A stretch of 64,000 nt of DNA from Chryseobacterium ureilyticum (lineage in GTDB: Bacteria; Bacteroidota; Bacteroidia; Flavobacteriales; Weeksellaceae). Position 1 is the stretch's first letter; each line of letters begins with the position of its first letter. Under the pieces are notes generated by a model. That model did not search any database, had not been told where the DNA came from, and was given only the letters and a program-made list of their open reading frames with translations. The stretch spans positions 248,001 to 312,000 of the forward strand of contig NZ_FTOL01000002.1 in NCBI RefSeq assembly GCF_900156735.1. Reading direction: 5' to 3'. Below, piece after piece: positions 1 to 64,000 of this stretch. Position numbers and translations under genes: made by a program.

Positions 1-71
1 TGATTAACAAGATTGGAATCGAGGAAGCTATTGAAAGAGCTACTAGAAACGGATTGATTAAAAAGAATTAA
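1..71 (+). CDS. rpmB: 50S ribosomal protein L28, C-terminal fragment
   Basis: Only the last 22 codons are inside the window; the reading frame enters at base 3 and stops at 69-71. The residues (INKIGIEEAIERATRNGLIKKN) fit the end of bacterial L28, a large-subunit ribosomal protein. The assignment rests mainly on context: it sits 6 bases before rpmG and is followed by a DUF4295 gene, the usual Bacteroidota order. The 5' part lies outside the window. Confidence 0.8.
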   Translation, partial: INKIGIEEAIERATRNGLIKKN

Positions 72-77
72 TAGATC

Positions 78-260
78 ATGGCAAAAAAAGGAAATAGAGT
101 TCAAGTAATCCTTGAATGTACAGAGCACAAAGAAAGCGGTATGCCAGGAATGTCTAGATACATTTCTACAAAAAATAAAAAGAACACTACAGAGAGATTA
201 GAGCTTAAAAAGTATAATCCTGTTCTTAAGAGATCTACCCTTCACAAAGAAATTAAGTAA
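78..260 (+). CDS. rpmG: 50S ribosomal protein L33
   Basis: This 60-residue basic protein has the L33 pattern: N-terminal [17 protein letters not shown], then a Tyr-Ile-Ser-Thr-Lys-Asn segment, then [20 protein letters not shown] at the C-terminus. L33 is a small protein of the large ribosomal subunit near the E site. The length is normal for the family, slightly longer than the E. coli form because of an inserted GMPGMSR segment typical of Bacteroidota. It lies 6 bases after rpmB and 20 bases before the DUF4295 gene, so the three are almost certainly co-transcribed. Confidence 0.95.
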
Positions 261-280
261 TTTTTAAATAATAACTTACC

Positions 281-430
281 ATGGCAAAGAAAGTAGTAGC
301 AACCCTACAAACCGGGTCAAAAAAAATGACTAAAGTGGTGAAAATGGTGAAGTCTTCTAAATCAGGAGCTTACGTTTTCGAAGAAAAAGTAATGAATGCT
401 GATGAAGTAGATGGTTATTTGAAAAAATAA
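281..430 (+). CDS. DUF4295 small basic protein
   Basis: A 49-residue Lys-rich protein (MAKKVVATLQTGSKKMTKVV..., ending ADEVDGYLKK). It matches what I know of the DUF4295 family, which in Bacteroidota regularly follows rpmB-rpmG and is thought to be ribosome-associated; no experimental role is known to me. It is the last gene of the cluster, with a Rho-independent terminator 20 bases after its stop. The frame is short but its composition and context make it very likely real. Confidence 0.85.
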   Translation: MAKKVVATLQTGSKKMTKVVKMVKSSKSGAYVFEEKVMNADEVDGYLKK

Positions 431-451
431 TTAATACTTTGTTTACAATAT

Positions 452-486
452 AAAAAAACTACTCATATTTTGGGTAGTTTTTTTGT
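452..486 (+). terminator. Rho-independent terminator after the rpmB-rpmG cluster
   Basis: Inverted repeat AAAACTAC / GTAGTTTT around a short loop, followed by a run of seven T. It closes the ribosomal cluster and separates it from the RidA-like gene. Confidence 0.8.
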
Positions 487-494
487 TATCTTTG
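487..494 (+). promoter_or_regulatory. -7 element TATCTTTG before the RidA-like gene
   Basis: Perfect match to the Bacteroidota -7 consensus TAnnTTTG, directly after the upstream terminator and 26 bases before the ATG. I did not find a -33 TTTG at the usual distance. Confidence 0.6.
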
Positions 495-520
495 TTCACC
501 AGATTATTAATCAGTGAAAT

Positions 521-991
521 ATGAAGAAGATTTTCGTTTTAATATGTATAATCAGCTTTCAGCTTTCATTCAGCCAGAAAACAATGAACACAATAGAATA
601 TAAAAGTTCTTCAAAGGTTTTCAGCATTCCCGGATTATCACAATCAGTAAGTATTGATTGTGGAAACTCCAAAATGATTTTATTATCTGGTCAGGTTCCT
701 TTAAATTCAGAAGGAATCTTGGTGGGAAATAATGTAGAGGAACAAACACATCAGATTTTCAAAAACATTGAAAACATTTTGAAAGAATATGGAGGTACAG
801 GAAAAGATGTTGTCAAACTTGGAATCTTCATTACAGACATCTCAAAAACTCCTGACTTCAGAAAAGTTAGAGATCTGTATGTCAATCTTCAAAATCCTCC
901 TGTAAGCAGCCTTGTAGAAGTAAGTAAGCTTTTCAGAAATGATGTGTTGATAGAAGTAGAAGCCACAGCAGTGATTAACAACAAAAAATAA
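521..991 (+). CDS. Exported RidA/YjgF-family protein lacking the catalytic Arg
   Basis: 156 residues. Residues 1-18 (MKKIFVLICIISFQLSFS) form a Sec signal peptide with likely cleavage before Gln19; the rest is a RidA/YER057c/UK114 fold: a LLSGQVPLN strand, the 'NIENILKEYGGTGKDVVKLGIFI' helix-strand region and the C-terminal strand PVSSLVEV...VEATAV. RidA hydrolyses reactive enamine/imine intermediates of PLP enzymes in the cytoplasm and needs an Arg in the PARSCVEV motif to hold the substrate carboxylate. Here that place is Ser129, so 2-iminopropanoate deaminase activity is doubtful, and the signal peptide puts it in the periplasm. A non-deaminating Rid subfamily is more likely. It has its own promoter and lies 15 bases upstream of ftsY. 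Confidence 0.8.
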   Translation: MKKIFVLICIISFQLSFSQKTMNTIEYKSSSKVFSIPGLSQSVSIDCGNSKMILLSGQVPLNSEGILVGNNVEEQTHQIFKNIENILKEYGGTGKDVVKLGIFITDISKTPDFRKVRDLYVNLQNPPVSSLVEVSKLFRNDVLIEVEATAVINNKK

Positions 992-1006
992 GAATAAACT
1001 AAAACT

Positions 1007-1960
1007 ATGAGTTGGTTTAAAAATATTTTCAAAAAGGAAGAAAAAGAAACTCTGGATAAAGGATTGGAAAAATCCAGCCAGGGATTCTTTGAAAAAATGA
1101 CGAAGGCCGTAGTCGGTAAAAGCAAAGTAGATGACGAAGTTCTGGATGATCTGGAAGAAGTACTGATTGCATCTGACGTAGGCGCCTCCACAACCATCAA
1201 AATCATAGAAAGAATTGAAGAACGCGTTGCCCGTGATAAATATGTTGGGGTAAGCGAACTGGACAATATTCTTCGTGAAGAAATTTCAGGACTACTGCTT
1301 GAAAATCCTCATGCAGGGACAGGAAATATCGATACTACAAAAAAGCCATATGTAATTATGGTAGTTGGGGTAAACGGGGTTGGAAAAACAACCACTATTG
1401 GAAAACTTTCTCACCAGTTCAAATCTGAAGGGAAGAAAGTGGTTCTTGGAGCTGCGGATACCTTCAGAGCTGCAGCAGTTGATCAGCTTGTTATCTGGAG
1501 TGAAAGAGTGGGTGTTCCTATCGTAAAACAGGAAATGGGGTCCGATCCTGCTTCTGTAGCTTTTGATACCGTACAAAGTGCTGTTGCTCAAAATGCAGAC
1601 GTTGTTATCATTGATACCGCAGGAAGACTTCACAACAAGATCAACCTGATGAATGAGCTTTCAAAAATCAAAAGAGTAATGCAAAAGGTAATTCCTGATG
1701 CACCTCATGAGATTCTATTAGTTCTTGATGGTTCTACAGGACAAAATGCATTTGAACAGGCAAAACAGTTTACAGCAGCTACAGAAGTAAATGCTTTAGC
1801 AGTAACAAAACTTGATGGAACAGCAAAAGGAGGTGTTGTAATCGGTATCTCAGATCAGTTCCAAATTCCGGTAAAATATATTGGGGTAGGTGAAAAAATG
1901 CAAGATCTGCAACTTTTCAATGGTACGGAATTTGTAGACTCATTCTTCAAGAAAAGATGA
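1007..1960 (+). CDS. ftsY: Signal recognition particle receptor FtsY
   Basis: 317 residues. Membrane-associated GTPase that docks the SRP-ribosome complex at the SecYEG translocon. The N-terminal helical domain is short and charged (about residues 1-90). The NG domain follows, with the P-loop GVNGVGKTTTIGKL near residue 121, the insertion-box motif DTFRAAAVDQL near 147, DTAGRLHNK near 204 and TKLDGTAKGG near 267. It lacks the long acidic A domain of E. coli FtsY, as is usual in Bacteroidota. It starts 15 bases after the RidA-like gene and is probably read with it. Confidence 0.97.
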   Translation: MSWFKNIFKKEEKETLDKGLEKSSQGFFEKMTKAVVGKSKVDDEVLDDLEEVLIASDVGASTTIKIIERIEERVARDKYVGVSELDNILREEISGLLLENPHAGTGNIDTTKKPYVIMVVGVNGVGKTTTIGKLSHQFKSEGKKVVLGAADTFRAAAVDQLVIWSERVGVPIVKQEMGSDPASVAFDTVQSAVAQNADVVIIDTAGRLHNKINLMNELSKIKRVMQKVIPDAPHEILLVLDGSTGQNAFEQAKQFTAATEVNALAVTKLDGTAKGGVVIGISDQFQIPVKYIGVGEKMQDLQLFNGTEFVDSFFKKR

Positions 1961-2033
1961 TTTATATCATGTTTTCCCTTATCTTAGTATAACAAATCAA
2001 TTTTAAATATTAACAGTTAAAAAATTTGCAACT

Positions 2034-2294
2034 ATGGGAATTATAACATGGATTTTATTCGGTCTTATTGCAGGTGCAATTGCTAAACTTATCATGCCTG
2101 GAAGTCAGGGAGGAGGTTGGTTAATTACCATTATCCTTGGAATTGTTGGAGCATTTGTAGGAGGAGCTATAGGAGTTTACATTTTACATTGGGGAGACGT
2201 CACCTCATTCTGGAATCCAAGAAGCTGGATTCTCGCTATCGGAGGAGCTTTAATTGTGCTCTGGATTTACGGAATGGCAACAAAGAAAAGTTGA
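2034..2294 (+). CDS. GlsB/YeaQ/YmgE-family small membrane protein
   Basis: 86 residues in three hydrophobic segments (about 1-18, 28-50 and 64-82) separated by Gly-rich turns (MPGSQGGGW, GAFVGGAIG). This is the pattern of the transglycosylase-associated protein family (GlsB/YeaQ/YmgE), inner-membrane proteins often linked to envelope stress; the biochemical function is unknown. It ends just before a strong terminator. A second frame inside it (from 2117) is a shadow. Confidence 0.85.
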   Translation: MGIITWILFGLIAGAIAKLIMPGSQGGGWLITIILGIVGAFVGGAIGVYILHWGDVTSFWNPRSWILAIGGALIVLWIYGMATKKS

Positions 2295-2312
2295 TGTAAC
2301 ATTAATAAAAAA

Positions 2313-2348
2313 TAAAATCCCGGATCTGAAATTCAGATCCGGGATTTT
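2313..2348 (+). terminator. Rho-independent terminator, probably bidirectional
   Basis: Perfect inverted repeat AAATCCCGGATCTGAA / TTCAGATCCGGGATTT followed by T. It lies between the convergent GlsB-like gene and sppA and can serve both. Confidence 0.85.
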
Positions 2349-2365
2349 TGTACAATATAATTTAG

Positions 2366-4129
2366 TTAGTTGTTGATTCTAATCTGGTAAGGCATTTCCA
2401 TTTTTACCTCAGACTGTAATTTCTTATCAGTGATCTGCTGTAAGATCTCATAGTTTGATTTACCAATCTTATTCTTGATAATTCTTGCAGAAACATCCTC
2501 TTCGTTCAGATCTTTAAATAACTGTTCAAAAGGCGACATTTTCTTAGGGAAAGATTCTACGTGGTAAGATTTCACTCCAGCTTTCTGTGCAGCGAATTTC
2601 ACAGCATCATTTAATGTTCCAAGCTCGTCTACAAGACCGATTTGCTTAGCACGAACTCCGCTCCATACTCTACCTCCACCTACATTATCAATCTGTTCAA
2701 ATGTTTTCTTTCTGTTTTGCGTAACAAAATGTACAAATCTTTTATAAGTACCTTCCACACTTCTTGTCATCATATTTACTCCATAAGGTGTCACACCGTT
2801 TAACCCTGAATAATACATAGAATTTGCATTGGTTGCTACAACATCCGCACGGATTCCGTTTTTGCTTGCAATATCTTTATAATAAGGCATCACACCGAAT
2901 ACTCCAATAGAACCTGTAAGTGTATTGGGTTCAGAATAAATTTTATCAGCCGCCATTGCTACATAATATCCTCCAGATGCAGCATAATCACCAAATGACA
3001 CTACCAAAGGTTTTTTCTTTTTCAATTGTTGAAGTTCAAATAAAATTTCATCTGAAGCATTAGCACTTCCTCCAGGTGAATTAATTCTCAAAACAACCGC
3101 CTTTACTTTATCATCTTCCTGAAGCTTTTTAATATACTTCACATATTTTTCAGAATGAATATCATTATACTGATCCCCATTATTGATAGATCCTGAAGCA
3201 TATAAAACAGCTACCTTCTCTCCTGTCGTATCTTCTCCTGCATAAGAGCTGATATAATTAGCTAAAGAAATTTTATTCAGCTTTTCTTTATTATCTTTTA
3301 TGCTCAGCTTAGTCTTAAGCATATCTTCATACTCTGTTTTCTGAACCAGTTTATCTGCCAGTTTATATTTTAATCCCTGCTCAGGAATCATTCCGTATAA
3401 GCTGTCTACAATTGTTTTGAACTGAAGTGTATCAATTTTTCTTGATGCAGCCATTTTATTGGATGTATTTTTCCAAAGGTCATTCAAAAGAGTACTCAAC
3501 TGCTCTTTATTTTCAGGAGAAATATCATTTCTTAAAAAAGGCTCTACTGCCGATTTGAATTTACCATGACGGATTACTTCAATACCAATACCATATTTAT
3601 CTGCAAAATCTTTGAAGAAAGTCACCTCAGTAGCAAGTCCTTTTAACTCTATCCCACCTGCCGGGTGAAGATAATACTGATCAGCAACAGATCCTAAATA
3701 ATAAGCAGATTGTGAAACTCCATTTCCGTAAGCATACACAAACTTTCCACTTTTCTTGAAATCTTCAATAGCATTTCTAAGATCATCAATTTGGGTCAGA
3801 CCTGCATTAAGCTCATCTGCCTCAATACTGATTCCTTTAATATTATCATCAGTTTTAGCCTTATTGATCGCCTCCAACGCATCATATAAAAGAATATTTT
3901 TATTCTGCTGTCCGCTTATTCCAAATAATCCCATCTCCTCTTCCGTAGGACTATCAATTATGCTGGTCTTTAAATTAATGGTTAGAATCGAATTCTTTTT
4001 CACTGTAACAGACTTATCACTTCCCATAGAACTGAACACAAGCATCATAATGAAAAAGACGAAAAATACAGCAAAAAGTATAATTATTGCCACTATATTT
4101 GCCAAAACATTTTTAAAGAAACTTCTCAT
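2366..4129 (-). CDS. sppA: Signal peptide peptidase SppA, 67K type (protease IV)
   Basis: 587 residues, close to E. coli SppA. One N-terminal transmembrane segment (about 7-33, ANIVAIIILFAVFFVFFIMM) anchors it in the inner membrane, followed by two tandem ClpP-like S49 domains. The N-terminal domain carries the general-base Lys in GKFKSAVEPF (about residue 190). The C-terminal domain carries the nucleophilic Ser in GDYAASGGYYVAMAAD (about 385), after the conserved RINSPGGSANASDEI. It degrades signal peptides left in the membrane. It is transcribed away from folK, with only 20 bases between the two start codons, so their promoters must overlap coding DNA. Confidence 0.95.
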   Translation of the reverse strand: MRSFFKNVLANIVAIIILFAVFFVFFIMMLVFSSMGSDKSVTVKKNSILTINLKTSIIDSPTEEEMGLFGISGQQNKNILLYDALEAINKAKTDDNIKGISIEADELNAGLTQIDDLRNAIEDFKKSGKFVYAYGNGVSQSAYYLGSVADQYYLHPAGGIELKGLATEVTFFKDFADKYGIGIEVIRHGKFKSAVEPFLRNDISPENKEQLSTLLNDLWKNTSNKMAASRKIDTLQFKTIVDSLYGMIPEQGLKYKLADKLVQKTEYEDMLKTKLSIKDNKEKLNKISLANYISSYAGEDTTGEKVAVLYASGSINNGDQYNDIHSEKYVKYIKKLQEDDKVKAVVLRINSPGGSANASDEILFELQQLKKKKPLVVSFGDYAASGGYYVAMAADKIYSEPNTLTGSIGVFGVMPYYKDIASKNGIRADVVATNANSMYYSGLNGVTPYGVNMMTRSVEGTYKRFVHFVTQNRKKTFEQIDNVGGGRVWSGVRAKQIGLVDELGTLNDAVKFAAQKAGVKSYHVESFPKKMSPFEQLFKDLNEEDVSARIIKNKIGKSNYEILQQITDKKLQSEVKMEMPYQIRINN

Positions 4130-4149
4130 AAATCAATCAATTTTCTAAT

Positions 4150-4566
4150 ATGTCGCAGCAAAGGGTCGTTTTGTTACTAGGAAGTAACCTTGGAGAGCAA
4201 AAAAAAAATATTGAGCTTGCTTTACAGAAAATAAGGGATGCAGGAAACCACATTTCACAGATTAGCGAATTTTTAATGTCTGATCCTGTAGAGTTTGCCA
4301 GTTCTAATATTTTTTGTAATATTGCAACAATAATATTAACGCATCTTTCACCAATTCAACTGCTTGATTGTATTAAAGATATTGAAGTTGAAATGGGAAG
4401 AATTAATGATTCAAAAGTAACAGGTGGTTACACAGACAGAGTTATAGATATTGATATCATTAAGTACAATGAATTAATTTTTAAATCAGAAAGATTAGAA
4501 ATCCCTCATAAAAAACATCTTTTTGAAAGGGATTTTTCGAGAATATTATTAAAGGATTTTATTTAA
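4150..4566 (+). CDS. folK: 6-hydroxymethyl-7,8-dihydropterin pyrophosphokinase
   Basis: 138 residues. HPPK transfers pyrophosphate from ATP to 6-hydroxymethyl-dihydropterin in folate synthesis. The family features are the N-terminal LLLGSNLGEQKKNI, a central SDPVEFASSNIFCNIATII strand region, and the metal-binding signature DRVIDIDIIKYNEL (usually R-x-L-D-[IL]-D). The late IPHKKHLFERDFSRILLKDF matches the C-terminal PH....R.F...PL region. It is slightly shorter than E. coli FolK (159). The next gene, an OmpA-like protein, starts 12 bases after the stop, so readthrough is likely. folB is elsewhere in the window at 52.4 kb. Confidence 0.93.
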   Translation: MSQQRVVLLLGSNLGEQKKNIELALQKIRDAGNHISQISEFLMSDPVEFASSNIFCNIATIILTHLSPIQLLDCIKDIEVEMGRINDSKVTGGYTDRVIDIDIIKYNELIFKSERLEIPHKKHLFERDFSRILLKDFI

Positions 4567-4578
4567 AACATAAAACAT

Positions 4579-5694
4579 ATGAAATTAGGTTTATTATTAT
4601 TGGCTACAACTTTGCCAATTGCAGCTTTCGCTCAGAACAGCAGTACTACAGTAAACTCTTCTACTGAGTATCCTAATACATTCTCTTCAGGTTCCGCAAA
4701 TGTACAGCCTTTTGACAATAAAGCCAGACGTTTCAGAGACTGGTCTATTTCAGTTGGAGGAGGTCCTGCATTTATGGTTCACTCAGATCTTAAATCTCTT
4801 CGTGGCGATAAGACTAACTGGGGATACAATGCTTACGTAAGTGTAGATAAACAAATTTCTCACGCTTTCGGTGTAAGCTTAATGTATACAAGAGGAGAAA
4901 CTAAACAGACAGGTCAACTGCCAGGAGCTGCTGGTGTAACTGCCGGAGTAGCTACTGCAACAACGCAATTTGACCAGTTTTCTTTATTGGGAGATATTAA
5001 CTTCTCTAACCTCTTCAGAAGAACAGATAATCATTCTCCTTACAGATGGGCTTTCCATGGATATATGGGAATTGGTGTTCAGGGTTACAGAACCTCATTG
5101 CATGACAATGATGAAAACAGATGGAGCAACAATCCGAAAAGAGTTCCTTTATTCATTAAACAAGATATTGATATTAACTCAATCTTCTATCAGGGAGGTA
5201 TCGGTTTGAAATATAATGTTTCAAAACTTATTGATGTTGAAGCCAGAACAATGTACATCATCAGTGGTGATGACGAGTTCGATGGTGGTGGATGGGCTGA
5301 TCCAAATGATTACGAGCCTTCTACACCAGGTTCAAAATACAATATGCTTAACGCAAGAAGATCTGATAATGCATGGACAGTAAGCTTAGGTGTTTCTTTC
5401 AAATTAGGAAAGCAACTTTCTCACCTTGCTTGGCATGATCCGCTTCAGGAAGCATACTACAGAACAAATGTTTTAGAAAATGCTACTACTGACCTGGTTG
5501 TTTGCGAAAAAGGAGATGCTGATAATGACGGAGTATGTGATGATTGGGACAGACAGCTGGATACTCCTGCAGGAGCAAGAGTAGACGGTGCCGGAGTTGC
5601 TTTAGATATGGACCTTGACGGAGTTATTGACCTTTATGACAAGTGTGTAACTGTTCCAGGACCTGTGGAAAACAACGGATGCCCTATCAAATAG
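4579..5694 (+). CDS. OmpA-type beta-barrel protein without the OmpA domain
   Basis: 371 residues. A signal peptide (MKLGLLLLATTLPIAAFA, cleaved before Gln) is followed by an eight-stranded-barrel-like region (about 45-285) rich in alternating aromatic and polar residues. It ends with a Cys-flanked calcium-binding thrombospondin-type-3-like segment (CEKGDADNDGVCDDWD ... NNGCPIK, about 305-371). It stops exactly where its two downstream paralogues continue into a peptidoglycan-binding OmpA domain, so it is a naturally short form. The stop is clean and no OmpA remnant follows, so I call it a complete gene rather than a pseudogene. Shared features such as EYPNTFSSGSANV and TGDDEFDGGG-like loops show common origin. 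Confidence 0.85.
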   Translation: MKLGLLLLATTLPIAAFAQNSSTTVNSSTEYPNTFSSGSANVQPFDNKARRFRDWSISVGGGPAFMVHSDLKSLRGDKTNWGYNAYVSVDKQISHAFGVSLMYTRGETKQTGQLPGAAGVTAGVATATTQFDQFSLLGDINFSNLFRRTDNHSPYRWAFHGYMGIGVQGYRTSLHDNDENRWSNNPKRVPLFIKQDIDINSIFYQGGIGLKYNVSKLIDVEARTMYIISGDDEFDGGGWADPNDYEPSTPGSKYNMLNARRSDNAWTVSLGVSFKLGKQLSHLAWHDPLQEAYYRTNVLENATTDLVVCEKGDADNDGVCDDWDRQLDTPAGARVDGAGVALDMDLDGVIDLYDKCVTVPGPVENNGCPIK

Positions 5695-5739
5695 TTAAAA
5701 ATTGTTGTAAGAGAACAAAATCAAAATAAATAATACACG

Positions 5740-7263
5740 ATGAAATTAAGTTTAGCAATTGTTGCATTTGCTCTAGCAATCCCTGCTGCCAGCTATGCAC
5801 AAGACTCAACTGCAGCTACCAGCGGAGAATATCCTAACACGTTTTCTTCCGGATCTGCCAATGTTTCCCCATTTACCAACCAATCCAAAAGATTTAACGA
5901 TTGGTCTATCTCAGTAGGTGCAGGTGTTCCACTAATGCAGTCATCTGATTTAACCTCTATCAAGAATGGTAATGGTAAAAACCTTTTTGGATATTCAGCA
6001 TATGTAAGTATTGATAAAGCGATCACTCATGCATTTGGGATCAATTTACAATACGACAGAGGTGAAACCAGACAAGGATGGTTCAACACTAAAGATGCTG
6101 CACCTGATGCTGCAGCTGTAGGAGCAAGAACTCAATATGATGCAATCTCAATCTTAGGAGATGTTAACTTCTCTAACCTTTTGAGAAGAGTTGACAATCA
6201 TTCTACGTACAGATGGGCTTTTCACGGTTATGCAGGTGTTGGTACAATTGCCTACAGAGCTTACCAGAAAGACATCAAGGGACAGAGATTAATGACTGAA
6301 ATTAAACCTTTCCAATTAGGATCTATGTTTATGCAAGCCGGTGCAGGTTTGAAATTTAAAGTAAACAGAAGAATCGATATTGAAGGTAGATTAATGTATG
6401 TAGTAACAGGTGATGATGAATTCGATGGTGGTGGTGATGCATACAGCGCTATCAACAAACGTTCGGAGCAAGTTTCTGACAATTTCTTCAATGCAACTTT
6501 AGGTCTGTCTTTCAAATTAGGAAAACATGACTCTCATGTAATGTGGCATGACCCACTTCAGGAAATCTATTACAAACTTGATGTTTTGGCTAACAAAAAC
6601 CAGGATATTGAAGTATGTAAAAAAGGAGACGCTGATAATGACGGAGTATGTGACGATTGGGACAGACAACTTGATACTCCTGCAGGTGCAAGAGTGGATG
6701 GTGCCGGAGTTGCTCTTGATACAGACTTAGATGGTGTTATTGATCTTTACGATAAATGTGTAACGGTTCCGGGACCTGTGGAAAACAATGGTTGTCCTGT
6801 AAAAAAAGATAACAATCAAACTGCAGTAGAAGTAGAAAAAACTCTAAAAGATATTTACTTCAACTTCAATAAAGCTACAATCAGACCGGAGTCTAACAGC
6901 AAACTTGATCTTGCAGCTTCCATTATCAAAGAAAACGGTGGTAATTATTTACTAACGGGACACACTGATATTAAAGGAAATGCAGCATACAATCTAAAGT
7001 TGTCTAAAGAAAGAGCTGCTGCTGTAGTAGGAGCATTAGAAACCAGAGGCATCAGTGAAAATGTACTGAAATCAAGAGGTGTAGGTTCTGCAGAAGCTAC
7101 AATTCCTGCTTCAGCTTCAGATGCCGAAAGATTAGCAGACAGAAAAGTAACAGTGAGATTTATAGAAAGCTCTGAATGGAATTCTATTAAAAAGAAAGAC
7201 TATGAAGATGCTCCTGTAAAAAAGCCAGTAAAAAAAGCAACAGCTAAGAAAAAGAGAAAGTAA
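5740..7263 (+). CDS. OmpA-family outer-membrane protein, paralogue 2
   Basis: 507 residues: signal peptide (1-20), outer-membrane barrel (about 40-285), TSP3-like Ca-binding linker (about 292-355) and a C-terminal OmpA domain (about 366-480). The latter keeps the peptidoglycan-contacting Asp and Arg in GHTDIKGNAAYNLKLSKERA. A Lys-rich tail (KKPVKKATAKKKRK) ends it. It should tether the outer membrane to the cell wall. It lies 45 bases after the short paralogue and is followed by a terminator. Over the barrel and linker it is almost identical, even in DNA, to the next gene, while the OmpA domain is clearly different. Confidence 0.93.
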   Translation: MKLSLAIVAFALAIPAASYAQDSTAATSGEYPNTFSSGSANVSPFTNQSKRFNDWSISVGAGVPLMQSSDLTSIKNGNGKNLFGYSAYVSIDKAITHAFGINLQYDRGETRQGWFNTKDAAPDAAAVGARTQYDAISILGDVNFSNLLRRVDNHSTYRWAFHGYAGVGTIAYRAYQKDIKGQRLMTEIKPFQLGSMFMQAGAGLKFKVNRRIDIEGRLMYVVTGDDEFDGGGDAYSAINKRSEQVSDNFFNATLGLSFKLGKHDSHVMWHDPLQEIYYKLDVLANKNQDIEVCKKGDADNDGVCDDWDRQLDTPAGARVDGAGVALDTDLDGVIDLYDKCVTVPGPVENNGCPVKKDNNQTAVEVEKTLKDIYFNFNKATIRPESNSKLDLAASIIKENGGNYLLTGHTDIKGNAAYNLKLSKERAAAVVGALETRGISENVLKSRGVGSAEATIPASASDAERLADRKVTVRFIESSEWNSIKKKDYEDAPVKKPVKKATAKKKRK

Positions 7264-7282
7264 TTTCTTACTATAACAGATC

Positions 7283-7322
7283 TAAACCGAAAAGAATCCT
7301 TCTTTTCGGTTTATTTTTTTTC
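7283..7322 (+). terminator. Rho-independent terminator after OmpA paralogue 2
   Basis: Inverted repeat AAACCGAAAAGAA / TTCTTTTCGGTTT followed by a T-rich run. Confidence 0.85.
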
Positions 7323-7478
7323 TACTACGATTTTTTTTAACTACCTTTATATCATTTTCGGGGCAATAGGTACTGAATGAGCAACATACAGACCATATTA
7401 TTCTGAAAAAAATTAATACAAAATCACATTTCAACGTAAAAAATCATTTAAAATAACTTAACTTAAAAAAATAACACT

Positions 7479-8915
7479 ATGAAATTAAGTTTAGCAATTG
7501 TTGCATTTGCATTGGCTATTCCTACCGCCAGCTATGCACAAGACTCAACGGCAGTTTCAAATGGGACCTACCCTAATACGTTCTCGTCCGGGTCTGCCAA
7601 TGTTTCCCCATTCACCAGTCAATCCAAAAGATTTAATGACTGGTCTATTTCTGCTGGGGTTGGAGTTCCACTGATGCAATCATCAGATTTAACCTCTATC
7701 AAGAATGGTAACGGTAAAAACCTTTTTGGATATTCGGCTTATGTAAGTATTGATAAAGCAATCACTCATGCATTTGGGATCAATTTACAATACGACAGAG
7801 GTGAAACCAGACAAGGATGGTTCAATACTAAAGATGCTGCACCTGATGCTACGGCTGTAGGAGCAAGAACTCAGTATGATGCTATCTCACTTTTAGGAGA
7901 TGTTAACTTCTCTAACCTTTTGAGAAGAGTTGACAATCATTCTACGTACAGATGGGCTCTTCACGGTTATGCAGGTGTTGGTACAATTGCCTACAGAGCT
8001 TACCAGAAAGACATCAAGGGACAGAGATTAATGACTGAAGTTAAACCTTTCCAGTTAGGATCTATGTTTATGCAGGCTGGTGCAGGTTTGAAATTTAAAG
8101 TAAACAGAAGAATCGATATTGAAGGTAGATTAATGTATGTTGTAACCGGGGATGATGAATTCGATGGTGGTGGTGATGCATACAGCGCTATCAACAAGCG
8201 TTCGGAGCAGGTTTCTGACAATTTCTTCAATGCAACTTTAGGTCTTTCCTTAAAACTAGGAAAACATGAATCTCATGTAATGTGGCATGATCCACTTCAG
8301 GAAATCTATTACAAACTTGATGTTTTGGCTAACAAAAATCAGGATATTGAAGTATGTAAAAAAGGAGACGCTGATAATGACGGAGTATGTGATGATTGGG
8401 ACAGACAACTTGATACTCCTGCAGGTGCAAGAGTGGATGGTGCCGGAGTTGCTCTTGATACAGACTTAGATGGTGTTATTGATCTTTACGATAAATGTGT
8501 AACGGTTCCAGGACCTGTGGAAAACAATGGTTGTCCTACTACAACTACAGGACCTGTAGTGGAAACAGAAACTAAATTGGAAGGAATTGAATTTGATTTA
8601 AATTCAGACAGAATTTTACCATCAAACACTCCAATTCTAAACAACGCTGTAAATTACATCAATTCTTCAAACGGAGCTTATAACGTAATTGGTGCTACTG
8701 ATACAAGAGGTACTGATGCTTATAACCAAAAGCTATCTCAAAGAAGAGCAAACAATGTTAAAAATTATCTAATTAAAAATGGTGTTCAATCTGGTAAATT
8801 AAACGCAGTAGGTAAAGGTGAAAAAGACCTTAAATACCCAGAGTGTGAGCCAGCAACTAAATGCCCTGAATGGAAAAACAGAGCAAACAGAAGAGTTTAC
8901 TTTGAAGCTAAATAA
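7479..8915 (+). CDS. OmpA-family outer-membrane protein, paralogue 3
   Basis: 478 residues with the same plan as the preceding gene: signal peptide, barrel, TSP3-like linker and OmpA domain (about 366-478). The Asp/Arg pair for diaminopimelate binding is kept in GATDTRGTDAYNQKLSQRRA. The OmpA domain differs from paralogue 2: it has a Cys pair in YPECEPATKCPEWKNRANRR and no Lys-rich tail. Residues 1-355 differ from paralogue 2 at only scattered positions. The gene stands alone between two terminators, with about 215 bases of AT-rich upstream DNA that must hold its own promoter. Confidence 0.93.
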   Translation: MKLSLAIVAFALAIPTASYAQDSTAVSNGTYPNTFSSGSANVSPFTSQSKRFNDWSISAGVGVPLMQSSDLTSIKNGNGKNLFGYSAYVSIDKAITHAFGINLQYDRGETRQGWFNTKDAAPDATAVGARTQYDAISLLGDVNFSNLLRRVDNHSTYRWALHGYAGVGTIAYRAYQKDIKGQRLMTEVKPFQLGSMFMQAGAGLKFKVNRRIDIEGRLMYVVTGDDEFDGGGDAYSAINKRSEQVSDNFFNATLGLSLKLGKHESHVMWHDPLQEIYYKLDVLANKNQDIEVCKKGDADNDGVCDDWDRQLDTPAGARVDGAGVALDTDLDGVIDLYDKCVTVPGPVENNGCPTTTTGPVVETETKLEGIEFDLNSDRILPSNTPILNNAVNYINSSNGAYNVIGATDTRGTDAYNQKLSQRRANNVKNYLIKNGVQSGKLNAVGKGEKDLKYPECEPATKCPEWKNRANRRVYFEAK

Positions 8916-8937
8916 TAAGCTAATTAATTTATTATAT

Positions 8938-8968
8938 AAAAGTCACGCATTGCGTGGCTTTTTTTGTC
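8938..8968 (+). terminator. Rho-independent terminator after OmpA paralogue 3
   Basis: Hairpin AAAAGTCACGCA / TGCGTGGCTTTT with a T run. It also rules out any recQ start upstream of 8993, because a longer open frame would begin inside it. Confidence 0.8.
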
Positions 8969-8992
8969 ATAATACTTTCTTATTTTTACAGC

Positions 8993-10900
8993 ATGATTTC
9001 TCCACAGGATTTTCAAAAGCTAAAATATGATACTCTTAAGTATTTCTGGGGTTATAGTGACTTCAGAGATTCTCAGGAAGAAATTATCAATGCTGTTATC
9101 AATGAAAAAGATACCTTAGTACTTTTACCTACAGGTGCCGGAAAATCTCTATGCTATCAGCTCCCCGCTTTACTGAAAGAAGGAACGTGCCTTGTCATTT
9201 CACCACTTCTTGCATTAATGAAAGATCAGGTAAATCAGCTTAAATTCCGTGGAATAGAAGCAGAATATTTGTCTTCAGAATTGGATGAATATGATGCTGA
9301 AACTATTTATAACCGTTGTAAGGAAGGTTTAACAAAGTTACTTTATGTGTCTCCTGAACGATTAACAAATATCCAGTTTCTTCAGAATATTGAGGAAATT
9401 GAATTATCATTTATCGCTGTAGATGAAGCACACTGTATTTCTGAATGGGGACAGGATTTCCGTCCGAGTTATCAGAATATTAAAAATTTCAGAAGCAATA
9501 ATCCTGAAATCCCATGTCTTGCATTAACTGCTACAGCAACACCGAAAGTTCTTGAGGAGATCAAGAATAAGCTTGAACTGAGAAAACCTTCTGTCTTTCA
9601 GAAAAGTTTTAAAAGAGATAATATCAAGATCTTTACAGAAGAAGTTGCTGATAAATTTCAGCGTGTTCTTGATATTCTAAGGTACAATACAGACTCTGGA
9701 ATTGTATACGTAAGAACCCGAAAAGAAGCCGAACTACTTGCTGAATTTCTGAAGAAAAACCAGCTGAAAAATGTAGATTATTTTCATGCGGGATTAACTA
9801 CAAAAGAAAAAAACACAAGACAAAATACCTGGAACAATAGTGATAATCATGTCCTAATATCCACCAATGCATTTGGAATGGGAATAGACAAAGACAATGT
9901 AAGATTTGTTCTTCATTACTCTCCTGCTGCTTCTATAGAAAACTATTACCAGGAAATTGGTAGAGCAGGAAGAGATGGAAAAGAAAGTTTTGCGTTCATG
10001 CTTTGGAACCAGCAGGAATTACTGAACTTTGATCAGGTTTTAAAAAATCAAACACCAAATAAAGCTGAGTTTTTAAAGATCATCAGCTACCTCTACTCCA
10101 TTTTTCAGGTAGCAGAATTTGAATTACCAGAAAGAGTCTTTCAGTTGAATTCTGTCGGAATACAAAACTTCACAAGGCTTTCAAAAGCAAAGATCAATAA
10201 TGTCCTTAATTTCCTTCATAATCAGGAAATTATTTATTACAATGATAATAAAAGCCTGTCTTCACTTGAATTATTTATCAAGGCAGATGAAATAGATCAA
10301 TTACCACAAAAAGATGCCTATTTCTTAGAACTCTTACTCCGTACAATGTCCGGAATCACTACTCACAAAGTAATGTTCAGCGAGCAACAGGTAAGTAATA
10401 AAATCGGAGTAAGTATTCCTTTGATAAAAGAACGATTAAAAGAGCTTCAACAGAAAAGTTATCTTGAATATATTGACGGAGCCCTATCAAGCATAAGATT
10501 TCTAAAGCCGCGTGATGAGAGAGCCCTAAATAATGCCTACTGGAAACTCTTTGAGCATATTCAGCGAAATAAGATCCAGAAATGGGAAGAAATGAAATTT
10601 TACGTACAAGATAAAGACTATTGTAAAATGAAACTCATCCTAGCTTATTTTGGTGAAAAAAATTCAAAAAACTGTGGACAATGTTCTGTTTGTGAAAAGA
10701 ATAAACAGTCTATTTTCGGGAAGAATATTTCTCAGCAGATCATCAATTTGCTGGCAAAAAAATCATCAACCATTGAAGAACTTTCTGTACAATTAAGTTA
10801 TCACTCTAAAGAAAGTATTCTGGAAAACCTTATTTTCCTTTTAGATTCTGGAAAAGTAAGAATGCTCAATTTCAGAACTTATGCACTAAATCATGAGTAA
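8993..10900 (+). CDS. recQ: RecQ-family ATP-dependent DNA helicase
   Basis: 635 residues from the ATG at 8993; the open frame extends to 8954 but those codons lie in the preceding terminator. 3'-5' SF2 helicase acting in recombination and fork repair. Motifs in order: I LPTGAGKSLCYQLPAL (about 45), II DEAHCISEWGQDFRPSY (about 145), III ALTATATPKV, V ISTNAFGMGIDK, VI YYQEIGRAGRDG. The RecQ zinc site is C...C..C..C in DYCKMKLILAYFGEKNSKNCGQCSVC (about 543-568). The winged-helix region is short and I see no HRDC domain, unlike E. coli RecQ, so this is the short form; many Bacteroidota carry more than one RecQ, hence the symbol is approximate. Confidence 0.9.
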   Translation: MISPQDFQKLKYDTLKYFWGYSDFRDSQEEIINAVINEKDTLVLLPTGAGKSLCYQLPALLKEGTCLVISPLLALMKDQVNQLKFRGIEAEYLSSELDEYDAETIYNRCKEGLTKLLYVSPERLTNIQFLQNIEEIELSFIAVDEAHCISEWGQDFRPSYQNIKNFRSNNPEIPCLALTATATPKVLEEIKNKLELRKPSVFQKSFKRDNIKIFTEEVADKFQRVLDILRYNTDSGIVYVRTRKEAELLAEFLKKNQLKNVDYFHAGLTTKEKNTRQNTWNNSDNHVLISTNAFGMGIDKDNVRFVLHYSPAASIENYYQEIGRAGRDGKESFAFMLWNQQELLNFDQVLKNQTPNKAEFLKIISYLYSIFQVAEFELPERVFQLNSVGIQNFTRLSKAKINNVLNFLHNQEIIYYNDNKSLSSLELFIKADEIDQLPQKDAYFLELLLRTMSGITTHKVMFSEQQVSNKIGVSIPLIKERLKELQQKSYLEYIDGALSSIRFLKPRDERALNNAYWKLFEHIQRNKIQKWEEMKFYVQDKDYCKMKLILAYFGEKNSKNCGQCSVCEKNKQSIFGKNISQQIINLLAKKSSTIEELSVQLSYHSKESILENLIFLLDSGKVRMLNFRTYALNHE

Positions 10901-10993
10901 TAAGCAGTAAACAATGGGGTAATAAGATGACAATTTCACCTCCTATTTCCTCGAATCACACCCCTCAAACCTCGTAGATCGACTACAAAAACT

Positions 10994-11001
10994 TATCTTT
11001 G
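10994..11001 (+). promoter_or_regulatory. -7 element TATCTTTG four bases before fmt
   Basis: Perfect TAnnTTTG. Its last base is only 4 bases from the fmt ATG, so the transcript should start almost at the start codon (leaderless or nearly so). Confidence 0.6.
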
Positions 11002-11005
11002 TAGT

Positions 11006-11959
11006 ATGAAATCATTGAAAGTCGTTTTTTTAGGTACTCCTGAGTTTGCAAAAACTTCTTTGGAGGCTATTCATCAATCTCATCACCAGGTAGTAGGTGT
11101 AGTAACTGTTGCTGATAAAGCAAGTGGACGTGGACAAAAAATCAATCAGTCACCGGTAAAAATATATGCTTCAGAAAATAATCTTCCAGTTTTTCAGCCA
11201 GAAAAATTGAGAAATCCTGAGTTTTTAGAAGAGCTTAGAAAATTAGAGGCAGATGTTTTTGTTGTAGTAGCTTTCAGAATGATGCCTAAAGTACTTTTTG
11301 AAATGCCAAAAATGGGTACATTCAACCTTCATGCTTCTTTACTTCCTGATTACCGAGGAGCTGCTCCTATCAACTATGCTGTAATCAATGGTGAGGAAAC
11401 AACCGGAGCTACAACATTCTTTATTAATGAAAAAATTGATGAAGGAAATATTCTTCTTCAGGAAGAACTGGTCATCTTACAGGATGAAAATGCAGGAAGC
11501 CTTCACGACAGATTAATGGGAATGGGTTCAGAATTAGTTGTAAAAACATTGGATGGATTAGCTGAAAATGCCATCGAAGAAAAACCCCAACCACAGGTTG
11601 AAAATCCTAAAAATGCATATAAAATTTTCAAAGAAGATACCAAAATCAATTGGGATGCTCCTTCAAAAACAGTTCATCAGTTTATCCTTGGAATGTCGCC
11701 TTATCCGGCTGCTTTCACAACTTTAAAAATCGAAGATGAAGAGAAAGGATTGAAAATATTCAATGGTAGATTTGAACTTTCCGATCACGGAAAATATTCT
11801 TCAACGCTTGAAATTTCAAAACATGAATTCAAAATCTATACGGAAGACGGAATTTATTATCCTTTGGAACTTCAGTTAGAAGGCAAAAAGAGAATGATGG
11901 TGAAAGATTTCCTGAATGGTTTCCGAAACTTCGAAGACATTTCTTTAAAAGACGATTAA
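11006..11959 (+). CDS. fmt: Methionyl-tRNA formyltransferase
   Basis: 317 residues. Formylates Met-tRNAfMet with 10-formyl-THF for translation initiation. The N-terminal Rossmann domain starts KVVFLGTPEFAKTSLEAI and carries the catalytic formyltransferase signature FNLHASLLPDYRGAAPINYA with Asn-His-Asp geometry (about 105-123). The C-terminal OB-like domain (about 210-317) includes INWDAPSKTVHQFILGMSPYPAAFT. Length is normal. It appears monocistronic: its own promoter touches the start codon and a terminator follows. Confidence 0.97.
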   Translation: MKSLKVVFLGTPEFAKTSLEAIHQSHHQVVGVVTVADKASGRGQKINQSPVKIYASENNLPVFQPEKLRNPEFLEELRKLEADVFVVVAFRMMPKVLFEMPKMGTFNLHASLLPDYRGAAPINYAVINGEETTGATTFFINEKIDEGNILLQEELVILQDENAGSLHDRLMGMGSELVVKTLDGLAENAIEEKPQPQVENPKNAYKIFKEDTKINWDAPSKTVHQFILGMSPYPAAFTTLKIEDEEKGLKIFNGRFELSDHGKYSSTLEISKHEFKIYTEDGIYYPLELQLEGKKRMMVKDFLNGFRNFEDISLKDD

Positions 11960-11973
11960 TACATCAACATATG

Positions 11974-12010
11974 CAATCCCAAAAGCTTTCAATACTTTTG
12001 GGATTTTTTA
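11974..12010 (+). terminator. Rho-independent terminator between fmt and the Crp-like gene
   Basis: Inverted repeat AATCCCAAAAG / CTTTTGGGATT with a T run on the + strand; it can also act for the convergent Crp-like gene. Confidence 0.8.
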
Positions 12011-12023
12011 TGCTTAAATTTTC

Positions 12024-12605
12024 TTAGCTTTTATTAACAATTTTCCTTCGTATTCTACTAATAAACTCAGGAGTCACACCTAAATAAGCAGCTATCTGAA
12101 TATTACTTAGACGATGAGCTATCTGTGGGTAATCCTGTAAAAATTCTGTATAACGCTCCTCTGAAAGTTTGCTTAAATTATCAATAATTCTACGTTGTAA
12201 TGCTATAATCCACATTTGAAACTTCACTCTCATCAATCTTTCAATTTCCGGCATTTCATCATAGATTTTTTCCTTATCTTCTCTTGCAATCAAAAGAATT
12301 TCACTGTCTTCCAGCGCTTGAATATTAAGTTTTGAAGGTATCTTATTAATGAAACTGTCAATATCAGAAATCCACCAATTTTCGATACCGAAATAAACTA
12401 TTTGCTCACCGGCATTTCGATCAGTATGGAAAATTTTAAAACATCCACTCACTACAAACCCTTCAAATTCACAGATATTTCCCTCCTTTAAAAGAAATTC
12501 TTTTTTCTTTAATTTCCGATACTGAAAAGCATTGCAATATTTCTCAAGCTTTTCATCTGAAATATCAATATATTCTCTAATGTGTTTTTTTAAAGACTCT
12601 GTCAT
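12024..12605 (-). CDS. Crp/Fnr-family transcriptional regulator
   Basis: 193 residues. An N-terminal cyclic-nucleotide-binding-like barrel (about 25-120; KKKEFLLKEGNICEFEGFVVSGCFKIF) is followed by a long dimer helix and a C-terminal helix-turn-helix (about 150-190; RLSNIQIAAYLGVTPEFISRIRRKI). No Cys cluster for an Fe-S centre is seen, so it is not an Fnr-type oxygen sensor. The cNMP pocket Arg-Ser pair is not evident, so the effector is unknown. This short form is common in Bacteroidota. It faces fmt and is separated by a terminator from the membrane-protein gene upstream on the same strand. Confidence 0.85.
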   Translation of the reverse strand: MTESLKKHIREYIDISDEKLEKYCNAFQYRKLKKKEFLLKEGNICEFEGFVVSGCFKIFHTDRNAGEQIVYFGIENWWISDIDSFINKIPSKLNIQALEDSEILLIAREDKEKIYDEMPEIERLMRVKFQMWIIALQRRIIDNLSKLSEERYTEFLQDYPQIAHRLSNIQIAAYLGVTPEFISRIRRKIVNKS

Positions 12606-12610
12606 GATTT

Positions 12611-12646
12611 AAAAATAAAAAAAGGTTTAGAAAAATCCAAACCTTG
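12611..12646 (-). terminator. Rho-independent terminator (minus strand)
   Basis: Read on the minus strand: AAGGTTT stem, short loop, AAACCTT stem, then a T run. It ends the transcript of the unknown membrane protein before the Crp-like gene. Confidence 0.75.
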
Positions 12647-12666
12647 TATTGTTCTTTAATTTTATT

Positions 12667-13215
12667 CTATCTATTCTGTTTTCTTTTTATAGCTAGGGCT
12701 ATCAACTCATTTCCCATGATATTTAAAAATAGAAAACAACCTCCGTAATAGATACAAACTAGTAAAAAATACAAAAGAAATCCATTTAAATTTTTAATAT
12801 AATCAGCAAAATAAGAAAATAATATAAGTCCAAAAAACATCATTCCAATCATAAAAATAAGATAGCTTTTAATAAAAATTTCTTGGCTTTTACTAACGGC
12901 AACATACAGTTTACCTTCTTCATCTTCTTTTAAAAAATTGGTGATTCTATATAATTGTTTATCTGTTACATTACCACCTAATCTATTTTTAAATTCCTGA
13001 ATCTTCATCGCAAAGTTTACTGTCACATTCTTTCCTGTTACAAGCATTAGCTGACCTTCGACGACTAGATTCTTAAATGGCTCAGGAAGATCATGTTCTT
13101 TAATCATCGTAAACAGCTTATTATTATAATCAGTTTCTTTCTCTTTTTTATTGGTAGACATTAAAAATAATTTGTCTAAAAAGTTCATTACCCATTGAAA
13201 AACTTCTTTTTTCAT
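12667..13215 (-). CDS. Unknown protein with two C-terminal membrane segments
   Basis: 182 residues, no family recognised. The first 110 residues are soluble and charged, with EPFKNLVVEGQLMLVTGKNVTVNFAMKI; two hydrophobic segments follow (about 113-135, YLIFMIGMMFFGLILFSYF, and 143-170, GFLLYFLLVCIYYGGCFLFL), with a basic C-terminus (KRKQNR), consistent with a cytoplasmic N-domain anchored in the inner membrane. It has its own terminator and an AT-rich upstream region. A start at residue 10 or 19 (internal Met) is possible. Nothing in the neighbourhood gives a clear job. Confidence 0.65.
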   Translation of the reverse strand: MKKEVFQWVMNFLDKLFLMSTNKKEKETDYNNKLFTMIKEHDLPEPFKNLVVEGQLMLVTGKNVTVNFAMKIQEFKNRLGGNVTDKQLYRITNFLKEDEEGKLYVAVSKSQEIFIKSYLIFMIGMMFFGLILFSYFADYIKNLNGFLLYFLLVCIYYGGCFLFLNIMGNELIALAIKRKQNR

Positions 13216-13361
13216 ATTAATTTATTGTTAAATATTATTACTACCTAATTTAAAATAAAAAACAGAATCTCATCAAAAACAACTATAAATCAATTAATTA
13301 AAATAAAATACACAATATTTTAAATATAAAATAGCCGATATTTATAGAAATATTAATTAAA

Positions 13362-13399
13362 CAAAAAAAATGACTTGAAATATTTCAAGTCATTTTTAT
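13362..13399 (-). terminator. Palindromic terminator downstream of ribB
   Basis: Perfect palindrome AAAAATGACTTGAAATA / TATTTCAAGTCATTTTT with T on both sides, about 60 bases past the ribB stop; works in either direction. Confidence 0.75.
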
Positions 13400-13459
13400 C
13401 ATAATGAACAATAATAATGCTTTATTGCTAAGCAATTTCACTATTAACCTTTCATTTTA

Positions 13460-14581
13460 TTATAGTTGTACCAACTCAGTAACTTCTACATCATAGCCTC
13501 CAACCTGAGGTTTGATACTAGGGTTTTGAGTGATTACTTTAAACTTATTGATTCCTAAATTCTTTAATATCTGCGTTCCAATACCATAATCTCTGTAGTT
13601 GTACGCTAAAGTAGGATGTTGCTCCTGCCCGTCCTGATAATTCAGGAACTGCTGAAGTTTTCTTAATGTATTTTCAGAATTTGAAACGTTATTGATGAAA
13701 ATGATAGCTCCTTTTCCAGCTTCGTTCACCATTCCTGTTACTTTTTCTAATAAAGGTTTTTCACCGTTATTTAATCTTGTCAATACATCGAAGTATGAAT
13801 CTGAAGACTGTACTCTTACTAAAACAGGTTCATCTACCGTCCATGCTCCTTTTGTCAATGCAAAGTGGATCTGATCGTTAGAAGTCTCTCTGAAAGCATA
13901 AAAATCAAACTCACCGTAATGCGTTTTCACTTTTTTCTCTTCAAGTCTTTCTACAAGGTTTCCTTTTTTAAGCTGATAGTGGATCAGGTCTTCAATAGAA
14001 ACGATCTTCATATCATGTTTTTGAGCAAAAGCATGAAGCTCAGGTAAACGAGACATTGTTCCATCTTCGTTCATAATTTCACAAATAACACCGCCTTCTT
14101 TTAATCCTGCTAAATGAGTAAGATCAATTGCTGCTTCCGTATGTCCTGCTCTTTTCAATACTCCTCCTTTTCTTGCACGAAGCGGGAAAATGTGTCCAGG
14201 TCTCATGAAGTCTGTAGGCTTGGATTTTTCGTCCATTAAAGCTAAAATTGTTTTTGCTCTGTCTCCGGCAGAAATACCTGTAGAAGTTCCGTTTCCTAAA
14301 AGGTCAACCGATACTGTAAAAGCAGTTTCTTTAGGATCGCTGCTTCTGCTTACCATCACCTCAAGTCCTAGCTCATCACATCTTTTTTCTGGAAGCGGCA
14401 TACAGATAAGTCCTCTTCCGTGAAGCGCCATAAAGTTGATAATTTCTGGTGTTGTAAGTTCTGCTGCGCAAAGAAAATCTCCTTCATTCTCTCTGTCTTC
14501 ATCATCTACTACTATGATTATTTTCCCATTTCTAAGGTCTTCAATTGCCTCTGGAATAGTATTTAATTTAATATCAGACAT
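13460..14581 (-). CDS. ribB: 3,4-dihydroxy-2-butanone 4-phosphate synthase with degenerate GTP cyclohydrolase II domain
   Basis: 373 residues with RibBA architecture. The N-terminal DHBP synthase domain (1-205) is intact: DDEDRENEGDFLCAAE, the RPGHIFPLRARKGG loop and GHTEAAIDL. It makes the four-carbon riboflavin precursor from ribulose 5-phosphate. The C-terminal domain (206-373) has the GTP cyclohydrolase II fold, e.g. RDYGIGTQILKNLGINKFKVITQNP, but the region that should hold the three zinc Cys (S-E-C...C-D-C) reads VQSSDSYFDVLTRLNN, with no Cys. The catalytic R-Q-E-G-R-G-I-G loop is also absent. RibA activity is therefore unlikely; a separate RibA is expected elsewhere. A -7 element lies 20 bases upstream. 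Confidence 0.92.
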   Translation of the reverse strand: MSDIKLNTIPEAIEDLRNGKIIIVVDDEDRENEGDFLCAAELTTPEIINFMALHGRGLICMPLPEKRCDELGLEVMVSRSSDPKETAFTVSVDLLGNGTSTGISAGDRAKTILALMDEKSKPTDFMRPGHIFPLRARKGGVLKRAGHTEAAIDLTHLAGLKEGGVICEIMNEDGTMSRLPELHAFAQKHDMKIVSIEDLIHYQLKKGNLVERLEEKKVKTHYGEFDFYAFRETSNDQIHFALTKGAWTVDEPVLVRVQSSDSYFDVLTRLNNGEKPLLEKVTGMVNEAGKGAIIFINNVSNSENTLRKLQQFLNYQDGQEQHPTLAYNYRDYGIGTQILKNLGINKFKVITQNPSIKPQVGGYDVEVTELVQL

Positions 14582-14601
14582 TTTTACTTTTTATTTGTGT
14601 G

Positions 14602-14609
14602 CAAAGATA
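14602..14609 (-). promoter_or_regulatory. -7 element TATCTTTG before ribB
   Basis: Perfect TAnnTTTG on the minus strand, 20 bases before the ribB ATG; a TTGG about 20 bases further upstream could be the -33 element. No FMN riboswitch is visible. Confidence 0.6.
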
Positions 14610-14650
14610 CTCATAAAAATAAGCATCTGCCAATTTATATGAATGGTTTA

Positions 14651-15655
14651 TTACGCTTTGGATAAGGAGTTCACTGCTTCTCTGATGATCTCGTAAGATC
14701 TTAATCTTTTCTGATGATCGTAAATATGAGAATTGATCATCAGCTCATCCACATTGAATCTGTTTTGGAAATCTTTAAGTTTCTCCTGAATCTCCTCCTG
14801 ATCACCAATAAAAGTATGTCTTAATTTCTGTAAAACCATTGACTTCTCCATAGGTGACCAGATCTCATCCATATCATCTACAGGTGGTGCAAAAGGCTTT
14901 CTGTCGTTTCTTATAATATTGATGAATGCCTGAAATAATGTTGTGGAAATTTTATGAGCTTCTTCTGAGGTATCCGCTGCAACTCCATTGACACAGGCAA
15001 TAATATAAGGTTTGTCCAGATATTTTGAAGGTTCAAAATGTTCTCTGTAAATTTTAAAAGCCATCTCCATCTGTTCAGGGGCAAAATGTCCTGCAAAAGC
15101 ATATGGTAAGCCGAGTTCAGCCGCAAGCCATGCACTGTCTGTACTTGATCCTAAGATATAAATCGGGACATCTAATCCTTCTCCGGGAATAGCACGAACC
15201 ATAGCATCGGAGTTTTCTTTAGAAAAATACCTTTGAAGTTCAAGAATCTGTCTTGGAAACTGTTCATTGATCATAGCCGGATTTCTTCCTAATGCCTGAG
15301 CCGTCAGCCCATCAGTTCCAGGTGCTCTACCTACCCCAAGATCAATTCTTCCTGGGAAAAGAGATTCCAACGTACCGAATTGTTCTGCAATAATTAAGGA
15401 GCTATGATTCGGAAGCATAATTCCTCCCGATCCTACTCTGATTTTTTTTGTTCCGTTAGCAATAAACCCTATCAAAACAGAGGTTGCAGAACTGGCAATG
15501 CTTTCCATATTATGATGCTCAGCCAGCCAGAATCTTTTATAGTCTAAATTTTCAGTGTGATTGGCTAAAGATAAGCTATCCTGAAAAGTATCATGAATGC
15601 TTTTTCCCTGCTTTACCGGGGCAAGGTCTAAAACAGAAATTTCAAAATTTTTCAT
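14651..15655 (-). CDS. Luciferase-like (LLM class) flavin-dependent oxidoreductase
   Basis: 334 residues from the chosen start MKNFEISVLDLAPV. The open frame runs 22 codons further, but those codons begin inside a -7 promoter element (15719-15726), so they are more likely untranslated leader. The bacterial luciferase-like TIM barrel shows in RFWLAEHHNMESIASSATSVLIG (about 44-66), GSGGIMLPNHSSLIIAEQFGTLE, GRIDLGVGRAPGTDG and LPYAFAGHF. It belongs to the YhbW-like FMN/F420 monooxygenase group; the substrate cannot be told. It is transcribed divergently from the astacin-like protease and is followed directly by ribB on the same strand, with about 70 bases between. Confidence 0.88.
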   Translation of the reverse strand: MKNFEISVLDLAPVKQGKSIHDTFQDSLSLANHTENLDYKRFWLAEHHNMESIASSATSVLIGFIANGTKKIRVGSGGIMLPNHSSLIIAEQFGTLESLFPGRIDLGVGRAPGTDGLTAQALGRNPAMINEQFPRQILELQRYFSKENSDAMVRAIPGEGLDVPIYILGSSTDSAWLAAELGLPYAFAGHFAPEQMEMAFKIYREHFEPSKYLDKPYIIACVNGVAADTSEEAHKISTTLFQAFINIIRNDRKPFAPPVDDMDEIWSPMEKSMVLQKLRHTFIGDQEEIQEKLKDFQNRFNVDELMINSHIYDHQKRLRSYEIIREAVNSLSKA

Positions 15656-15718
15656 ATTGAGTAAATTTTCTAAAGGTGATATTGAATCTCCTTTTTTTAA
15701 ATTGGATTTAAAACCATA

Positions 15719-15726
15719 CAAATGTA
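15719..15726 (-). promoter_or_regulatory. -7 element TACATTTG before the LLM oxidoreductase
   Basis: Perfect TAnnTTTG on the minus strand; the predicted start of transcription leaves a leader of about 60 bases to the chosen ATG. The rest of the 320-base gap to the protease gene (15656-15979) is AT-rich and shows no other gene. Confidence 0.55.
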
Positions 15727-15979
15727 AGACATCTGAACTTCATTAGTTACTTTTTGTAATTAATAGGATCTATGGATGACTTCAGGGAAAAACTATTGGA
15801 ATTGAATTTTTATTAATTTGATTTTGACTATATAATTTTTTAATTAAAATTTTACATCAACATCAAGGCTTGTACTTTTACAATCTATCAATGAATAATA
15901 TTAACATTTTAACAAAATAATTCAATATTAAGAGAAATATTATTTATATTCGTAATAACAATTTGAAAAAATCTTTATT

Positions 15980-16828
15980 ATGAACAGAAAATCTTATGAC
16001 TTGTCTTTTCAAAAATTATTGACAAAAAGAACCGTTTTTATGAGTATTATTGTTGCTGCAACATTTACATCCTGTAATAAAAATAGTGAGGAGCTGGCAA
16101 CAGAAGCCCAAACCACAGCAGCAAATGTTGAAAACCTGAGAAAAGGTCAGCTTGGAGGTCAGGAAATTACTTACGAAAGAAAGAACGGGCTGAATTTCTT
16201 CGAGGGAGATATGGTTCTTTCGGACCAACAACTGACTGAAGGTGGTGCATCTAACAGAGGTGGTGCTACCTATTCAAGATGGCCAAATCGTACTATTTAC
16301 TATACCATTGCCGGTAATATGGGTTCCATTAATGTCAATAAAATAAATACTGCGGTTAGTGAATACAATTCTAAAACGAATGCGCGTTGGGTTCAGCGTA
16401 CCAATCAATCTAATTATGTAGAATTTATTTTCGGAAGTTCAAACGGATCAGATGGTTGGGCTCACATCGGATATCAGGGAGGAAAACAGACTATTTCTCT
16501 GGATCAATATATTTCTGTGGGATCAGTAATCCATGAAATGGGGCACACCGTGGGTCTTTATCATGAGCATTCCAGACAAGACAGAGATCAGTATGTGAGT
16601 ATCCAATGGAATAATATTCAGGATGGACAGGGATATAATTTCAACAAGTACAATTCAGGAACAGATATAGGTCCTTTTAATATCAATTCTGTGATGATGT
16701 ACTGGCCAACGTCTTATTCTAAAAACGGATTACCTACTATTAAAAGAGCTGACAATACAAATTTCACTTATAACAGAACCGGCTTTACAACGGGAGATAT
16801 TAACACAATCAATGCAATGTATCCTTAG
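15980..16828 (+). CDS. Astacin-like (M12A) zinc metalloprotease, probable lipoprotein
   Basis: 282 residues. The N-terminus has a basic stretch then MSIIVAATFTSCNKN, with a likely lipobox (FTSC, Cys35), so it is probably a lipid-anchored or exported protein; a second possible start is Met21. After a pro-region (about 36-85) comes the protease domain with the astacin zinc site HEMGHTVGLYHEHSRQDRD (about 185-203) and the Met-turn SVMMYWPTSYS. The domain closes with the typical DINTINAMYP. Flavastacin from a related genus is an M12A enzyme, so a peptidase of that kind is expected. No T9SS C-terminal domain is present. A shared terminator follows. Confidence 0.9.
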   Translation: MNRKSYDLSFQKLLTKRTVFMSIIVAATFTSCNKNSEELATEAQTTAANVENLRKGQLGGQEITYERKNGLNFFEGDMVLSDQQLTEGGASNRGGATYSRWPNRTIYYTIAGNMGSINVNKINTAVSEYNSKTNARWVQRTNQSNYVEFIFGSSNGSDGWAHIGYQGGKQTISLDQYISVGSVIHEMGHTVGLYHEHSRQDRDQYVSIQWNNIQDGQGYNFNKYNSGTDIGPFNINSVMMYWPTSYSKNGLPTIKRADNTNFTYNRTGFTTGDINTINAMYP

Positions 16829-16846
16829 TTTTTAAGTTTGATACAA

Positions 16847-16886
16847 AAAAAAAGGAAAAGAACTTTATGAGTTCTTTTCCTTTTTA
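16847..16886. terminator. Bidirectional terminator overlapping the end of the PIF1-like gene
   Basis: Perfect inverted repeat AAAAAGGAAAAGAAC / GTTCTTTTCCTTTTT with a 7-base loop. The loop holds the stop codon of the minus-strand helicase gene, and one arm encodes its last residues (KKEKN). Confidence 0.8.
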
Positions 16887-18991
16887 TAGTTATAATGATT
16901 GATCAAAATTCGGATCTCATTAAATTCAAAATCATTAGGTAATGCATTCTTCCACTCTGTTAATGTTTCGTGTGGATTTTTATAAAATTCAGTTTCAAAA
17001 GCTTTGATCTTATCTGAAGTAATAACTCTTGAAATATCCAGCAATCCCTGCTCTGCAAACTTGGCAAGATGTCCGATTACCGTTTCTTTTACCAGACCTC
17101 TTTCTAGTGCAATCTCACCGATGGTTTTCCCCTCTTCAAATAACTGGAATGTCAGTACTTGTGATGGCACTTTAACAATCTTCATGCTTACTTCTTTATC
17201 ATTCTTCTCATCCAGAAGTCTGGTTTCCAAAAGATGAATGTCTTTTAAGTTATTCAGGTATTCTTCAATATCTTCCAGCCAGCTTTTAACTTCTTCATTG
17301 TATTGTTTCAGTCCTTTTGCTCCTTTTATTTCTGCATAAAATTCTTTTAAAGGATCGAAAATTTTGTTTCTGGTTTCGGTAAAAAAGAAATTTACAGCTC
17401 CTTTGGATTTACTTTCAATCTCAGTCCATTCTTCTTTTTGTGCAATAAAATTGTTGACCTTCTGAAAAATGATACGTTCCAACTTTTCAAAGATTTTTCC
17501 AAGATTGGTAGCTTCATGCTTCAATTGCAGATAAAGCTGATTAGCTTTAACGTGATCTATATTTTTGGTAGTGATGGAAAGCTTGTTCCACTCTTCCACT
17601 TCTTTTAAAAACCATATACAATCAACAGTACGAAGAACTTTTCTGATACTGTAATCGTACTTCTCCTGATTCAGAATAGCTTCTACATTATCATTGGCAA
17701 CCGTATCACTATGGAAATGCAGAATTCTGTTATCTTTAAAAATAACTTCAGGTGTGATTTTAGATTTTAAAACAATACCTTCCAGGGTTCTACAACGTGA
17801 CAATGCTACATAGACCTGCCCTGCTGTAAAACTTTTCCCTGCATCAATGATCACTTTATCAAAAGTAAGTCCTTGACTTTTATGAATGGTAACTGCCCAG
17901 GCAAGTTTTATAGGAAACTGCTCAAAACTTCCTAAAACTTCTTCTTTAATCGTTTTATCGGTATCAAGGAAATATTTTTTCTGTTCCCAGGTTTCTCTTT
18001 TTACAGTGATTTCTCTTTCACTTTCGTCCAGAACAACACGAATTTCATTTTCATCCAACCCAATGATTTCTCCCAGCTTTCCATTGAAATATTTCTTTTC
18101 TCCGGAAATATCATTTCGAATAAACATGATCTGAGCGCCTATTTTCAATTCTAAAAACTGCTCATTCGGAAATTGATTTTCTTTAAAATCACCTACCAGT
18201 TTAGCTTCGTAAGTTTGAGCATCAACTTTTATCTCTGTTAATTTCTCCTGGTTTATTTCATCCGCCATTTTATTGTGAGAACACAGATAGACGTAAGATT
18301 CTTTACCCATATCAAAATTGGGATCGTATCTTTTATTAAGATGGTCAAAATCAATATTGGCTACATCTCCATCACGAATTGCATTTAATATTTCCAAAAA
18401 TTCCTGATCAGACTGCCTGTAAACTTTCGTCAGCTCGATGGTAACAATCGGAATATCTTTAATTGCATGACTATCAAAGAAGAATGGTGAATCATAATAC
18501 ATTTTCAGGATATGCTCATCTCTTACCACAGGTGGAAGCTGAAACAAGTCTCCAATGAAAAGCATCTGTACTCCTCCAAATCTTTGATTATTCCTTCTGA
18601 TAAATCTCAAAGAAAAATCCATCATATCCAGAACATCAGCCCGCAACATGGAAACCTCATCAATAATAATGATCTCAACCTCTCTTAAAAGCTTAAGTTT
18701 ATCTTTTCTATATTTGAAATGGGGCATCAGATCGGCAATATTATTTGCCAAACTGGTATCTATCCTTTCTGTGGTTGGCAAAAAGGTTCTTAGTGGTAAT
18801 CCGAACATGGAATGAATGGTCACACCACCTGCATTAATCGCTGCAATTCCTGTAGGAGCAATTACAATATGCTTTTTCTTTGTTCGTCTTACAAAATCGT
18901 TAAGAAATGTGGTTTTCCCTGTTCCCGCTTTCCCGGTTAAGAAAACACTTCTGTTCGTATACTCTATTAAGTCAAAAAAATGATTGTTCAT
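16865..18991 (-). CDS. PIF1-like helicase with C-terminal helix-turn-helix domain
   Basis: 708 residues from ATG at 18991; the longer frame to 19162 would run across the divergent lipoprotein gene and is rejected. SF1B 5'-3' DNA helicase. Walker A GKAGTGKTTFLNDF (about 20), APTGIAAINAGGVTIHSMF, Walker B IIIDEVSMLRADVLD, FIGDLFQLPP, then KLAWAVTIHKSQGLTFDKV and VYVALSRCRTLEGIVLKS (about 390-460). A long charged region follows, and near the C-terminus an HTH_40-type winged domain (LTFQLFEEGKTIGEIALERGLVKETVIGHLAKF), the same module found in RecQ-type proteins. Such PIF1 proteins are common in Bacteroidota. The promoter -7 element sits 6 bases before the ATG. Confidence 0.9.
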   Translation of the reverse strand: MNNHFFDLIEYTNRSVFLTGKAGTGKTTFLNDFVRRTKKKHIVIAPTGIAAINAGGVTIHSMFGLPLRTFLPTTERIDTSLANNIADLMPHFKYRKDKLKLLREVEIIIIDEVSMLRADVLDMMDFSLRFIRRNNQRFGGVQMLFIGDLFQLPPVVRDEHILKMYYDSPFFFDSHAIKDIPIVTIELTKVYRQSDQEFLEILNAIRDGDVANIDFDHLNKRYDPNFDMGKESYVYLCSHNKMADEINQEKLTEIKVDAQTYEAKLVGDFKENQFPNEQFLELKIGAQIMFIRNDISGEKKYFNGKLGEIIGLDENEIRVVLDESEREITVKRETWEQKKYFLDTDKTIKEEVLGSFEQFPIKLAWAVTIHKSQGLTFDKVIIDAGKSFTAGQVYVALSRCRTLEGIVLKSKITPEVIFKDNRILHFHSDTVANDNVEAILNQEKYDYSIRKVLRTVDCIWFLKEVEEWNKLSITTKNIDHVKANQLYLQLKHEATNLGKIFEKLERIIFQKVNNFIAQKEEWTEIESKSKGAVNFFFTETRNKIFDPLKEFYAEIKGAKGLKQYNEEVKSWLEDIEEYLNNLKDIHLLETRLLDEKNDKEVSMKIVKVPSQVLTFQLFEEGKTIGEIALERGLVKETVIGHLAKFAEQGLLDISRVITSDKIKAFETEFYKNPHETLTEWKNALPNDFEFNEIRILINHYNYKKEKNS

Positions 18992-18997
18992 CGTTGT

Positions 18998-19005
18998 CAA
19001 AAATA
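18998..19005 (-). promoter_or_regulatory. -7 element TATTTTTG before the PIF1-like gene
   Basis: Perfect TAnnTTTG on the minus strand, 6 bases before the ATG, implying an almost leaderless mRNA. It supports the shorter start. Confidence 0.55.
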
Positions 19006-19073
19006 CGGAAATGAATTTGAATTTCTTACCTTGGCATAAGTTTTGAAAATTCTTAAAAAGAAAAAAGTCTATT

Positions 19074-19526
19074 GTGAAAAAAAATTTACTATCTATTCCT
19101 GTAATAGTATTATGTACTACTTTAATGTTGGTTTCCTGTAATACTTCGAAGCATCTTAACACTAATCTTCCTATTGATATTACCGATAGACCGGCAGATG
19201 AAGACAGTCAGAAATATGATCAGGCTCAGTTAGATAGATTAAAAGCATCCATTGAATCCGAAGCTACTGGAGAAAAATGTAAGAATGCCAGCGAATGGAC
19301 TTTTGCAGCAATGGGTGTAAAATCTTGTGGCGGACCTCAACAATACATTGCATATCCAAAGAAAATAGAAGCTTCTATTCTTCCGAGGATCAATGAATAT
19401 ACTGATAAAGTGAGGGTTTTTAATGAAAAATATAATATCGTATCAGATTGCGTGATGATAACACCTCCTACTTCTATTAAATGCATCAAGGAGGAAGCAA
19501 GACTTATCACTCCGGACAATAATTAA
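19074..19526 (+). CDS. Small lipoprotein of unknown function
   Basis: 150 residues, GTG start. Residues 1-22 (MKKNLLSIPVIVLCTTLMLVSC) are a lipoprotein signal with lipobox LVSC, Cys22 being the lipidated residue. The mature part is hydrophilic with three Cys pairs possible (EKCKNAS, KSCGGPQQ, SDCVM, IKCIKEE), which would suit disulfides in the periplasm. No family recognised. It is divergent from the PIF1-like helicase (82 bases apart) and followed by a terminator. Confidence 0.75.
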   Translation: MKKNLLSIPVIVLCTTLMLVSCNTSKHLNTNLPIDITDRPADEDSQKYDQAQLDRLKASIESEATGEKCKNASEWTFAAMGVKSCGGPQQYIAYPKKIEASILPRINEYTDKVRVFNEKYNIVSDCVMITPPTSIKCIKEEARLITPDNN

Positions 19527-19572
19527 AAATAAAGCAAAGGTTCTATATCAAATCAATACTAAGACTTGATAT

Positions 19573-19604
19573 ACAAAGCTCTGTCAGAAGACAGAGCTTT
19601 TGTT
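19573..19604 (+). terminator. Terminator, probably bidirectional
   Basis: Hairpin AAAGCTCTGTC / GACAGAGCTTT with T after it, between the convergent lipoprotein and carbonic anhydrase genes. Confidence 0.8.
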
Positions 19605-19629
19605 GTTTCATATTAAAGTTAAAGAAAAT

Positions 19630-20166
19630 TTACAATTCGTAGTCTTTTACATTTTCTTTATACCATGATGAATATTTTACATAGTTATCTGCAATTCTGT
19701 TCACCTCGCCTTCCAATAACTGTGCATTGATATCTTTAATTTTTTTAGCAGGAACTCCACCCCAGACTTCCCCGGATTTAATATGTGTTCCTTGAGTAAC
19801 TACAGATCCTGCTCCTACAATTGAATTTTCTTCAACCAGACAGTCATCCATCACAATTGCTCCCATTCCGATCAGTACATTATCTTTAATTGTACATCCG
19901 TGCACAATTGCGTTATGTCCGATAGAAACGTTATTTCCTATATTCAAAGGGTGTTTCTGATAAGTACAATGCAGCATTGCATTATCCTGAACATTTACTT
20001 TGTCTCCCATTTTAATATAGTGAACATCTCCTCTGATCACTGCATTATACCATACACTACAGTCTTTTCCCATGGTAACATCTCCAATAATAGTAGCTGT
20101 TTCAGCTAAAAACGTATTCTCTCCGATCTGTGGTATTTTCCCTAAAAGTTCTTTAATAAGTGCCAT
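19630..20166 (-). CDS. Gamma-class carbonic anhydrase-like hexapeptide protein
   Basis: 178 residues of left-handed beta-helix hexapeptide repeats (VTMGKDCSVWYNAVIRGDVHYIKMGDKVNVQDNAMLH). The three zinc-binding His of the gamma-CA/YrdA family are visible in context: MLHCTYQ, GHNAIVHGC. A C-terminal helix (INAQLLEGEVNRIADNYVKYSSWYKENV) completes the trimer fold. Proteins of this group (YrdA, PaaY, CaiE-like) bind zinc and some hydrate CO2; activity cannot be told from sequence. The start MALIKELLGKIPQIGENTFLAETA matches the family N-terminus. Confidence 0.9.
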   Translation of the reverse strand: MALIKELLGKIPQIGENTFLAETATIIGDVTMGKDCSVWYNAVIRGDVHYIKMGDKVNVQDNAMLHCTYQKHPLNIGNNVSIGHNAIVHGCTIKDNVLIGMGAIVMDDCLVEENSIVGAGSVVTQGTHIKSGEVWGGVPAKKIKDINAQLLEGEVNRIADNYVKYSSWYKENVKDYEL

Positions 20167-20302
20167 AGTTTTAATTTGAAAATTTGAAAATGAGCTATTT
20201 GAAAATAAGATTTACTACCATTTTAATTCCGGTATATAACTTCTAAATTAAAGCGATAGCAAAAATCTAACTCTCAATTTCCAGCTTCTAACTTCTAATG
20301 CG

Positions 20303-20310
20303 TATTTTTG
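20303..20310 (+). promoter_or_regulatory. -7 element TATTTTTG before the nfu gene
   Basis: Perfect TAnnTTTG 21 bases before the ATG at 20332. A longer TTG-initiated frame at 20308 would overlap it and is rejected. Confidence 0.6.
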
Positions 20311-20331
20311 TATCTCAAATTTAACGAAAAA

Positions 20332-21210
20332 ATGCGTACCGTACTTATAGAACCAACTGAAAACCCAAAAGTGATGAAATTTGTAGCAGACTACAACTTG
20401 ATTCCGGGGTCTTTAGAGCTGGACAGAAATTCAGATATTTCAGAAATTCCTTTAGCACAGGAACTTTTCAATTATCCGTTTGTGGAAAGAGTTTTCATTA
20501 CGGCTAATTTTGTAGCTGTGGCAAAACAGGATACCATCGAATGGGAACACGTAGCTGAAAGTCTGAAAAATGTAATTGAGGATGAATTATTGGCAAATCC
20601 GAGAATTTATCTTCAGAAGAAGAAAGAAATGTATCAGATTTATTCTGAAATGACCCCTAACCCGAATGTAATGAAGTTTGTTTCCAGCAAACTGCTTATG
20701 GAAGGTTTTGTGGAAGTAAAATCAAAAGAAGCTGCTGCTGATGTTCCTTTGGCAGAGGCTATTTTTAATGAATTTGATTTTGCAACTGAAGTTTTCATTT
20801 CGGATAATTTCGTAGCTGTTACCAAAAATCATTCTGTAGAATGGCATGAGGTAATGATTACAGTTCGTGCTCTTATCGCTGATTATCTTCAAAACGGAGG
20901 GGAAATTTCAAAAATAGAGCCTCACAAACACGAAAATCCTGTAGAAAAAATTCTTAACAGAGATTACACCGAAGATGAGCAAAAAATTTCTGATATTTTA
21001 AATGAATATGTAGCACCTGCTGTAGAAAATGATGGTGGAAAAATTTCTTTAATGGAATATGATCAATCCAGCAAAACGGCTAAAATGCTTTTACAGGGAG
21101 CATGTTCAGGATGTCCGAGTTCTACTGCTACTTTGAAAAACGGTATTGAAAATATCCTGAAGCAATTCGTTCCGGATCTTGTAGAAAGAGTGGAAGCAGT
21201 AAACGGATAA
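20332..21210 (+). CDS. NifU-family Fe-S scaffold/carrier with two Nfu N-domains
   Basis: 292 residues. Two N-terminal Nfu_N-type domains in tandem: 1-88 (VLIEPTENPKVMKFVADY) and about 100-190 (IYSEMTPNPNVMKFVSSK), both with the N-P-x-V-M-K-F-V signature. A C-terminal NifU domain (about 215-292) follows, with the cluster-binding pair in GACSGCPSSTATLKNGIENIL. It should assemble or carry a [4Fe-4S] cluster at a dimer interface. Most Nfu proteins have at most one N-domain; the doubled form is known in Bacteroidota. It is followed at 10 and 3 base intervals by an FMN reductase and hemH, suggesting an operon for iron/haem cofactors. Confidence 0.9.
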   Translation: MRTVLIEPTENPKVMKFVADYNLIPGSLELDRNSDISEIPLAQELFNYPFVERVFITANFVAVAKQDTIEWEHVAESLKNVIEDELLANPRIYLQKKKEMYQIYSEMTPNPNVMKFVSSKLLMEGFVEVKSKEAAADVPLAEAIFNEFDFATEVFISDNFVAVTKNHSVEWHEVMITVRALIADYLQNGGEISKIEPHKHENPVEKILNRDYTEDEQKISDILNEYVAPAVENDGGKISLMEYDQSSKTAKMLLQGACSGCPSSTATLKNGIENILKQFVPDLVERVEAVNG

Positions 21211-21220
21211 CATTTACTTC

Positions 21221-21757
21221 ATGACCGCTCGCAAAAAAATTCTGGTCATTATCGGAAGTGCAACAAAGAATTCCAGCAATCAAAAACTGATGGAACAGGT
21301 ATTGGATAAAAATCCTGATATTCTTTTTCAGATGTATGATGATCTTTCTATTCTTCCCCATTTTGATACATCATTAACAGATGTTGATACGCCGGACGAA
21401 ATAGTGAAGATCAGGAAATATATTGAGAATTCATCAGGAGTTATATTTTCTACCCCGGAATATATTTTCAGTATTCCCAGCAGATTAAAAAACTTACTGG
21501 AATGGTGTGTTTCCACCAATGTATTTTCAGAAAAACCTGTTGCATGTATCACAGGTTCTGCCAGCGGAGAAAAAGGTCATGAAGAATTATTATTGTTATT
21601 AAATACTCTCGGAGCCAAAACAGATGATAAACATCAGCTGTTAATAAAGGGAATAAAGGGTAAACTTGAGTCTGACGGCTCAGTTGAAAACAATACCTTT
21701 GCTAAAGTATTACAATTGGTAACAGATTTTGAAAAGTCTGTTTCATCATTAAAATAA
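21221..21757 (+). CDS. NADPH-dependent FMN reductase-family oxidoreductase
   Basis: 178 residues with a flavodoxin-like fold: LVIIGSATKNSSNQKLMEQVL at the N-terminus (FMN phosphate loop), GVIFSTPEYIFSIPSRLKNLLEWC (about 66-95, the typical PEYN.S.P..LKN.ID segment, here PEYIFSIPSRLKNLLEW) and a GSASGEKGHEELLLLLNTLGA segment. It belongs to the NADPH:FMN/quinone reductase group; the natural acceptor is unknown. It lies 10 bases after the nfu gene and ends 3 bases before hemH, so it is within one operon. A link to haem or Fe-S metabolism is inferred from that only. Confidence 0.87.
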   Translation: MTARKKILVIIGSATKNSSNQKLMEQVLDKNPDILFQMYDDLSILPHFDTSLTDVDTPDEIVKIRKYIENSSGVIFSTPEYIFSIPSRLKNLLEWCVSTNVFSEKPVACITGSASGEKGHEELLLLLNTLGAKTDDKHQLLIKGIKGKLESDGSVENNTFAKVLQLVTDFEKSVSSLK

Positions 21758-21760
21758 AAA

Positions 21761-22798
21761 ATGTTGAGTAAAAAAGGAATTTTATTAGTCAATCTTGGAT
21801 CGCCAAAATCTACGGCTGTAAATGATGTAAAAGATTATCTTGATGAATTTTTGATGGATGAAAGGGTAATTGATTACCGATGGATCTTCAGAGCTCTTCT
21901 TGTTCAGGGTGTTATTTTAAAAACAAGACCTGCCAAATCTGCCGAAGCTTATAAAACGGTATGGACGGATGAAGGTTCTCCTTTGATTTTCATTACGGAA
22001 AGAATTCAGAAAAAGCTTCAGAAAGTAGTGGATGTACCTGTGGAAATCGGGATGAGATATGCTGAACCTAGTATTGAAACCGGAATTCAAAAATTGGTAG
22101 ATCAGGGAATTTCTGAGATCGTTCTATTCCCTTTGTACCCTCAATATGCAATGAGTACTACGGAAACCGTTATCGAAAAGGCTGAAGAAGTAAGAAAGAA
22201 AAAGTTTCCAAATATAAAGATCAATTATATTCAGCCGTTTTATAACAGGGATATTTACATCAACTGTCTGGCTGAAAGTATTAAGGAAAAGCTTCCTGAA
22301 AATTTTGATGCTTTACAGTTTTCTTATCATGGAGTTCCGGAAAGACATATCTATAAAACAGATCCTTCCAAGACCTGTAAAATTGATGATGCCAACTGTA
22401 TCAACAGCCAGGTGGATACACACAATGCATATTGCTACAGACATCAGTGTTATAAAACAACTGAAGCTGTCATTGCTAAAATGGGACTTCCAAAGGAAAA
22501 AACGATTATCTCTTTCCAGTCAAGATTAGGAAAAGATAAATGGATTGAGCCTTATACGGACGAAACGTTGGAAACAATTGGCAAAAAAGGAGTGAAAAAC
22601 TTAGCTATTGTGTGTCCGGCATTCGTTTCAGACTGTCTTGAAACATTGGAAGAAATTTCTGTGGAAGGTAAAGAACAGTTCATGCATGGAGGTGGAGAAA
22701 ATTTCCATTATATTCCTTGCCTGAACGATGAAGACCGATGGATAGAGGTGGTAAAAACACTTTGCGAAGAGAAACTGAATGATTTTTATTTAGTATAA
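21761..22798 (+). CDS. hemH: Ferrochelatase
   Basis: 345 residues. Inserts Fe2+ into protoporphyrin IX, last step of protohaem synthesis. Family signatures: ILLVNLGSPKS at the start, LFPLYPQYAMSTT (about 122-134), the catalytic His in LQFSYHGVPERH (His190) and the second-half acidic signature VSDCLETLEEI. Between them is a Cys-rich stretch with Cys206, 213, 225 and 230 (SKTCKIDDANC...YCYRHQC), which resembles internal [2Fe-2S] sites reported in some bacterial ferrochelatases; E. coli HemH lacks it. It follows the FMN reductase by 3 bases and ends at a strong terminator. Confidence 0.95.
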   Translation: MLSKKGILLVNLGSPKSTAVNDVKDYLDEFLMDERVIDYRWIFRALLVQGVILKTRPAKSAEAYKTVWTDEGSPLIFITERIQKKLQKVVDVPVEIGMRYAEPSIETGIQKLVDQGISEIVLFPLYPQYAMSTTETVIEKAEEVRKKKFPNIKINYIQPFYNRDIYINCLAESIKEKLPENFDALQFSYHGVPERHIYKTDPSKTCKIDDANCINSQVDTHNAYCYRHQCYKTTEAVIAKMGLPKEKTIISFQSRLGKDKWIEPYTDETLETIGKKGVKNLAIVCPAFVSDCLETLEEISVEGKEQFMHGGGENFHYIPCLNDEDRWIEVVKTLCEEKLNDFYLV

Positions 22799-22816
22799 TC
22801 ATTTACTTATAAAATA

Positions 22817-22852
22817 TAAAAAGCCCACAGAAAATTTTCTGTGGGCTTTCTC
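22817..22852 (+). terminator. Terminator between hemH and the M4 protease
   Basis: Inverted repeat AAAGCCCACAGAAAA / TTTTCTGTGGGCTTT with T; lies between convergent genes and can serve both. Confidence 0.85.
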
Positions 22853-22871
22853 TTGAAATATATTAAGATTG

Positions 22872-24827
22872 TTATTTTTTGATTAAGTTTCCTGCTTTCT
22901 GCCCGTTTACTGTTACAATATAAACTCCCGGAAGCATATTAGATGGAAGTTTTATGTTCAGTTTATTTACACCGTCTGTTAAGGTTACTTTTTCAGAAAT
23001 TTCTCTTTTTCCTGTCAGACTGGTCAGTTCTACAGTTCCTTTTCCTTCCTTACTTTCAAATGCTATAGTAAACATATCTGTTGCCGGATTCGGGCTGATA
23101 GTAAATAGAGATGCATTATTTGCCGATGCAACAAGTCCTGATGGAGAAGTACCTCCACCAACACCTACAGCATTCCAGGCATTGGTCACCTGCGTTACTT
23201 CATTACTTCCTGCTCCGTAAAGATCTGCAGCCGCTTGTAAAGAGTATGTTCTTGCATTGGCATAAGTAGATGTTGAAATCAGATAAGTTGTTAATGTTCT
23301 GTAAGCAATTGCTGCTGCTTTATCCAATCCGATTCCTGAAACATTATAAGCGAAACCTTTATCATTAGTACCAGATCCTCCTGTTACCAATAAGTAATAC
23401 CAGAAATTTAAAACTCCTGAATTGGTATGAACGCCACAATAGTCATTAGCCTGGCTAGGACTTGCACATCCAGAAGTGGTAGTCGCTTTCCAATAGGTTC
23501 CCAAATAAGTATCCGGTTGTCCATAAGCATTAGGATTCGCCATATCTCTGATGACATAACTGAAATCTTCTCCTAACGTCCAGCTTGCCTGTGTAGGTCT
23601 TGCCCAACGTTCTATAGAGTTTCCGAAGATATCGGAGAAGCCTTCATTCAATGCTCCTGATTCTCTTTGGTAGACAAGATTAGCTGTTTTTGAAGTCATT
23701 CCGTGGGCAATTTCGTGTCCGCAAACATCAATAGCTGTCAACGGTTTTCCTCCGTTCGTTGAAGAACTTCCATCTCCATAGGTCATTCTTGAACCGTCCC
23801 AGAAGGCATTAAAGTAATTGGTAGAATAGTGAACATATGATTTGATTGCAAAATGGTTGTTATCAATACTCTTTCTTCCGAATTTTGTATAAAGATAATC
23901 CACGGTCATTTCTGCTCCCCAATGTGCGTCAGTAGCGTATTGATCTTTGTTGGTATTTACATTATTCCAAACATTATCTGTATCTGTAAAGTCTACAGCT
24001 GCTGAATAGCTGGTCCCTTTCTTTAAATTATAAGTTTCTACAGGAGTTCCTCCGTTTCTTCCTGTTTCTCTTAGTCTATAGCTCCCATTATAGGAATCGG
24101 TAACAATATTTCTATTTCCGCTGTAAGCCGTTGTAGCTGTTCCCGGAGCATTCACATCATGAATGATAGCATCTACTCCCAGTACTTTTCCATTTTTTGC
24201 ATCTACAAAAACATATTGTCTGCTCAATGGTTTTTCTGAATAAATATCGAATTTATAAGCTAATCTCAGATCATTCAGTTTTTCATCAGTAGGATCTGAA
24301 TAATAAACCAATTCCCCTTTTGGAGCGAAACTTGCGCTGGCATCATTGGTTTCTTTTTTAATGAACTCCTCTTCATCTTTATTTTGCCATTTATAAGATT
24401 CTGCTCCTACAAATGATAGAGCACTTTGTAAAGCGATCTCTTCTGAAAGATTTGCTTTTCTCTCAACAGCTTTGGGAACATTCAGCATCCATTTTCCTGT
24501 TTGCCCTACAATTTTACCGTTTTTGGTCTGTACAGCCATCATTCCATACTCTACCGGAATATCATTAACAGTTTGTTGAAATCTATGAGTTTCAAACCCT
24601 AGCTGATCAACCTCATTACCTAATTTACGCGATTGTCCGGGAGAAAGTCTTTGTGATGTTTCATCAAATAAAACCGGACTTCCTTTAAATTCAGGTCCGT
24701 TTTTATCAAATCTCATAAATTCTGCGTGTAAACCGCTTTTTCCAGGAATTAGTTTTGATGGTGTGTTTTGCCCAAAAACAAATGAGCATGCAGCAACGCT
24801 TACTGCCAAGATAAATTTTGTTTTCAT
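22872..24827 (-). CDS. M4-family (thermolysin-like) metalloprotease with T9SS sorting domain
   Basis: 651 residues. Signal peptide (MKTKFILAVSVAACSFVFG), a propeptide with FTP/PepSY-like domains (about 40-215), then the M4 catalytic domain with HEIAH (about 369-373) and the downstream ligand motif GALNEGFSDIFG. The C-terminal 75 residues form a type A T9SS sorting domain: SPNPATDMFTIAFES, LTSLTGKRE, LPGVYIVTVNGQKAGNLIKK. The protein should be exported by Sec, then across the outer membrane by the type IX system and cleaved. The next upstream gene on this strand is the T9SS plug protein, separated by a terminator. The 330-base gap upstream (24828-25157) is AT-rich and has no gene. Confidence 0.95.
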   Translation of the reverse strand: MKTKFILAVSVAACSFVFGQNTPSKLIPGKSGLHAEFMRFDKNGPEFKGSPVLFDETSQRLSPGQSRKLGNEVDQLGFETHRFQQTVNDIPVEYGMMAVQTKNGKIVGQTGKWMLNVPKAVERKANLSEEIALQSALSFVGAESYKWQNKDEEEFIKKETNDASASFAPKGELVYYSDPTDEKLNDLRLAYKFDIYSEKPLSRQYVFVDAKNGKVLGVDAIIHDVNAPGTATTAYSGNRNIVTDSYNGSYRLRETGRNGGTPVETYNLKKGTSYSAAVDFTDTDNVWNNVNTNKDQYATDAHWGAEMTVDYLYTKFGRKSIDNNHFAIKSYVHYSTNYFNAFWDGSRMTYGDGSSSTNGGKPLTAIDVCGHEIAHGMTSKTANLVYQRESGALNEGFSDIFGNSIERWARPTQASWTLGEDFSYVIRDMANPNAYGQPDTYLGTYWKATTTSGCASPSQANDYCGVHTNSGVLNFWYYLLVTGGSGTNDKGFAYNVSGIGLDKAAAIAYRTLTTYLISTSTYANARTYSLQAAADLYGAGSNEVTQVTNAWNAVGVGGGTSPSGLVASANNASLFTISPNPATDMFTIAFESKEGKGTVELTSLTGKREISEKVTLTDGVNKLNIKLPSNMLPGVYIVTVNGQKAGNLIKK

Positions 24828-25099
24828 AAAAATATTTGTTAAGTGTGATGACGAATGTATAAACTTTTCTCTACAAAAACACTATACTAATGATTAAAAT
24901 TCAATTGATATTATAAATCAATAAACAAATCACAATAATGATTTTAAAAAGAAGCGAAATATTTAAAAATAATTTTATTATTATAAATATTTTTAATTGA
25001 AAAATTTAATAAAAATCAACTTTTTGTGAATTATTATTTTCATTATGTTTCATATTATAGTGAATATAATTCGTGAAAATTTATATCTTTTGTAAAAAA

Positions 25100-25138
25100 A
25101 TAAAGGCTATCTTCAGTAAAGACAGCCTTAAATTGTAT
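25100..25138 (-). terminator. Terminator after the T9SS plug gene
   Basis: Hairpin with arms AAGGCTATCTT / AAGACAGCCTT (one mismatch) followed, on the minus strand, by a T run. It lies about 20 bases past the plug gene stop. Confidence 0.65.
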
Positions 25139-25157
25139 CATTAAGTTTTTAACATTG

Positions 25158-26372
25158 TTATCTTCTCACAGGAGTTCTGAATTCTCCATATCCCATTAGC
25201 CCATCATAGTTCCTTCCAAAAGGAGCATAATATAAAAATGCCTGATAAAGGTTTTCCGTCTGCCAGAAGTTACCGTTCACTTCACCAAAGTCAAGAGGTC
25301 CGTCTCCCTGCTTTGTAGCTAATATGTAGTTATAGAAACCTTGCTTCATAAATATTTTAGCAACATACTGTTTGCCTGCTGCATCATATTGCATCTGATT
25401 TTCTTTGCTTGGCTGAAATCCATTGAAACCTCCCAAGATATAAATATCCTTATCTACAGGATCAGATTCCAGATAGAAATATACCCATGAGTAATCAGCT
25501 TCTCTTTCAGCATCTCTTTCTCTTCCCAGGTCATTTCTTCTGTAATACCATGCACCATTTACATCGGGTTGATATTGGTAATTCAATGGAAATGCCCATA
25601 CCGGATGCAGATAAGTATGATTAATATCATCTTTTACCTCTACAGCGCGAACCATATCTGCTGCAATCGTCATATTTTTATTATCGAAATAATAAAATTC
25701 ATTGTCTCCCGGAAAAGCAAGATTCATCTGCTGGAAAAGTAACTGATTTCCTAAAACCGTACTTGGTTTAAGATTAGAAATAACCATATTAGGATTATTA
25801 TTCTGCATCACATTCATACTCATAGAATTTACATTCGACGAAAGATCACCTGCTTTTGGAGTAGCTTTTACTTCTACCCTTTGGTTGATATTAGGTCTTT
25901 TTGCATCTGCAATTCTTGAAATATTTAACCCCAAAGATGCCATATCTTCTACTAAATAAAAACGTCTTTTGAAAAGAGGTCTGTCTGCAGAATCTTTATA
26001 AACAATCAGTTCATAATTTCCTGAGATTTTGGGTTTCATATTATCATTAGGAAAAGTCAGTTTATAGTGTGTATAAGCCTGAAGTGTATTGAATGAATAC
26101 TGAAACTTATCCAGAAGCCCGTTCAGATTTCCGGTGGCAAATTCTGTAAAGAAGAGATTATCGTCATTCCAGTTTCTGTCGTAATGTTTAATGGTATATC
26201 TATAAATTTCGCTGCCATTGGTAAGATCATCAAAACTTAAAACCAATTGTTCACCGAATTTAATTACCGGAGTTTCATCATTCGTCTGTGGGTTGAACAG
26301 CTGGATACTTTGGATATTTTGTCCATAAACCAGTCCACCCAGGGAAAGTAAGAGTATTCGCAAAGTTTTCAT
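25158..26372 (-). CDS. Type IX secretion system plug protein (DUF5103)
   Basis: 404 residues with a signal peptide (MKTLRILLLSLGGLVYG, cut before Gln). The rest is predicted beta-rich and matches the DUF5103 family: early GEQLVLSFDDLTNGSEIYRYTIKHYDRNW, later NEFYYFDNKNM, WVYFYLESDP and the C-terminal GEVNGNFWQTENLYQAFLYYAPFGRNYDGLMGYGEFRTP. In the T9SS of Flavobacterium the plug protein binds the SprA translocon on its periplasmic side; the family assignment here is from memory of these conserved segments. It is transcribed away from the MBL hydrolase gene. Confidence 0.85.
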   Translation of the reverse strand: MKTLRILLLSLGGLVYGQNIQSIQLFNPQTNDETPVIKFGEQLVLSFDDLTNGSEIYRYTIKHYDRNWNDDNLFFTEFATGNLNGLLDKFQYSFNTLQAYTHYKLTFPNDNMKPKISGNYELIVYKDSADRPLFKRRFYLVEDMASLGLNISRIADAKRPNINQRVEVKATPKAGDLSSNVNSMSMNVMQNNNPNMVISNLKPSTVLGNQLLFQQMNLAFPGDNEFYYFDNKNMTIAADMVRAVEVKDDINHTYLHPVWAFPLNYQYQPDVNGAWYYRRNDLGRERDAEREADYSWVYFYLESDPVDKDIYILGGFNGFQPSKENQMQYDAAGKQYVAKIFMKQGFYNYILATKQGDGPLDFGEVNGNFWQTENLYQAFLYYAPFGRNYDGLMGYGEFRTPVRR

Positions 26373-26416
26373 TATGACGAAGATAACGAAAAATAGCCAT
26401 TTTCTTAATAATATCG

Positions 26417-26424
26417 TATTTTTG
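26417..26424 (+). promoter_or_regulatory. -7 element TATTTTTG before the MBL hydrolase
   Basis: Perfect TAnnTTTG, 19 bases before the ATG at 26444. Confidence 0.55.
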
Positions 26425-26443
26425 AATAAAAAATAATCAGCTT

Positions 26444-27082
26444 ATGCTTCAGATTCAAGGTTTCGTATTCAACTTTGCAAGCGAAAACACGTATGTTCTT
26501 TACAACGAAAATAAAAATGCCTGGTTAATTGATCCGGGAAATAAGAGTGAGCAGGAAACGAATGCCATTGATCAATTCATCAAAGAAAAAGGACTTAAAA
26601 TTGAGAAAATTCTTTTAACCCATGCACACATTGATCATGTTTTAGGACTTCAGTGGGCTTTTGATACTTTTAAAGTACCTGTTTATCTGCATAAGGAAGA
26701 TCAGGAAGTTTTAGATATGCTTCAGGCTAGCGGAATGAGATTCGGTTTTCCTGTGGAACCGGTAAAAGTAGATACCATATATATCAATGAAGGTGAAGAA
26801 CTGGAGCTGGATGGTGAAAAGTTCAATATTTATCATGTTCCGGGACATTCTCCGGGAAGCGTTGTATATCACAATGAAAATCAGAAATTCATGATCTCCG
26901 GTGATGTTCTTTTTGAAGGAAGTATCGGAAGAACAGATCTTTATAAAGGAAATTATGAACAATTGATTGACGGTATTAAAACAAAACTTTTTGTGCTTGA
27001 TCCTGATACACAAGTATTTTCCGGTCATGGAAATCCGACGTCAATTGGGTTTGAGAAGCAATATAATCCTTTTTTTAAATAG
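26444..27082 (+). CDS. MBL-fold metallo-hydrolase (glyoxalase II-like)
   Basis: 212 residues. Metallo-beta-lactamase fold with the dinuclear metal motif THAHIDHVLG (about 59-68), the second His in HVPGHSPGSVVYH (about 134), Asp in MISGDVLFEGSIGRTDLYKG, and the last His in VFSGHGNPTSIGFEKQYNPFF. This layout is that of YcbL/GloB-like hydrolases, which open thioester or lactone bonds such as S-lactoylglutathione or related low-molecular thiols. The true substrate is not given by sequence. Monocistronic, with its own promoter. Confidence 0.9.
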   Translation: MLQIQGFVFNFASENTYVLYNENKNAWLIDPGNKSEQETNAIDQFIKEKGLKIEKILLTHAHIDHVLGLQWAFDTFKVPVYLHKEDQEVLDMLQASGMRFGFPVEPVKVDTIYINEGEELELDGEKFNIYHVPGHSPGSVVYHNENQKFMISGDVLFEGSIGRTDLYKGNYEQLIDGIKTKLFVLDPDTQVFSGHGNPTSIGFEKQYNPFFK

Positions 27083-27138
27083 ACGAAGATTAAGTTTTAG
27101 AGTGTACGCGTTTTACATATTCTGCGAATGGATTAATT

Positions 27139-27225
27139 TTATTTCCCACAGATTACGCAGATTGACACAGATGTTTGTGGTTATTTGTGTGAAGATTAGT
27201 GTTGTTTGTGTTTAAGAAAAATCAA
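27139..27225. repeat. Degenerate intergenic repeat (CACAGATTACGCAGATT type)
   Basis: AT-rich DNA with repeated words CACAGAT, GCAGATT, GTTTGTG and ATTTGTGTG. Similar words recur at 33490-33690 and 40120-40145. It looks like decayed copies of a dispersed noncoding element common in flavobacterial intergenic regions. Confidence 0.4.
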
Positions 27226-27255
27226 CGTTATCCTCGAGAGAAATAAAAATAAAAT

Positions 27256-27292
27256 AAAAAAACCGTCAGAACTAAGTTCTGGCGGTTTTGCA
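27256..27292. terminator. Bidirectional terminator
   Basis: Hairpin AAAACCG(T/C)CAGAACT / AGTTCTGGCGGTTTT between the MBL gene and the convergent TonB receptor. Confidence 0.75.
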
Positions 27293-27310
27293 TTTATAAA
27301 AAAATAGAGT

Positions 27311-29767
27311 TTAAAAGTCTAAAGTAATTGAGGCCCTTGCGGCGGCTCCCATAATAGGTCTTGCCATTCTTACATTGGTTCCTGACACAGTCTGAGATCT
27401 TGGATCACCTTCTGTAATTCCAATCGTATTGAAAATATTGGTTCCATCTACAGCAAAACGTATTTTGCCAAGCTGATAAGACATTCCCGCTCCAAACTCC
27501 GTGAATGATGGCAGAATATTATCTTCCGTATTCCCTTCATTCTGGAAACGCTTACCATAATAATTCATGCTTATATAAGCTCTCCAGTCTTTTGTGATAT
27601 TCACAGCGGGAGAAATATTAAAATAGAACTTAGGAATTCTTCTTACAACATTCCCATCATAATTAAAAGTAGAACCGTCAGCATTTCTTCCTGTAAAGTC
27701 TTTGTATTTCGGATTTTGAATAGTTCCGTTGAATGTTATCTCAAAAACATTATTGAACAATCTTGCAAAACCTTCAATTTCTACCCCAAGATTGGTCGTA
27801 TTGGCAAATTTATTCTCAGAAGTTCCGTCTGAATAAACATCGGTAAATGAAAGATTCTTCAGTGCTGAATAAAAAGGGATCACCGCAATATCAAAAGTAC
27901 GGGAATAGTATTTATATCCTACTTCCAATTGATTAGTCTGTACAGGTTTTACTGCATCCAGATTTCCTATATTATTATAGTATGCTTCTTCATTCGGAGA
28001 TCTGAAACCATGAGAGAAACGCGCGTATACTGCATTTTCACGATTGATCTTATAATTGGAAGCAAGAGTATAGGAAACTTTATTGATGTCGTAATACCAA
28101 TATGTAAACTGATTTCCCAGCACATTCATATGATCGTCTGCTGTTGTGGTATCAAAACCATGAGTCCCGTCTACTGTTAATCCTGAATTATTAAGATTAG
28201 CTGTTGTAGTATTCACTTTATATCCTTTGTAAAAATCGCGGCTGTATCGGATTCCTCCATTAAAACTTAAAGCATCGGTTACGTTATAATCCAAGTTTAA
28301 ATAAAGGTCATTCAAACTTCCCTGAATCTGCGAATCTCTAAGTAAAGTAGACATATCGGTAACTCCGTTATACGTTTTAGAATAGCCTACACTGCTTGAG
28401 CTGAGGGATGGATCCACTAAATTCAAGAGTTCAGGTCTATCCGTAGCTGTTGTCAGAATGTTACTCCAGTTCCAGTATTGATGAGATTTCCAGTTTGATT
28501 TATAAAAGCCAGCCGTCACATTTCCTTTATCAAATTTATAATTGAACTGTAAGTCATTCACAAAGTTATTCATCTGCTTATCGATAGCCCAGAAACCAAG
28601 TTTTTGTACAAATTGAGGATCAACCACTGCTCCACTGCTTACCAATGAATATTGATAACTGGTCATTCCCATTCCTCCTTCATCTATTGGTTTAGTTGCA
28701 AAATCAGAAGCCGTTTTTGGTGCTCCAGCAGGAAAGATTCCAGTGTAGTTCATATTAATATTGGTGTATCTCGTTTTATTTAAAACAGTGAAATTACCAC
28801 CCAGATCATATTTAAACTCAGCTCCCAATACATCTACTTTCGGATGGATTCCGTCTTCAAGATTTCTGCTGAAAAATCCACCTCCTGCCTGTGGGATATT
28901 CAACTGGCTGATGGCTCTGTAGCTGTAGGTTCCATAATTTGGATCAAAGCCTTGGAATCCTTTTAATTTTTCGCCATCCTGCGTTAAAGGAATCGGAAGG
29001 AAGAATGTATTTCTATCGTCTAGTTTTTTATAGTAAACCTTAGCATATCCTTTATCAAAGACATATTTCAGATTCATTCTGATTTGCCCGCCATTATTGG
29101 CTTTGAAACCTGTTTTTCTGATTCCGTCATCACTTCTGTAAAAACCACCGACATTGAAAAATAATTTATCTTTTACCAAAGCTCCACCCACATTAAGGTC
29201 AGTACGCATTAAACCATAAGTACTGGTTTCAAGTTTTGCTGTACCTTTGAAATCATTGGTTCCTTCTTTAGTTATAAAATTAATAAGACCTCCCGTAGAA
29301 TTATTGGCATAAATAGAACCTGAGCCTCCTCTCAAGGCTTCCAACCTGCTCACGGAATTATCTACACGAAAAAAGTTATCGGCATTCGCAAATTGAAGTG
29401 CCCCATCCTCAAAAACCGGCAGTCCGTCTTCCTGAACCTGTACAAATTCATAAGCTCCGGCAGAAGGAATTCCCCTTGCAAAAAGATTGTTTCCAACTTC
29501 ACCACCTGAAGTTTCTACAGCAAAACCAGGAACGCGTTGCAATAAAGCTGCCGCACTGATTGGATTTTGCTTTTGTATTTCCTTTGAACTGAATGTTGAA
29601 ATTGCAGTACTGGATTCTATTTTTTTCTTCGGATTCGAATTTCCTGTGATAACGATCTGATCAATGGAGGAAACTTTTACAGAATCTTGTGGAGTCTCCT
29701 GTGCATAAGCATTATTGAAGTACAATGTAGCTGTAGCGGCGAGTAAAAAGATTGATTTTTTTTTCAT
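27311..29767 (-). CDS. TonB-dependent receptor, probably for trehalose or a related glycan
   Basis: 818 residues from MKKKSIFLLAATATLYF (signal peptide, cut near AYAQ); the open frame continues 21 codons upstream but those overlap the end of the trehalase gene. Residues about 30-170 form the plug (SSIDQIVITG TonB-box region, ALLQRVPGFAVETSGGEVGNNLFARGI, LEALRGGSGSIYANNSTGGLINFITKEG), the rest a 22-strand barrel ending in ASITLDF with a terminal Phe. No carboxypeptidase-like N-domain and no SusD partner, so it is not a SusC. It lies 23 bases after trehalase and the MFS transporter on the same strand, so uptake of trehalose or a trehalose-containing molecule is inferred from context only; siderophore transport remains possible. 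Confidence 0.85.
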   Translation of the reverse strand: MKKKSIFLLAATATLYFNNAYAQETPQDSVKVSSIDQIVITGNSNPKKKIESSTAISTFSSKEIQKQNPISAAALLQRVPGFAVETSGGEVGNNLFARGIPSAGAYEFVQVQEDGLPVFEDGALQFANADNFFRVDNSVSRLEALRGGSGSIYANNSTGGLINFITKEGTNDFKGTAKLETSTYGLMRTDLNVGGALVKDKLFFNVGGFYRSDDGIRKTGFKANNGGQIRMNLKYVFDKGYAKVYYKKLDDRNTFFLPIPLTQDGEKLKGFQGFDPNYGTYSYRAISQLNIPQAGGGFFSRNLEDGIHPKVDVLGAEFKYDLGGNFTVLNKTRYTNINMNYTGIFPAGAPKTASDFATKPIDEGGMGMTSYQYSLVSSGAVVDPQFVQKLGFWAIDKQMNNFVNDLQFNYKFDKGNVTAGFYKSNWKSHQYWNWSNILTTATDRPELLNLVDPSLSSSSVGYSKTYNGVTDMSTLLRDSQIQGSLNDLYLNLDYNVTDALSFNGGIRYSRDFYKGYKVNTTTANLNNSGLTVDGTHGFDTTTADDHMNVLGNQFTYWYYDINKVSYTLASNYKINRENAVYARFSHGFRSPNEEAYYNNIGNLDAVKPVQTNQLEVGYKYYSRTFDIAVIPFYSALKNLSFTDVYSDGTSENKFANTTNLGVEIEGFARLFNNVFEITFNGTIQNPKYKDFTGRNADGSTFNYDGNVVRRIPKFYFNISPAVNITKDWRAYISMNYYGKRFQNEGNTEDNILPSFTEFGAGMSYQLGKIRFAVDGTNIFNTIGITEGDPRSQTVSGTNVRMARPIMGAAARASITLDF

Positions 29768-29790
29768 AGCCCTATTTTTTATTGTTAGTT

Positions 29791-31272
29791 TCAGTTTTGT
29801 TGTAGTTTTAAATACACTCCATTCGTCCAACCGAACCCATCCTGATTGGGATATTCCCCGCCTCCTGCTATCGTTTCTGTATCTAATGCATTGTATTTTT
29901 CCATTAATTTTCCAGTGTTTTTGTAGACTCTTTCTACATTAGAACACCAGTTATTTTTTATTTTTTCTGCTAAATCATGATAACCATAATTTTTCATTGC
30001 CTTAAAGCCAAGCCATTGGTAAGGTGCCCAGGCATTAGGTAAATCCCATTGTTGCCCTGAATTTTTCGTCGTGGTTACAAGTCCGCCCTGGTATAAAAAT
30101 TTATCAGAAATAGCTTTTGCAGCAGCATCTGCCTGTTCCACATCTGCAATTCCTAGAAACAAAGGGTAAAGAGCAGCAATATGTTCAGACGGTGTATTTG
30201 TGTTTTTTTTGATATGATAATCTTTGTACATCTTTGTCTTTTCATCCCAGAAGTATTTGTTGATCATCTGTCTTCGGCTTGCTGCTCTTTCAGTAAAAAA
30301 ACTTTCTTTTTCTCCCAACCCCTGAAGTGCTGAAGATTTTGCCAATGTAGTTTCCAAATGCCATAAAAGACAGTTCAGATCTACTTCAGCAAGATTCAGT
30401 GTTTCAATGGTCTGGATATGTTGTCCGTCTGCAAACCATCTGCTGGAAAAATCCCAACCGGATTCACAGGCGCTTCTTATATTTCTGTAAAATTCATCAC
30501 CTGAAGCATTCTCCTGATCTTCAATATCGATTAAATAGCTTTCAGGACGAGGCTCATTTTCTGCATCATAATATCTGTTCAAAATATCCCCATCAATAGT
30601 TTTTACTACTCTTTTTACTCCTGAACCCACTTCTGCATCTTCTTTTCCATTCATCCAAAACTCATACTCTTTTTCTAAAGTATCATGATATTGAGTATAA
30701 ATGGTTTCATCATTTTTAGTATCAGCAAGAAGATCAAGCATCAAAGAAAAATAAGGAGGTTGAGATCGGCTTAAAAAATGAGTCCTGCTTGCATTAGGAA
30801 CAAAACCTACATTCTGGATGAGGTAAGAACAGTTTTCCACAATATTCTCCATCATTTCCACTCTTCCGGAAACCTGTAGTCCTAACATAATAAAATAGCT
30901 GTCCCAATAGAAAAACTCATTGAAGCGACCTCCCGGAACGATATATGGTTTTGGTAATTTTAAAAGTGTTCCTTTTTCTTCATAAGCAGTTCGGGTCAAT
31001 TCATCCCAAAGTTTTTCAATATGTTCTTCGATCGGAAGATGATCTTCTCTTTGGATGGAAACTTTTGCTCCTAAAAAATCAAAATGATTCATCACAAAAT
31101 CTTTCAGATCAAAACCTTCTGAACCTTTATCCTGTTCATATTTTGCATTGATTTCAGCAACCGGAAATAACGGAACTGCATCAGTCATCATTTTCTGATC
31201 TTCAAAAATGGCTGATCTCTGAACATCATCAAAAAGAGTTTGGATATCGTGGATGTAAAGCTGATTATTCAT
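29791..31272 (-). CDS. Trehalase, glycoside hydrolase family 37
   Basis: 493 residues. Hydrolyses alpha,alpha-trehalose to glucose by inversion. Trehalase signature 1 is PGGRFNEFFYWDSYFIMLGL (about 112-131) and signature 2 is QWDLPNAWAPYQWLGF (about 410). The catalytic acid Asp lies in ESGWDFSSRWF (about 276) and the catalytic base Glu in GGGEYPNQDGFGWTNGV near the C-terminus. There is no signal peptide, so it acts in the cytoplasm (TreF-like). It starts 2 bases after the MFS gene, an obvious operon, and ends 23 bases before the TonB receptor. Confidence 0.95.
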   Translation of the reverse strand: MNNQLYIHDIQTLFDDVQRSAIFEDQKMMTDAVPLFPVAEINAKYEQDKGSEGFDLKDFVMNHFDFLGAKVSIQREDHLPIEEHIEKLWDELTRTAYEEKGTLLKLPKPYIVPGGRFNEFFYWDSYFIMLGLQVSGRVEMMENIVENCSYLIQNVGFVPNASRTHFLSRSQPPYFSLMLDLLADTKNDETIYTQYHDTLEKEYEFWMNGKEDAEVGSGVKRVVKTIDGDILNRYYDAENEPRPESYLIDIEDQENASGDEFYRNIRSACESGWDFSSRWFADGQHIQTIETLNLAEVDLNCLLWHLETTLAKSSALQGLGEKESFFTERAASRRQMINKYFWDEKTKMYKDYHIKKNTNTPSEHIAALYPLFLGIADVEQADAAAKAISDKFLYQGGLVTTTKNSGQQWDLPNAWAPYQWLGFKAMKNYGYHDLAEKIKNNWCSNVERVYKNTGKLMEKYNALDTETIAGGGEYPNQDGFGWTNGVYLKLQQN

Positions 31273-31274
31273 TA

Positions 31275-32513
31275 TTATTTTTTAGGATTAATTTTTAATT
31301 TATTCATGAAAATTGCTGAAATAATCAACAATGAAAGCGGAATCAAAGACAGATAAAAAGCCTGCTGTCCACTGAATTCCTGAAAGACAAAGCCCGTAAT
31401 AATAGAACCTATTGTTCCCCCAATTGCAGAAAAAACTACGATCAATCCGGACATTGCACTATGTAAATATTTAGGGATAGAAGCTAGGATGACAGAATTT
31501 ATACTAGGATAAATCGGAGCCAGCAAACCTCCCATTAATGGAAACAAATACACTACTAATGGAGCATTCAGCCAATTGGTTGTGGTGTCAATATGAATAT
31601 TATGCGTCAGTGGAAGCACTAAAAGTAGGCTTACTGTAAAACCAATTACACAAAATGAAACCACATAAATCCAACTGAATTTTTTAGAAAAGAACCCTGA
31701 CAAAAATCTTCCTAAAGCAAAAGCTCCTGCCAAAACGGCTCCTGCCTGAATACTCATGGAAGTAGGAACCTTTAAAATTTCTTTATAAAATGTAGGAGTC
31801 CATGTTTGGAAGCTTTGTTCCACCAATACAAAAAGGAAAGCACACAACAAAAAGCATAATACTTTTTTATAGCTGAACAAACTTGCACTGTTTCGTAAGT
31901 CTCCCAATAGATCTGTTTTCTCACTTTTTGCATCTTTTTCATTCAGTTTTGAAAAGAATAAGAATAAAAATGATAATGTTGAAAGAACTCCCAATACCCA
32001 ATATACATTCAGCCAGTGAGTAGATTTCGGATTATGGTCATCAATATATAAACTGAATAAAAGATTTCCTGCTAACACCCCAATCATGAAAAATCCTTCC
32101 AAAAATCCCATAAAACTGGAATGTTCCTTATCTGTATCCGTTACCAAACCAATAGAAGTAAACACCGATATTTTGATCAATGCAAAGGAAACTCCTACGA
32201 TTCCAAATAGTAATTTGAAGAACCAAAATTCATTGGTAAACGGCATCACAAAACACATTCCGCTTACCAGAAATAAAGCAATCAGCATTGAATTTTTGAT
32301 CCCGATCTTAGGAAGAAATGAAGCCAAAATAAATGAACAAATAGCAATCGGGAGGTCCTTAAATCCTTCCAATATACTGGCAGATGATTTTGAAATTCCA
32401 AAGTTCTGCTGTACCTGCAAAATGACAGTTCCCACAGAATTCAAAAGAATTGCGAAAACAAAATAGTTTAAAAATAAAACCGCCTTTATGTTGAAATTTT
32501 TCATTCGGATCAT
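31275..32513 (-). CDS. MFS transporter, probable disaccharide permease of the trehalose locus
   Basis: 412 residues in about 12 hydrophobic segments, split by a charged central loop (SKLNEKDAKSEKTDLLGDL), the layout of a major facilitator. The N-terminal half includes NYFVFAILLNSVGTVILQVQ and TDKEHSSFMGFLEGFFMIGVLAGNLL, the second half ALGRFLSGFFSKKF and LMGGLLAPIYPSINSVIL. It lies directly before a cytoplasmic trehalase, so import of trehalose across the inner membrane is likely. Two starts, 32513 and 32504, are possible; no ribosome site decides. A perfect inverted repeat lies upstream, between it and the AraC gene. Confidence 0.87.
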   Translation of the reverse strand: MIRMKNFNIKAVLFLNYFVFAILLNSVGTVILQVQQNFGISKSSASILEGFKDLPIAICSFILASFLPKIGIKNSMLIALFLVSGMCFVMPFTNEFWFFKLLFGIVGVSFALIKISVFTSIGLVTDTDKEHSSFMGFLEGFFMIGVLAGNLLFSLYIDDHNPKSTHWLNVYWVLGVLSTLSFLFLFFSKLNEKDAKSEKTDLLGDLRNSASLFSYKKVLCFLLCAFLFVLVEQSFQTWTPTFYKEILKVPTSMSIQAGAVLAGAFALGRFLSGFFSKKFSWIYVVSFCVIGFTVSLLLVLPLTHNIHIDTTTNWLNAPLVVYLFPLMGGLLAPIYPSINSVILASIPKYLHSAMSGLIVVFSAIGGTIGSIITGFVFQEFSGQQAFYLSLIPLSLLIISAIFMNKLKINPKK

Positions 32514-32523
32514 TTCTTGACGG

Positions 32524-32531
32524 CTAAGATA
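32524..32531 (-). promoter_or_regulatory. Probable -7 element TATCTTAG of the trehalose operon
   Basis: One mismatch to TAnnTTTG on the minus strand, 10 bases before the MFS ATG. The inverted repeat at 32540-32562 begins 8 bases further upstream, covering where the -33 element would lie. Confidence 0.4.
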
Positions 32532-32539
32532 GAAGCATT

Positions 32540-32562
32540 TGTGTTAACGATAATTTAACACA
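32540..32562. promoter_or_regulatory. Candidate operator between the trehalose operon and araC-type gene
   Basis: Perfect inverted repeat TGTGTTAA-CGATAAT-TTAACACA (8-base arms, 7-base spacer) in the 114-base divergent intergenic region. The position and symmetry suit a dimeric regulator, most likely the AraC protein at 32628. Confidence 0.5.
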
Positions 32563-32627
32563 ATAAATCAATATTTGAACAATATTAATATATTTAGTAT
32601 TTTTAGTGATTAAATATGATTAATTAA

Positions 32628-33491
32628 ATGAAAGTTACTTTTGAAAGAGTAATTCCCAATGAGAAAAGTTCGTTCCGTACGATTCACAACAACTCTCCTA
32701 TTTCAGAATTCAAATGGGAATATCATTATCATCCCGAAATTGAATTGGTCTGTGTGATTTCCGGGAGTGGAACCCGACATGTAGGCTATCATAAAAGTAA
32801 TTACACCAATGGAGATCTAGTCCTTATTGGTTCCAATATTCCTCATTCTGGATTTGGATTAAATTCTATTGATCCGCATGAAGAAATTGTACTTCAGTTC
32901 AAAGAAGAAATTCTTCAGTTTCCTCCACAGGAAGTGGAAGCACGGTCAATTAAAAATTTACTGGAGCTTTCAAAATATGGTATTCATTTTCATCATAAGG
33001 TAAAAAAAGCAATGCTCCCGAAATTAAAGCTCATGCTTGAATCGGAAGGATATAAAAGATACTTATTGCTTCTTGAAATTCTTTTCGAATTATCTCAATG
33101 TGAAGACTATGAACTTCTGAATAAGGAAATCATGCCTTACACTATTATCTCAAAGAATAAAACCCGTCTTGAGAATATTTTCACTTACGTAGAACATCAT
33201 TATGATAAGGAAATTAATATTGAAGAGGTCGCTAAACTTGCCAATCTGACTTTACCTGCCTTTTGTAATTTCTTTAAAAAAGCAACTCAGATTACCTTCA
33301 CAGAATTTGTGAACCGTTACCGAATTAATAAAGCATGTTTACTGATGGCACAGGATAAACCGATTTCAGAATGCAGCTATGCTTGTGGTTTCAATAATGT
33401 AACCTATTTCAATAGGATGTTTAAAAAATATACAGGGAAAACGCCTTCTGAGTTTATTAAGAATTATTCTCATAATAAGGTGAGTGTGTAA
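32628..33491 (+). CDS. AraC-family transcriptional regulator, probable trehalose-locus regulator
   Basis: 287 residues. An N-terminal cupin sensor (about 25-75; EYHYHPEIELVCVISGSGTRHVGY ... LIGSNIPHSG) is joined to a C-terminal double helix-turn-helix AraC domain (about 185-283). That domain contains INIEEVAKLANLTLPAFCNFFKKATQITFTEFVNRYRI and the family signature CSYACGFNNVTYFNRMFKKYTGKTPSEF. It is divergent from the MFS-trehalase-TonB receptor operon with a perfect inverted repeat between them, so it likely controls it. The ligand, perhaps trehalose or a breakdown product, is inferred. Confidence 0.9.
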   Translation: MKVTFERVIPNEKSSFRTIHNNSPISEFKWEYHYHPEIELVCVISGSGTRHVGYHKSNYTNGDLVLIGSNIPHSGFGLNSIDPHEEIVLQFKEEILQFPPQEVEARSIKNLLELSKYGIHFHHKVKKAMLPKLKLMLESEGYKRYLLLLEILFELSQCEDYELLNKEIMPYTIISKNKTRLENIFTYVEHHYDKEINIEEVAKLANLTLPAFCNFFKKATQITFTEFVNRYRINKACLLMAQDKPISECSYACGFNNVTYFNRMFKKYTGKTPSEFIKNYSHNKVSV

Positions 33492-33690
33492 TTTCCCCAC
33501 AGATCTCGCCGATTTCACAAATGTATGTGTTATAAAACCTAATGAAATTATACACCCTCAAAAGATCTGCGTAATCTCCTAAATCTGTGAGAATATTATA
33601 ATAACCACTAATTCACGAATAAAAAAGAAATCGTGCATTATTAGCAAATAAAAACTGATAAAAGGCTGAGCAATAATCTGTGGGAAATAA
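33492..33690. repeat. Degenerate dispersed repeat words in the araC-thioredoxin gap
   Basis: Words CCCCACAGATCTCGCCGATT, GATCTGCGTAATCT, AATCTGTGAG and AATCTGTGGGAAATAAA, on both strands, resemble those at 27139-27225. No gene is visible here. Confidence 0.4.
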
Positions 33691-33718
33691 AAAAAGCTGT
33701 CCTAAAAAGAACAGCTAT
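33685..33718 (-). terminator. Terminator after the thioredoxin-like gene
   Basis: Minus strand: AGCTGTTCTTTTTAGGACAGCT hairpin followed by a T run; about 35 bases past the stop of the gene at 33751. Confidence 0.75.
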
Positions 33719-33750
33719 ATATTATAATAAATAAGAATCGATAACCGAAA

Positions 33751-34305
33751 CTATTTCCATTTAATATTACATCCCATACTTGGTCTTTGAATTTCTTCCT
33801 GAGCTTCTCCAGCTAAAAGGTTTTCAAATGCAATAATCAAATCTTCTCCGGTAACATCTTTATTATTTCCAGGTCTTGAATCATCCATCTGACCTCTATA
33901 GACAAGATCCAATTTATCATCAAAGAAATAAAAATCAGGAGTACAAGCTGCATCATAAGCTTTTGCTACTGCCTGACTTTCGTCGAATAAATAAGGAAAA
34001 TCAAATCTTCTGTCGATTTGGAATTCAATCATTTTTTCTGGAGAATCATCCGGATATTTTTCAATATCATTAGCATTGATCGCAATGAATTCAATTCCTT
34101 TATCATTATAATCTTCGTATAATTCATTGATCTTATCAATCACATGAAGAACAAACGGACAATGGTTACACATAAAGATTACCAATGTTCCTTTTTCTCC
34201 TTTCAGCTCTTCCAAAGACTGAAGTTCATTCGTTTTTGACGGGTTTGGAAGCTCAAAAAACGGAGCTTTTGTACCTAATGCCAACATATTTGATGGAGTA
34301 TTCAT
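33751..34305 (-). CDS. Thioredoxin-fold redox protein (AhpC/TSA-like)
   Basis: 184 residues from ATG at 34305. A start 7 codons earlier falls inside the promoter -7 element, and AAAGGAT just before 34305 is a plausible ribosome site, so the shorter form is chosen. A peroxiredoxin-like thioredoxin fold: LGTKAPFFELPNP at the start, TLVIFMCNHCPFVLHVIDKINELY with a CxxC-type pair (NHCPF; the Cys pair is CNHC, about 46-49), GIEFIAINANDIEKYPDD, then AACTPDFYFFDDKLDLVYRGQMDDSRPGNNKDV with the cis-Pro. Such proteins are widespread in Bacteroidota; the partner is unknown. No signal peptide, so cytoplasmic. Confidence 0.85.
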   Translation of the reverse strand: MNTPSNMLALGTKAPFFELPNPSKTNELQSLEELKGEKGTLVIFMCNHCPFVLHVIDKINELYEDYNDKGIEFIAINANDIEKYPDDSPEKMIEFQIDRRFDFPYLFDESQAVAKAYDAACTPDFYFFDDKLDLVYRGQMDDSRPGNNKDVTGEDLIIAFENLLAGEAQEEIQRPSMGCNIKWK

Positions 34306-34325
34306 ATCCTTTTTCTTTAGTTTCA

Positions 34326-34333
34326 CAAAGATA
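34326..34333 (-). promoter_or_regulatory. -7 element TATCTTTG of the thioredoxin-like gene
   Basis: Perfect TAnnTTTG on the minus strand, 20 bases before the chosen ATG; decides the start. Confidence 0.6.
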
Positions 34334-34563
34334 GAAATTTCTTTGGTTATATGGTAAGGAAGATAGGGGCTGGAAAACAGAACTTATTCTACCCAATATA
34401 TTTATTGAGTAAAGCTATATACTTTATTAATTTTTACAATAATTTAAAATCAATGCATCTCATCTGCTTTCAGTTCTCGTTTTTACATCTTTCAATTTAT
34501 TTCTAAAACCTTCTTTTTTCATTAAATTTAAAATAAGGTTTGGAAGATAGCTTCAAAAGTTTG

Positions 34564-34571
34564 TAGTTTTG
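34564..34571 (+). promoter_or_regulatory. -7 element TAGTTTTG of the tetR-type gene
   Basis: Perfect TAnnTTTG; the palindromic operator-like site starts one base downstream, so a bound repressor would block this promoter. A TTTG about 21 bases upstream may be the -33 element. Confidence 0.55.
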
Positions 34572-34572
34572 C

Positions 34573-34583
34573 TAACACTGTTA
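34573..34583. promoter_or_regulatory. Operator-like palindrome copy 1 (tetR promoter)
   Basis: TAACACTGTTA: arms TAACA / TGTTA around a central C. The same site recurs three times before the RND operon. Confidence 0.6.
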
Positions 34584-34595
34584 GAAAAGAATATC

Positions 34596-35192
34596 ATGGG
34601 TCTACATGAACGTCGTCAAAGAGAAAAAGAATCCATACGTGCAAGTATCTTGCAGGCGGCATTCACTTTGGCTAAATCTGAAGGCTGGGGATCACTTTCT
34701 ATACGTAAAATAGCAGACGCTATTGAGTACAGTGCGCCCGTGGTATATGATTATTTCGAAAATAAGGAAGCTATTTTATTTGAAATTTCATTGGATGGCT
34801 TTCACAAATTACATATAGAATTATTAAAAGCTCAGCAGAAGCACAGTACACCTGAAGAACAACTTCTTGCTATTGTTGATGCTTATTGGAACTTTGCTTT
34901 TAATAATAAGGAATATTATCAACTAATGTTTGGATTGGGAATGCAATGTTGTGGAAAAGGACAGATGAAGAAAGAATTTTCATCATTCCAGGAACTTATT
35001 TACGAATGTACCTATAACATTATTGAAAAGAACGGATCGAATACGGATAATGCTTGTCATATGTCTCATGCCCTATTTTCAGCGGTGCATGGAATGATCT
35101 CTATCATGATGATGCGTACAGCAGATATTCCCTCTACTATGAATAAATCGACTTTAGATGAAACAGTTTCATCTTTTATTAAGTCTTTGTAA
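34596..35192 (+). CDS. TetR-family transcriptional regulator of the RND efflux operon
   Basis: 198 residues from ATG at 34596; a frame from 34569 would include the operator and is rejected. The N-terminal helix-turn-helix (about 10-58) reads SIRASILQAAFTLAKSEGWGSLSIRKIADAIEYSAPVVYDYFENKEAI, with the typical TetR recognition helix. The C-terminal ligand domain (about 75-198) includes IVDAYWNFAFNNKEYYQLMFGLGM, close to the TetR_C_33 or WHG type. It is followed by adaptor, pump and outer-membrane genes, and four copies of a palindrome lie at its own promoter and before the pump. An autorepressor of the pump is the natural reading. Confidence 0.9.
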   Translation: MGLHERRQREKESIRASILQAAFTLAKSEGWGSLSIRKIADAIEYSAPVVYDYFENKEAILFEISLDGFHKLHIELLKAQQKHSTPEEQLLAIVDAYWNFAFNNKEYYQLMFGLGMQCCGKGQMKKEFSSFQELIYECTYNIIEKNGSNTDNACHMSHALFSAVHGMISIMMMRTADIPSTMNKSTLDETVSSFIKSL

Positions 35193-35560
35193 TATTTTTT
35201 TGAATCAAAAATTAACACCGTTAGGAAAATTAACATTGAATTAATAAGCTCAATTGTTAAAATCATAATTTAAAAACAAAAATAAGCTATGCAAAACTCT
35301 ACTCCATTTAATTGTTAAAGAATTTTTTTTCATTACAAATTAACACTGTTAGTAAAATTAACGCACATTGCACCTCACATCTTCATATACTTAAATACAT
35401 TAAAACAATTTTCAATTATGGAAACAATCGACATAATCGAGCATTAAAAATTCTGTAATTTTTTTTGAACAAATCATTAACACTGTTAGGAAAAAAAACA
35501 GCATTTATTAGAACGAAACATTACTTAAATCTAACACTTCATTAAAAAAATTAAACCAAA
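35193..35560 (+). promoter_or_regulatory. RND operon regulatory region with three repeated operator units
   Basis: 368 bases without a gene. Three units of about 45 bases each have a T-rich run, then the palindrome, then GGAAAA or GTAAAA and often TTAAC. The palindromes are at 35213-35223 (TAACACCGTTA), 35341-35351 and 35478-35488 (both TAACACTGTTA). They are 128 and 137 bases apart, near whole numbers of helical turns. No strong TAnnTTTG is seen between the last unit and the ATG at 35561. Confidence 0.6.
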
Positions 35561-36721
35561 ATGAAAATACCTGGAAAAACAAGGTTTATTGTACTTATTT
35601 CAAGTATAATTCTTTTACAGAGCTGCACAAAGGCTGCAGAAGGATCTAATTCCGCACCGCCAGCTCCTGAACTTCCGGTTTATACCGTTATCACCTCTCC
35701 TGCTACCACTTATCAAGAATTCCCAACTGCTTTGGAAGGAAAAAACAATGTGGAAATCAGATCTCAGGTGGATGGATATCTTGACAGAATTTATGTAGAG
35801 GAAGGAGCTTATGTAAGAGCCGGACAACCTTTATTTAAAATAGATTCGAGAAGTTATGGCGAGCAGATGAATATGGCTCAGGCTAATCTTCAGGCAGCAA
35901 ATGCCAATATACAGAAAGCTAAAGTAGAAGTTGACAGGCTTCAGCCTTTGGTTGCTGCGAAAGTAGTTTCCGATGTACAGCTAAAAACGGCAAAAGCCAA
36001 TTATGAAGCGGCAGTAGCTGCAGCTTCACAGGCTAGAGCATCTGTAGGAAGCGCAAGAATCAATGTAGGATTTACCACCATTACAGCACCTGTAAGCGGA
36101 TATATTGGAAGAATCCCATTCAAAAAAGGAAGTCTGATCTCCAGAACAGATCCTAATCCTTTGACTTTATTATCGGATATCAGTGAAATTTACGCGTATT
36201 TCTCTTTAAGTGAACTTGATTTTATTGCTTTCCAGAATAAATATCCGGGAGCTACTTTAGAAGAAAAACTTAAAAATATGCCGATGGTAGACTTGGTAAT
36301 TGCTGATAACAGTACTTATCCTGAAAAAGGAAGACTGAGTATCGTAGACGGACAGTTTGATAAAACAACCGGAGCAATCAGTGTACGTGCCATTTTCCCA
36401 AATACCAACGGATCATTAAGAACCGGAAATACGGGAAGAGTTCGTATGCCTCAATTGATTTCAAATGCAGTGGTAATTCCTCAGGAGTCAACTTTTGAAA
36501 TTCAGGATAAAACGTATGTCTATGTAATGGGTAAAGATCAGAAAGTAACTGGAAAACCAATCAAAATATCCGGAAAAACAGACAGTTATTATTTTATTTC
36601 TGAAGGACTTACACCTGGAGAAAAGATTGTCTACACCGGAATCGGAAACCTGAAAGACGGCGCTTCCATCAAACCGAAAGCCATCTCTTCAGACAGTTTA
36701 TTGAGAGCAAAACCTTTGTAA
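35561..36721 (+). CDS. RND efflux periplasmic adaptor (membrane fusion protein)
   Basis: 386 residues. Lipoprotein signal MKIPGKTRFIVLISSIILLQSC (Cys22). Then the MFP order: beta-barrel strand and lipoyl half-motif VEIRSQVDGYLDRIYVEEGAYVRAGQPLFKID (about 62-94), alpha-hairpin coiled coil (about 100-165; AQANLQAANANIQKAKVEVDRL), second lipoyl half (TTITAPVSGYIGRIPFKKGSLIS), beta barrel and membrane-proximal domain to VYTGIGNLKDGASI. It is MexA/AcrA-like and links the pump below to the outer-membrane channel. It starts the operon. Confidence 0.95.
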   Translation: MKIPGKTRFIVLISSIILLQSCTKAAEGSNSAPPAPELPVYTVITSPATTYQEFPTALEGKNNVEIRSQVDGYLDRIYVEEGAYVRAGQPLFKIDSRSYGEQMNMAQANLQAANANIQKAKVEVDRLQPLVAAKVVSDVQLKTAKANYEAAVAAASQARASVGSARINVGFTTITAPVSGYIGRIPFKKGSLISRTDPNPLTLLSDISEIYAYFSLSELDFIAFQNKYPGATLEEKLKNMPMVDLVIADNSTYPEKGRLSIVDGQFDKTTGAISVRAIFPNTNGSLRTGNTGRVRMPQLISNAVVIPQESTFEIQDKTYVYVMGKDQKVTGKPIKISGKTDSYYFISEGLTPGEKIVYTGIGNLKDGASIKPKAISSDSLLRAKPL

Positions 36722-36862
36722 TAACTATTTAAGAGCAGTTTAAACCTCATCTTTTTAGCCCTTAAGTTTTAGGAATCATTATCAATTCATCGATTTTATT
36801 TTCAACTAAATCAACTTAAGTGCATTAAGAAGTGTTTAGACAACATTAAAAATAAACTTCTT

Positions 36863-39800
36863 ATGTTAAAACAATTTATAGAAAGACCGGTCCTTTCAAC
36901 GGTCATCTCCATCATACTCTTATTATTGGGAGCTTTGTCTCTCTTTAATTTGCCTATCGCACTCTTCCCGGACATTGCTCCGCCGAGTGTTCAGGTAACG
37001 GCTTTTTATCCGGGAGCAAATGCTGAAGTAGTAGCACGTTCAGTAGCAACACCTATTGAAGAAGCTGTAAACGGTGTGGAAAACATGACGTATATGACTT
37101 CCAACTCAAGTAATGACGGTACTATGACCTTGAGCGTTTTCTTTAAGCAGGGATCTGATCCTGATAATGCTGCCGTAAACGTACAAAATCGTGTATCCAA
37201 AGCAATGAGCCAGCTTCCTCAGGAAGTGGTACAAGCAGGAATTTCCACACAGAAAGTTCAGAATAGTATGATCATGTTTATGGGATTATCCAGTGAGGAT
37301 CCAAAACAATATGATGAGCTTTTCTTACAGAATTATCTTAAGATCAACGTAATTCCACAGATTCAGCGTATTCCAGGAGTTGCACAGGCGCAGGTTTTCG
37401 GAACCAGAGATTACTCTATGAGAATCTGGCTAAAACCAGATAGACTGGCTGCCAACAATCTTTCTCCACAGGAAGTTTTGAATGCCATTAAAGACCACAA
37501 CCTTGAAGCTGCTCCAGGACGTCTTGGGCAGGGAAGCAAGGAAACTTATGAATATATCCTTAAATATAAAGGTAAGCTGAATAAAGGTGAAGACTATGAA
37601 AGCATCGCCATTAAAGCAAATAGCGACGGATCATTCTTAAGATTAAAGGATGTTGCAAGAGTAGAATTCGGTTCTTACACCTATACAGCAACCAACAGAG
37701 TAGACGGAAAACCGGTTGCGGGATTTGCCATCCTTCAAACTGCAGGTTCCAACGCAAATGAGATCCTTACTGAGATTGAAAAGCAGGTAAAAGTAATGGA
37801 AACCTCTCTTCCAAAAGGAGTGAAGCCTATTATCATGTATAATTCCAAGGATTTCCTTGATGCTTCTATCCATCAGGTAGTAGAAACATTGGTTATTGCA
37901 TTCATTTTGGTATTTATTGTAGTGTATATTTTCCTTCAGGATTTCAGATCAACTTTAATTCCAGCCATTGCAGTTCCTGTAGCGATTATTGGGACTTTCT
38001 TCTTCCTTCAGTTATTTGGGTTCAGTATCAATATGCTTACTTTATTTGCTTTGGTACTTGCTATCGGTATTGTAGTAGATGATGCGATTGTAGTAGTAGA
38101 AGCCGTCCATTCCAAAATGGAACAGACGGGAATGCCTGTAGAACATGCAACGATGAACTCTATGAGTGAAATCTCAGGAGCGATTATTTCCATTACATTG
38201 GTAATGTGTGCGGTATTTATTCCTGTTGGATTCATGCAAGGACCTGCCGGAGTTTTCTACAGACAGTTTGCCTTTACATTAGCTATTGCTATTATGATCT
38301 CCGCAGTAAATGCATTGACATTAAGCCCAGCATTATGTGCCTTATTCCTAAACGATCCTCAGGGAGAACACGGTGAACATGGTCATAAAAAAGGTTTTGG
38401 AGCGAGATTTTTCAATGCATTTAATGCCAGCTTCAACAACATGACTAAAAAATATATTTATAGCCTTAAGTTTTTAATTAAAAATAAATGGGTAGCCATT
38501 GGAGGTCTTGTTGTGATAACAGCTGTAAGTATTTTCATGATTAAAAAAGCTCCTTCAGGATTTATTCCAACGGAAGATCAAGGATTTGTACTTTATGCAG
38601 TAAATACTCCTCCGGGAAGTTCATTAGAAAGAACCCATAATGCTACCGCGCAGATTGATAAAATTATTAACGGAGAAAAAGCAACCAATCACCTTTGGGT
38701 AGCGGATGGAATGAACTTCATCAGTAATGCCAATGCTTCTCCTTACTCTGCGGGTTTCATCAAACTTAAAGATTATGATAAACGTGGAGAAATGAAAGAT
38801 CCTGATCAGATTGCTGCTACTTTGACAGGAAAAGTAAGCCAGGTGAAAGATGCCAACGCCTTCTTCTTCAACTTCCCAACTATTCAGGGATTTGGTAACG
38901 TTTCCGGTTTTGAATTTATGCTTCAGGATAAAACCAACGGATCTTTTGAGCAATTGGGAACAACAACTCAACAGTTCATTGGTGAATTGATGAAACGCCC
39001 GGAAATTGCATTTGCCTTCACAACCTATGCAGCCGGAAATCCACAATATACGATCAATGTAGATACGGATAAAGCTAATCAGCTAGGAGTTTCTGTAACA
39101 GAATTAATGCAAACCATGCAGATTTATTACGGAAGTAGCTTCGTTTCAGATTTCAACAGATTCGGAAAATACTACAGAGTAATGGCTCAGGCGGACATTC
39201 CTTATCGTACGGATATTAATTCCTTGGAAGGAATTTATGTTAAAAATAAATCTGGAGAAATGGTTCCTGCCAAGACTTTAGTGACCTTGAAAAGAACGTT
39301 CGGTCCTGAAACAGTGACGAGAAACAATCTATTCAACGCTGTAACGATCAATGGTACACCAAAACCTGGATATAGTACCGGAGATGCCATCAAAGCAGTT
39401 GAAGAAGTAGCAAAACAATCTTTACCAAGAGGCTATGGTTATGAATGGACAGGAATTACCCGTGAAGAGATCAAAACTGGTGGGCAAACCACTTTTATCT
39501 TCCTTTTAAGTATCCTTTTTGTTTATTTCTTATTGGCAGCACAGTATGAAAGTTACATCCTTCCGTTTGCTATTATTCTAACGATTCCAACAGGAATTTT
39601 CGGAGTATTTGCCTTCACAGGGCTGGCGGGAATTGATAATAACATCTATGTACAGGTTGGATTAATCATGCTGGTTGGATTATTGGCTAAAAATGCCATC
39701 CTGATCGTAGAATTTGCTGTACAGCGAAGAAAAGCAGGAAGATCATTAATAGAATCTGCTCTTCAGGCATCAAGATTACGTTTAAGACCTATCTTAATGA

Positions 39801-40048
39801 CCTCTTTTGCCTTCATTGTGGGTATGCTTCCTCTGGTTTGGACACAAGGTGCTTCTGCAAAAGGAAATCATTCCATCGGATACAGTACTGTAGGAGGAAT
39901 GCTCACAGGAGTAGTATTCGGGATTTTCATTATTCCGGTAATGTATGTTGTTTTCCAGTATCTGCATGAAAAAATGCCAAGCAGAAAGAAAAAAAGACTT
40001 CTGAAAAAACAAATGGAGGAAGAACTTTTAGCTTCAACGATTAATTAA
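36863..40048 (+). CDS. RND multidrug efflux pump, HAE1 family (AcrB/MexF-like)
   Basis: 1061 residues, the usual size. Twelve transmembrane segments and two large periplasmic loops. N-terminus MLKQFIERPVLSTVISIILLLLGALSLFNLPIALFPDIAPPSVQV is typical. The proton relay is present: the Asp pair in GIVVDDAIVVVEAV (about 406-408) and the Lys in GLLAKNAILIVEFAVQRRKAGRS (about 940). A short His-rich stretch (GEHGEHGHKKG, about 500) lies in the cytoplasmic loop between the two halves. It follows the adaptor by 141 bases and precedes the TolC-type gene, forming a tripartite drug or solvent exporter; the substrate is unknown. Confidence 0.97.
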   Translation: MLKQFIERPVLSTVISIILLLLGALSLFNLPIALFPDIAPPSVQVTAFYPGANAEVVARSVATPIEEAVNGVENMTYMTSNSSNDGTMTLSVFFKQGSDPDNAAVNVQNRVSKAMSQLPQEVVQAGISTQKVQNSMIMFMGLSSEDPKQYDELFLQNYLKINVIPQIQRIPGVAQAQVFGTRDYSMRIWLKPDRLAANNLSPQEVLNAIKDHNLEAAPGRLGQGSKETYEYILKYKGKLNKGEDYESIAIKANSDGSFLRLKDVARVEFGSYTYTATNRVDGKPVAGFAILQTAGSNANEILTEIEKQVKVMETSLPKGVKPIIMYNSKDFLDASIHQVVETLVIAFILVFIVVYIFLQDFRSTLIPAIAVPVAIIGTFFFLQLFGFSINMLTLFALVLAIGIVVDDAIVVVEAVHSKMEQTGMPVEHATMNSMSEISGAIISITLVMCAVFIPVGFMQGPAGVFYRQFAFTLAIAIMISAVNALTLSPALCALFLNDPQGEHGEHGHKKGFGARFFNAFNASFNNMTKKYIYSLKFLIKNKWVAIGGLVVITAVSIFMIKKAPSGFIPTEDQGFVLYAVNTPPGSSLERTHNATAQIDKIINGEKATNHLWVADGMNFISNANASPYSAGFIKLKDYDKRGEMKDPDQIAATLTGKVSQVKDANAFFFNFPTIQGFGNVSGFEFMLQDKTNGSFEQLGTTTQQFIGELMKRPEIAFAFTTYAAGNPQYTINVDTDKANQLGVSVTELMQTMQIYYGSSFVSDFNRFGKYYRVMAQADIPYRTDINSLEGIYVKNKSGEMVPAKTLVTLKRTFGPETVTRNNLFNAVTINGTPKPGYSTGDAIKAVEEVAKQSLPRGYGYEWTGITREEIKTGGQTTFIFLLSILFVYFLLAAQYESYILPFAIILTIPTGIFGVFAFTGLAGIDNNIYVQVGLIMLVGLLAKNAILIVEFAVQRRKAGRSLIESALQASRLRLRPILMTSFAFIVGMLPLVWTQGASAKGNHSIGYSTVGGMLTGVVFGIFIIPVMYVVFQYLHEKMPSRKKKRLLKKQMEEELLASTIN

Positions 40049-40183
40049 ATGATACAGAAGAAGGGTTTATAAATCACAAAATATTTTTAGAATAACACTT
40101 AAGTAATTTTAAACTTAAAAACATCTGTATAATCTGTGGTAGACAATAAACCTCAACATTATTTAAGTCATTAAACCAAAACT

Positions 40184-41596
40184 ATGAAAAGACTAAAAAA
40201 TATTATATTAACATTCGCCATAGCTTTAGGATCTGTTTCGTGTGTGTCAAAACTGGCATACGCGGAGCCAGATCTCCCGCTACCAGAAAAATTTCAGTAC
40301 ACAGCAACTGCTGATACAGCAAGTATTGCCAATCTGGAATGGAAACAGTTTTTCAACGATCCTATTTTACAGGAACTGATTGAAAAAGGAATTAAAAACA
40401 ATTATGATCTTCAGATTGCCTTAAAGCAGGTTGCTTCTTCACAGGAAAAACTGAAACAGGCAAAATATATGCAATATCCTGATGTTGGTTTTGGAGTAGC
40501 AGCTCAGATTTCAAAGCCTTCAAAAAACAGCATGAACGGACAAAGCTTGAATTTATTTTTAGGTCAAAGTCATGTTGAAGATTATAACGCAGCTTTTAAT
40601 TTATCATGGGAAGCAGACATCTGGGGAAAAATTAAAAACCAACAGGAAGTTTCAAGAATGCAATATCTGCAGACCTATGAAGGTTCAAAAGCTATTCAGA
40701 CACAAGTAGTAGCGGCAATTGCTCAAGGATATTACAACCTTTTGATGCTTGATAAACAATTAAGTATTGCAAAATCTAATTTAGAATTGAGTAATAACAC
40801 CTTGATGATCACACAAAAAATGTGGGAAAGCGGAGACACAACATCTTTGGGAGTGCAACAGGCTAGTGCTCAAAAGCAGGCAACAGAACTTCTGATTTCA
40901 CAATTGGAACAGAATATTGCCATACAGGAAAATGCTTTAAGTATCCTTGTTGGAGAAACCCCTAATAAAGTCAACAGAACTATCGAAATGTCTGACACTT
41001 CCTTACCTCAGAATATCATGGCTGGACTTCCCGCAGCAATGGTAAGCCGTAGACCGGATGTACGTCAGCAGGAATTGGTTCTACTGGAATCTAATGCCAT
41101 GGTTGGAATTGCACAGGCAAATATGTATCCTGCGTTAAAGATTACAGCCAACGGTGGAGTGAATTCTTTTAAAATTGATAACTGGTTTCAGATTCCGGCA
41201 TCATTATTTGGGTCTGTCTTAGGAGGAATTACACAACCTATTTTCCAGAAAAGACAACTGAAAACAGATTTTGAAGTAGCAAAAATTCAGAGAGAGAAAA
41301 ATGTATTAGCATTCCGTCAAGCAGTTTTAAATGCTGTAGGCGAAGTTTCTGATGCATTGGTTTCTAATGAAAATTTAAAAGTTCAGGAGCAAAAAGCAAA
41401 TGAGCAATCCACCACATTAAAAGATGGAATTAAAAGTGCACAACTTCTTTACAGAGGAGGTTCAGCCAATTATCTTGAAGTGATTACCGCACAAGGAAAT
41501 TCTCTTCAGGCAGAATTGAACCTTGCTTCCATTAAAAGACAAAGATTAAGCAGCATTGTAGATTTATACAGAGCGCTGGGCGGCGGTTGGAAGTAG
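40184..41596 (+). CDS. TolC/OprM-family outer-membrane efflux channel
   Basis: 470 residues. The N-terminus (MKRLKNIILTFAIALGSVSC) is a lipoprotein signal with Cys20, as in OprM/NodT. Two OEP repeats (about 60-260 and 275-465) contain the typical WKQFFNDPILQELIEKGIKNNYDLQIALKQV, NAAFNLSWEADIWGKIKNQQEVS, LPAAMVSRRPDVRQQELVL and LYRGGSANYLEVITAQGNSLQAEL segments. It forms the trimeric channel for the adaptor and pump upstream. The last gene of the operon, with its terminator reaching into the end of the convergent gene. Confidence 0.95.
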   Translation: MKRLKNIILTFAIALGSVSCVSKLAYAEPDLPLPEKFQYTATADTASIANLEWKQFFNDPILQELIEKGIKNNYDLQIALKQVASSQEKLKQAKYMQYPDVGFGVAAQISKPSKNSMNGQSLNLFLGQSHVEDYNAAFNLSWEADIWGKIKNQQEVSRMQYLQTYEGSKAIQTQVVAAIAQGYYNLLMLDKQLSIAKSNLELSNNTLMITQKMWESGDTTSLGVQQASAQKQATELLISQLEQNIAIQENALSILVGETPNKVNRTIEMSDTSLPQNIMAGLPAAMVSRRPDVRQQELVLLESNAMVGIAQANMYPALKITANGGVNSFKIDNWFQIPASLFGSVLGGITQPIFQKRQLKTDFEVAKIQREKNVLAFRQAVLNAVGEVSDALVSNENLKVQEQKANEQSTTLKDGIKSAQLLYRGGSANYLEVITAQGNSLQAELNLASIKRQRLSSIVDLYRALGGGWK

Positions 41597-41615
41597 TAAA
41601 TTTAATTATATTGTT

Positions 41616-41648
41616 TGAGATGCGGTCTTTAGGGACTGCATTTTTTAT
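41616..41648. terminator. Terminator overlapping the end of the LpxA-like gene
   Basis: Hairpin ATGCGGTC / GACTGCAT with one mismatch, then T. It ends the efflux operon and its 3' arm encodes the last codons of the minus-strand gene. Confidence 0.65.
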
Positions 41649-42258
41649 TTTGCTGAAGTACCTGTTCAACTAATTCTAATCTTTTAACAATCGTTTTTTT
41701 ATGTAAAATAGTTCCTGGAGATAGAACAGCATTGGCTCCAATTTTAGAATCATCCCCTACCAATGATCCAAATTTATGTATATCAGTATATATTACTTCA
41801 TCATTATAGATCACTGAAATATTTTTCTCTTCTCTTTCGTTAAAATGATTCGCGCAAATAGATCCTGCTTCAAAATTTACATTCTTACCAATAATACTAT
41901 TTCCAATATAATTAAAATGGGCTGTAGCAGAATGATCAAGAATTATAGATTGTTTAATTTCAGAACTTGGTCCAATATTTACAGATTTACCAAGAAATAT
42001 AGGTCCTCTCAAATAAGCATACGCTCCTACTCTACAATTTTCATTGATTATTATGGTTCCTTTTAGAATTGCCCCCTCTTCTATGTCTGCAGATTTATGA
42101 ATAGCAATATTTCCATTGATAATATAATTCTCTGATAAGGTTTTTAATTTTTCAATTAATAGTACATCTAACTGATTGGTTATTTCCCATGGAGATTTAT
42201 TTTTGGTGTTAAAGACTTCAGCATCGAAATCACTTATAAAATCCTTTACTTCAATCAT
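41629..42258 (-). CDS. LpxA-like left-handed beta-helix protein (nucleotidyltransferase-like fold)
   Basis: 209 residues. After a short N-terminal helical part (1-50; ITNQLDVLLIEKLKTLSENYIING) come hexapeptide repeats (about 52-190; IHKSADIEEGAILKGTIIINENCRVGAYAYLRGPIFLGKSVNIGPSSEIKQSI...), with VGDDSKIGANAVLSPGTIL at the C-terminal end. This is the fold of LpxA/GlmU-C acyltransferases, and related proteins are annotated LpxA-family transferase. The His usually catalytic may be in ILDHSATAHFNYIGNS, but no specific function can be given. It lies 4 bases after miaA and is co-transcribed with it. Confidence 0.8.
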   Translation of the reverse strand: MIEVKDFISDFDAEVFNTKNKSPWEITNQLDVLLIEKLKTLSENYIINGNIAIHKSADIEEGAILKGTIIINENCRVGAYAYLRGPIFLGKSVNIGPSSEIKQSIILDHSATAHFNYIGNSIIGKNVNFEAGSICANHFNEREEKNISVIYNDEVIYTDIHKFGSLVGDDSKIGANAVLSPGTILHKKTIVKRLELVEQVLQQNKKCSP

Positions 42259-42262
42259 AATA

Positions 42263-43192
42263 TTACTGCTTTGTTAGTTTTATCTGAGTTAATATATATT
42301 CAATCAATTGGACATAATCCTCTTGAGAATATCCAACTTGTAAATAATGAATATCATCAGCCTTCCTATACCATGTCAATTGACGTTTGGCATATCGACG
42401 GCTGTTCTTTTTAATCTCAGAAACGGCAAAATCAAGATCCCATTCTCCATCAAAGTATTTGAATAATTCAGAATAACCAACCGTATTCAAAGCAGTCAAT
42501 CCTTTGAATTTCTCTAAGCCCCTCACTTCATCCAAAAGCCCCTTTTCCATCATAATATCAACTCTTCGGTTGATTCTGTCATACAATTCTTCTCTTGGTG
42601 CTTCAATCCCTATTCTAATCACATTGAAATCTCTGGAATCCTGGGAAACAGCAATCTGTTCAGAATATTTTTTATCCGTTTGCCAGATAACATCTATAGC
42701 ACGTAAAAGTCTTCGGTGGTTGTGAATATCCACCACTCCGAAATACTCAGGATCTAATTCTTTTAAAATTTCCTGAAGTTTTTCTATTCCTTCCTCATCC
42801 ATGATATTCTGAAGTTTCTCCTGATTTTCAATATCAGCTTCAGGCAGATCATTCAGTCCTTCAATCACTGCTTTTTCATACATCATACTTCCGCCAACAA
42901 GAATGACGGTATCATGATTTTGGAAAAGTTCATTAAGTTTTTTCAGGGCATCTTCTTCATATTGCCCGATGGAATAGTATTCTTCTACGGAAAGATTTCC
43001 GATAAAATGATGAGGTGCTTCAGCCAGCTCCTCGTCAGAAGGTGATGCTGTTCCAATTTTCATTTCCTTAAAAAACTGTCTGGAATCACAGGAAACAATC
43101 TCAGTGTTGAAATGTTTTGCCAGATCAATTGCCAGTTTTGTTTTACCAATTCCGGTGGGTCCTACTACAGAAATTAAATTTTTCTTTTTCAC
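42263..43192 (-). CDS. miaA: tRNA dimethylallyltransferase
   Basis: 309 residues, GTG start. Transfers a dimethylallyl group to A37 of tRNAs reading UNN codons. P-loop VVGPTGIGKTKLAIDLAKHF at 9-28, then EIVSCDSRQFFKEMKIGTASPSDEE (DSxQ motif), PHHFIGNLSVEEYYSIGQYEEDA, the VGGSMMYEKAVIEGLNDLP motif and the C-terminal NSRRYAKRQLTWYRK (about 270-285). Length is normal. The ATG form is not available at the family N-terminus (MKKKNLISVVG), so GTG is the start. The 287 bases between it and yicC hold only the two promoters' DNA. Confidence 0.96.
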   Translation of the reverse strand: MKKKNLISVVGPTGIGKTKLAIDLAKHFNTEIVSCDSRQFFKEMKIGTASPSDEELAEAPHHFIGNLSVEEYYSIGQYEEDALKKLNELFQNHDTVILVGGSMMYEKAVIEGLNDLPEADIENQEKLQNIMDEEGIEKLQEILKELDPEYFGVVDIHNHRRLLRAIDVIWQTDKKYSEQIAVSQDSRDFNVIRIGIEAPREELYDRINRRVDIMMEKGLLDEVRGLEKFKGLTALNTVGYSELFKYFDGEWDLDFAVSEIKKNSRRYAKRQLTWYRKADDIHYLQVGYSQEDYVQLIEYILTQIKLTKQ

Positions 43193-43454
43193 AGCGCTAA
43201 TTTACAAAAATGGGTTTATTTCAATTTTTATTTTTAAATACAAAAAGCTACGAATTGTTTTGAACCATTCAAATTTCAATGAAGAAGTTGAGAATATTAA
43301 GATAAACTTCCCTTTTAGCATAATGCTTATAAAAATCTATCCGATTTTTTTCTTAATTAAACTTAACGGCTTAAATATTTTTCAAAGTTTAAAATTAAAT
43401 AACCAGAACCTTTATGTTGAAATTTCATTGTATTACATTATACACTTAAATGTT

Positions 43455-43462
43455 TATCTTTG
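43455..43462 (+). promoter_or_regulatory. -7 element TATCTTTG before yicC
   Basis: Perfect TAnnTTTG, 17 bases before the yicC ATG. Confidence 0.6.
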
Positions 43463-43479
43463 TAGAACAATAAAAAACT

Positions 43480-44337
43480 ATGATTTTATCAATGACCGGC
43501 TTCGGTAGAGCCGAAGGTGTTTTTGAAGGAAAAAAAATAACAATAGATATTAAATCACTGAACAGCAAGAGCTTTGATTTAAATATTAAAATTCCTTTAC
43601 GTTACAAAGAAAAAGAATTTGAGATCAGAAAAATTCTTAATGATAGAATTATCCGTGGAAAAGTAGACTGCTACGTAAACCTGGAAAACCTTGAAGAATC
43701 TAATGATGTGAAAATTAATAAAAGTTTAATTGATTCTTACATCAAGGAGCTTAAAAATATTGCATCAGACGGACCTGATTTCGAATATCTTAAAATGGCA
43801 GTAAGAATGCCTGATGCTATTACCTCAAGACCTGATGAACTGACAGAAGGTGAATGGGAATCTTTGGCACAGATTGTCAATGCTGCTGTTGATCGATTTG
43901 AAGAATTCAGAAAGACTGAAGGAAGTATTCTGCATGAAGAATTAAACAGAAATATTCAGAATATAGACAAATATCTTGGTGAAGTGATTCCTTTCGAAGA
44001 AGAAAGAATTGTAAGCGTTAAAGAACGTTATCAGAAGTCTCTGAAAGAATTTGAAAATGTAGATGAAACCCGTTTCTATCAGGAAATGGCTTATTTCACT
44101 GAGAAACTTGATATTTCAGAAGAAAAAGTAAGACTTACTCAGCATTTGAAATACTATAAGGAAGTAATGGATAATGAATCTTTCAACGGAAAAAAACTGG
44201 GCTTTATTTCTCAGGAAATCGGAAGAGAGATCAATACATTAGGTTCCAAAGCCAATCATGCCGAAATTCAGAAACTGGTTGTGAAGATGAAGGATGATTT
44301 GGAAAAAATTAAAGAACAAACGTTAAACGTGTTATAG
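43480..44337 (+). CDS. YicC/YloC-family endoribonuclease
   Basis: 285 residues, starting with the family hallmark MILSMTGFGRAEG. Conserved parts: EIKSLNSKSFDLNIKIPLRYK (here DIKSLNSK), the central helical region, and the C-terminal GKKLGFISQEIGREINTLGSKANHAEIQKLVVKMKDDLEKIKEQTLNV, which is the DUF1732 end. YicC-type proteins were shown in E. coli and Bacillus to be RNA-cleaving enzymes involved in small RNA turnover. Gene order yicC-gmk is conserved in many bacteria and is found here (81 bases apart). Confidence 0.95.
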   Translation: MILSMTGFGRAEGVFEGKKITIDIKSLNSKSFDLNIKIPLRYKEKEFEIRKILNDRIIRGKVDCYVNLENLEESNDVKINKSLIDSYIKELKNIASDGPDFEYLKMAVRMPDAITSRPDELTEGEWESLAQIVNAAVDRFEEFRKTEGSILHEELNRNIQNIDKYLGEVIPFEEERIVSVKERYQKSLKEFENVDETRFYQEMAYFTEKLDISEEKVRLTQHLKYYKEVMDNESFNGKKLGFISQEIGREINTLGSKANHAEIQKLVVKMKDDLEKIKEQTLNVL

Positions 44338-44418
44338 TTTCAGGGAACGAAATCTTTGGGTACAATTATCATATAAAGGTAATTCCCAGCTCGAACCCTA
44401 AGCTCGAAACTCAAAAAT

Positions 44419-44982
44419 ATGGATAAAGTAATTATATTTTCAGCGCCATCTGGAAGCGGAAAAACTACATTGGTAAAACATTCTCTGGAAACATTTCCTG
44501 AACTTTCATTTTCAATTTCCTGTACGACAAGACAGCCAAGAGGAAGTGAAATTCATGCCGTGGATTATCATTTTTTATCACCTGATGAATTCAGACAAAA
44601 AATTTCAGAAGATGCATTTGTAGAATATGAAGAAGTATATACTGACAAATATTATGGTACTTTAAAATCTGAAGTAGAAAAAATCTGGAATCTGGGAAAA
44701 GTTGTTATTTTTGATGTAGATGTAAAAGGAGGAATTTCCTTAAAAAAATACTTCGGAGAAAAGGCTTTATCTATTTTTATAGAACCGCCTTCCATTGAAG
44801 AATTGGAACGAAGATTGATTTCAAGGAATACAGATGATGCAGAAACCATCAAAACCCGTGTAGCAAAAGCAGAAGAAGAACTGACCTATGCCAGCGAGTT
44901 TGACAAGATTGTTATAAACACCGATCTGGATGTAGCTAAAAAAGAAATAGAAAGTTTAATAAAAAGTTTTATCAATAATTAA
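44419..44982 (+). CDS. gmk: Guanylate kinase
   Basis: 187 residues. Phosphorylates GMP to GDP with ATP. The P-loop IFSAPSGSGKTTLVKH (5-20), GMP-binding residues in ISCTTRQPRGSEIHAVDYHFLS and YGTLKSEVE, the DVDVKGGISLKKYF strand, and the LID region RRLISRNTDDAETIKTRVAKAEEEL are all present. It follows yicC. The spacer before it (44338-44418) and after it (44983-45086) contains repetitive words (TCTAACTTCTAATTTCTAAC). Confidence 0.96.
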   Translation: MDKVIIFSAPSGSGKTTLVKHSLETFPELSFSISCTTRQPRGSEIHAVDYHFLSPDEFRQKISEDAFVEYEEVYTDKYYGTLKSEVEKIWNLGKVVIFDVDVKGGISLKKYFGEKALSIFIEPPSIEELERRLISRNTDDAETIKTRVAKAEEELTYASEFDKIVINTDLDVAKKEIESLIKSFINN

Positions 44983-44995
44983 TGGCTGGAAAATG

Positions 44996-45062
44996 AGGTC
45001 AGAGGATGCAAGTAATGTACTTTCATCAATATCTAACTTCTAATTTCTAACCTCTATTCTGA
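44996..45062. repeat. Degenerate intergenic repeat of CTAACTTCTAA words
   Basis: TATCTAACTTCTAATTTCTAACCTCTA between gmk and nadA. Related text lies at 20235-20299 (TATAACTTCTAAAT ... CCAGCTTCTAACTTCTAAT) and, weaker, 44381-44413. No gene is visible. Confidence 0.35.
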
Positions 45063-45086
45063 TAATAAAAAAACATTGAGGTTGAT

Positions 45087-46106
45087 ATGAGTACCGAAAC
45101 ATTAGAAAAAGCTAAATCTGCAATTCCTGTAAAAGGATTTCTGGATATAAAAGATATAGCCATTCCTCAGGGAGAAGAATTGGTAAAAGCCATTCTTAAA
45201 CTTAAGGAAGAGAAAAACGCTGTAATTCTTGCCCATTATTACCAACCGGGAGAAATTCAGGATATCGCAGATTTTCTTGGGGATTCTCTGCAATTGGCAA
45301 GACAGGCAAAGGAAACCAACGCTGATATGATTGTATTCTGCGGAGTACATTTCATGGCAGAAGCAGCAAAGATCCTTAACCCAACTAAAAAAGTAGTTTT
45401 ACCTGATACCATGGCTGGATGCTCTCTTGCAGACGGCTGCTCAGGAGAAGGATTAAGAAAAATGCGTGAACAGCACCCTAATGCTTTAATTGCAACATAC
45501 ATCAATTGTAATGCAGAAACAAAAGCAGAAAGTGATATTATCGTAACAAGCTCAAACGCTGAAACTGTAATTGAAGCTCTACCAACAGACAGACCCATCA
45601 TTTTTGCGCCCGATAAAAACCTTGGAAGATATTTATCTAAAAAGACAGGTCGCGATATGATTCTTTGGGATGGTAGCTGTGTGGTACACGAAGCGTTTTC
45701 AATGGAAAGAATTGCTCAGCAGTTAGCAGATAATCCGGATGCAAAACTGATTGCACACCCAGAAAGTGAAGAAGCAGTTTTAAAGCTTGCTCACTTCATT
45801 GGTTCTACTTCCGCCCTATTGAATTTTGTAGAAAAAGATGACTGTCAGAAATTCATCATTGCTACAGAAGAAGGAATCCTTCACGAAATGAGAAAACGTG
45901 CTCCACACAAGGAGTTGATTCCTGCTTTAGTTTTTGATGAAAGCTGTAACTGTTCAGAATGCTTCTATATGAAACGTAATACAATGGAAAAATTGTACTT
46001 ATGTATGAAATATGAGCTTCCTGAAATTCTTATCGACGAAGAATTAAGATTAAAAGCATTGAAACCTATTGAGGCTATGCTTGATCTTTCTAAAAGCATA
46101 AAATAA
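45087..46106 (+). CDS. nadA: Quinolinate synthase NadA
   Basis: 339 residues. Condenses iminoaspartate and dihydroxyacetone phosphate into quinolinate for NAD synthesis, using a [4Fe-4S] cluster. Three cluster Cys candidates: Cys85 in MIVFCGVHFMAEAAK, one in WDGSCVVHEAFS (about 199) and one in ESCNCSECFYMKRNTMEKL (about 288-293). The substrate motif LAHYYQPGEIQDIADFLGDSLQLA (about 48-71) and PDKNLGRYLSKKTGRD are also conserved. Normal length for the short family. nadB and nadC are not in the window. Confidence 0.96.
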   Translation: MSTETLEKAKSAIPVKGFLDIKDIAIPQGEELVKAILKLKEEKNAVILAHYYQPGEIQDIADFLGDSLQLARQAKETNADMIVFCGVHFMAEAAKILNPTKKVVLPDTMAGCSLADGCSGEGLRKMREQHPNALIATYINCNAETKAESDIIVTSSNAETVIEALPTDRPIIFAPDKNLGRYLSKKTGRDMILWDGSCVVHEAFSMERIAQQLADNPDAKLIAHPESEEAVLKLAHFIGSTSALLNFVEKDDCQKFIIATEEGILHEMRKRAPHKELIPALVFDESCNCSECFYMKRNTMEKLYLCMKYELPEILIDEELRLKALKPIEAMLDLSKSIK

Positions 46107-46162
46107 TTTCTTTTTGCTTTCAAATATTTTTTATATTTAGGATTCAAACTAATAATAAAAAT

Positions 46163-46321
46163 ATGAGAAATTTAAAGAAATTAAACAGAGAAAGTCTTAA
46201 AAATGTAAACGGTGGATCGGAAAGCTGTAGCTACTGTGGAATACGTGAAATTTGCGCCATAGGATGCTATGGTCAACCAATATGTCTCCCAAAAGGACCA
46301 TACTTCCCTACTGACTGTTAA
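46163..46321 (+). CDS. Bacteriocin-like double-glycine peptide A
   Basis: 52 residues, MRNLKKLNRESLKNVNGG leader followed by a 34-residue core (SESCSYCGIREICAIGC..., ending FPTDC) with six Cys (22, 25, 31, 35, 41, 52). The leader matches the K-L-x-R-E-x-L-K-x-V-N-G-G pattern of peptides called bacteriocin-like in Chryseobacterium. Such leaders are normally cut after GG by a C39 peptidase-ABC exporter, but none is in the window. The gene is on the + strand after nadA and ends at its own terminator. Too short for usual gene finders. Confidence 0.8.
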   Translation: MRNLKKLNRESLKNVNGGSESCSYCGIREICAIGCYGQPICLPKGPYFPTDC

Positions 46322-46323
46322 AA

Positions 46324-46357
46324 AATAAAGCACTGTTTTTACAGTGCTTTTTTATTT
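46324..46357 (+). terminator. Terminator after peptide A
   Basis: Hairpin AAAGCACTGT / ACAGTGCTTT plus T run; also convergent with peptide B on the other strand. Confidence 0.8.
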
Positions 46358-46375
46358 CCGATAAACAGATACTTT

Positions 46376-46579
46376 TTAAGATACTCCGCCATCCATACAC
46401 TCAATACTTACAATTACACATGCTTTGCAGTATAAAGGAAGTGCCTGATATGCACTGCAAGGAGCATCATTAGGTCCGGTTCCATAAGTAGTATTTCTTG
46501 GACATCTATTACAGTTTGATCCTATTGCTCCGTTTACTTCTCCAAGCTCTTTTCTATTTAATTTCTTTAAATTTTTCAT
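46376..46579 (-). CDS. Bacteriocin-like double-glycine peptide B
   Basis: 67 residues; leader MKNLKKLNRKELGEVNGA with Gly-Ala in place of Gly-Gly (residues 17-18). The core has six Cys at 23, 26, 41, 51, 54 and 61, spacing C-x2-C-x14-C-x9-C-x2-C-x6-C, and shares with peptides C and E a YG-x-GP turn, an S/C-x-(F/Y)-x-x-L-P block and an (E/D)C end. Function unknown. It is on the minus strand, 30 bases after peptide C, so B and C may share a transcript. Confidence 0.8.
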   Translation of the reverse strand: MKNLKKLNRKELGEVNGAIGSNCNRCPRNTTYGTGPNDAPCSAYQALPLYCKACVIVSIECMDGGVS

Positions 46580-46609
46580 AGTAGTTTTAATTTTTTGATG
46601 TTAATATTT

Positions 46610-46822
46610 TTATCTGTTATAAAAGTCAGAATAATCAGGACCATAGCAATCTGCGCTTACATCTACACAGTTTCTGCATTCAGGTGATAATCCCCAAAAG
46701 CTCATACAGCTATAAGTGTATTCAGGACCATCACCATAGTTTCCAGAAGTTGAACATCTGCCGCACCCATTCATTTGAGCACCTTTGATCATTTTAAGTT
46801 TTGTTCTTGATATTTTTTTCAT
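46610..46822 (-). CDS. Bacteriocin-like double-glycine peptide C
   Basis: 70 residues; leader MKKISRTKLKMIKGA (Gly-Ala end, shorter than in the others), core with six Cys at 20, 23, 39, 49, 52 and 59, spacing C-x2-C-x15-C-x9-C-x2-C-x6-C, nearly the same as peptide B. Shared blocks: NYGDGPEYTYSC, SFWGLSPECRNCV and VSADC. The tail YGPDYSDFYNR is extra. Function unknown. Confidence 0.78.
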   Translation of the reverse strand: MKKISRTKLKMIKGAQMNGCGRCSTSGNYGDGPEYTYSCMSFWGLSPECRNCVDVSADCYGPDYSDFYNR

Positions 46823-46869
46823 AATGCTTATTTTTAAAATTAAGTTTGATACAGCTATCCCGTCTTTAC

Positions 46870-47049
46870 TTACAGCATTGGATCATAACATGTTCCTCCC
46901 GGTTTTAATGAGCATCCCCATGCCGTTGATCCGCCTCCTCTCATAAAACATACATATTGCTCCCCACCACAAGTATCAATCTGAAACTGTGTAAAACCAC
47001 CATTGACACTTTTCTGTTGTTCTCTTGATAATTTTTTAATTGCTTTCAT
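46870..47049 (-). CDS. Bacteriocin-like double-glycine peptide D
   Basis: 59 residues, shorter than the usual reporting cutoff but clear: leader MKAIKKLSREQQKSVNGG (GG at 17-18) and a core FTQFQIDTCGGEQYVCFMRG... with four Cys (27, 34, 46, 54). It is a different core from B, C and E and contains a Gly-rich stretch (MRGGGSTAWGC). On the minus strand between peptides C and E, 47 bases upstream of C. Confidence 0.75.
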   Translation of the reverse strand: MKAIKKLSREQQKSVNGGFTQFQIDTCGGEQYVCFMRGGGSTAWGCSLKPGGTCYDPML

Positions 47050-47073
47050 ATTATTTTAATTTTGATGTTATAA

Positions 47074-47108
47074 ATAAAAAGCACTGTTATACAACAATGC
47101 TCTTATAT
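47074..47108 (-). terminator. Imperfect terminator hairpin after peptide E
   Basis: Minus strand: AGCATTGTT loop AACAGTGCT with one mismatch then T-rich; similar to the terminator after peptide A, as expected if the units are duplicates. Confidence 0.5.
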
Positions 47109-47112
47109 ATTA

Positions 47113-47307
47113 TTAAAAAGGTTCAAAGCATTCCATGCTTGCCAATACTCTACGTTTACAGCATTCTGGCAAACCGTGAAACTCTGCACATGATTTCGGC
47201 TGATTTGGTCCATAAGGTCCTTCCGGACAATTTTCATTACAATCCCAAATTCCTCCTCCATTAATGGCTTTCAAGTTTTCTCTTTTAATCTTTTTTGAAT
47301 TTTTCAT
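47113..47307 (-). CDS. Bacteriocin-like double-glycine peptide E
   Basis: 64 residues; leader MKNSKKIKRENLKAINGG (GG at 17-18, third Gly at 19). The core has six Cys at 23, 27, 40, 49, 50 and 60. Aligned with B and C through YGPNQPKSC, EFHGLPEC and SMEC, the second Cys of the C-x2-C pair is Arg here, and an extra Cys sits just before the first, so the total stays at six. A promoter-like TTTG-18-TACTTTTA (47334-47363, minus strand) lies upstream. Function unknown. Confidence 0.8.
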   Translation of the reverse strand: MKNSKKIKRENLKAINGGGIWDCNENCPEGPYGPNQPKSCAEFHGLPECCKRRVLASMECFEPF

Positions 47308-47333
47308 GGTTTTTATTTTTAATTTAACATTAT

Positions 47334-47363
47334 AAAAGTAAGATTTTTAATCAATTATACAAA
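47334..47363 (-). promoter_or_regulatory. Promoter of peptide E
   Basis: Minus strand TTTG (47360-47363), 18-base spacer, TACTTTTA (47334-47341), the latter one base from TAnnTTTG. Confidence 0.45.
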
Positions 47364-47406
47364 CTATTTCTCCTAAAAAGGATTTATTATTTTATTATGT
47401 TAAAAG

Positions 47407-47436
47407 TTGGCTATTCCGAAATAATTTGTACATTTG
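47407..47436 (+). promoter_or_regulatory. Promoter of the threonine operon
   Basis: -33 TTGG at 47407-47410, 18-base spacer, perfect -7 TACATTTG at 47429-47436. Transcription should begin about 47439, only a few bases before the leader peptide ATG. Confidence 0.65.
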
Positions 47437-47446
47437 TTTCGTTACA

Positions 47447-47548
47447 ATGAATTTTCTAAGAAACATATCTGATATTTCTGCCCTGAAACTACCTATTTCA
47501 GGCATATCTTCTGTTTCTACATTCACAACTACAACGACTACCCCATAA
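47447..47548 (+). CDS. Threonine operon leader peptide
   Basis: 33 codons from ATG to TAA. The C-terminal part encodes S-T-F followed by six consecutive Thr codons and Pro; four Ile also occur (positions 7, 10, 17, 20). It lies just downstream of the promoter and about 95 bases before thrA. A run of codons for the end-product amino acid, followed by hairpins and a T run, is the arrangement of a translation-coupled attenuator, as in E. coli thrL, although the peptide itself is unrelated. Confidence 0.8.
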   Translation: MNFLRNISDISALKLPISGISSVSTFTTTTTTP

Positions 47549-47622
47549 AGGGGTAAATTTTCACATATTATTTCCGGTGCCCTGTACTCTTTTTTTAAAG
47601 AGTAACACTTTCATTTTTTCCT
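47539..47622 (+). promoter_or_regulatory. Threonine operon attenuator hairpins
   Basis: A hairpin TACCCC / GGGGTA (47539-47555) spans the leader stop codon. A second, TACTCTTT / AAAGAGTA (47585-47604), precedes a T-rich run (TTTCATTTTTTCC). A third small one, CTGAAA / TTTCAG (47483-47501), is inside the leader peptide. The first and second suit ribosome-controlled alternative folding and termination; exact alternative pairing was not computed. Confidence 0.55.
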
Positions 47623-47641
47623 AACCTCAAATCAATAATTG

Positions 47642-50092
47642 ATGAAAATTTTAAAATTCGGCGGTACATCAGTCGCCAATTCTCAGAATATTCTTTTAGT
47701 AGAGAACATTATAAAAAAAGAGTCTTCAAAAGACAGAGTTGCAGTCATTGTATCAGCACTTCATGGAGTAACAGATCTACTCATTCAAGGTGCTGAAAAT
47801 GCTTCTGAAAAAAATGGCAGCTATCTTCAAAAACTTAAAAGCATTGAAGAAAAACATTTACAACTTGTTAAAGAGCTTATCCCTATTTCTGAACAAAGTT
47901 CCTTACTAAGTTTTGTTAAAAAACACTGTAATGATATTGAAGATTTGTACAACGGGATCTATGTTCTTGGTGAACTTACAGACAGAATAAAGGATAAAAT
48001 TGCTTCTTATGGAGAATTCTTATCGTCGAATATTATTGCAGCAAGGCTTCAGCATCAAAGCTTAGATTGCGTATGGATGAATTCTTCAGAGCTTATAAAA
48101 ACTAATAGCAATTTTACCAATGCAAAAGTAAACTTTGACCTTACTGAAGATAACATTAGCAAATATTTTGATCAGTACCAAAACCAAATCATCATTGGTC
48201 CTGGATTCATCGCATCTGATGATCAAAACCATATAACAACACTGGGACGAGGCGGTTCAGATTATACTGCGGCAATTATCGCAGCAGCAGTAAACGCTAA
48301 AGAGCTTCAGATCTGGACAGATGTAAGTGGAATGATGACTGCAGATCCTCGCTTAGCCTCTCATGCTAAACCTATTGCAGAAATATCTTATCATGAAGCT
48401 ATGGAGTTGTCACATTTTGGAGCAAAAGTTATTTATCCGCCTTCAATTCAACCGGTGATGATAAAAAACATTGATCTTAAAATCAAAAATACTTTCGAAC
48501 CTGAAGAATTGGGAACATTAGTTTCTCATAATTTGAACATTTCCGAAAAAGAAAAGCAACAGCTTGTTGTAGGGATTTCAAATATGGGTAATATTGCTTT
48601 GCTTACTCTTGAAGGCAGCGGAATGGTTGGAATTCCCGGAATTTCGGCTAAGCTTTTCCAATGCCTGAGCAATGAAAAAATTAATGTTATTCTGATTACA
48701 CAAGGATCTTCTGAACATTCAATTACTATTGCTATTCATGAGAAAGATATGTTGGCAGCAGAAAATGCAATCAATGTTTCCTTTGCAGATGATATTCAAT
48801 TAAAAAGAGTTGCTCCTGTTAATATTGAAACCGGTCTTTCCATTCTTGCATTGGTTGGAGAAAATATGAAAAGCAGAAGTGGTGTAAGCGCTAAAATGTT
48901 TAGTTGTTTAGGTAATAATGGAATCAACATAAGAACTATTGCGCAAGGCTCTTCCGAAAGAAACATCAGTGTTGTTATTTCTGAAAATGATGCTAAAAAA
49001 GCGGTAAATGTTCTTCATGAAGAATTTTTTGAATCCGAAATAAAACAAATCCATCTTTATATCTGTGGAACCGGAAATGTAGGAAACAAACTTATTGAGC
49101 AGATTTACGAGCAGAATCAATACTTAAGGGAAAATCATCTCATTAACTTAAGAATTGCCGGGATTTCCAACAGCCGAAAAATGTTTTTTGCGGACAGAGG
49201 AATTTCTAAAGATGAATATTCTAAATGGAATGAACTTGGAAAAGAAGCCTCAGCAAAAGGTTTTGCGAAAGAAATTATATCCCGAAATCTCAGAAATTCT
49301 GTTTTTGTTGACATCACAGCAAGCGCGGAAGTTCCGGAAGTTTATGAAAGTTTATTAAAAAGAAGCATCAATATTGTAGCCTGTAATAAAATTGCAGCCT
49401 CATCCGATTTTGAACAGTATAAAATTTTAAAAAACACCGCAAGAAATCATAATTGCAGCTTTCATTTTGAAACCAACGTAGGCGCAGGGCTTCCTGTGAT
49501 AGGAACAATAAATGATCTTATCAAAAGTGGAGACAAAATAACTTCCATTGAAGCCGTACTAAGCGGAACACTAAATTTTGTATTCAATAATTATGACGGA
49601 AGTAGAACATTTTCTGAAGTAGTAGCCCAGGCTCAAAAAGAAGGATATACAGAACCGGACCCAAGATTAGATTTATCCGGAACTGATGTGGCTCGTAAGA
49701 TTTTGATTCTTGCCAGAGAAGCCGGTTATCCGCTACAGTTTGAAGAAATTGAAAACATTGGATTTTTACCTGAAGCTTGTATGCAGGGCAGTGTAGAACA
49801 TTTCTATGAAAAACTTACGGAATATGAAGATCATTTTAAAGCCTTGTTTTTAAATGCTCAGAAAGACGGGAAAATATTGAAATATACCGCTGAGTTTAAA
49901 GATGGTAAAGCAAAAGTAGGCTTACAGCACATTGCTCCGGGAAACGATCTATTCCATCTTTACGGGAAAGACAATATTATTATTTTTAAAACATTAAGAT
50001 ACTCCGAACAGCCATTGGTGATAAAAGGAGCCGGTGCTGGAGCTGAAGTAACCGCAAGCGGCATTTTTGCAGATATTATTCGTTCAATTTAA
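47642..50092 (+). CDS. thrA: Bifunctional aspartate kinase / homoserine dehydrogenase I
   Basis: 816 residues from the ATG at 47642; a TTG one codon earlier is less likely. The N-terminal kinase starts MKILKFGGTSVANSQNI and has GRGGSDYTAAIIAAAVNAKELQIWTDVSGMMTADPR (about 200-235). Two ACT domains follow (about 315-460; VGISNMGNIALLTLEGSGMVG and ILALVGENMKSRSGVSAKMFSCLGNNGINI). The C-terminal homoserine dehydrogenase (about 465-816) has CGTGNVGNKLIEQI, IVACNKIAASS, FHFETNVGAGLPVIGTINDLIKSGDKI and the GYTEPDPRLDLSGTDVARKILILAREAG signature. It catalyses the first and third steps from aspartate to threonine and is likely feedback-inhibited by threonine. Confidence 0.97.
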   Translation: MKILKFGGTSVANSQNILLVENIIKKESSKDRVAVIVSALHGVTDLLIQGAENASEKNGSYLQKLKSIEEKHLQLVKELIPISEQSSLLSFVKKHCNDIEDLYNGIYVLGELTDRIKDKIASYGEFLSSNIIAARLQHQSLDCVWMNSSELIKTNSNFTNAKVNFDLTEDNISKYFDQYQNQIIIGPGFIASDDQNHITTLGRGGSDYTAAIIAAAVNAKELQIWTDVSGMMTADPRLASHAKPIAEISYHEAMELSHFGAKVIYPPSIQPVMIKNIDLKIKNTFEPEELGTLVSHNLNISEKEKQQLVVGISNMGNIALLTLEGSGMVGIPGISAKLFQCLSNEKINVILITQGSSEHSITIAIHEKDMLAAENAINVSFADDIQLKRVAPVNIETGLSILALVGENMKSRSGVSAKMFSCLGNNGINIRTIAQGSSERNISVVISENDAKKAVNVLHEEFFESEIKQIHLYICGTGNVGNKLIEQIYEQNQYLRENHLINLRIAGISNSRKMFFADRGISKDEYSKWNELGKEASAKGFAKEIISRNLRNSVFVDITASAEVPEVYESLLKRSINIVACNKIAASSDFEQYKILKNTARNHNCSFHFETNVGAGLPVIGTINDLIKSGDKITSIEAVLSGTLNFVFNNYDGSRTFSEVVAQAQKEGYTEPDPRLDLSGTDVARKILILAREAGYPLQFEEIENIGFLPEACMQGSVEHFYEKLTEYEDHFKALFLNAQKDGKILKYTAEFKDGKAKVGLQHIAPGNDLFHLYGKDNIIIFKTLRYSEQPLVIKGAGAGAEVTASGIFADIIRSI

Positions 50093-50102
50093 AAACATAA
50101 AT

Positions 50103-51023
50103 ATGAAAAAAGTAAAACTAAAAATCCCGGCTACTGTAGCTAATCTTGTTTGTGGGTTTGATATTCTGGGTATGGCAATTCATGAGCCTTATGATGAAAT
50201 GGAGATCGGATTACTGGAAACTCCTGAGGTTATTATAAAACATAAAGATCAGTTCGGACTTCCTGAAGAACCGTCTAAAAATGTTGCAGGGATTGTGCTT
50301 TTAAAAATCCAGGAGCATTTTAACTTACAAACCGGTTTTGAAGTTATCATTCATAAACATATAAAACCAGGTAGCGGGCTCGGCTCCAGTGCGGCTAGCG
50401 CCGCCGGAGCCGCACTGGGAGCTAATATTGTACTAGAAAATATCATGTCAAAAGATGAGATGGTACATTTCGCCATGTTTGGAGAAGAACTTGCCTCGGG
50501 AGTGCGGCATGCCGACAATATTGCACCTTGTATTTATGGAGGAATTACGTTAGTAAAATCAACAAGTCCAATAGATATTATTCCTTTGAACTCCCCCGAT
50601 TTGTTTGTAACAGCAGTACATCCTCAGGTAGAAGTAAAAACATCCGATTCAAGACAGATACTCAAAAAAAATATCACTTTAAAAAGTGCAGTTGAACAAT
50701 GGGGAAATATTGCCGGACTGGTAGCCGGAATTCAGAAAAATGATTTTGCACTGATCGGAAGAAGTCTAAATGATGTCATTATAGAACCTGTACGAAGTAT
50801 TTTAATTCCTGGATTTGATGACGTTAAAAGGAAAAGTCTTGAAATGGGAGCTCTTGGTGGTGGAATTTCAGGATCAGGACCTTCTATCTTCATGTTAGCA
50901 GAACAAAAGGAAACTGCTGAAAAAATTGCAGCACTTATGAAATCAATATATGATGAAATGAAGATCGAAAGCTTTGTATATGTTTCAAAAATAAATCCAG
51001 TCGGGATTGAAATCATTGAATAA
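50103..51023 (+). CDS. thrB: Homoserine kinase
   Basis: 306 residues, GHMP kinase fold. The start is ATG at 50103, 10 bases after thrA; an earlier in-frame codon would overlap thrA. N-terminus KKVKLKIPATVANLVCGFDILGMA is typical of the family (P-A-T-x-A-N-x-x-x-G-F-D). The phosphate loop HIKPGSGLGSSAASAAGAALGAN is at about 82-104, and the late GGGISGSGPSIFMLAE glycine motif at about 259. It phosphorylates homoserine for threonine synthase. Around the phosphate loop, the bases GGCTCCGGC are unusually GC-rich with a long inverted repeat, a codon-level feature only. Confidence 0.95.
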   Translation: MKKVKLKIPATVANLVCGFDILGMAIHEPYDEMEIGLLETPEVIIKHKDQFGLPEEPSKNVAGIVLLKIQEHFNLQTGFEVIIHKHIKPGSGLGSSAASAAGAALGANIVLENIMSKDEMVHFAMFGEELASGVRHADNIAPCIYGGITLVKSTSPIDIIPLNSPDLFVTAVHPQVEVKTSDSRQILKKNITLKSAVEQWGNIAGLVAGIQKNDFALIGRSLNDVIIEPVRSILIPGFDDVKRKSLEMGALGGGISGSGPSIFMLAEQKETAEKIAALMKSIYDEMKIESFVYVSKINPVGIEIIE

Positions 51024-51042
51024 CCTAATCACATTAAAACAA

Positions 51043-52347
51043 ATGAAATACTATAATTTAAAGGACAGTCAGGAACAAGTTAATTTCAAGACTGCAACCA
51101 TAAAAGGACAAGGTAAAGACAAAGGATTATTTTTCCCTGAAAACATTCCCCAATTTGATGAAAAATTCATTCAGAATCTTTCACAGTATTCTGATGAAGA
51201 GATCGCTTACCAATGCATGAGAAGTTTTATTAATGATGAAATTCCTTCAGAAGTATTAAAAAACATTATTACTGAAACCATTAGCTTTGATATTCCATTG
51301 AAAAAAATAAATGATAAAATATCAATTCTGGAACTTTTTCATGGTCCTACCCTAGCCTTTAAAGATATTGGCGCAAGATTCATGAGCAGATGTTTATCTT
51401 ACTTTTTAAAAGATCAGGATAAGAAAGTTACTGTCCTTGTAGCTACTTCAGGTGATACAGGTGGTGCTGTTGCAGATGGTTTCTACAATCTTCCCGGAAT
51501 TGATGTTGTGATTCTATATCCTAAAAACAGAGTAAGCCCCGTACAGGAAAAACAACTTACTGCATTGGGAAAAAATATTTATGCACTGGAAGTTAACGGA
51601 AGTTTTGATGATTGTCAGAGTTTAGTAAAACAGGCTTTTTCTAACGAAGAAATCAACAGTCAGTTGTTTTTAACATCCGCCAATTCAATCAATATTGCAA
51701 GATGGCTTCCTCAGCAAATCTATTATTTATTAGCTTTAAAGCAATGGCAGCAATTAGAAAAAGAATTACCCGTAATATGCGTTCCAAGCGGGAATTTCGG
51801 AAATATCTGTGCCGGGCTTCTGGCTCATGTACGAGGTCTTCCGGCTGAGCATTTTATTGCAGCCTGTAATTCTAATGATATTATCCCTCAATATTTCAAA
51901 ACAGGGAATTTTAATCCTAAAAAAGCTGTTGCCACTTTATCTAATGCGATGGATGTAGGAGATCCCAGTAATTTTGTAAGAATTCTGGAACTTTTCAATA
52001 ATGAATTTGATGCTTTAAAAAATAAAATTTCAGCATGCACTATTGATGATCAAAAAACCATGCAGACAATTACGGATGTTTATGAAAAACACCAATATAT
52101 TCTTGATCCGCACAGTGCTGTTGCATTTGCTTCATTAGAGCAATATCTTAAAGAAAATCCAGGTAAAAAAGGATTCATTTTAGGAACAGCTCACCCAGTA
52201 AAATTCCCTGAGGCAGTAGAAAAAGCCGTTAAAACAAAAATTGAGATCCCTGCATCTCTTAATGATCTGATGAAAAAGGAGAAAAAAACTATTGAAATAA
52301 ATTCAGATTTTGAAGAATTAAGACGATTTTTGCTTAGTAAAAATTAG
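51043..52347 (+). CDS. thrC: Threonine synthase
   Basis: 434 residues, PLP enzyme of the fold-type II family. The start is ATG at 51043 (MKYYNLKDSQEQVNFKTA); an in-frame codon upstream overlaps thrB. The PLP lysine is in LFHGPTLAFKDIGARFM (about 111-118). ATSGDTGGAVADGF (about 138) is the phosphate-binding motif, and SANSINIARWLPQQIYYL and CVPSGNFGNICAGLLA are also conserved. Length and order suit the longer (yeast-E. coli type) class. It converts phosphohomoserine to threonine, last gene of the operon, with folB only 5 bases after it. Confidence 0.96.
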   Translation: MKYYNLKDSQEQVNFKTATIKGQGKDKGLFFPENIPQFDEKFIQNLSQYSDEEIAYQCMRSFINDEIPSEVLKNIITETISFDIPLKKINDKISILELFHGPTLAFKDIGARFMSRCLSYFLKDQDKKVTVLVATSGDTGGAVADGFYNLPGIDVVILYPKNRVSPVQEKQLTALGKNIYALEVNGSFDDCQSLVKQAFSNEEINSQLFLTSANSINIARWLPQQIYYLLALKQWQQLEKELPVICVPSGNFGNICAGLLAHVRGLPAEHFIAACNSNDIIPQYFKTGNFNPKKAVATLSNAMDVGDPSNFVRILELFNNEFDALKNKISACTIDDQKTMQTITDVYEKHQYILDPHSAVAFASLEQYLKENPGKKGFILGTAHPVKFPEAVEKAVKTKIEIPASLNDLMKKEKKTIEINSDFEELRRFLLSKN

Positions 52348-52352
52348 AAACA

Positions 52353-52721
52353 ATGAGCAAGATATACCTTGAAGATGTAAAAATATATGCCTACCATGGA
52401 GTTTTACCTGAAGAAAACATTATTGGCACCTATTATATTTTAAATGTAGAACTTCACACCGATCTGTGGAAGGCTTCAGAATCTGATGATCTGAATGACA
52501 CCATAAGCTATGCAGACATCAATGATATCCTACATAGTGAAATGAAGATCAAATCAAAACTGCTGGAACATGTGGCAGGAAGAATTATTTCAAAAATTCA
52601 TGATCGTTTTCCGCAAATAGATTATATCAAGCTTAAGCTCACCAAAACAGCTCCGCCAATGCAGGGAGAAATGAAAGGTGCTAGTATTGAGTTGGAAAAA
52701 GGATTCAAACCTGAAAATTAA
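52353..52721 (+). CDS. folB: Dihydroneopterin aldolase
   Basis: 122 residues. The T-fold enzyme splits dihydroneopterin to 6-hydroxymethyl-dihydropterin, the substrate of FolK. Conserved: IYLEDVKIYAYHGVLPEENIIGTYYILNVEL (about 3-33, the catalytic Y-x-x-HG-x-x-x-x-E), SYADINDILHSEM, LLEHVAGRIISKIH with the Glu-His ligand, and the C-terminal Lys in KLKLTKTAPPMQG. It follows thrC by 5 bases, so it is read from the thr operon promoter, an odd coupling of folate and threonine genes that seems to be positional only. Confidence 0.95.
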   Translation: MSKIYLEDVKIYAYHGVLPEENIIGTYYILNVELHTDLWKASESDDLNDTISYADINDILHSEMKIKSKLLEHVAGRIISKIHDRFPQIDYIKLKLTKTAPPMQGEMKGASIELEKGFKPEN

Positions 52722-52754
52722 AATTATTATTTTCGCTTTATAAAAAATACAAAA

Positions 52755-54119
52755 TTGAGACTCTTTAAAATATTATTTCTAGTAGTATGTATCAACGCTT
52801 TTGGTCAATCCGGCGTTGATAATCAGTTGGCAAATTATAATTTCCCAAAGATAAAATCCAGTATTACCATGCCTGTGACAATTCCATTATCGGAACTCAG
52901 CAATATGATCAATGCTTCTGTAAAGGATCTTGTCTATCAGGATGATTCCTACACGGATAACAATAATGATCAGTTTAAAGTAAAAGTCTGGAAAACGAGA
53001 CCTATCCGTTTGGTAGGAGGAACAAGCCAAAACCTTTTGATTGAAGTTCCGTTAAAAATATGGGCAGAAAAAGGACTTGGGACCCTGGGCGTTTACACCT
53101 ATCAGAATACTACGTTTGAAACGGTAATGTCATTCAATACGACTGTGACTTTTAAAAACAACTGGACAATTACCACCAGCACCCGACCTAACGGATTCCG
53201 ATGGGTAACAAAACCTGTATTGGATTATGGAAGAATACAGATCCCTATCACACCTATTGTTGAAAAAAGCCTTAAGGAACAACAGGAAAAATTCTGTAAA
53301 ACCATCGATCAGCAAATGGCTACTCAATTGAATTTTCAACAATACGCTGTGATGGCTTGGAATACTTTTTTACAACCATTCAATATATCTGAAGAATACA
53401 ATACCTGGTTAAAAATAAGCCCTGTAGGTGTGAATATTACTCCGTTGAAATTCTATGGAAATCAAATCAATGCAACCCTTGGAATTGATATTTATTCAGA
53501 AACCTTTACCGGAAACAAACCAGCTGCTTCTCTACCTGTAACTTCAGCGACTAATTTTAACTTTTCCCCTACTGTTGCAGATAAGTTTATATTACAAACT
53601 ACCGCAAATATTCCTTTTACGGAAGCTAGTAATATGGCAAGAAAAACATTTTTAAATAAAGAATTTGACATTCGTGACTCAAAGGTAAAAGTAACAGACA
53701 TCAGAGTATATGGAGTGGATGACAGAATCATAATTGAAGCTCAGACAGATGGTTATATCAAAGGAACTTCTGTCATTTCAGGAATTCCTGTTTATGATGA
53801 AGCTAAAAGGAAAATTGTTCTTTCTGATACCAAATTCAAACTGAAAACAATGAATATTCTTCAAAAAACGGCATCCGTTCTATTTCAGGGGAAAATTATT
53901 AAGATGATTGAAGAAGAATATGGAATTCCCACACAGGAACTCGAAGAAACCTCTAGAAAAAGTATTGAAGAAGCTTTCAATAAAGAATATTATAAGGGTT
54001 TAAAAATAAGTGGAAAGGTATTTAACCTAAAGCCAAGCAAAATCCTTCTTAACAGCACAGGAATTACTGCTGTTATTGATACTAATGCTACATTAAAACT
54101 TCTTGTTAACGGGTTTTAA
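52755..54119 (+). CDS. DUF4403-family exported protein
   Basis: 454 residues from a TTG start, which gives a good signal peptide MRLFKILFLVVCINAFGQS; no ATG lies in a better place. The rest, a regular repeating beta-helix-like protein with two similar halves (for example TMPVTIPLSELSNMINASVKDLVYQDD and PFTEASNMARKTFLNKEFDIRDSKVKVTDIRVYGVDDRII), matches the DUF4403 family. These have a two-lobed lipid-binding-like fold. The function is unknown; a role in outer-membrane lipid or lipoprotein traffic is guesswork. Start choice is the main uncertainty. Confidence 0.8.
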   Translation: MRLFKILFLVVCINAFGQSGVDNQLANYNFPKIKSSITMPVTIPLSELSNMINASVKDLVYQDDSYTDNNNDQFKVKVWKTRPIRLVGGTSQNLLIEVPLKIWAEKGLGTLGVYTYQNTTFETVMSFNTTVTFKNNWTITTSTRPNGFRWVTKPVLDYGRIQIPITPIVEKSLKEQQEKFCKTIDQQMATQLNFQQYAVMAWNTFLQPFNISEEYNTWLKISPVGVNITPLKFYGNQINATLGIDIYSETFTGNKPAASLPVTSATNFNFSPTVADKFILQTTANIPFTEASNMARKTFLNKEFDIRDSKVKVTDIRVYGVDDRIIIEAQTDGYIKGTSVISGIPVYDEAKRKIVLSDTKFKLKTMNILQKTASVLFQGKIIKMIEEEYGIPTQELEETSRKSIEEAFNKEYYKGLKISGKVFNLKPSKILLNSTGITAVIDTNATLKLLVNGF

Positions 54120-54160
54120 AAACATCAATAAAACCCAACTTAAAAAACTAATAACCAACC

Positions 54161-54658
54161 ATGAAAAGAATTTTAAATATTGTTGAATACAATAAGGCTT
54201 CATTATGGATTAGACTTGCCAATAATTTCATAGATGTTATCATTATATATATTATCAATTATCTACTCTCCATTATTTGCCATTTTCTTTATAAAATAAC
54301 TTCAATTGAATTGTTCTACTTCTATAATAATGGAAGCCTTTTATGGGGATTATTTAGAGGAAATATCAACTATCTCCTTTATTATTTTCTAATGGAAAAA
54401 TATTTAGACGGGAGAACTATTTCAAAGTATATTACAGGAACCAAAGTAATCAGTACAGATGGTACCCAACCAACTACCCAACAAATCTTGTACAGAACTC
54501 TTTCCAGAATTGTTCCTTTTGATGGACTCTCTTTTCTTGGAGTAAACGGATGGCATGATAGCTGGAGCTATACACGTGTAATTAATCTAAAAAATTATAT
54601 GACTGAAATTCAATCAAAAAGCGAAATTGATAGTCTGGGAAAGAAAGAAATTGCATAA
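54161..54658 (+). CDS. RDD-family membrane protein
   Basis: 165 residues. The RDD domain begins after about 15 residues: SLWIRLANNFIDVIIIYIINYLLSIICHFLYK has the Arg (R18) and Asp (D24) of the family in the first membrane helix, then a second segment YLLYYFLMEKYLDGRTISKYITGTKVIS and the third with LSRIVPFDGLSFLG. RDD proteins are polytopic inner-membrane proteins sometimes implicated in ion transport; the job of this one is unknown. Its C-terminal part (about 140-165) is short and charged. It follows the DUF4403 gene by 41 bases. Confidence 0.88.
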   Translation: MKRILNIVEYNKASLWIRLANNFIDVIIIYIINYLLSIICHFLYKITSIELFYFYNNGSLLWGLFRGNINYLLYYFLMEKYLDGRTISKYITGTKVISTDGTQPTTQQILYRTLSRIVPFDGLSFLGVNGWHDSWSYTRVINLKNYMTEIQSKSEIDSLGKKEIA

Positions 54659-54662
54659 AAAC

Positions 54663-54693
54663 TTTGGTTTGTATAGAAATTTAGCTATATTTG
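54663..54693 (+). promoter_or_regulatory. Promoter of tRNA-Cys
   Basis: TTTG at 54663-54666, 19-base spacer, perfect TATATTTG at 54686-54693, about 25 bases before the tRNA: a complete flavobacterial promoter. Confidence 0.75.
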
Positions 54694-54717
54694 CACACCT
54701 CAAAAATGGTAAAACAT

Positions 54718-54788
54718 GGTACTTTGGCCGAGCGGCTAGGCAGTGGTCTGCAACACCATCTACAGCGGTTCGAATCCGCTAGGTACCT
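54718..54788 (+). tRNA. tRNA-Cys (anticodon GCA)
   Basis: 71 bases. Acceptor arm GGTACTT pairs with AGGTACC, D arm GGCCGAGCGGC, anticodon loop CTGCAAC with GCA between the AGTGGT/ACACCA-type stem, T arm AGCGGTTCGAATCCGCT, discriminator U as usual in tRNA-Cys. The CCA end is not encoded. It is followed by a hairpin terminator and preceded by a promoter, so it is a single transcription unit. Confidence 0.95.
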
Positions 54789-54789
54789 C

Positions 54790-54825
54790 ACAAAACCTCT
54801 AAATTTTATTTAGAGGTTTTTTTAT
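54790..54825 (+). terminator. Terminator after tRNA-Cys
   Basis: Inverted repeat AAAACCTCTAAAT / ATTTAGAGGTTTT followed by T. Confidence 0.85.
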
Positions 54826-54945
54826 GCACATTCTTAAATAAAACCAAGTTCGGGTTTTACGGAAATCCACAAAGCATATTATTCTTTTTTCTACAAACTT
54901 GCATATAAAGCCTACCCATGAAAAAAGTAAAACTGCACACCATAA

Positions 54946-55089
54946 GAAAATAAAGAGACTATCCCAACAGCAAGTAGCAACATTATTCCCACCGAAGTAT
55001 TCCTCTACAGCAGAAAAGAAAATCCGCAAGCTTACATCGCTCAGCTCGAAAAAGAAAATATTGCCTTCCATGAGAAAATCGAAATATAA
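54946..55089 (+). pseudogene. Possible gene remnant
   Basis: An uninterrupted 47-codon reading, ending in TAA at 55087-55089, gives a protein-like sequence (...LYSRKENPQAYIAQLEKENIAFHEKIEI). It has no start codon and is cut off by a stop just upstream. A short frame MKKVKLHTIRK at 54918 lies before it in another phase, so a decayed gene with a frameshift is possible. A longer 88-codon frame in a third phase (54899-55165) is very Lys/Ser-rich and looks like a shadow. Confidence 0.3.
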
Positions 55090-55251
55090 AAAAGCATTCT
55101 CAACAACTAGCAACATCTTTCAATATAAAAGCCTCTCTATTTCCGTGGAGAAGCTTTATAAATAATACAAAAAGTAATGATGGATAGAAAATTATCTGTT
55201 CAAAGGTAACAACAAGAATACCTAACCTTTTATGAGTAGCGTCATATAGGC

Positions 55252-55284
55252 AAAAAAAAATCCTCGGAAATTCCGAGGATAAAA
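55252..55284. terminator. Hairpin with A/T-rich flanks
   Basis: Inverted repeat ATCCTCGGAA / TTCCGAGGAT; T-rich on the minus strand (ends a leftward transcript) and A-rich on the plus. Followed on + by ACTAATAACCATGAAAAC, a short frame of 25 codons with no recognised product. Confidence 0.6.
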
Positions 55285-55653
55285 ACTAATAACCATGAAA
55301 ACTCAAATTAAACATGAGTTGCGTTTGTATATTGAAAAATCGTGCCAATATTTACAAATTTCAAAAAAATAACTACTTTTTTTTTCAAATTCACTTTTTA
55401 ACTATTACATTTAAAAACATAAATTAACATACATTAAAAAAAAATAATCAATATTTAATAAATCTAAATAACAAATAAATACATCAAGAAAAAAATACAT
55501 GAAAATTATATAATTAAAAAAAAATAACATTTTAATTAATTAGTAAAATGAAATAAATTTAACAAAGACCTTCACTTCATATAATCATCCTATAAAACTC
55601 ACTATTTGGCATAATTTATTCTTCTATTTACTAAACCCTCTAAATTGAAAATC
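55285..55653. other. AT-rich intergenic stretch without a clear gene
   Basis: About 370 bases; 55370-55560 are almost only A and T with A-tracts. There is an imperfect hairpin on the minus strand, AACTCA-TGTTTAATT-TGAGTT (55298-55320), next to the terminator at 55252-55284. No protein I would defend; promoter for the following small gene is probably here. Confidence 0.4.
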
Positions 55654-55881
55654 ATGTCACACAAAAATTTCAACACAACAGATTTTACAGAAAATAGTGA
55701 AAAACAATACCAGATTGAGTTCAAAATAAATGAAATAGGTGAAGGCATCAATCTTATTGTACAGAAATTAAATGAAAAAGGAGAATACGAAATGATACAG
55801 GCTCCGGTACATAGGCTCAATGACAGCATATTTATAACATGGGACCATCCTTTTGATGGCAGAATTCTATTTGATGAATAA
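55654..55881 (+). CDS. Small protein of unknown function
   Basis: 75 residues from ATG at 55654, MSHKNFNTTDFTENSEKQYQIEFKINEIG..., ending in DHPFDGRILFDE. Soluble, acidic, alternating hydrophobic pattern (YQIEFKINEIGEGINLIVQKLNEKGEYEMIQAPV) suggests a small beta-rich domain. No family recognised. The reading frame is well-formed and the start context (MSHK) is reasonable. Followed by a hairpin at 55907-55922. Confidence 0.55.
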   Translation: MSHKNFNTTDFTENSEKQYQIEFKINEIGEGINLIVQKLNEKGEYEMIQAPVHRLNDSIFITWDHPFDGRILFDE

Positions 55882-55904
55882 AATATGAGAGCATCACAAC
55901 CAAA

Positions 55905-55950
55905 AAGCCTCCCGAAAGAGGCCTCAAAAAACACAAATGATGAAAAAAAA
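55905..55950. repeat. Hairpin plus 24-base block, copy 1
   Basis: Hairpin GCCTC-CCGAAA-GAGGC followed by AAAAAACACAAATGATGAAAAAAA (55926-55949). The 24-base tail is identical in copy 2 at 57175-57198, also next to a GC-rich hairpin. On the minus strand each is a short T-rich sequence ending in a terminator. Confidence 0.55.
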
Positions 55951-56157
55951 TTTTATATCAGAAATAAAATCAATTTTTTAATTCCTTCCCGAAATTAGAT
56001 ATAATCGTTTTATTATATTTATGACTACACTCATAAAGTGTTAATATTATTTCTTATCACCTTATAATATAAGAGAAAAAAGCATATATCCTATGACCAA
56101 AAACAAAGGTTTAATGCTCAGAATTTAATATATTTACATAAATTAACTCAAAATATT

Positions 56158-56988
56158 GTGATAAAATTTTCTATACTTATAGCCAACTATAATAATGGAA
56201 AGTACTTTAAGGACTGCTATAATTCGTTAATCAATCAGACCTACGAAAACTGGGAAGCCATAATTGTAGATGATGCTTCAACAGACAATTCTATAGAAAT
56301 TATACAATCCTTAATAAAAGACGATCCCCGCTTCAGAATATACCACAACTCTATTAACCAGGGATGTGGTTTTACGAAAAGGGAATGTATGGAATATGCA
56401 AATGGAGAAATATGTGCCTATCTTGATCCTGATGATGCACTATACCCCGAAGCTATAGAAAAAATAATTCAAGAATTTACCGTTCAAAATTATATTGTAG
56501 CATCTTACTCTCAAATGATGCTATGCAATGATGCGCTGGTTCCTGATAAAGTTTTCGCCAGCACTAAGCAAATATACAATGATCGTTATTTCTTCAACTG
56601 TCCTATTCAATTCGCACACTTTTTCGCTTTTAAAAAAGATACTTATCTCAAAACCTCCGGGATCAATCCAGAGTTAAAAAGTGCAGTTGATCAGGATCTG
56701 TATTTAAAAATTCTTGAACATGGTGATGTAAAATATATTAAAGAACCTTTATATTTATACAGGCTTCATGCAAAAGGGATTTCACAGCAAGCCGCAAAGC
56801 AAAGCGCGAAAGTTTCATTTGCAAAAGTGATCCACGAGACGATGAAAAGAAGAGGAATCAAAAAAATAAATAATCAGACAGTCCCTGAAAAATATGCTGA
56901 TCCTCAGGAAATTTTTCAGCTTTTGGACTATCAGACCAACAAAATCCATCGTCTGATTAGCAAAATAAAAATTACCTTAAAACTTTAA
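56158..56988 (+). CDS. Family 2 glycosyltransferase
   Basis: 276 residues, GTG start. GT-A fold: KFSILIANYNNGKYFKDCYNSLINQTYENWEAIIVDDASTDNSIEII (about 3-49) with the nucleotide-binding VDDAS, then AYLDPDDALYPEAIEKI with the metal-binding D-x-D (about 91-95), and later AVDQDLYLKILEHG as the third acidic region. The C-terminal ILEHGDVKYIKEPLYLYRLH ends with a coil rich in Lys. It adds a sugar to an unknown acceptor, likely in surface polysaccharide. It stands alone between AT-rich gaps, with terminator after it. Confidence 0.92.
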   Translation: MIKFSILIANYNNGKYFKDCYNSLINQTYENWEAIIVDDASTDNSIEIIQSLIKDDPRFRIYHNSINQGCGFTKRECMEYANGEICAYLDPDDALYPEAIEKIIQEFTVQNYIVASYSQMMLCNDALVPDKVFASTKQIYNDRYFFNCPIQFAHFFAFKKDTYLKTSGINPELKSAVDQDLYLKILEHGDVKYIKEPLYLYRLHAKGISQQAAKQSAKVSFAKVIHETMKRRGIKKINNQTVPEKYADPQEIFQLLDYQTNKIHRLISKIKITLKL

Positions 56989-56993
56989 AATAA

Positions 56994-57024
56994 TAAAACT
57001 CCTCATTTTGAGGAGTTTTTGTTA
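56994..57024 (+). terminator. Terminator after the glycosyltransferase
   Basis: Hairpin AAAACTCCTC / GAGGAGTTTT with T run. Confidence 0.8.
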
Positions 57025-57128
57025 TCATAAGGATAATATGGAATAGAAAATGTTTCTCTTAGATTCTGATTCAAATTTACCCAATTTATATCCTCAATAA
57101 TATGAGTAGGATCATAAACCCATATCAT
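57003..57128 (-). CDS. Possible small gene or gene remnant (41 codons)
   Basis: Minus-strand frame MIWVYDPTHIIEDINWVNLN... ending YYPYDNKNSSK then TGA. Its residue mix (Trp, Tyr, Pro, Asp) looks like real protein rather than a random AT-rich frame. It begins after a minus-strand hairpin terminator (57150-57175) and ends inside the terminator of the convergent glycosyltransferase. No family recognised; it may be the tail of a lost gene. Confidence 0.3.
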   Translation of the reverse strand: MIWVYDPTHIIEDINWVNLNQNLRETFSIPYYPYDNKNSSK

Positions 57129-57152
57129 TAATTGTGTAAAATCTCAAAAGAA

Positions 57153-57198
57153 AAGGCCCCCATTCAGGAGGCCCAAAAAACACAAATGATGAAAAAAA
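57153..57198. repeat. Hairpin plus 24-base block, copy 2
   Basis: GGCCCCCATTCAGGAGGCC hairpin (57155-57173) followed by the same 24 bases as copy 1 (57175-57198). Confidence 0.55.
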
Positions 57199-57320
57199 TC
57201 TATTTAGAAAAATCCAAACAGAATATCGTCATATTATTCACATTTATCTTTGGATCATTTTTTTAAATAAAATTTCAACATATGATAAACGGAACAACGT
57301 ATTATAGTCATGATTTGATA
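57199..57320. other. AT-rich intergenic stretch
   Basis: No gene recognised between copy 2 of the hairpin unit and the terminator at 57321; a 26-codon frame starting in the 24-base block (MMKKIYLEKSKQ...) is too weak to call. Confidence 0.4.
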
Positions 57321-57344
57321 AAAAAATCCTCTTTTCGAGGATTG
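57321..57344 (-). terminator. Terminator after the small secreted protein
   Basis: Minus strand AATCCTCGAAAAGAGGATT then T run, about 35 bases past the stop. Confidence 0.75.
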
Positions 57345-57378
57345 GTAAATTTAGACAAATATTTTTGTTTTCACAAAG

Positions 57379-57822
57379 TTATTCTTCCCATGTAATCGGA
57401 ACATATATCGTGATATACCCGTCTGCATCTAAATTTTCATCAGAAACAGCAGCAACTATCGTTCCATAACCTACCCAGCCACCTTGTCCCTGGATTCCTG
57501 AAAATTCATAAGTTCCCTCCGGAAGATCTTCTTCAGAAAATTGCGGAAGCGCACGGTCGTGATATCTGTCACTAAAATACTCTTCACCTGTAACCGTATT
57601 CTTTGCAACAAATCCTCCAAGATCAAATCCTGAACCTGAAAGAATCTTTGTTCCGCTCTTAGAAAGAAGCCCATAACGAACAGGGTAAGTCTTTACCACT
57701 TTCTTGTCTGATACTTCTGAACGAACTTTTGATGGACCTTCCACTACATCTGTGGAAGAAAACGAAGTAGTAACAGCTAATAATCCAATAACAGCTGAAA
57801 CTGTAAAAATTGATTTTCTCAT
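57379..57822 (-). CDS. Small secreted protein of unknown function
   Basis: 147 residues from ATG at 57822 (MRKSIFTVSAVIGLLAVTTSFS, signal peptide). The frame runs 16 codons further but overlaps the -7 promoter element at 57843-57850. The mature part has a repeated pattern of short beta strands, Gly-rich loops (KILSGSGFDLGGFVAKNTVTGEEYFSDRYHD, GIQGQGGWVGYGTIVAAVSDENLD) and ends YITIYVPITWEE. No Cys after the signal. The family is unknown; a small beta-sandwich is likely. It has its own promoter and terminator. Confidence 0.7.
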   Translation of the reverse strand: MRKSIFTVSAVIGLLAVTTSFSSTDVVEGPSKVRSEVSDKKVVKTYPVRYGLLSKSGTKILSGSGFDLGGFVAKNTVTGEEYFSDRYHDRALPQFSEEDLPEGTYEFSGIQGQGGWVGYGTIVAAVSDENLDADGYITIYVPITWEE

Positions 57823-57842
57823 ATTAAAGTAATTTTGTTGTT

Positions 57843-57850
57843 CAAAAGTA
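57843..57850 (-). promoter_or_regulatory. -7 element TACTTTTG of the small secreted protein gene
   Basis: Perfect TAnnTTTG on the minus strand, 20 bases before the chosen ATG. The remaining gap to 58160 (about 310 bases) holds no gene. Confidence 0.55.
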
Positions 57851-58160
57851 ATCAATCTAAATGAACTCAATAAAAACTCTTGATTAACTAAAAATTACAA
57901 ATACAATGAAATAAAATTTCGTAGCCAAAAAGAAAACGATAATGAATCTCTCTTAAAAAGATTATTTTTTATGCCCCTCACAAACTTCATACCCAAATCC
58001 TCAAAATATGCTTTCTTTAAAGGAAATTTATAAAGATTTTAAATGAATAGGTTCTTTTTCACTATAAACTTTAACTTTCTTTAACTAAAATTTGGCTCCA
58101 TAATTGAGAATAAAAATAAAGCTAAAACCGTTTTGGCTTAAGCTTATTAAAATTTGAATT

Positions 58161-58718
58161 ATGAAAAAGATAGTAGCAGCAGGTTTTTTATCTGTTTTTT
58201 TGATAACAGCCTGCAAGAAGGATGACAGAACTGCTGAGAAATCACTGGAACAACAAAAACTTGAATTCCAGGCAAGACAGCTTGATATTGAAAGACAAAA
58301 ACTAGCCATTGAAAAGGAAAAACTAGTGTATGAAGCTCAGAAGAAAGCAGACAGTATCTCTGAAAGCAAAAAAGCAAAAGCAACTGCTGAAAATAATTCA
58401 AAGCCTAAAGTAATCAGAGAAACAAGAACTGTATATAGAGACCGAAGTTCTAATTCTAACTCAGGAGGTGGCAGTAACGGTGGATATGCAGATAACGGAA
58501 ATGGTTCTTCACAAGGTACAACTCAGAAAAAAGGAATGAGTAAAGCTGCTAAAGGAACTATCATTGGTACTGTAGGAGGCGCAGCAGCCGGTGCTATCAT
58601 TGCTAAGAAAAACAGAGGACTCGGAGCCGTGATAGGTCGTGTTGTAGGTGGTGCTACAGGATATACAATCGGTAGATCACAGGATAGAAAGGACGGAAGA
58701 GTACAACCCCGCAGATAA
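58161..58718 (+). CDS. Lipoprotein with coiled coil and glycine-zipper domain
   Basis: 185 residues. Lipoprotein signal MKKIVAAGFLSVFLITAC (lipobox ITAC, Cys18). A long charged helix follows (about 25-75; LEQQKLEFQARQLDIERQKLAIEKEKLVYEAQ, heptad pattern), then a Ser/Gly/Asn-rich linker (about 95-120) and a C-terminal glycine zipper (about 130-175; AAKGTIIGTVGGAAAGAIIAKKNRGLGAVIGRVVGGATGYTIG), the YMGG/SmpA-like motif that can insert in membranes. It resembles Lpp-YMGG-type outer-membrane lipoproteins. The role is unknown. A terminator follows, overlapping the next gene's start region. Confidence 0.8.
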   Translation: MKKIVAAGFLSVFLITACKKDDRTAEKSLEQQKLEFQARQLDIERQKLAIEKEKLVYEAQKKADSISESKKAKATAENNSKPKVIRETRTVYRDRSSNSNSGGGSNGGYADNGNGSSQGTTQKKGMSKAAKGTIIGTVGGAAAGAIIAKKNRGLGAVIGRVVGGATGYTIGRSQDRKDGRVQPRR

Positions 58719-58738
58719 TATTTTTTCACAATAACATA

Positions 58739-58771
58739 TAAAGATTGCTTATTTTTAGGCAATCTTTTTTT
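58739..58771 (+). terminator. Terminator just before the large membrane protein
   Basis: Hairpin AAAGATTGCTTATTTTTAGGCAATCTTTTTT; lies immediately before the ATG at 58772, which argues that the frame from 58745 is not the start. Confidence 0.7.
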
Positions 58772-60406
58772 ATGATACTGCTTATTTTTTCTTCCATTTT
58801 AATTATTTCAGCCTTAGCAGGACTGGGAAAGATCATGGAAAATATTTTCGGTACTTTATTTACTGACGTGTCTGGGAAAATTTTATCCGGAATTATGGGG
58901 ATAAGCATTCTTTGGACTTTAATTTCTTTTCTTATTCCTTTAAATATTTATGTAGAAATCATTACAATTTCGCTAGGATTACTCTATTTTTTCAAGGAAA
59001 AGCTTTATCTGGAATTTTACAGATTTACACGAAAAGATTTTTTCTTAGGAGCCATTACCTCTATCATCATTTTCTTTGCCGGTTCGTTTTATCCTTATAT
59101 TTTAGATCATTTTGGGTATTACGTTCCAACGATCAAATGGATTACGGAATATGGATTAATTAAAGGCATATCGAATCTTGATCTTATTTTGGGACAAATG
59201 TCGATGTGGCATATCTTTCAGGCAGGATTTTCAAATTTTTCTGATCCATTTCTAAGAATAAATTCTATCCTGCTTATCATTTACACCTTCTATATTATTG
59301 AAAGGAAAAGCTGGATTCAGCTGTGTGCTTTACCTATATTCCTCTTGTTTTCTCAATCACCAAGTCCGGATCTGCCTGTGTTGATTTTTTCTTTAATTAT
59401 TTTAAATGAGATTCTTGTAGGAAATAAAAAAACTGCCCTACTCTTTGCTTTTTCGGCTTTTGTTTTTGCTATAAAACCTACGATGATCTGGCTGCCAATA
59501 TTAGTATTCCTTTATAATATTCTTATATTGAAAGCGAATAGTAAAAATTTACTTTTTGGAAGCTTGATTTCAGTACTGTTCTTTATTAAAAACATCTGGA
59601 CATTCGGTTATCCTGTATTTCCTGTAGCATTTGCTGATCTTGGTTTTTCATGGAAACCTAATCCTGAGGTATTAAAAATCTCTTCTCAATATGCTATTAT
59701 GAAAACCTATGATATGCAATATTCTTATGAAGAAATCCAAAGGTTCTCAACAATTGATTATATTAAAAACTGGTTCTTTTTAAAAGGTATAAAATCAATA
59801 ATCAATATATTTTTAATCATCAGCTTAATTTCTTTTTGTCTGTTTGCATGGATCAAGAAGAGAAAACTGATAACACTGATCTGTATTTCATTATTAATAA
59901 AAAGTCTACTCGTTTTAATATTCTCCGCTCAATACAGATTTTTCATTGATGTATTCATCGTAATATTCTTTGTTCTGTTTTATGAGTTTCTTGACAAAAA
60001 AAAATCCATTATTATTTTTTCGGGGCTTAGCATATTATGTATTTCATTACTTTCTTTTCCAAACCTTATTCAACAATACGTTCCAAGCTTCAGACTTGGA
60101 AACTTCATGACCGGATTTAAACAGAAACAACTTTATCAACCTTCTGTTTATCAATACAAAAAATCTGATCATTTTAAGGTCGGGGATCTTCAATTCAATG
60201 CTTCCAAAAACTATCCTTATAATTTTGACACTCCTCTTCCTGCCATCTCTCGAAGCTTTATTTACGATGATATCAATGCCAGAATTTTCCCTCAACCTAT
60301 TGATAAAAATAATATTCGCAAAGGATTTATCTGGAAAAGAATGACTTCCGATGAGAAAAGAGAAGCAGAAAGTGTGATTAATGCTATCGAAAACGTTGAT
60401 AAATAG
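58772..60406 (+). CDS. Polytopic membrane protein, possibly GT-C-like
   Basis: 544 residues with at least ten hydrophobic segments (for example MILLIFSSILIISALAGLG, SGIMGISILWTLISFLI, AITSIIIFFAGSFYPYIL, ALLFAFSAFVFAI, IINIFLIISLISFCLFAWI, IVIFFVLFYEFL). A periplasmic loop DHFGYYVPTIKWITEYGLIKGISNLDLILGQMSMWHIFQAGF near residue 110-150 and the soluble C-terminus (about 440-544) are seen. The layout resembles GT-C glycosyltransferases or the LIC_10190-type family, but no D-D/D-E-x-D motif is certain. It lies after the glycine-zipper gene and before aroC, with the promoter unclear. Confidence 0.6.
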   Translation: MILLIFSSILIISALAGLGKIMENIFGTLFTDVSGKILSGIMGISILWTLISFLIPLNIYVEIITISLGLLYFFKEKLYLEFYRFTRKDFFLGAITSIIIFFAGSFYPYILDHFGYYVPTIKWITEYGLIKGISNLDLILGQMSMWHIFQAGFSNFSDPFLRINSILLIIYTFYIIERKSWIQLCALPIFLLFSQSPSPDLPVLIFSLIILNEILVGNKKTALLFAFSAFVFAIKPTMIWLPILVFLYNILILKANSKNLLFGSLISVLFFIKNIWTFGYPVFPVAFADLGFSWKPNPEVLKISSQYAIMKTYDMQYSYEEIQRFSTIDYIKNWFFLKGIKSIINIFLIISLISFCLFAWIKKRKLITLICISLLIKSLLVLIFSAQYRFFIDVFIVIFFVLFYEFLDKKKSIIIFSGLSILCISLLSFPNLIQQYVPSFRLGNFMTGFKQKQLYQPSVYQYKKSDHFKVGDLQFNASKNYPYNFDTPLPAISRSFIYDDINARIFPQPIDKNNIRKGFIWKRMTSDEKREAESVINAIENVDK

Positions 60407-60444
60407 AACAAATCCAGAAACTTTATTATCTGAAGAAAAAAAGG

Positions 60445-60452
60445 TAATTTTG
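60445..60452 (+). promoter_or_regulatory. -7 element TAATTTTG four bases before aroC
   Basis: Perfect TAnnTTTG, 4 bases before the ATG; same geometry as at fmt. Confidence 0.55.
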
Positions 60453-60456
60453 TATC

Positions 60457-61527
60457 ATGTTCAACACATTAGGTAATCTTCTTAGTCTTACAACATTTGG
60501 AGAAAGTCACGGAGTGGCTTACGGCGGTATCATTAATAATTTTCCGGCTGGTTTAGCGGTAGATCTTGAAAAAGTTCAATATGAACTGAACCGAAGAAAA
60601 CCCGGACAGTCAGCTATTGTTACACAAAGAAAAGAAAGCGACACAGTAAAGTTTCTTTCAGGAATCTTTGATGGAAAAACTACAGGTACGCCCATCGGTT
60701 TTATCATTGAAAATGAAAATCAGAAATCAAAGGATTATGACCATATAGCTGGTGCATATCGTCCTAGTCATGCAGATTTTACATACGATCAGAAATTTGG
60801 GTTCAGAGATCACCGTGGCGGAGGGAAATCTTCTGCAAGGGAAACGATGAACTGGGTTGTGGCAGGAGCTCTTGCCAAGCAGCTTTTACCGGAAATTGAG
60901 ATCAATGCATACGTTTCGTCTGTAGGTGATATCTTCTGTGAAAAACCCTATCAGGCTCTTGATTTTTCTCAAACGGAAAGCAATGATGTACGTTGTCCGG
61001 ATGCTGAAACAGCAGAAAAAATGATTGCCAGAATCAAGGAAATCAAAAAAGAAGGAAATACGATTGGAGGAACCATTACCTGCGTAATCAAAAATGTTCC
61101 TGTAGGAATTGGTGAACCTATATTTTCAAAACTTCAGGCAGAATTGGCAAAAGCAATGCTGAATATCAATGCCTGCAAAGGATTTGAATATGGAAGCGGT
61201 TTCTGTGGTGCAAAAATGACAGGAAAGGAGCATAATGATGCCTTCAATACAGACTTTACTACAAAATCAAATTTATCAGGAGGGATTCAGGGAGGAATTT
61301 CCAACGGAATGGATATTTATTTCCGTGTGGCATTCAAACCGGTCGCTACTATTTTAAGACCTCAGGACAGCATTGATAAAGATGGGAACCCTGTGATTGT
61401 AGAAGGAAAAGGACGTCATGATCCATGTGTGGTACCAAGAGCAGTTCCCGTAGTGGAAAGCCTTGCGGCATTTGTACTGGCAGATTTATTTTTGATCAAC
61501 AAAACAAGAAATATCAATAACTTTTAA
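60457..61527 (+). CDS. aroC: Chorismate synthase
   Basis: 356 residues. Converts EPSP to chorismate with reduced FMN. Family signatures: [21 protein letters not shown] (about 8-28, GESHG), the [27 protein letters not shown] motif (about 122-148), and near the C-terminus [17 protein letters not shown] and [17 protein letters not shown]. Length is normal. It is followed by a thioredoxin-like protein, with no close shikimate gene. Confidence 0.97.
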
Positions 61528-61544
61528 CATAAATATTTTTGGTA

Positions 61545-62108
61545 ATGGAAAATTACTGGGATAAAGGAATTTCATTTGAAGAATATCTTCAGATTGCAAA
61601 AGAAAGATTAGAAAATCCAGCTAACGAACAGGAAGCTGAATATAAACAATATTACGAACTTGGACTTCAACGCATGGACAGAACTGTTAAAAAGTATGTT
61701 CCGGATGAAGACCAAAGAAAAGAACTGGAAGCTAAAAACTTTGACGGGAAAATTCTCGTAATCTCTGAAGCTTGGTGTGGTGATGCCAGTGCAACGGTTC
61801 CTGCCCTTTTTAAATTCTTTGAAGGTCATAATGACATCAGAGTTTTTCTAAGAGACAGTGATAAAAGCCTAATCAACAAATTTTTAACCAACGGTACGGA
61901 ATCTATTCCTAAAGTTCTTATTTTAGATAAGGATTTTAATGTAAAACATTCATGGGGACCACGTCCGAAATATGGTTATGAGTTATTAATGAAATACAAA
62001 GCAGATCCTGAAGGATATCCAAAAGATACTTTCTACAATGACCTGCAGATTTATTATGCTAAAAACAGAGGTAAAGATGCCGTTCAGGAAATCTTAGATC
62101 TGTTATAA
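61545..62108 (+). CDS. Thioredoxin-family protein
   Basis: 187 residues from ATG at 61545 (the frame from 61539 uses TTG and adds two residues). A long helical N-terminus (1-55; YWDKGISFEEYLQIAKERLENPANEQEAEYKQYYELGLQRMDR) precedes a thioredoxin fold (about 65-160). The region VISEAWCGDASATVPALFKFFEGH has one Cys where the CxxC motif would be (CGDA), so the second Cys is replaced by Ala and dithiol chemistry is unlikely unless monothiol. VLILDKDFNVKHSWGPRP holds the cis-Pro neighbourhood. No signal peptide. Neighbours suggest co-transcription with the TlpA-like gene 10 bases downstream. Confidence 0.82.
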   Translation: MENYWDKGISFEEYLQIAKERLENPANEQEAEYKQYYELGLQRMDRTVKKYVPDEDQRKELEAKNFDGKILVISEAWCGDASATVPALFKFFEGHNDIRVFLRDSDKSLINKFLTNGTESIPKVLILDKDFNVKHSWGPRPKYGYELLMKYKADPEGYPKDTFYNDLQIYYAKNRGKDAVQEILDLL

Positions 62109-62118
62109 AAAACAGAAT

Positions 62119-62658
62119 ATGAAAAAAGGTATCATTTATATTATAATAATTGCCGTTATTGGTATCGTGGCTTTCATACCAGGAGTAAGGGATTTTCTGA
62201 AAAATCAGTTTTTCCCTATTGCTACTATTGAAAATGCTGTGCATATCAATGAAGAAGATTATGACATAGACCTTAAAGGTATTAATGTTCCCAGCACGAA
62301 CCTTAAAAATCTTAAGGATAAAGCTGTTTTCCTAAATTTTTGGGGAACCTGGTGCCCGCCATGCAGAAAAGAGTGGCCAAGCATTCAGAAATTATATGAG
62401 ACAAGAAAGGAAAATGTGAACTTTGTACTCATTGCTATGAATGACAAAGAAGAGGATGTAAGAAAATTTTTAAAGGAAAATAATTATACGGCTCCGGTGT
62501 ATATCGCTCAAAGCCCTATTTCTGAAAAGATTCTTCCAAAAGTATTTCCTACTACTTTTCTTTTAGATAAAACAGGGAGAATCCTTATCAAGGAAGATGC
62601 TTCAAAAGATTGGGACTCAGAAACTGTGCATCAGTTTATTGACAATATCATCAAATAA
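62119..62658 (+). CDS. TlpA-family thiol-disulfide oxidoreductase, membrane-anchored
   Basis: 179 residues. An N-terminal membrane segment (GIIYIIIIAVIGIVAFIPGV, about 3-22) anchors it, with a periplasmic thioredoxin domain behind. The active site is NFWGTWCPPCRKEWPSIQKLY (about 73-93, CPPC). FVLIAMNDKEEDVRKFLKENNYTAPVYIA and VFPTTFLLDKTGRILIKEDAS (cis-Pro in FPTTF) complete the fold. Likely reduces periplasmic disulfides, as in cytochrome c maturation or similar; the partner is not shown. It follows the thioredoxin-like gene. Confidence 0.92.
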   Translation: MKKGIIYIIIIAVIGIVAFIPGVRDFLKNQFFPIATIENAVHINEEDYDIDLKGINVPSTNLKNLKDKAVFLNFWGTWCPPCRKEWPSIQKLYETRKENVNFVLIAMNDKEEDVRKFLKENNYTAPVYIAQSPISEKILPKVFPTTFLLDKTGRILIKEDASKDWDSETVHQFIDNIIK

Positions 62659-62741
62659 ATTTTAACTAAATTTTATAATTTGTTGGTACAGGATTTGTGA
62701 AATTTATACTGTTAAAAAATTTGTTTAAATCCAAACACAAA

Positions 62742-63083
62742 ATGAAATATTCAAAATTAAATCTTGCAAAAGAAGCCATCAATCACAAGGGCTTTGTCAA
62801 AAAGATCCCTGATATTTTCAGAATGGTAAAATTATGGAGAAAAGGAGTTTATCCTATGAAATCCATTGACATTATTCTTCCGCTCTTAGGAATTTTGTAT
62901 GTCATTTCTCCTATTGACCTTCTTCCTGAATTTGCCATCCCGGTCCTTGGAGTAATGGATGACCTTGCCGTTTTATCCCTTACGATTCCAAAGCTTATCA
63001 AAGAGGTAGACAAGTTTTTACTTTGGGAAGCTGAACAAAAATATAAGGGCACTCAAGTCATTGATGCCGAAATCGTAAAATAA
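62742..63083 (+). CDS. YkvA-family (DUF1232) membrane protein
   Basis: 113 residues from ATG at 62742; the frame from 62697 uses GTG and lacks support. The DUF1232 core reads MVKLWRKGVYPMKSIDIILPLLGILYVISPIDLLPEFAIPVLGVMDDLAVLSLTIPKLIKEVDKFLLWEAEQ (about 28-100), with the hallmark YVISPIDLLP and GVMDDLAV. The family consists of small membrane proteins of unknown function, widespread in bacteria. The gene ends at a terminator before the pyrE-pyrF gene. Confidence 0.88.
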   Translation: MKYSKLNLAKEAINHKGFVKKIPDIFRMVKLWRKGVYPMKSIDIILPLLGILYVISPIDLLPEFAIPVLGVMDDLAVLSLTIPKLIKEVDKFLLWEAEQKYKGTQVIDAEIVK

Positions 63084-63098
63084 TAGTTTATTATATTT

Positions 63099-63135
63099 TT
63101 AAAACCATTCTGAGTACTTCAGGATGGTTTTTTAT
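63099..63135 (+). terminator. Terminator before the UMP synthase gene
   Basis: Imperfect hairpin AAAACCATTCTGA / TTCAGGATGGTTTT then T run. Confidence 0.75.
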
Positions 63136-63178
63136 TAAGCAAATAGGCGATAAATTTTTAAGCCTTATTTCAAATCCT

Positions 63179-63186
63179 TAAATTTG
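63179..63186 (+). promoter_or_regulatory. -7 element TAAATTTG of the UMP synthase gene
   Basis: Perfect TAnnTTTG, 19 bases before the ATG at 63206. Confidence 0.6.
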
Positions 63187-63205
63187 CAATATCTAATAAA
63201 AAATA

Positions 63206-64000
63206 ATGGAAAGTAAAAAAGAATTCTTCTTAGAGTGCTACAAGCTAGGAATCATTAAATTTGGAAGGTTTACTTTAAAGAGTGGTATAGAAAGCCCTTT
63301 TTATGTAGACTTAAGACCATTGGCTTCCGATCCTAAAATCTTAAAAAATCTTGCTAATTATTTATTGGAAATGCTTCCATTGGATAATTTTGATTTAATC
63401 TGTGGAGTTCCTTACGCAGCTCTTCCTATGGCGACTGCCATGTCATTGGAAAGCTATATTCCATTAATTATTAAAAGAAAAGAAGCGAAAAGCTACGGTA
63501 CCAAAAAATTGATTGAAGGTATTTATCAGAAAGGGCAAAACTGCCTATTGGTAGAAGACGTGATCACTTCCGGAAAATCTTTACTGGAAACTATTCCTGA
63601 AGTAGAGCAGGAAGACCTTAAAGTTTCTGATATCGTAGTGGTATTAGACAGAGAACAAGGTGGAAAACAACTACTGGAAAGTAAAGGATACAGAGTACAT
63701 ACTCTTTTCAATATTTCTGAAGTGTGTGGAATTCTTCAGGAAACTGGTGAATTGTCTGATGAAGAAGTAAAGAGAATTCAGGATTTCTTATTGGGGAATC
63801 ACATTCAGTTTGAGGAGGAAACCAGAGCATCTTATGAGCAAAAATTGAGTAATGCTCAACATTCTGTTTCTAAAAAATTATTGGAGACTGCTTTGGCAAA
63901 GAAATCGAACCTTATTGCGTCTGCTGATGTTACAACCACTCAGGAATTACTTGATTTTGCTGAAAAAGTAGGTCCTCATATCATTGCATTAAAGACGCAT
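63206..64000 (+). CDS. Bifunctional orotate phosphoribosyltransferase / OMP decarboxylase (UMP synthase), 3' partial
   Basis: The first 265 codons are in the window and the frame is open at the end. Residues 1-200 are orotate phosphoribosyltransferase: FTLKSGIESPFYVDLRPLASDP, the PRPP site NCLLVEDVITSGKSLLETI (about 112-130), and the IKRKEAKSYGTKKLIEG flexible loop. From about 206 a linker reaches the start of an OMP decarboxylase: SNLIASADVTTTQELLDFAEKVGPHIIALKTH (Asp241, Lys263), which matches the first strands and catalytic Lys of the eukaryotic-type OMPDC. It would do the last two steps of UMP synthesis. Bacterial pyrE and pyrF are usually separate, so this is the fused (pyrE-pyrF) form. 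Confidence 0.9.
   Translation, partial: MESKKEFFLECYKLGIIKFGRFTLKSGIESPFYVDLRPLASDPKILKNLANYLLEMLPLDNFDLICGVPYAALPMATAMSLESYIPLIIKRKEAKSYGTKKLIEGIYQKGQNCLLVEDVITSGKSLLETIPEVEQEDLKVSDIVVVLDREQGGKQLLESKGYRVHTLFNISEVCGILQETGELSDEEVKRIQDFLLGNHIQFEEETRASYEQKLSNAQHSVSKKLLETALAKKSNLIASADVTTTQELLDFAEKVGPHIIALKTH

What the first reader, a model, noticed from the sequence alone, without database searches (positions are those of the whole stretch)
46163..47307. Cluster of five small Cys-rich double-glycine peptides
Five tiny genes (four on the minus strand, one on the plus) within 1.15 kb share a KxxxR-type leader ending in GG or GA. Cores differ, but three (B, C, E) share blocks YGxGP, L-P-x-C and (E/D)C. 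In B and C the six Cys are spaced C-x2-C-x14/15-C-x9-C-x2-C-x6-C. In E the second Cys of the middle pair is Arg, and a new Cys sits next to the first, as if a disulfide partner had moved while the count stayed at six. The class is known only as bacteriocin-like in Chryseobacterium; what it does, and who exports it, is not described to my knowledge. No C39 peptidase-ABC exporter, modification enzyme or immunity gene is in the window.
Basis: partly seen in the sequence, partly recalled or inferred. Interest (0 to 1): 0.75.

Follow-up and report, generated by a model that had tools for sequence, protein, structure and literature searches.

The report
Many secreted peptides, one exporter locus
Five small cysteine-rich peptide genes in a Chryseobacterium genome belong to a set of at least 45 such peptides scattered over that genome, which are probably all cut, exported and given their disulfide bonds by one conserved gene locus that lies elsewhere on the genome.

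Summary
The five genes are real. Four of five pass NCBI's leader_Chryseo (NF047798) cut-off; the fifth (C) does not, but aligns with B over leader and core. Related peptides with an even Cys count flank nadA in 24 of 30 genomes sampled, under purifying selection (dN/dS 0.12-0.30). The genome has 55 leader matches (32 over cut-off) but two C39-peptidase exporters, neither in the window. One forms a locus with HlyD, its own GG peptide and a three-part protein: a C39-fold domain without catalytic Cys, VKOR, and DsbA-like thioredoxin, with six redox cysteines invariant (55 of 55). In 98 same-genus genomes this protein matches in 91 of 91 with leaders (3 of them interrupted or partial) and in 2 of 7 without. 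Twenty-three leader-bearing genomes have one C39 exporter, always this type, with 1-42 leader peptides. Peptide number does not follow exporter number once genome size is controlled. Best reading: a trans-served repertoire of disulfide-bonded mini-proteins, probably antibacterial and working like bacteroidetocins. Export, oxidation and activity are inferred. An orphan RNA element (DUF805b) precedes many sister peptides, but none was found by the window's five.

The parts
46163..46321 (+). Peptide A, 52 aa, six Cys; leader 46163-46216 ending GG
   Evidence: (32.3 bits NF047798); 5 A-type genes, own included, dN/dS 0.26 leader, 0.27 core
46376..46579 (-). Peptide B, 67 aa, six Cys (CxxC form); leader 46579-46526 ending GA
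   Evidence: (30.8 bits); 14 B-type genes, own two included, dN/dS 0.24 leader, 0.30 core
46610..46822 (-). Peptide C, 70 aa, six Cys (CxxC form); shortened leader 46822-46778 ending GA
   Evidence: 13.1 bits, below cut-off 23.5; groups with B by core
46870..47049 (-). Peptide D, 59 aa, four Cys; leader 47049-46996 ending GG
   Evidence: (31.1 bits); similar genes beside nadA in seven other genomes; dN/dS not obtained for this group
47113..47307 (-). Peptide E, 64 aa, six Cys (CC form); leader 47307-47254 ending GG
   Evidence: (26.8 bits); 18 E-type genes, own included, dN/dS 0.12 leader, 0.22 core
47333..47362 (-). Possible flavobacterial-type promoter of peptide E (TTG ... TAnnTTTA); weak
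   Evidence: motif upstream of 6 of 45 own peptide genes, null mean 1.8, sd 1.3, max 7; absent upstream of the other four window genes; consensus recalled, not from a call

Best explanation
The five genes are part of a genome-wide repertoire (at least 45 read here) of double-glycine precursors with Cys-rich cores. One locus on contig C14 serves them in trans. Its C39 exporter (PCAT) binds the common leader, cuts after GG/GA/GS and exports the core with its HlyD adaptor. Its neighbour carries a C39-fold domain without catalytic Cys that probably binds the same leader, fused to VKOR and a DsbA-like thioredoxin, which puts in the two to four disulfides. The mature mini-proteins most likely act outside the cell as antibacterial peptides, like bacteroidetocins, without a dedicated immunity gene. 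Shown by computation: repertoire, synteny, selection, Cys parity, co-occurrence, domain make-up, predicted C39 fold. Inferred: export, oxidation, leader binding by the dead domain, antibacterial role. My odds: disulfides 0.9, this exporter 0.85, this oxidase 0.75, antibacterial 0.45.
For: Repertoire: 55 leader matches at E<=1, 32 over cut-off, on 10 of 27 contigs. Of the 45 read (all 32 over cut-off and 13 below), 44 have an even Cys count (binomial p 2.6e-12 if independent, which paralogues are not). Exporters: two C39 domains in the genome. The C14 one lies in the order oxidase, GG peptide, PCAT, HlyD. Co-occurrence in 98 same-genus genomes: oxidase match of 47% identity or more in 91 of 91 with leaders, 2 of 7 without, p 3e-7. 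In 148 family genomes, counting any oxidase match at E<=1e-8: both 31, leader only 2, oxidase only 6, neither 109, p 1.4e-23. 23 leader-bearing genomes have exactly one C39 domain, always the C14 type (88-95% identity), with 1-42 peptides. Oxidase: VKOR and Thioredoxin_4 over Pfam cut-offs; Cys 175/187, 254/257, 366/369 in 55 of 55; N-terminal 120 residues are predicted to take the C39 fold (Foldseek top 10 all C39 or C39-like; VIA Z 11.3 to PCAT1, 10.8 to LahT150 with bound leader), with no Cys there in the own protein. Selection: dN/dS 0.12-0.30 in groups A, B, E. Precedent: in bacteroidetocins deletion of the thiol oxidoreductase or TM protein attenuates toxin activity and no immunity gene is evident (PMC6671954, section 7).
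Against: No expression, cleavage or activity data. Of the 91 oxidase matches, two are interrupted by stops (G038, G063) and one covers 373 of 502 residues (G088); G038 nevertheless has 42 leaders. Two genomes (G029, G090) keep oxidase and PCAT but have no leader hit at E<=0.001, and G053 keeps the PCAT with only a 24%-identity oxidase match and no leaders. In the family count two genomes (G113, G198) have a weak leader hit and no oxidase, and some of the 31 joint cases rest on fragments or 24% identity (G100, G152, G216). Fisher tests ignore shared ancestry. Cores conserved between species are less typical of strain-specific bacteriocins. Synonymous sites are near saturation in E and B (pS 0.55-0.66). 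Membrane topology is unsettled: five strong helices and one weak, and K/R counts do not favour the usual periplasmic active site. HHalign between the N-domain and the PCAT C39 domain is weak (probability 8%), and only two of five AlphaFold models of that domain scored above pLDDT 70.
Confidence: 0.5

Rival explanations
1. The peptides are cell-to-cell signals: exported and oxidised the same way, but read by receptors of kin rather than killing.
For: Double-glycine peptides include signals (ComC/Blp type, recalled). Purifying selection on cores. No immunity gene was evident beside the window cluster or, among ORFs of 90 aa or more, beside three other clusters.
Against: No histidine kinase or receptor was evident in those ORF lists, though I made no family scan of the neighbours; dozens of different cores per genome are many for signals.
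Confidence: 0.2
2. The peptides are extracellular inhibitors or host-directed mini-proteins (knottin-like), aimed at proteases, channels or eukaryotic cells rather than bacteria.
For: One sister peptide (L045, contig C7 669664-669816) has a C-C-CC-C-C frame and weakly matches cystine-knot proteins in the PDB (E 0.014 to an engineered EETI-II).
Against: The match is weak; an unrelated protein ranks above it at E 0.01. The window's B/C/E family finds nothing credible in the PDB (best E 0.34).
Confidence: 0.2
3. The window cluster is a decaying array of duplicates that makes no product.
For: C has a shortened leader below the model cut-off; copy number varies between species.
Against: dN/dS 0.12-0.30 in leader and core of groups A, B and E, and all 60 peptides kept by the filter (four or more Cys) have an even Cys count.
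Confidence: 0.04
4. A different exporter (the second PCAT on C12, or none of the C39 type) handles these peptides.
For: The own genome has a second PCAT with HlyD (L034).
Against: It lies beside a papain-like protein with its own GG-like leader, and 23 leader-bearing genomes have only the C14 type.
Confidence: 0.06

Closest known systems
Bacteroidetocins (Coyne et al. 2019, PMC6671954; passages and section 7 read)
   Same: Bacteroidetes; short leader cut at GG; A and B have four Cys; C39-ABC exporter; thiol oxidoreductase plus a five-TM protein in the region; no evident immunity gene
   Different: There each peptide sits in its own four-gene unit; here dozens of scattered peptides share one locus, the redox parts are fused into one protein with a C39-fold domain, and killing is not shown. 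Core similarity was not compared.
NCBIfam NF047798 leader_Chryseo, 'bacteriocin-like protein'
   Same: Four of five window peptides pass its cut-off
   Different: The model covers an 18-position leader only; its entry as shown names no exporter or oxidase
Class II bacteriocins and microcins with PCAT export (recalled)
   Same: Double-glycine leader with hydrophobic positions, C39 exporter and HlyD adaptor
   Different: No YGNGV motif, PF10439 cut-off not met, no evident adjacent immunity gene, exporter in trans
VKOR-thioredoxin fusions (Synechococcus VKOR type, recalled)
   Same: VKOR domain with loop and CxxC cysteines followed by a thioredoxin-fold domain
   Different: Extra N-terminal C39-fold domain without catalytic Cys, and linkage to a peptide exporter
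C39-like domain of HlyB (3zua)
   Same: C39 fold without proteolytic Cys (VIA Z 9.4 to 3zua; loss of its Cys recalled)
   Different: Fused to an oxidase instead of an ABC transporter

Membership tests
NF047798 leader_Chryseo | Score over curated cut-off 23.5 bits | tested here: met
   A 32.3, B 30.8, D 31.1, E 26.8; C 13.1 does not reach it
Pfam PF10439 Bacteriocin_IIc | Score over gathering cut-off 27.1 | tested here: not met
   A 15.2 bits, no hit for the other four
Class IIa bacteriocins | YGNGV motif (recalled; also named in PMC6671954 passages) | tested here: not met
   Sequences show YGTGP, YGDGP or YGPNQ only
Bacteroidetocin system | Peptide gene adjacent to thiol oxidoreductase, TM protein and PCAT | tested here: not met
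   Not for the window cluster; an analogous arrangement with fused redox parts exists on C14
Bacteroidetocin system | Killing of Bacteroidetes | not testable with these tools
   needs a bench assay
Bacteroidetocin system | Sequence similarity of mature peptide | not tested
   no bacteroidetocin sequence was compared
PCAT exporter (C14) | Peptidase_C39 plus ABC membrane plus ABC ATPase | tested here: met
   126.5, 111.3 and 103.5 bits, all over cut-off
VKOR / DsbA-like oxidase | VKOR and thioredoxin domains over cut-off with active-site cysteines | tested here: met
   34.8 vs 27.5 and 42.3 vs 23.2 bits; six Cys invariant in 55 of 55
C39-like domain | C39 fold | tested here: met
   On a predicted model: best AlphaFold model pLDDT 79; Foldseek and VIA matches
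C39-like domain | Catalytic Cys absent | tested here: met
   Own sequence has no Cys before residue 175; no Cys in the majority consensus of 42 N-domains
DUF805b RNA (RF02914) control of these five genes | Match upstream of the genes | tested here: not met
   No match at E<=1 in window 40000-52000

The most novel reading that the evidence does not exclude
Chryseobacterium and relatives run a leader-addressed oxidative folding line. A dead C39 domain on a VKOR-DsbA enzyme reads the same double-glycine leader as the exporter, so dozens of unrelated Cys-rich cores get their disulfides and exit through one gate merely by carrying the 15-23-residue tag, and part of the repertoire is switched by the orphan DUF805b RNA.
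Probability: 0.45. Interest if true: 0.8.

Novelty: new variant of a known kind. Interest (0 to 1): 0.62.

Why it matters
It would make a function-free annotation ('bacteriocin-like protein') testable: one exporter deletion and one oxidase deletion would ask about the whole repertoire at once. It would also offer a genetically encoded tag for disulfide-rich peptide production, and a gene context for an orphan candidate RNA element.

Tried and rejected
Copy number as a proxy for the exporter: rejected, because the correlation vanishes when genome size is controlled. DUF805b RNA as regulator of the five window genes: no match, though it precedes sister peptides. A solved-structure relative for the B/C/E cores: none credible. 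Shared promoter motif: weak. Sequence-profile proof of the C39-like domain: weak, then supported by predicted fold. The first HHalign run used wrongly oriented loci and is discarded. One search read the nadA loci without turning those on the minus strand, so I count. A dN/dS for group D was not obtained (two members matched the pattern). Membrane topology of the oxidase: left open. Searches for print: the lists (several capped, e.g. 12 of 1,721) showed no paper whose title or start of abstract describes this exporter-oxidase locus, a C39-VKOR fusion, or DUF805b beside peptide genes. Only open-licence PMC papers are held, and three papers were opened, by passages or one section.

Full report
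What is there. Five short ORFs lie between nadA (45087-46106) and an aspartokinase-like gene that I call thrA (47639 onward; both names recalled from sequence). One is on the plus strand and four on the minus strand. Four pass the cut-off of NCBIfam NF047798, leader_Chryseo; C does not (13.1 against 23.5 bits). Pfam's Bacteriocin_IIc does not reach its cut-off for any.

They are genes, and old ones. I searched 30 same-genus genomes for nadA and read up to 1.5 kb on each side. Sixty ORFs with a GG-like leader site and four or more Cys lie there in 24 of the 30 loci. All have an even Cys count, 57 with six and 3 with four. Pooled dN/dS is 0.26/0.27 (A, 5 genes), 0.12/0.22 (E, 18 genes) and 0.24/0.30 (B, 14 genes) for leader/core; pS reaches 0.66, so the values for E and B are rough. 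Both the CC form of E and the CxxC form of B recur in other species, so the 'moved cysteine' is not a recent event here; the groups were picked by those motifs, and one left-out B-like peptide has C-x4-C instead.

They are a small part of a large set. The whole genome (G000, 5.18 Mb, 27 contigs) has 55 leader matches at E<=1, 32 over the cut-off; the same search has weak hits in 2 of 14 control genomes, none over the cut-off. I read 45 of the 55, including all 32. Forty-four have an even Cys count (20 with four, 20 with six, 3 with eight, 1 with two) and one has five. Leaders end in GG 34, GA 4, GS 4 and other 3. An even count is what intramolecular disulfides predict, though paralogues are not independent draws.

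Who exports them. The genome has two C39-peptidase ABC transporters. On contig C14 the order is: a 502-aa membrane oxidase, a GG peptide, the PCAT, HlyD. In 59 Chryseobacterium loci of named records the script found the PCAT after the oxidase in 58, with at least one GG-leader ORF between them in 33. The second PCAT, on C12, neighbours a papain-like protein with its own GG-like leader.

Co-occurrence. In 98 genomes of the genus, leaders (E<=0.001) occur in 91 (median 24 over all 98, up to 48 per genome) and C39 domains in 96. An oxidase match of 47% identity or more is in all 91 leader-bearing genomes and in 2 of the 7 others (G029, G090). Three of the 91 are imperfect: G038 and G063 carry stops, G088 covers 373 of 502 residues. 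Four of the 7 have neither oxidase nor a close PCAT, and G053 has the PCAT but only a 24%-identity oxidase match. In 148 family genomes, with any oxidase match at E<=1e-8: both 31, leader only 2 (G113, G198, weak hits), oxidase only 6, neither 109 (p 1.4e-23); some of the 31 are fragments or distant. Both Fisher tests ignore phylogeny. Leader number follows genome size (rho 0.80); after that the link to C39 number is gone (partial r 0.04). Twenty-three leader-bearing genomes have a single C39 domain, each of the C14 type at 88-95% identity. One exporter therefore suffices for up to 42 peptides, if the single gene is indeed their exporter.

The oxidase. Residues 146-270 match VKOR and 345-494 Thioredoxin_4, both over Pfam cut-offs. 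Its loop pair Cys175/187, CxxC 254/257 and CGFC 366/369 are invariant in 55 of 55 proteins. Foldseek of the full model (mean pLDDT 69) finds DsbA-like proteins. The first 120 residues modelled alone (pLDDT 79, pTM 0.69; only two of five models scored above 70) take the C39 fold: the ten best Foldseek rows are C39 peptidase or C39-like domains, and VIA gives Z 11.3 to PCAT1 and 10.8 to the LahT150-leader complex. There is no Cys in that part of the own protein, so it should not cut. I infer that it binds leaders. By sequence profile alone the link is weak. Topology is undecided: five clear helices and one weak one give opposite sides for the active site, and K/R counts (5.1 and 2.0 in the two cysteine loops; 0, 1.0 and 0 in the other three) do not favour the usual periplasmic one.

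What they do. The nearest tested system is the bacteroidetocins: a GG peptide with four Cys, thiol oxidoreductase, five-TM protein and PCAT, no obvious immunity gene, and attenuated toxin activity on deletion of the redox or TM gene (PMC6671954, passages and section 7). By analogy I favour antibacterial action (0.45), with signalling and inhibitor roles as rivals. No immunity gene was evident beside the window cluster (ORFs of 30 aa or more) or three further clusters (ORFs of 90 aa or more only, so small immunity genes could be missed); the bacteroidetocin precedent means this does not exclude killing.

Regulation, elsewhere. Upstream regions of some sister peptides share a 21-nt block that Rfam identifies as DUF805b, RF02914. 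In 40 genomes the block occurs in 31, with no match to the reversed control. Of 29 sites read, one per genome, 27 are followed within 60 nt by a GG-leader-like ORF. For RF02914 sites, the best of each of 30 genomes, it is 19 of 30 (two could not be placed). RF02914 itself occurs in 59 of 60 genomes, also in genomes that lack leader hits (for example G011, G057), so it is not confined to these peptides. In the own genome 11 sites pass the gathering score: 5 precede GG-leader Cys peptides (one of them ending AG), 3 precede small Sec-type Cys proteins, 3 precede others (types judged by eye). None was found by the window cluster.

Verdict. The new content is the trans-served repertoire and its exporter-oxidase locus: a new variant of a known kind.

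Noticed in passing
own genome C3:685, C3:24673, C7:669837, C12:143015, C12:572557 (loci L266, L270, L265, L267, L263); L197-L256 in relatives: Orphan DUF805b RNA (RF02914) ends about 20 nt upstream of GG-leader Cys peptides: 5 of 11 over-threshold sites in the own genome, 27 of 29 pattern sites and 19 of 30 RF02914 sites in relatives; other sites precede other genes, and the RNA also occurs in genomes without leader hits.
   Followed up: yes
L045, genome C7:669664-669816: Sister peptide with a C-C-CC-C-C frame that weakly resembles cystine-knot proteins (E 0.014).
   Followed up: partly
L034:6969-13317: Second PCAT with HlyD, a LicD-family gene and a papain-like (Peptidase_C39_2) protein bearing its own GG-like leader.
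   Followed up: no
L261:2337-5478: Split paralogue of the oxidase (285 aa and 220 aa) next to a grasp-with-spasm-like maturase (133.9 bits, below its cut-off of 175); a similar two-piece match appears in seven relatives.
   Followed up: partly
L257, L258, L259: Genomes G029 and G090 keep oxidase and PCAT without a leader hit; G053 keeps the PCAT with only a distant oxidase match.
   Followed up: partly
L040 and L039 (genome C8 about 900 kb, C12 about 185 kb): Two further clusters of four-Cys and six-Cys peptides with a longer leader variant, below the NF047798 cut-off.
   Followed up: no
4579-8915: Three tandem OmpA-like genes, the last two nearly identical over much of their length (label recalled).
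   Followed up: no
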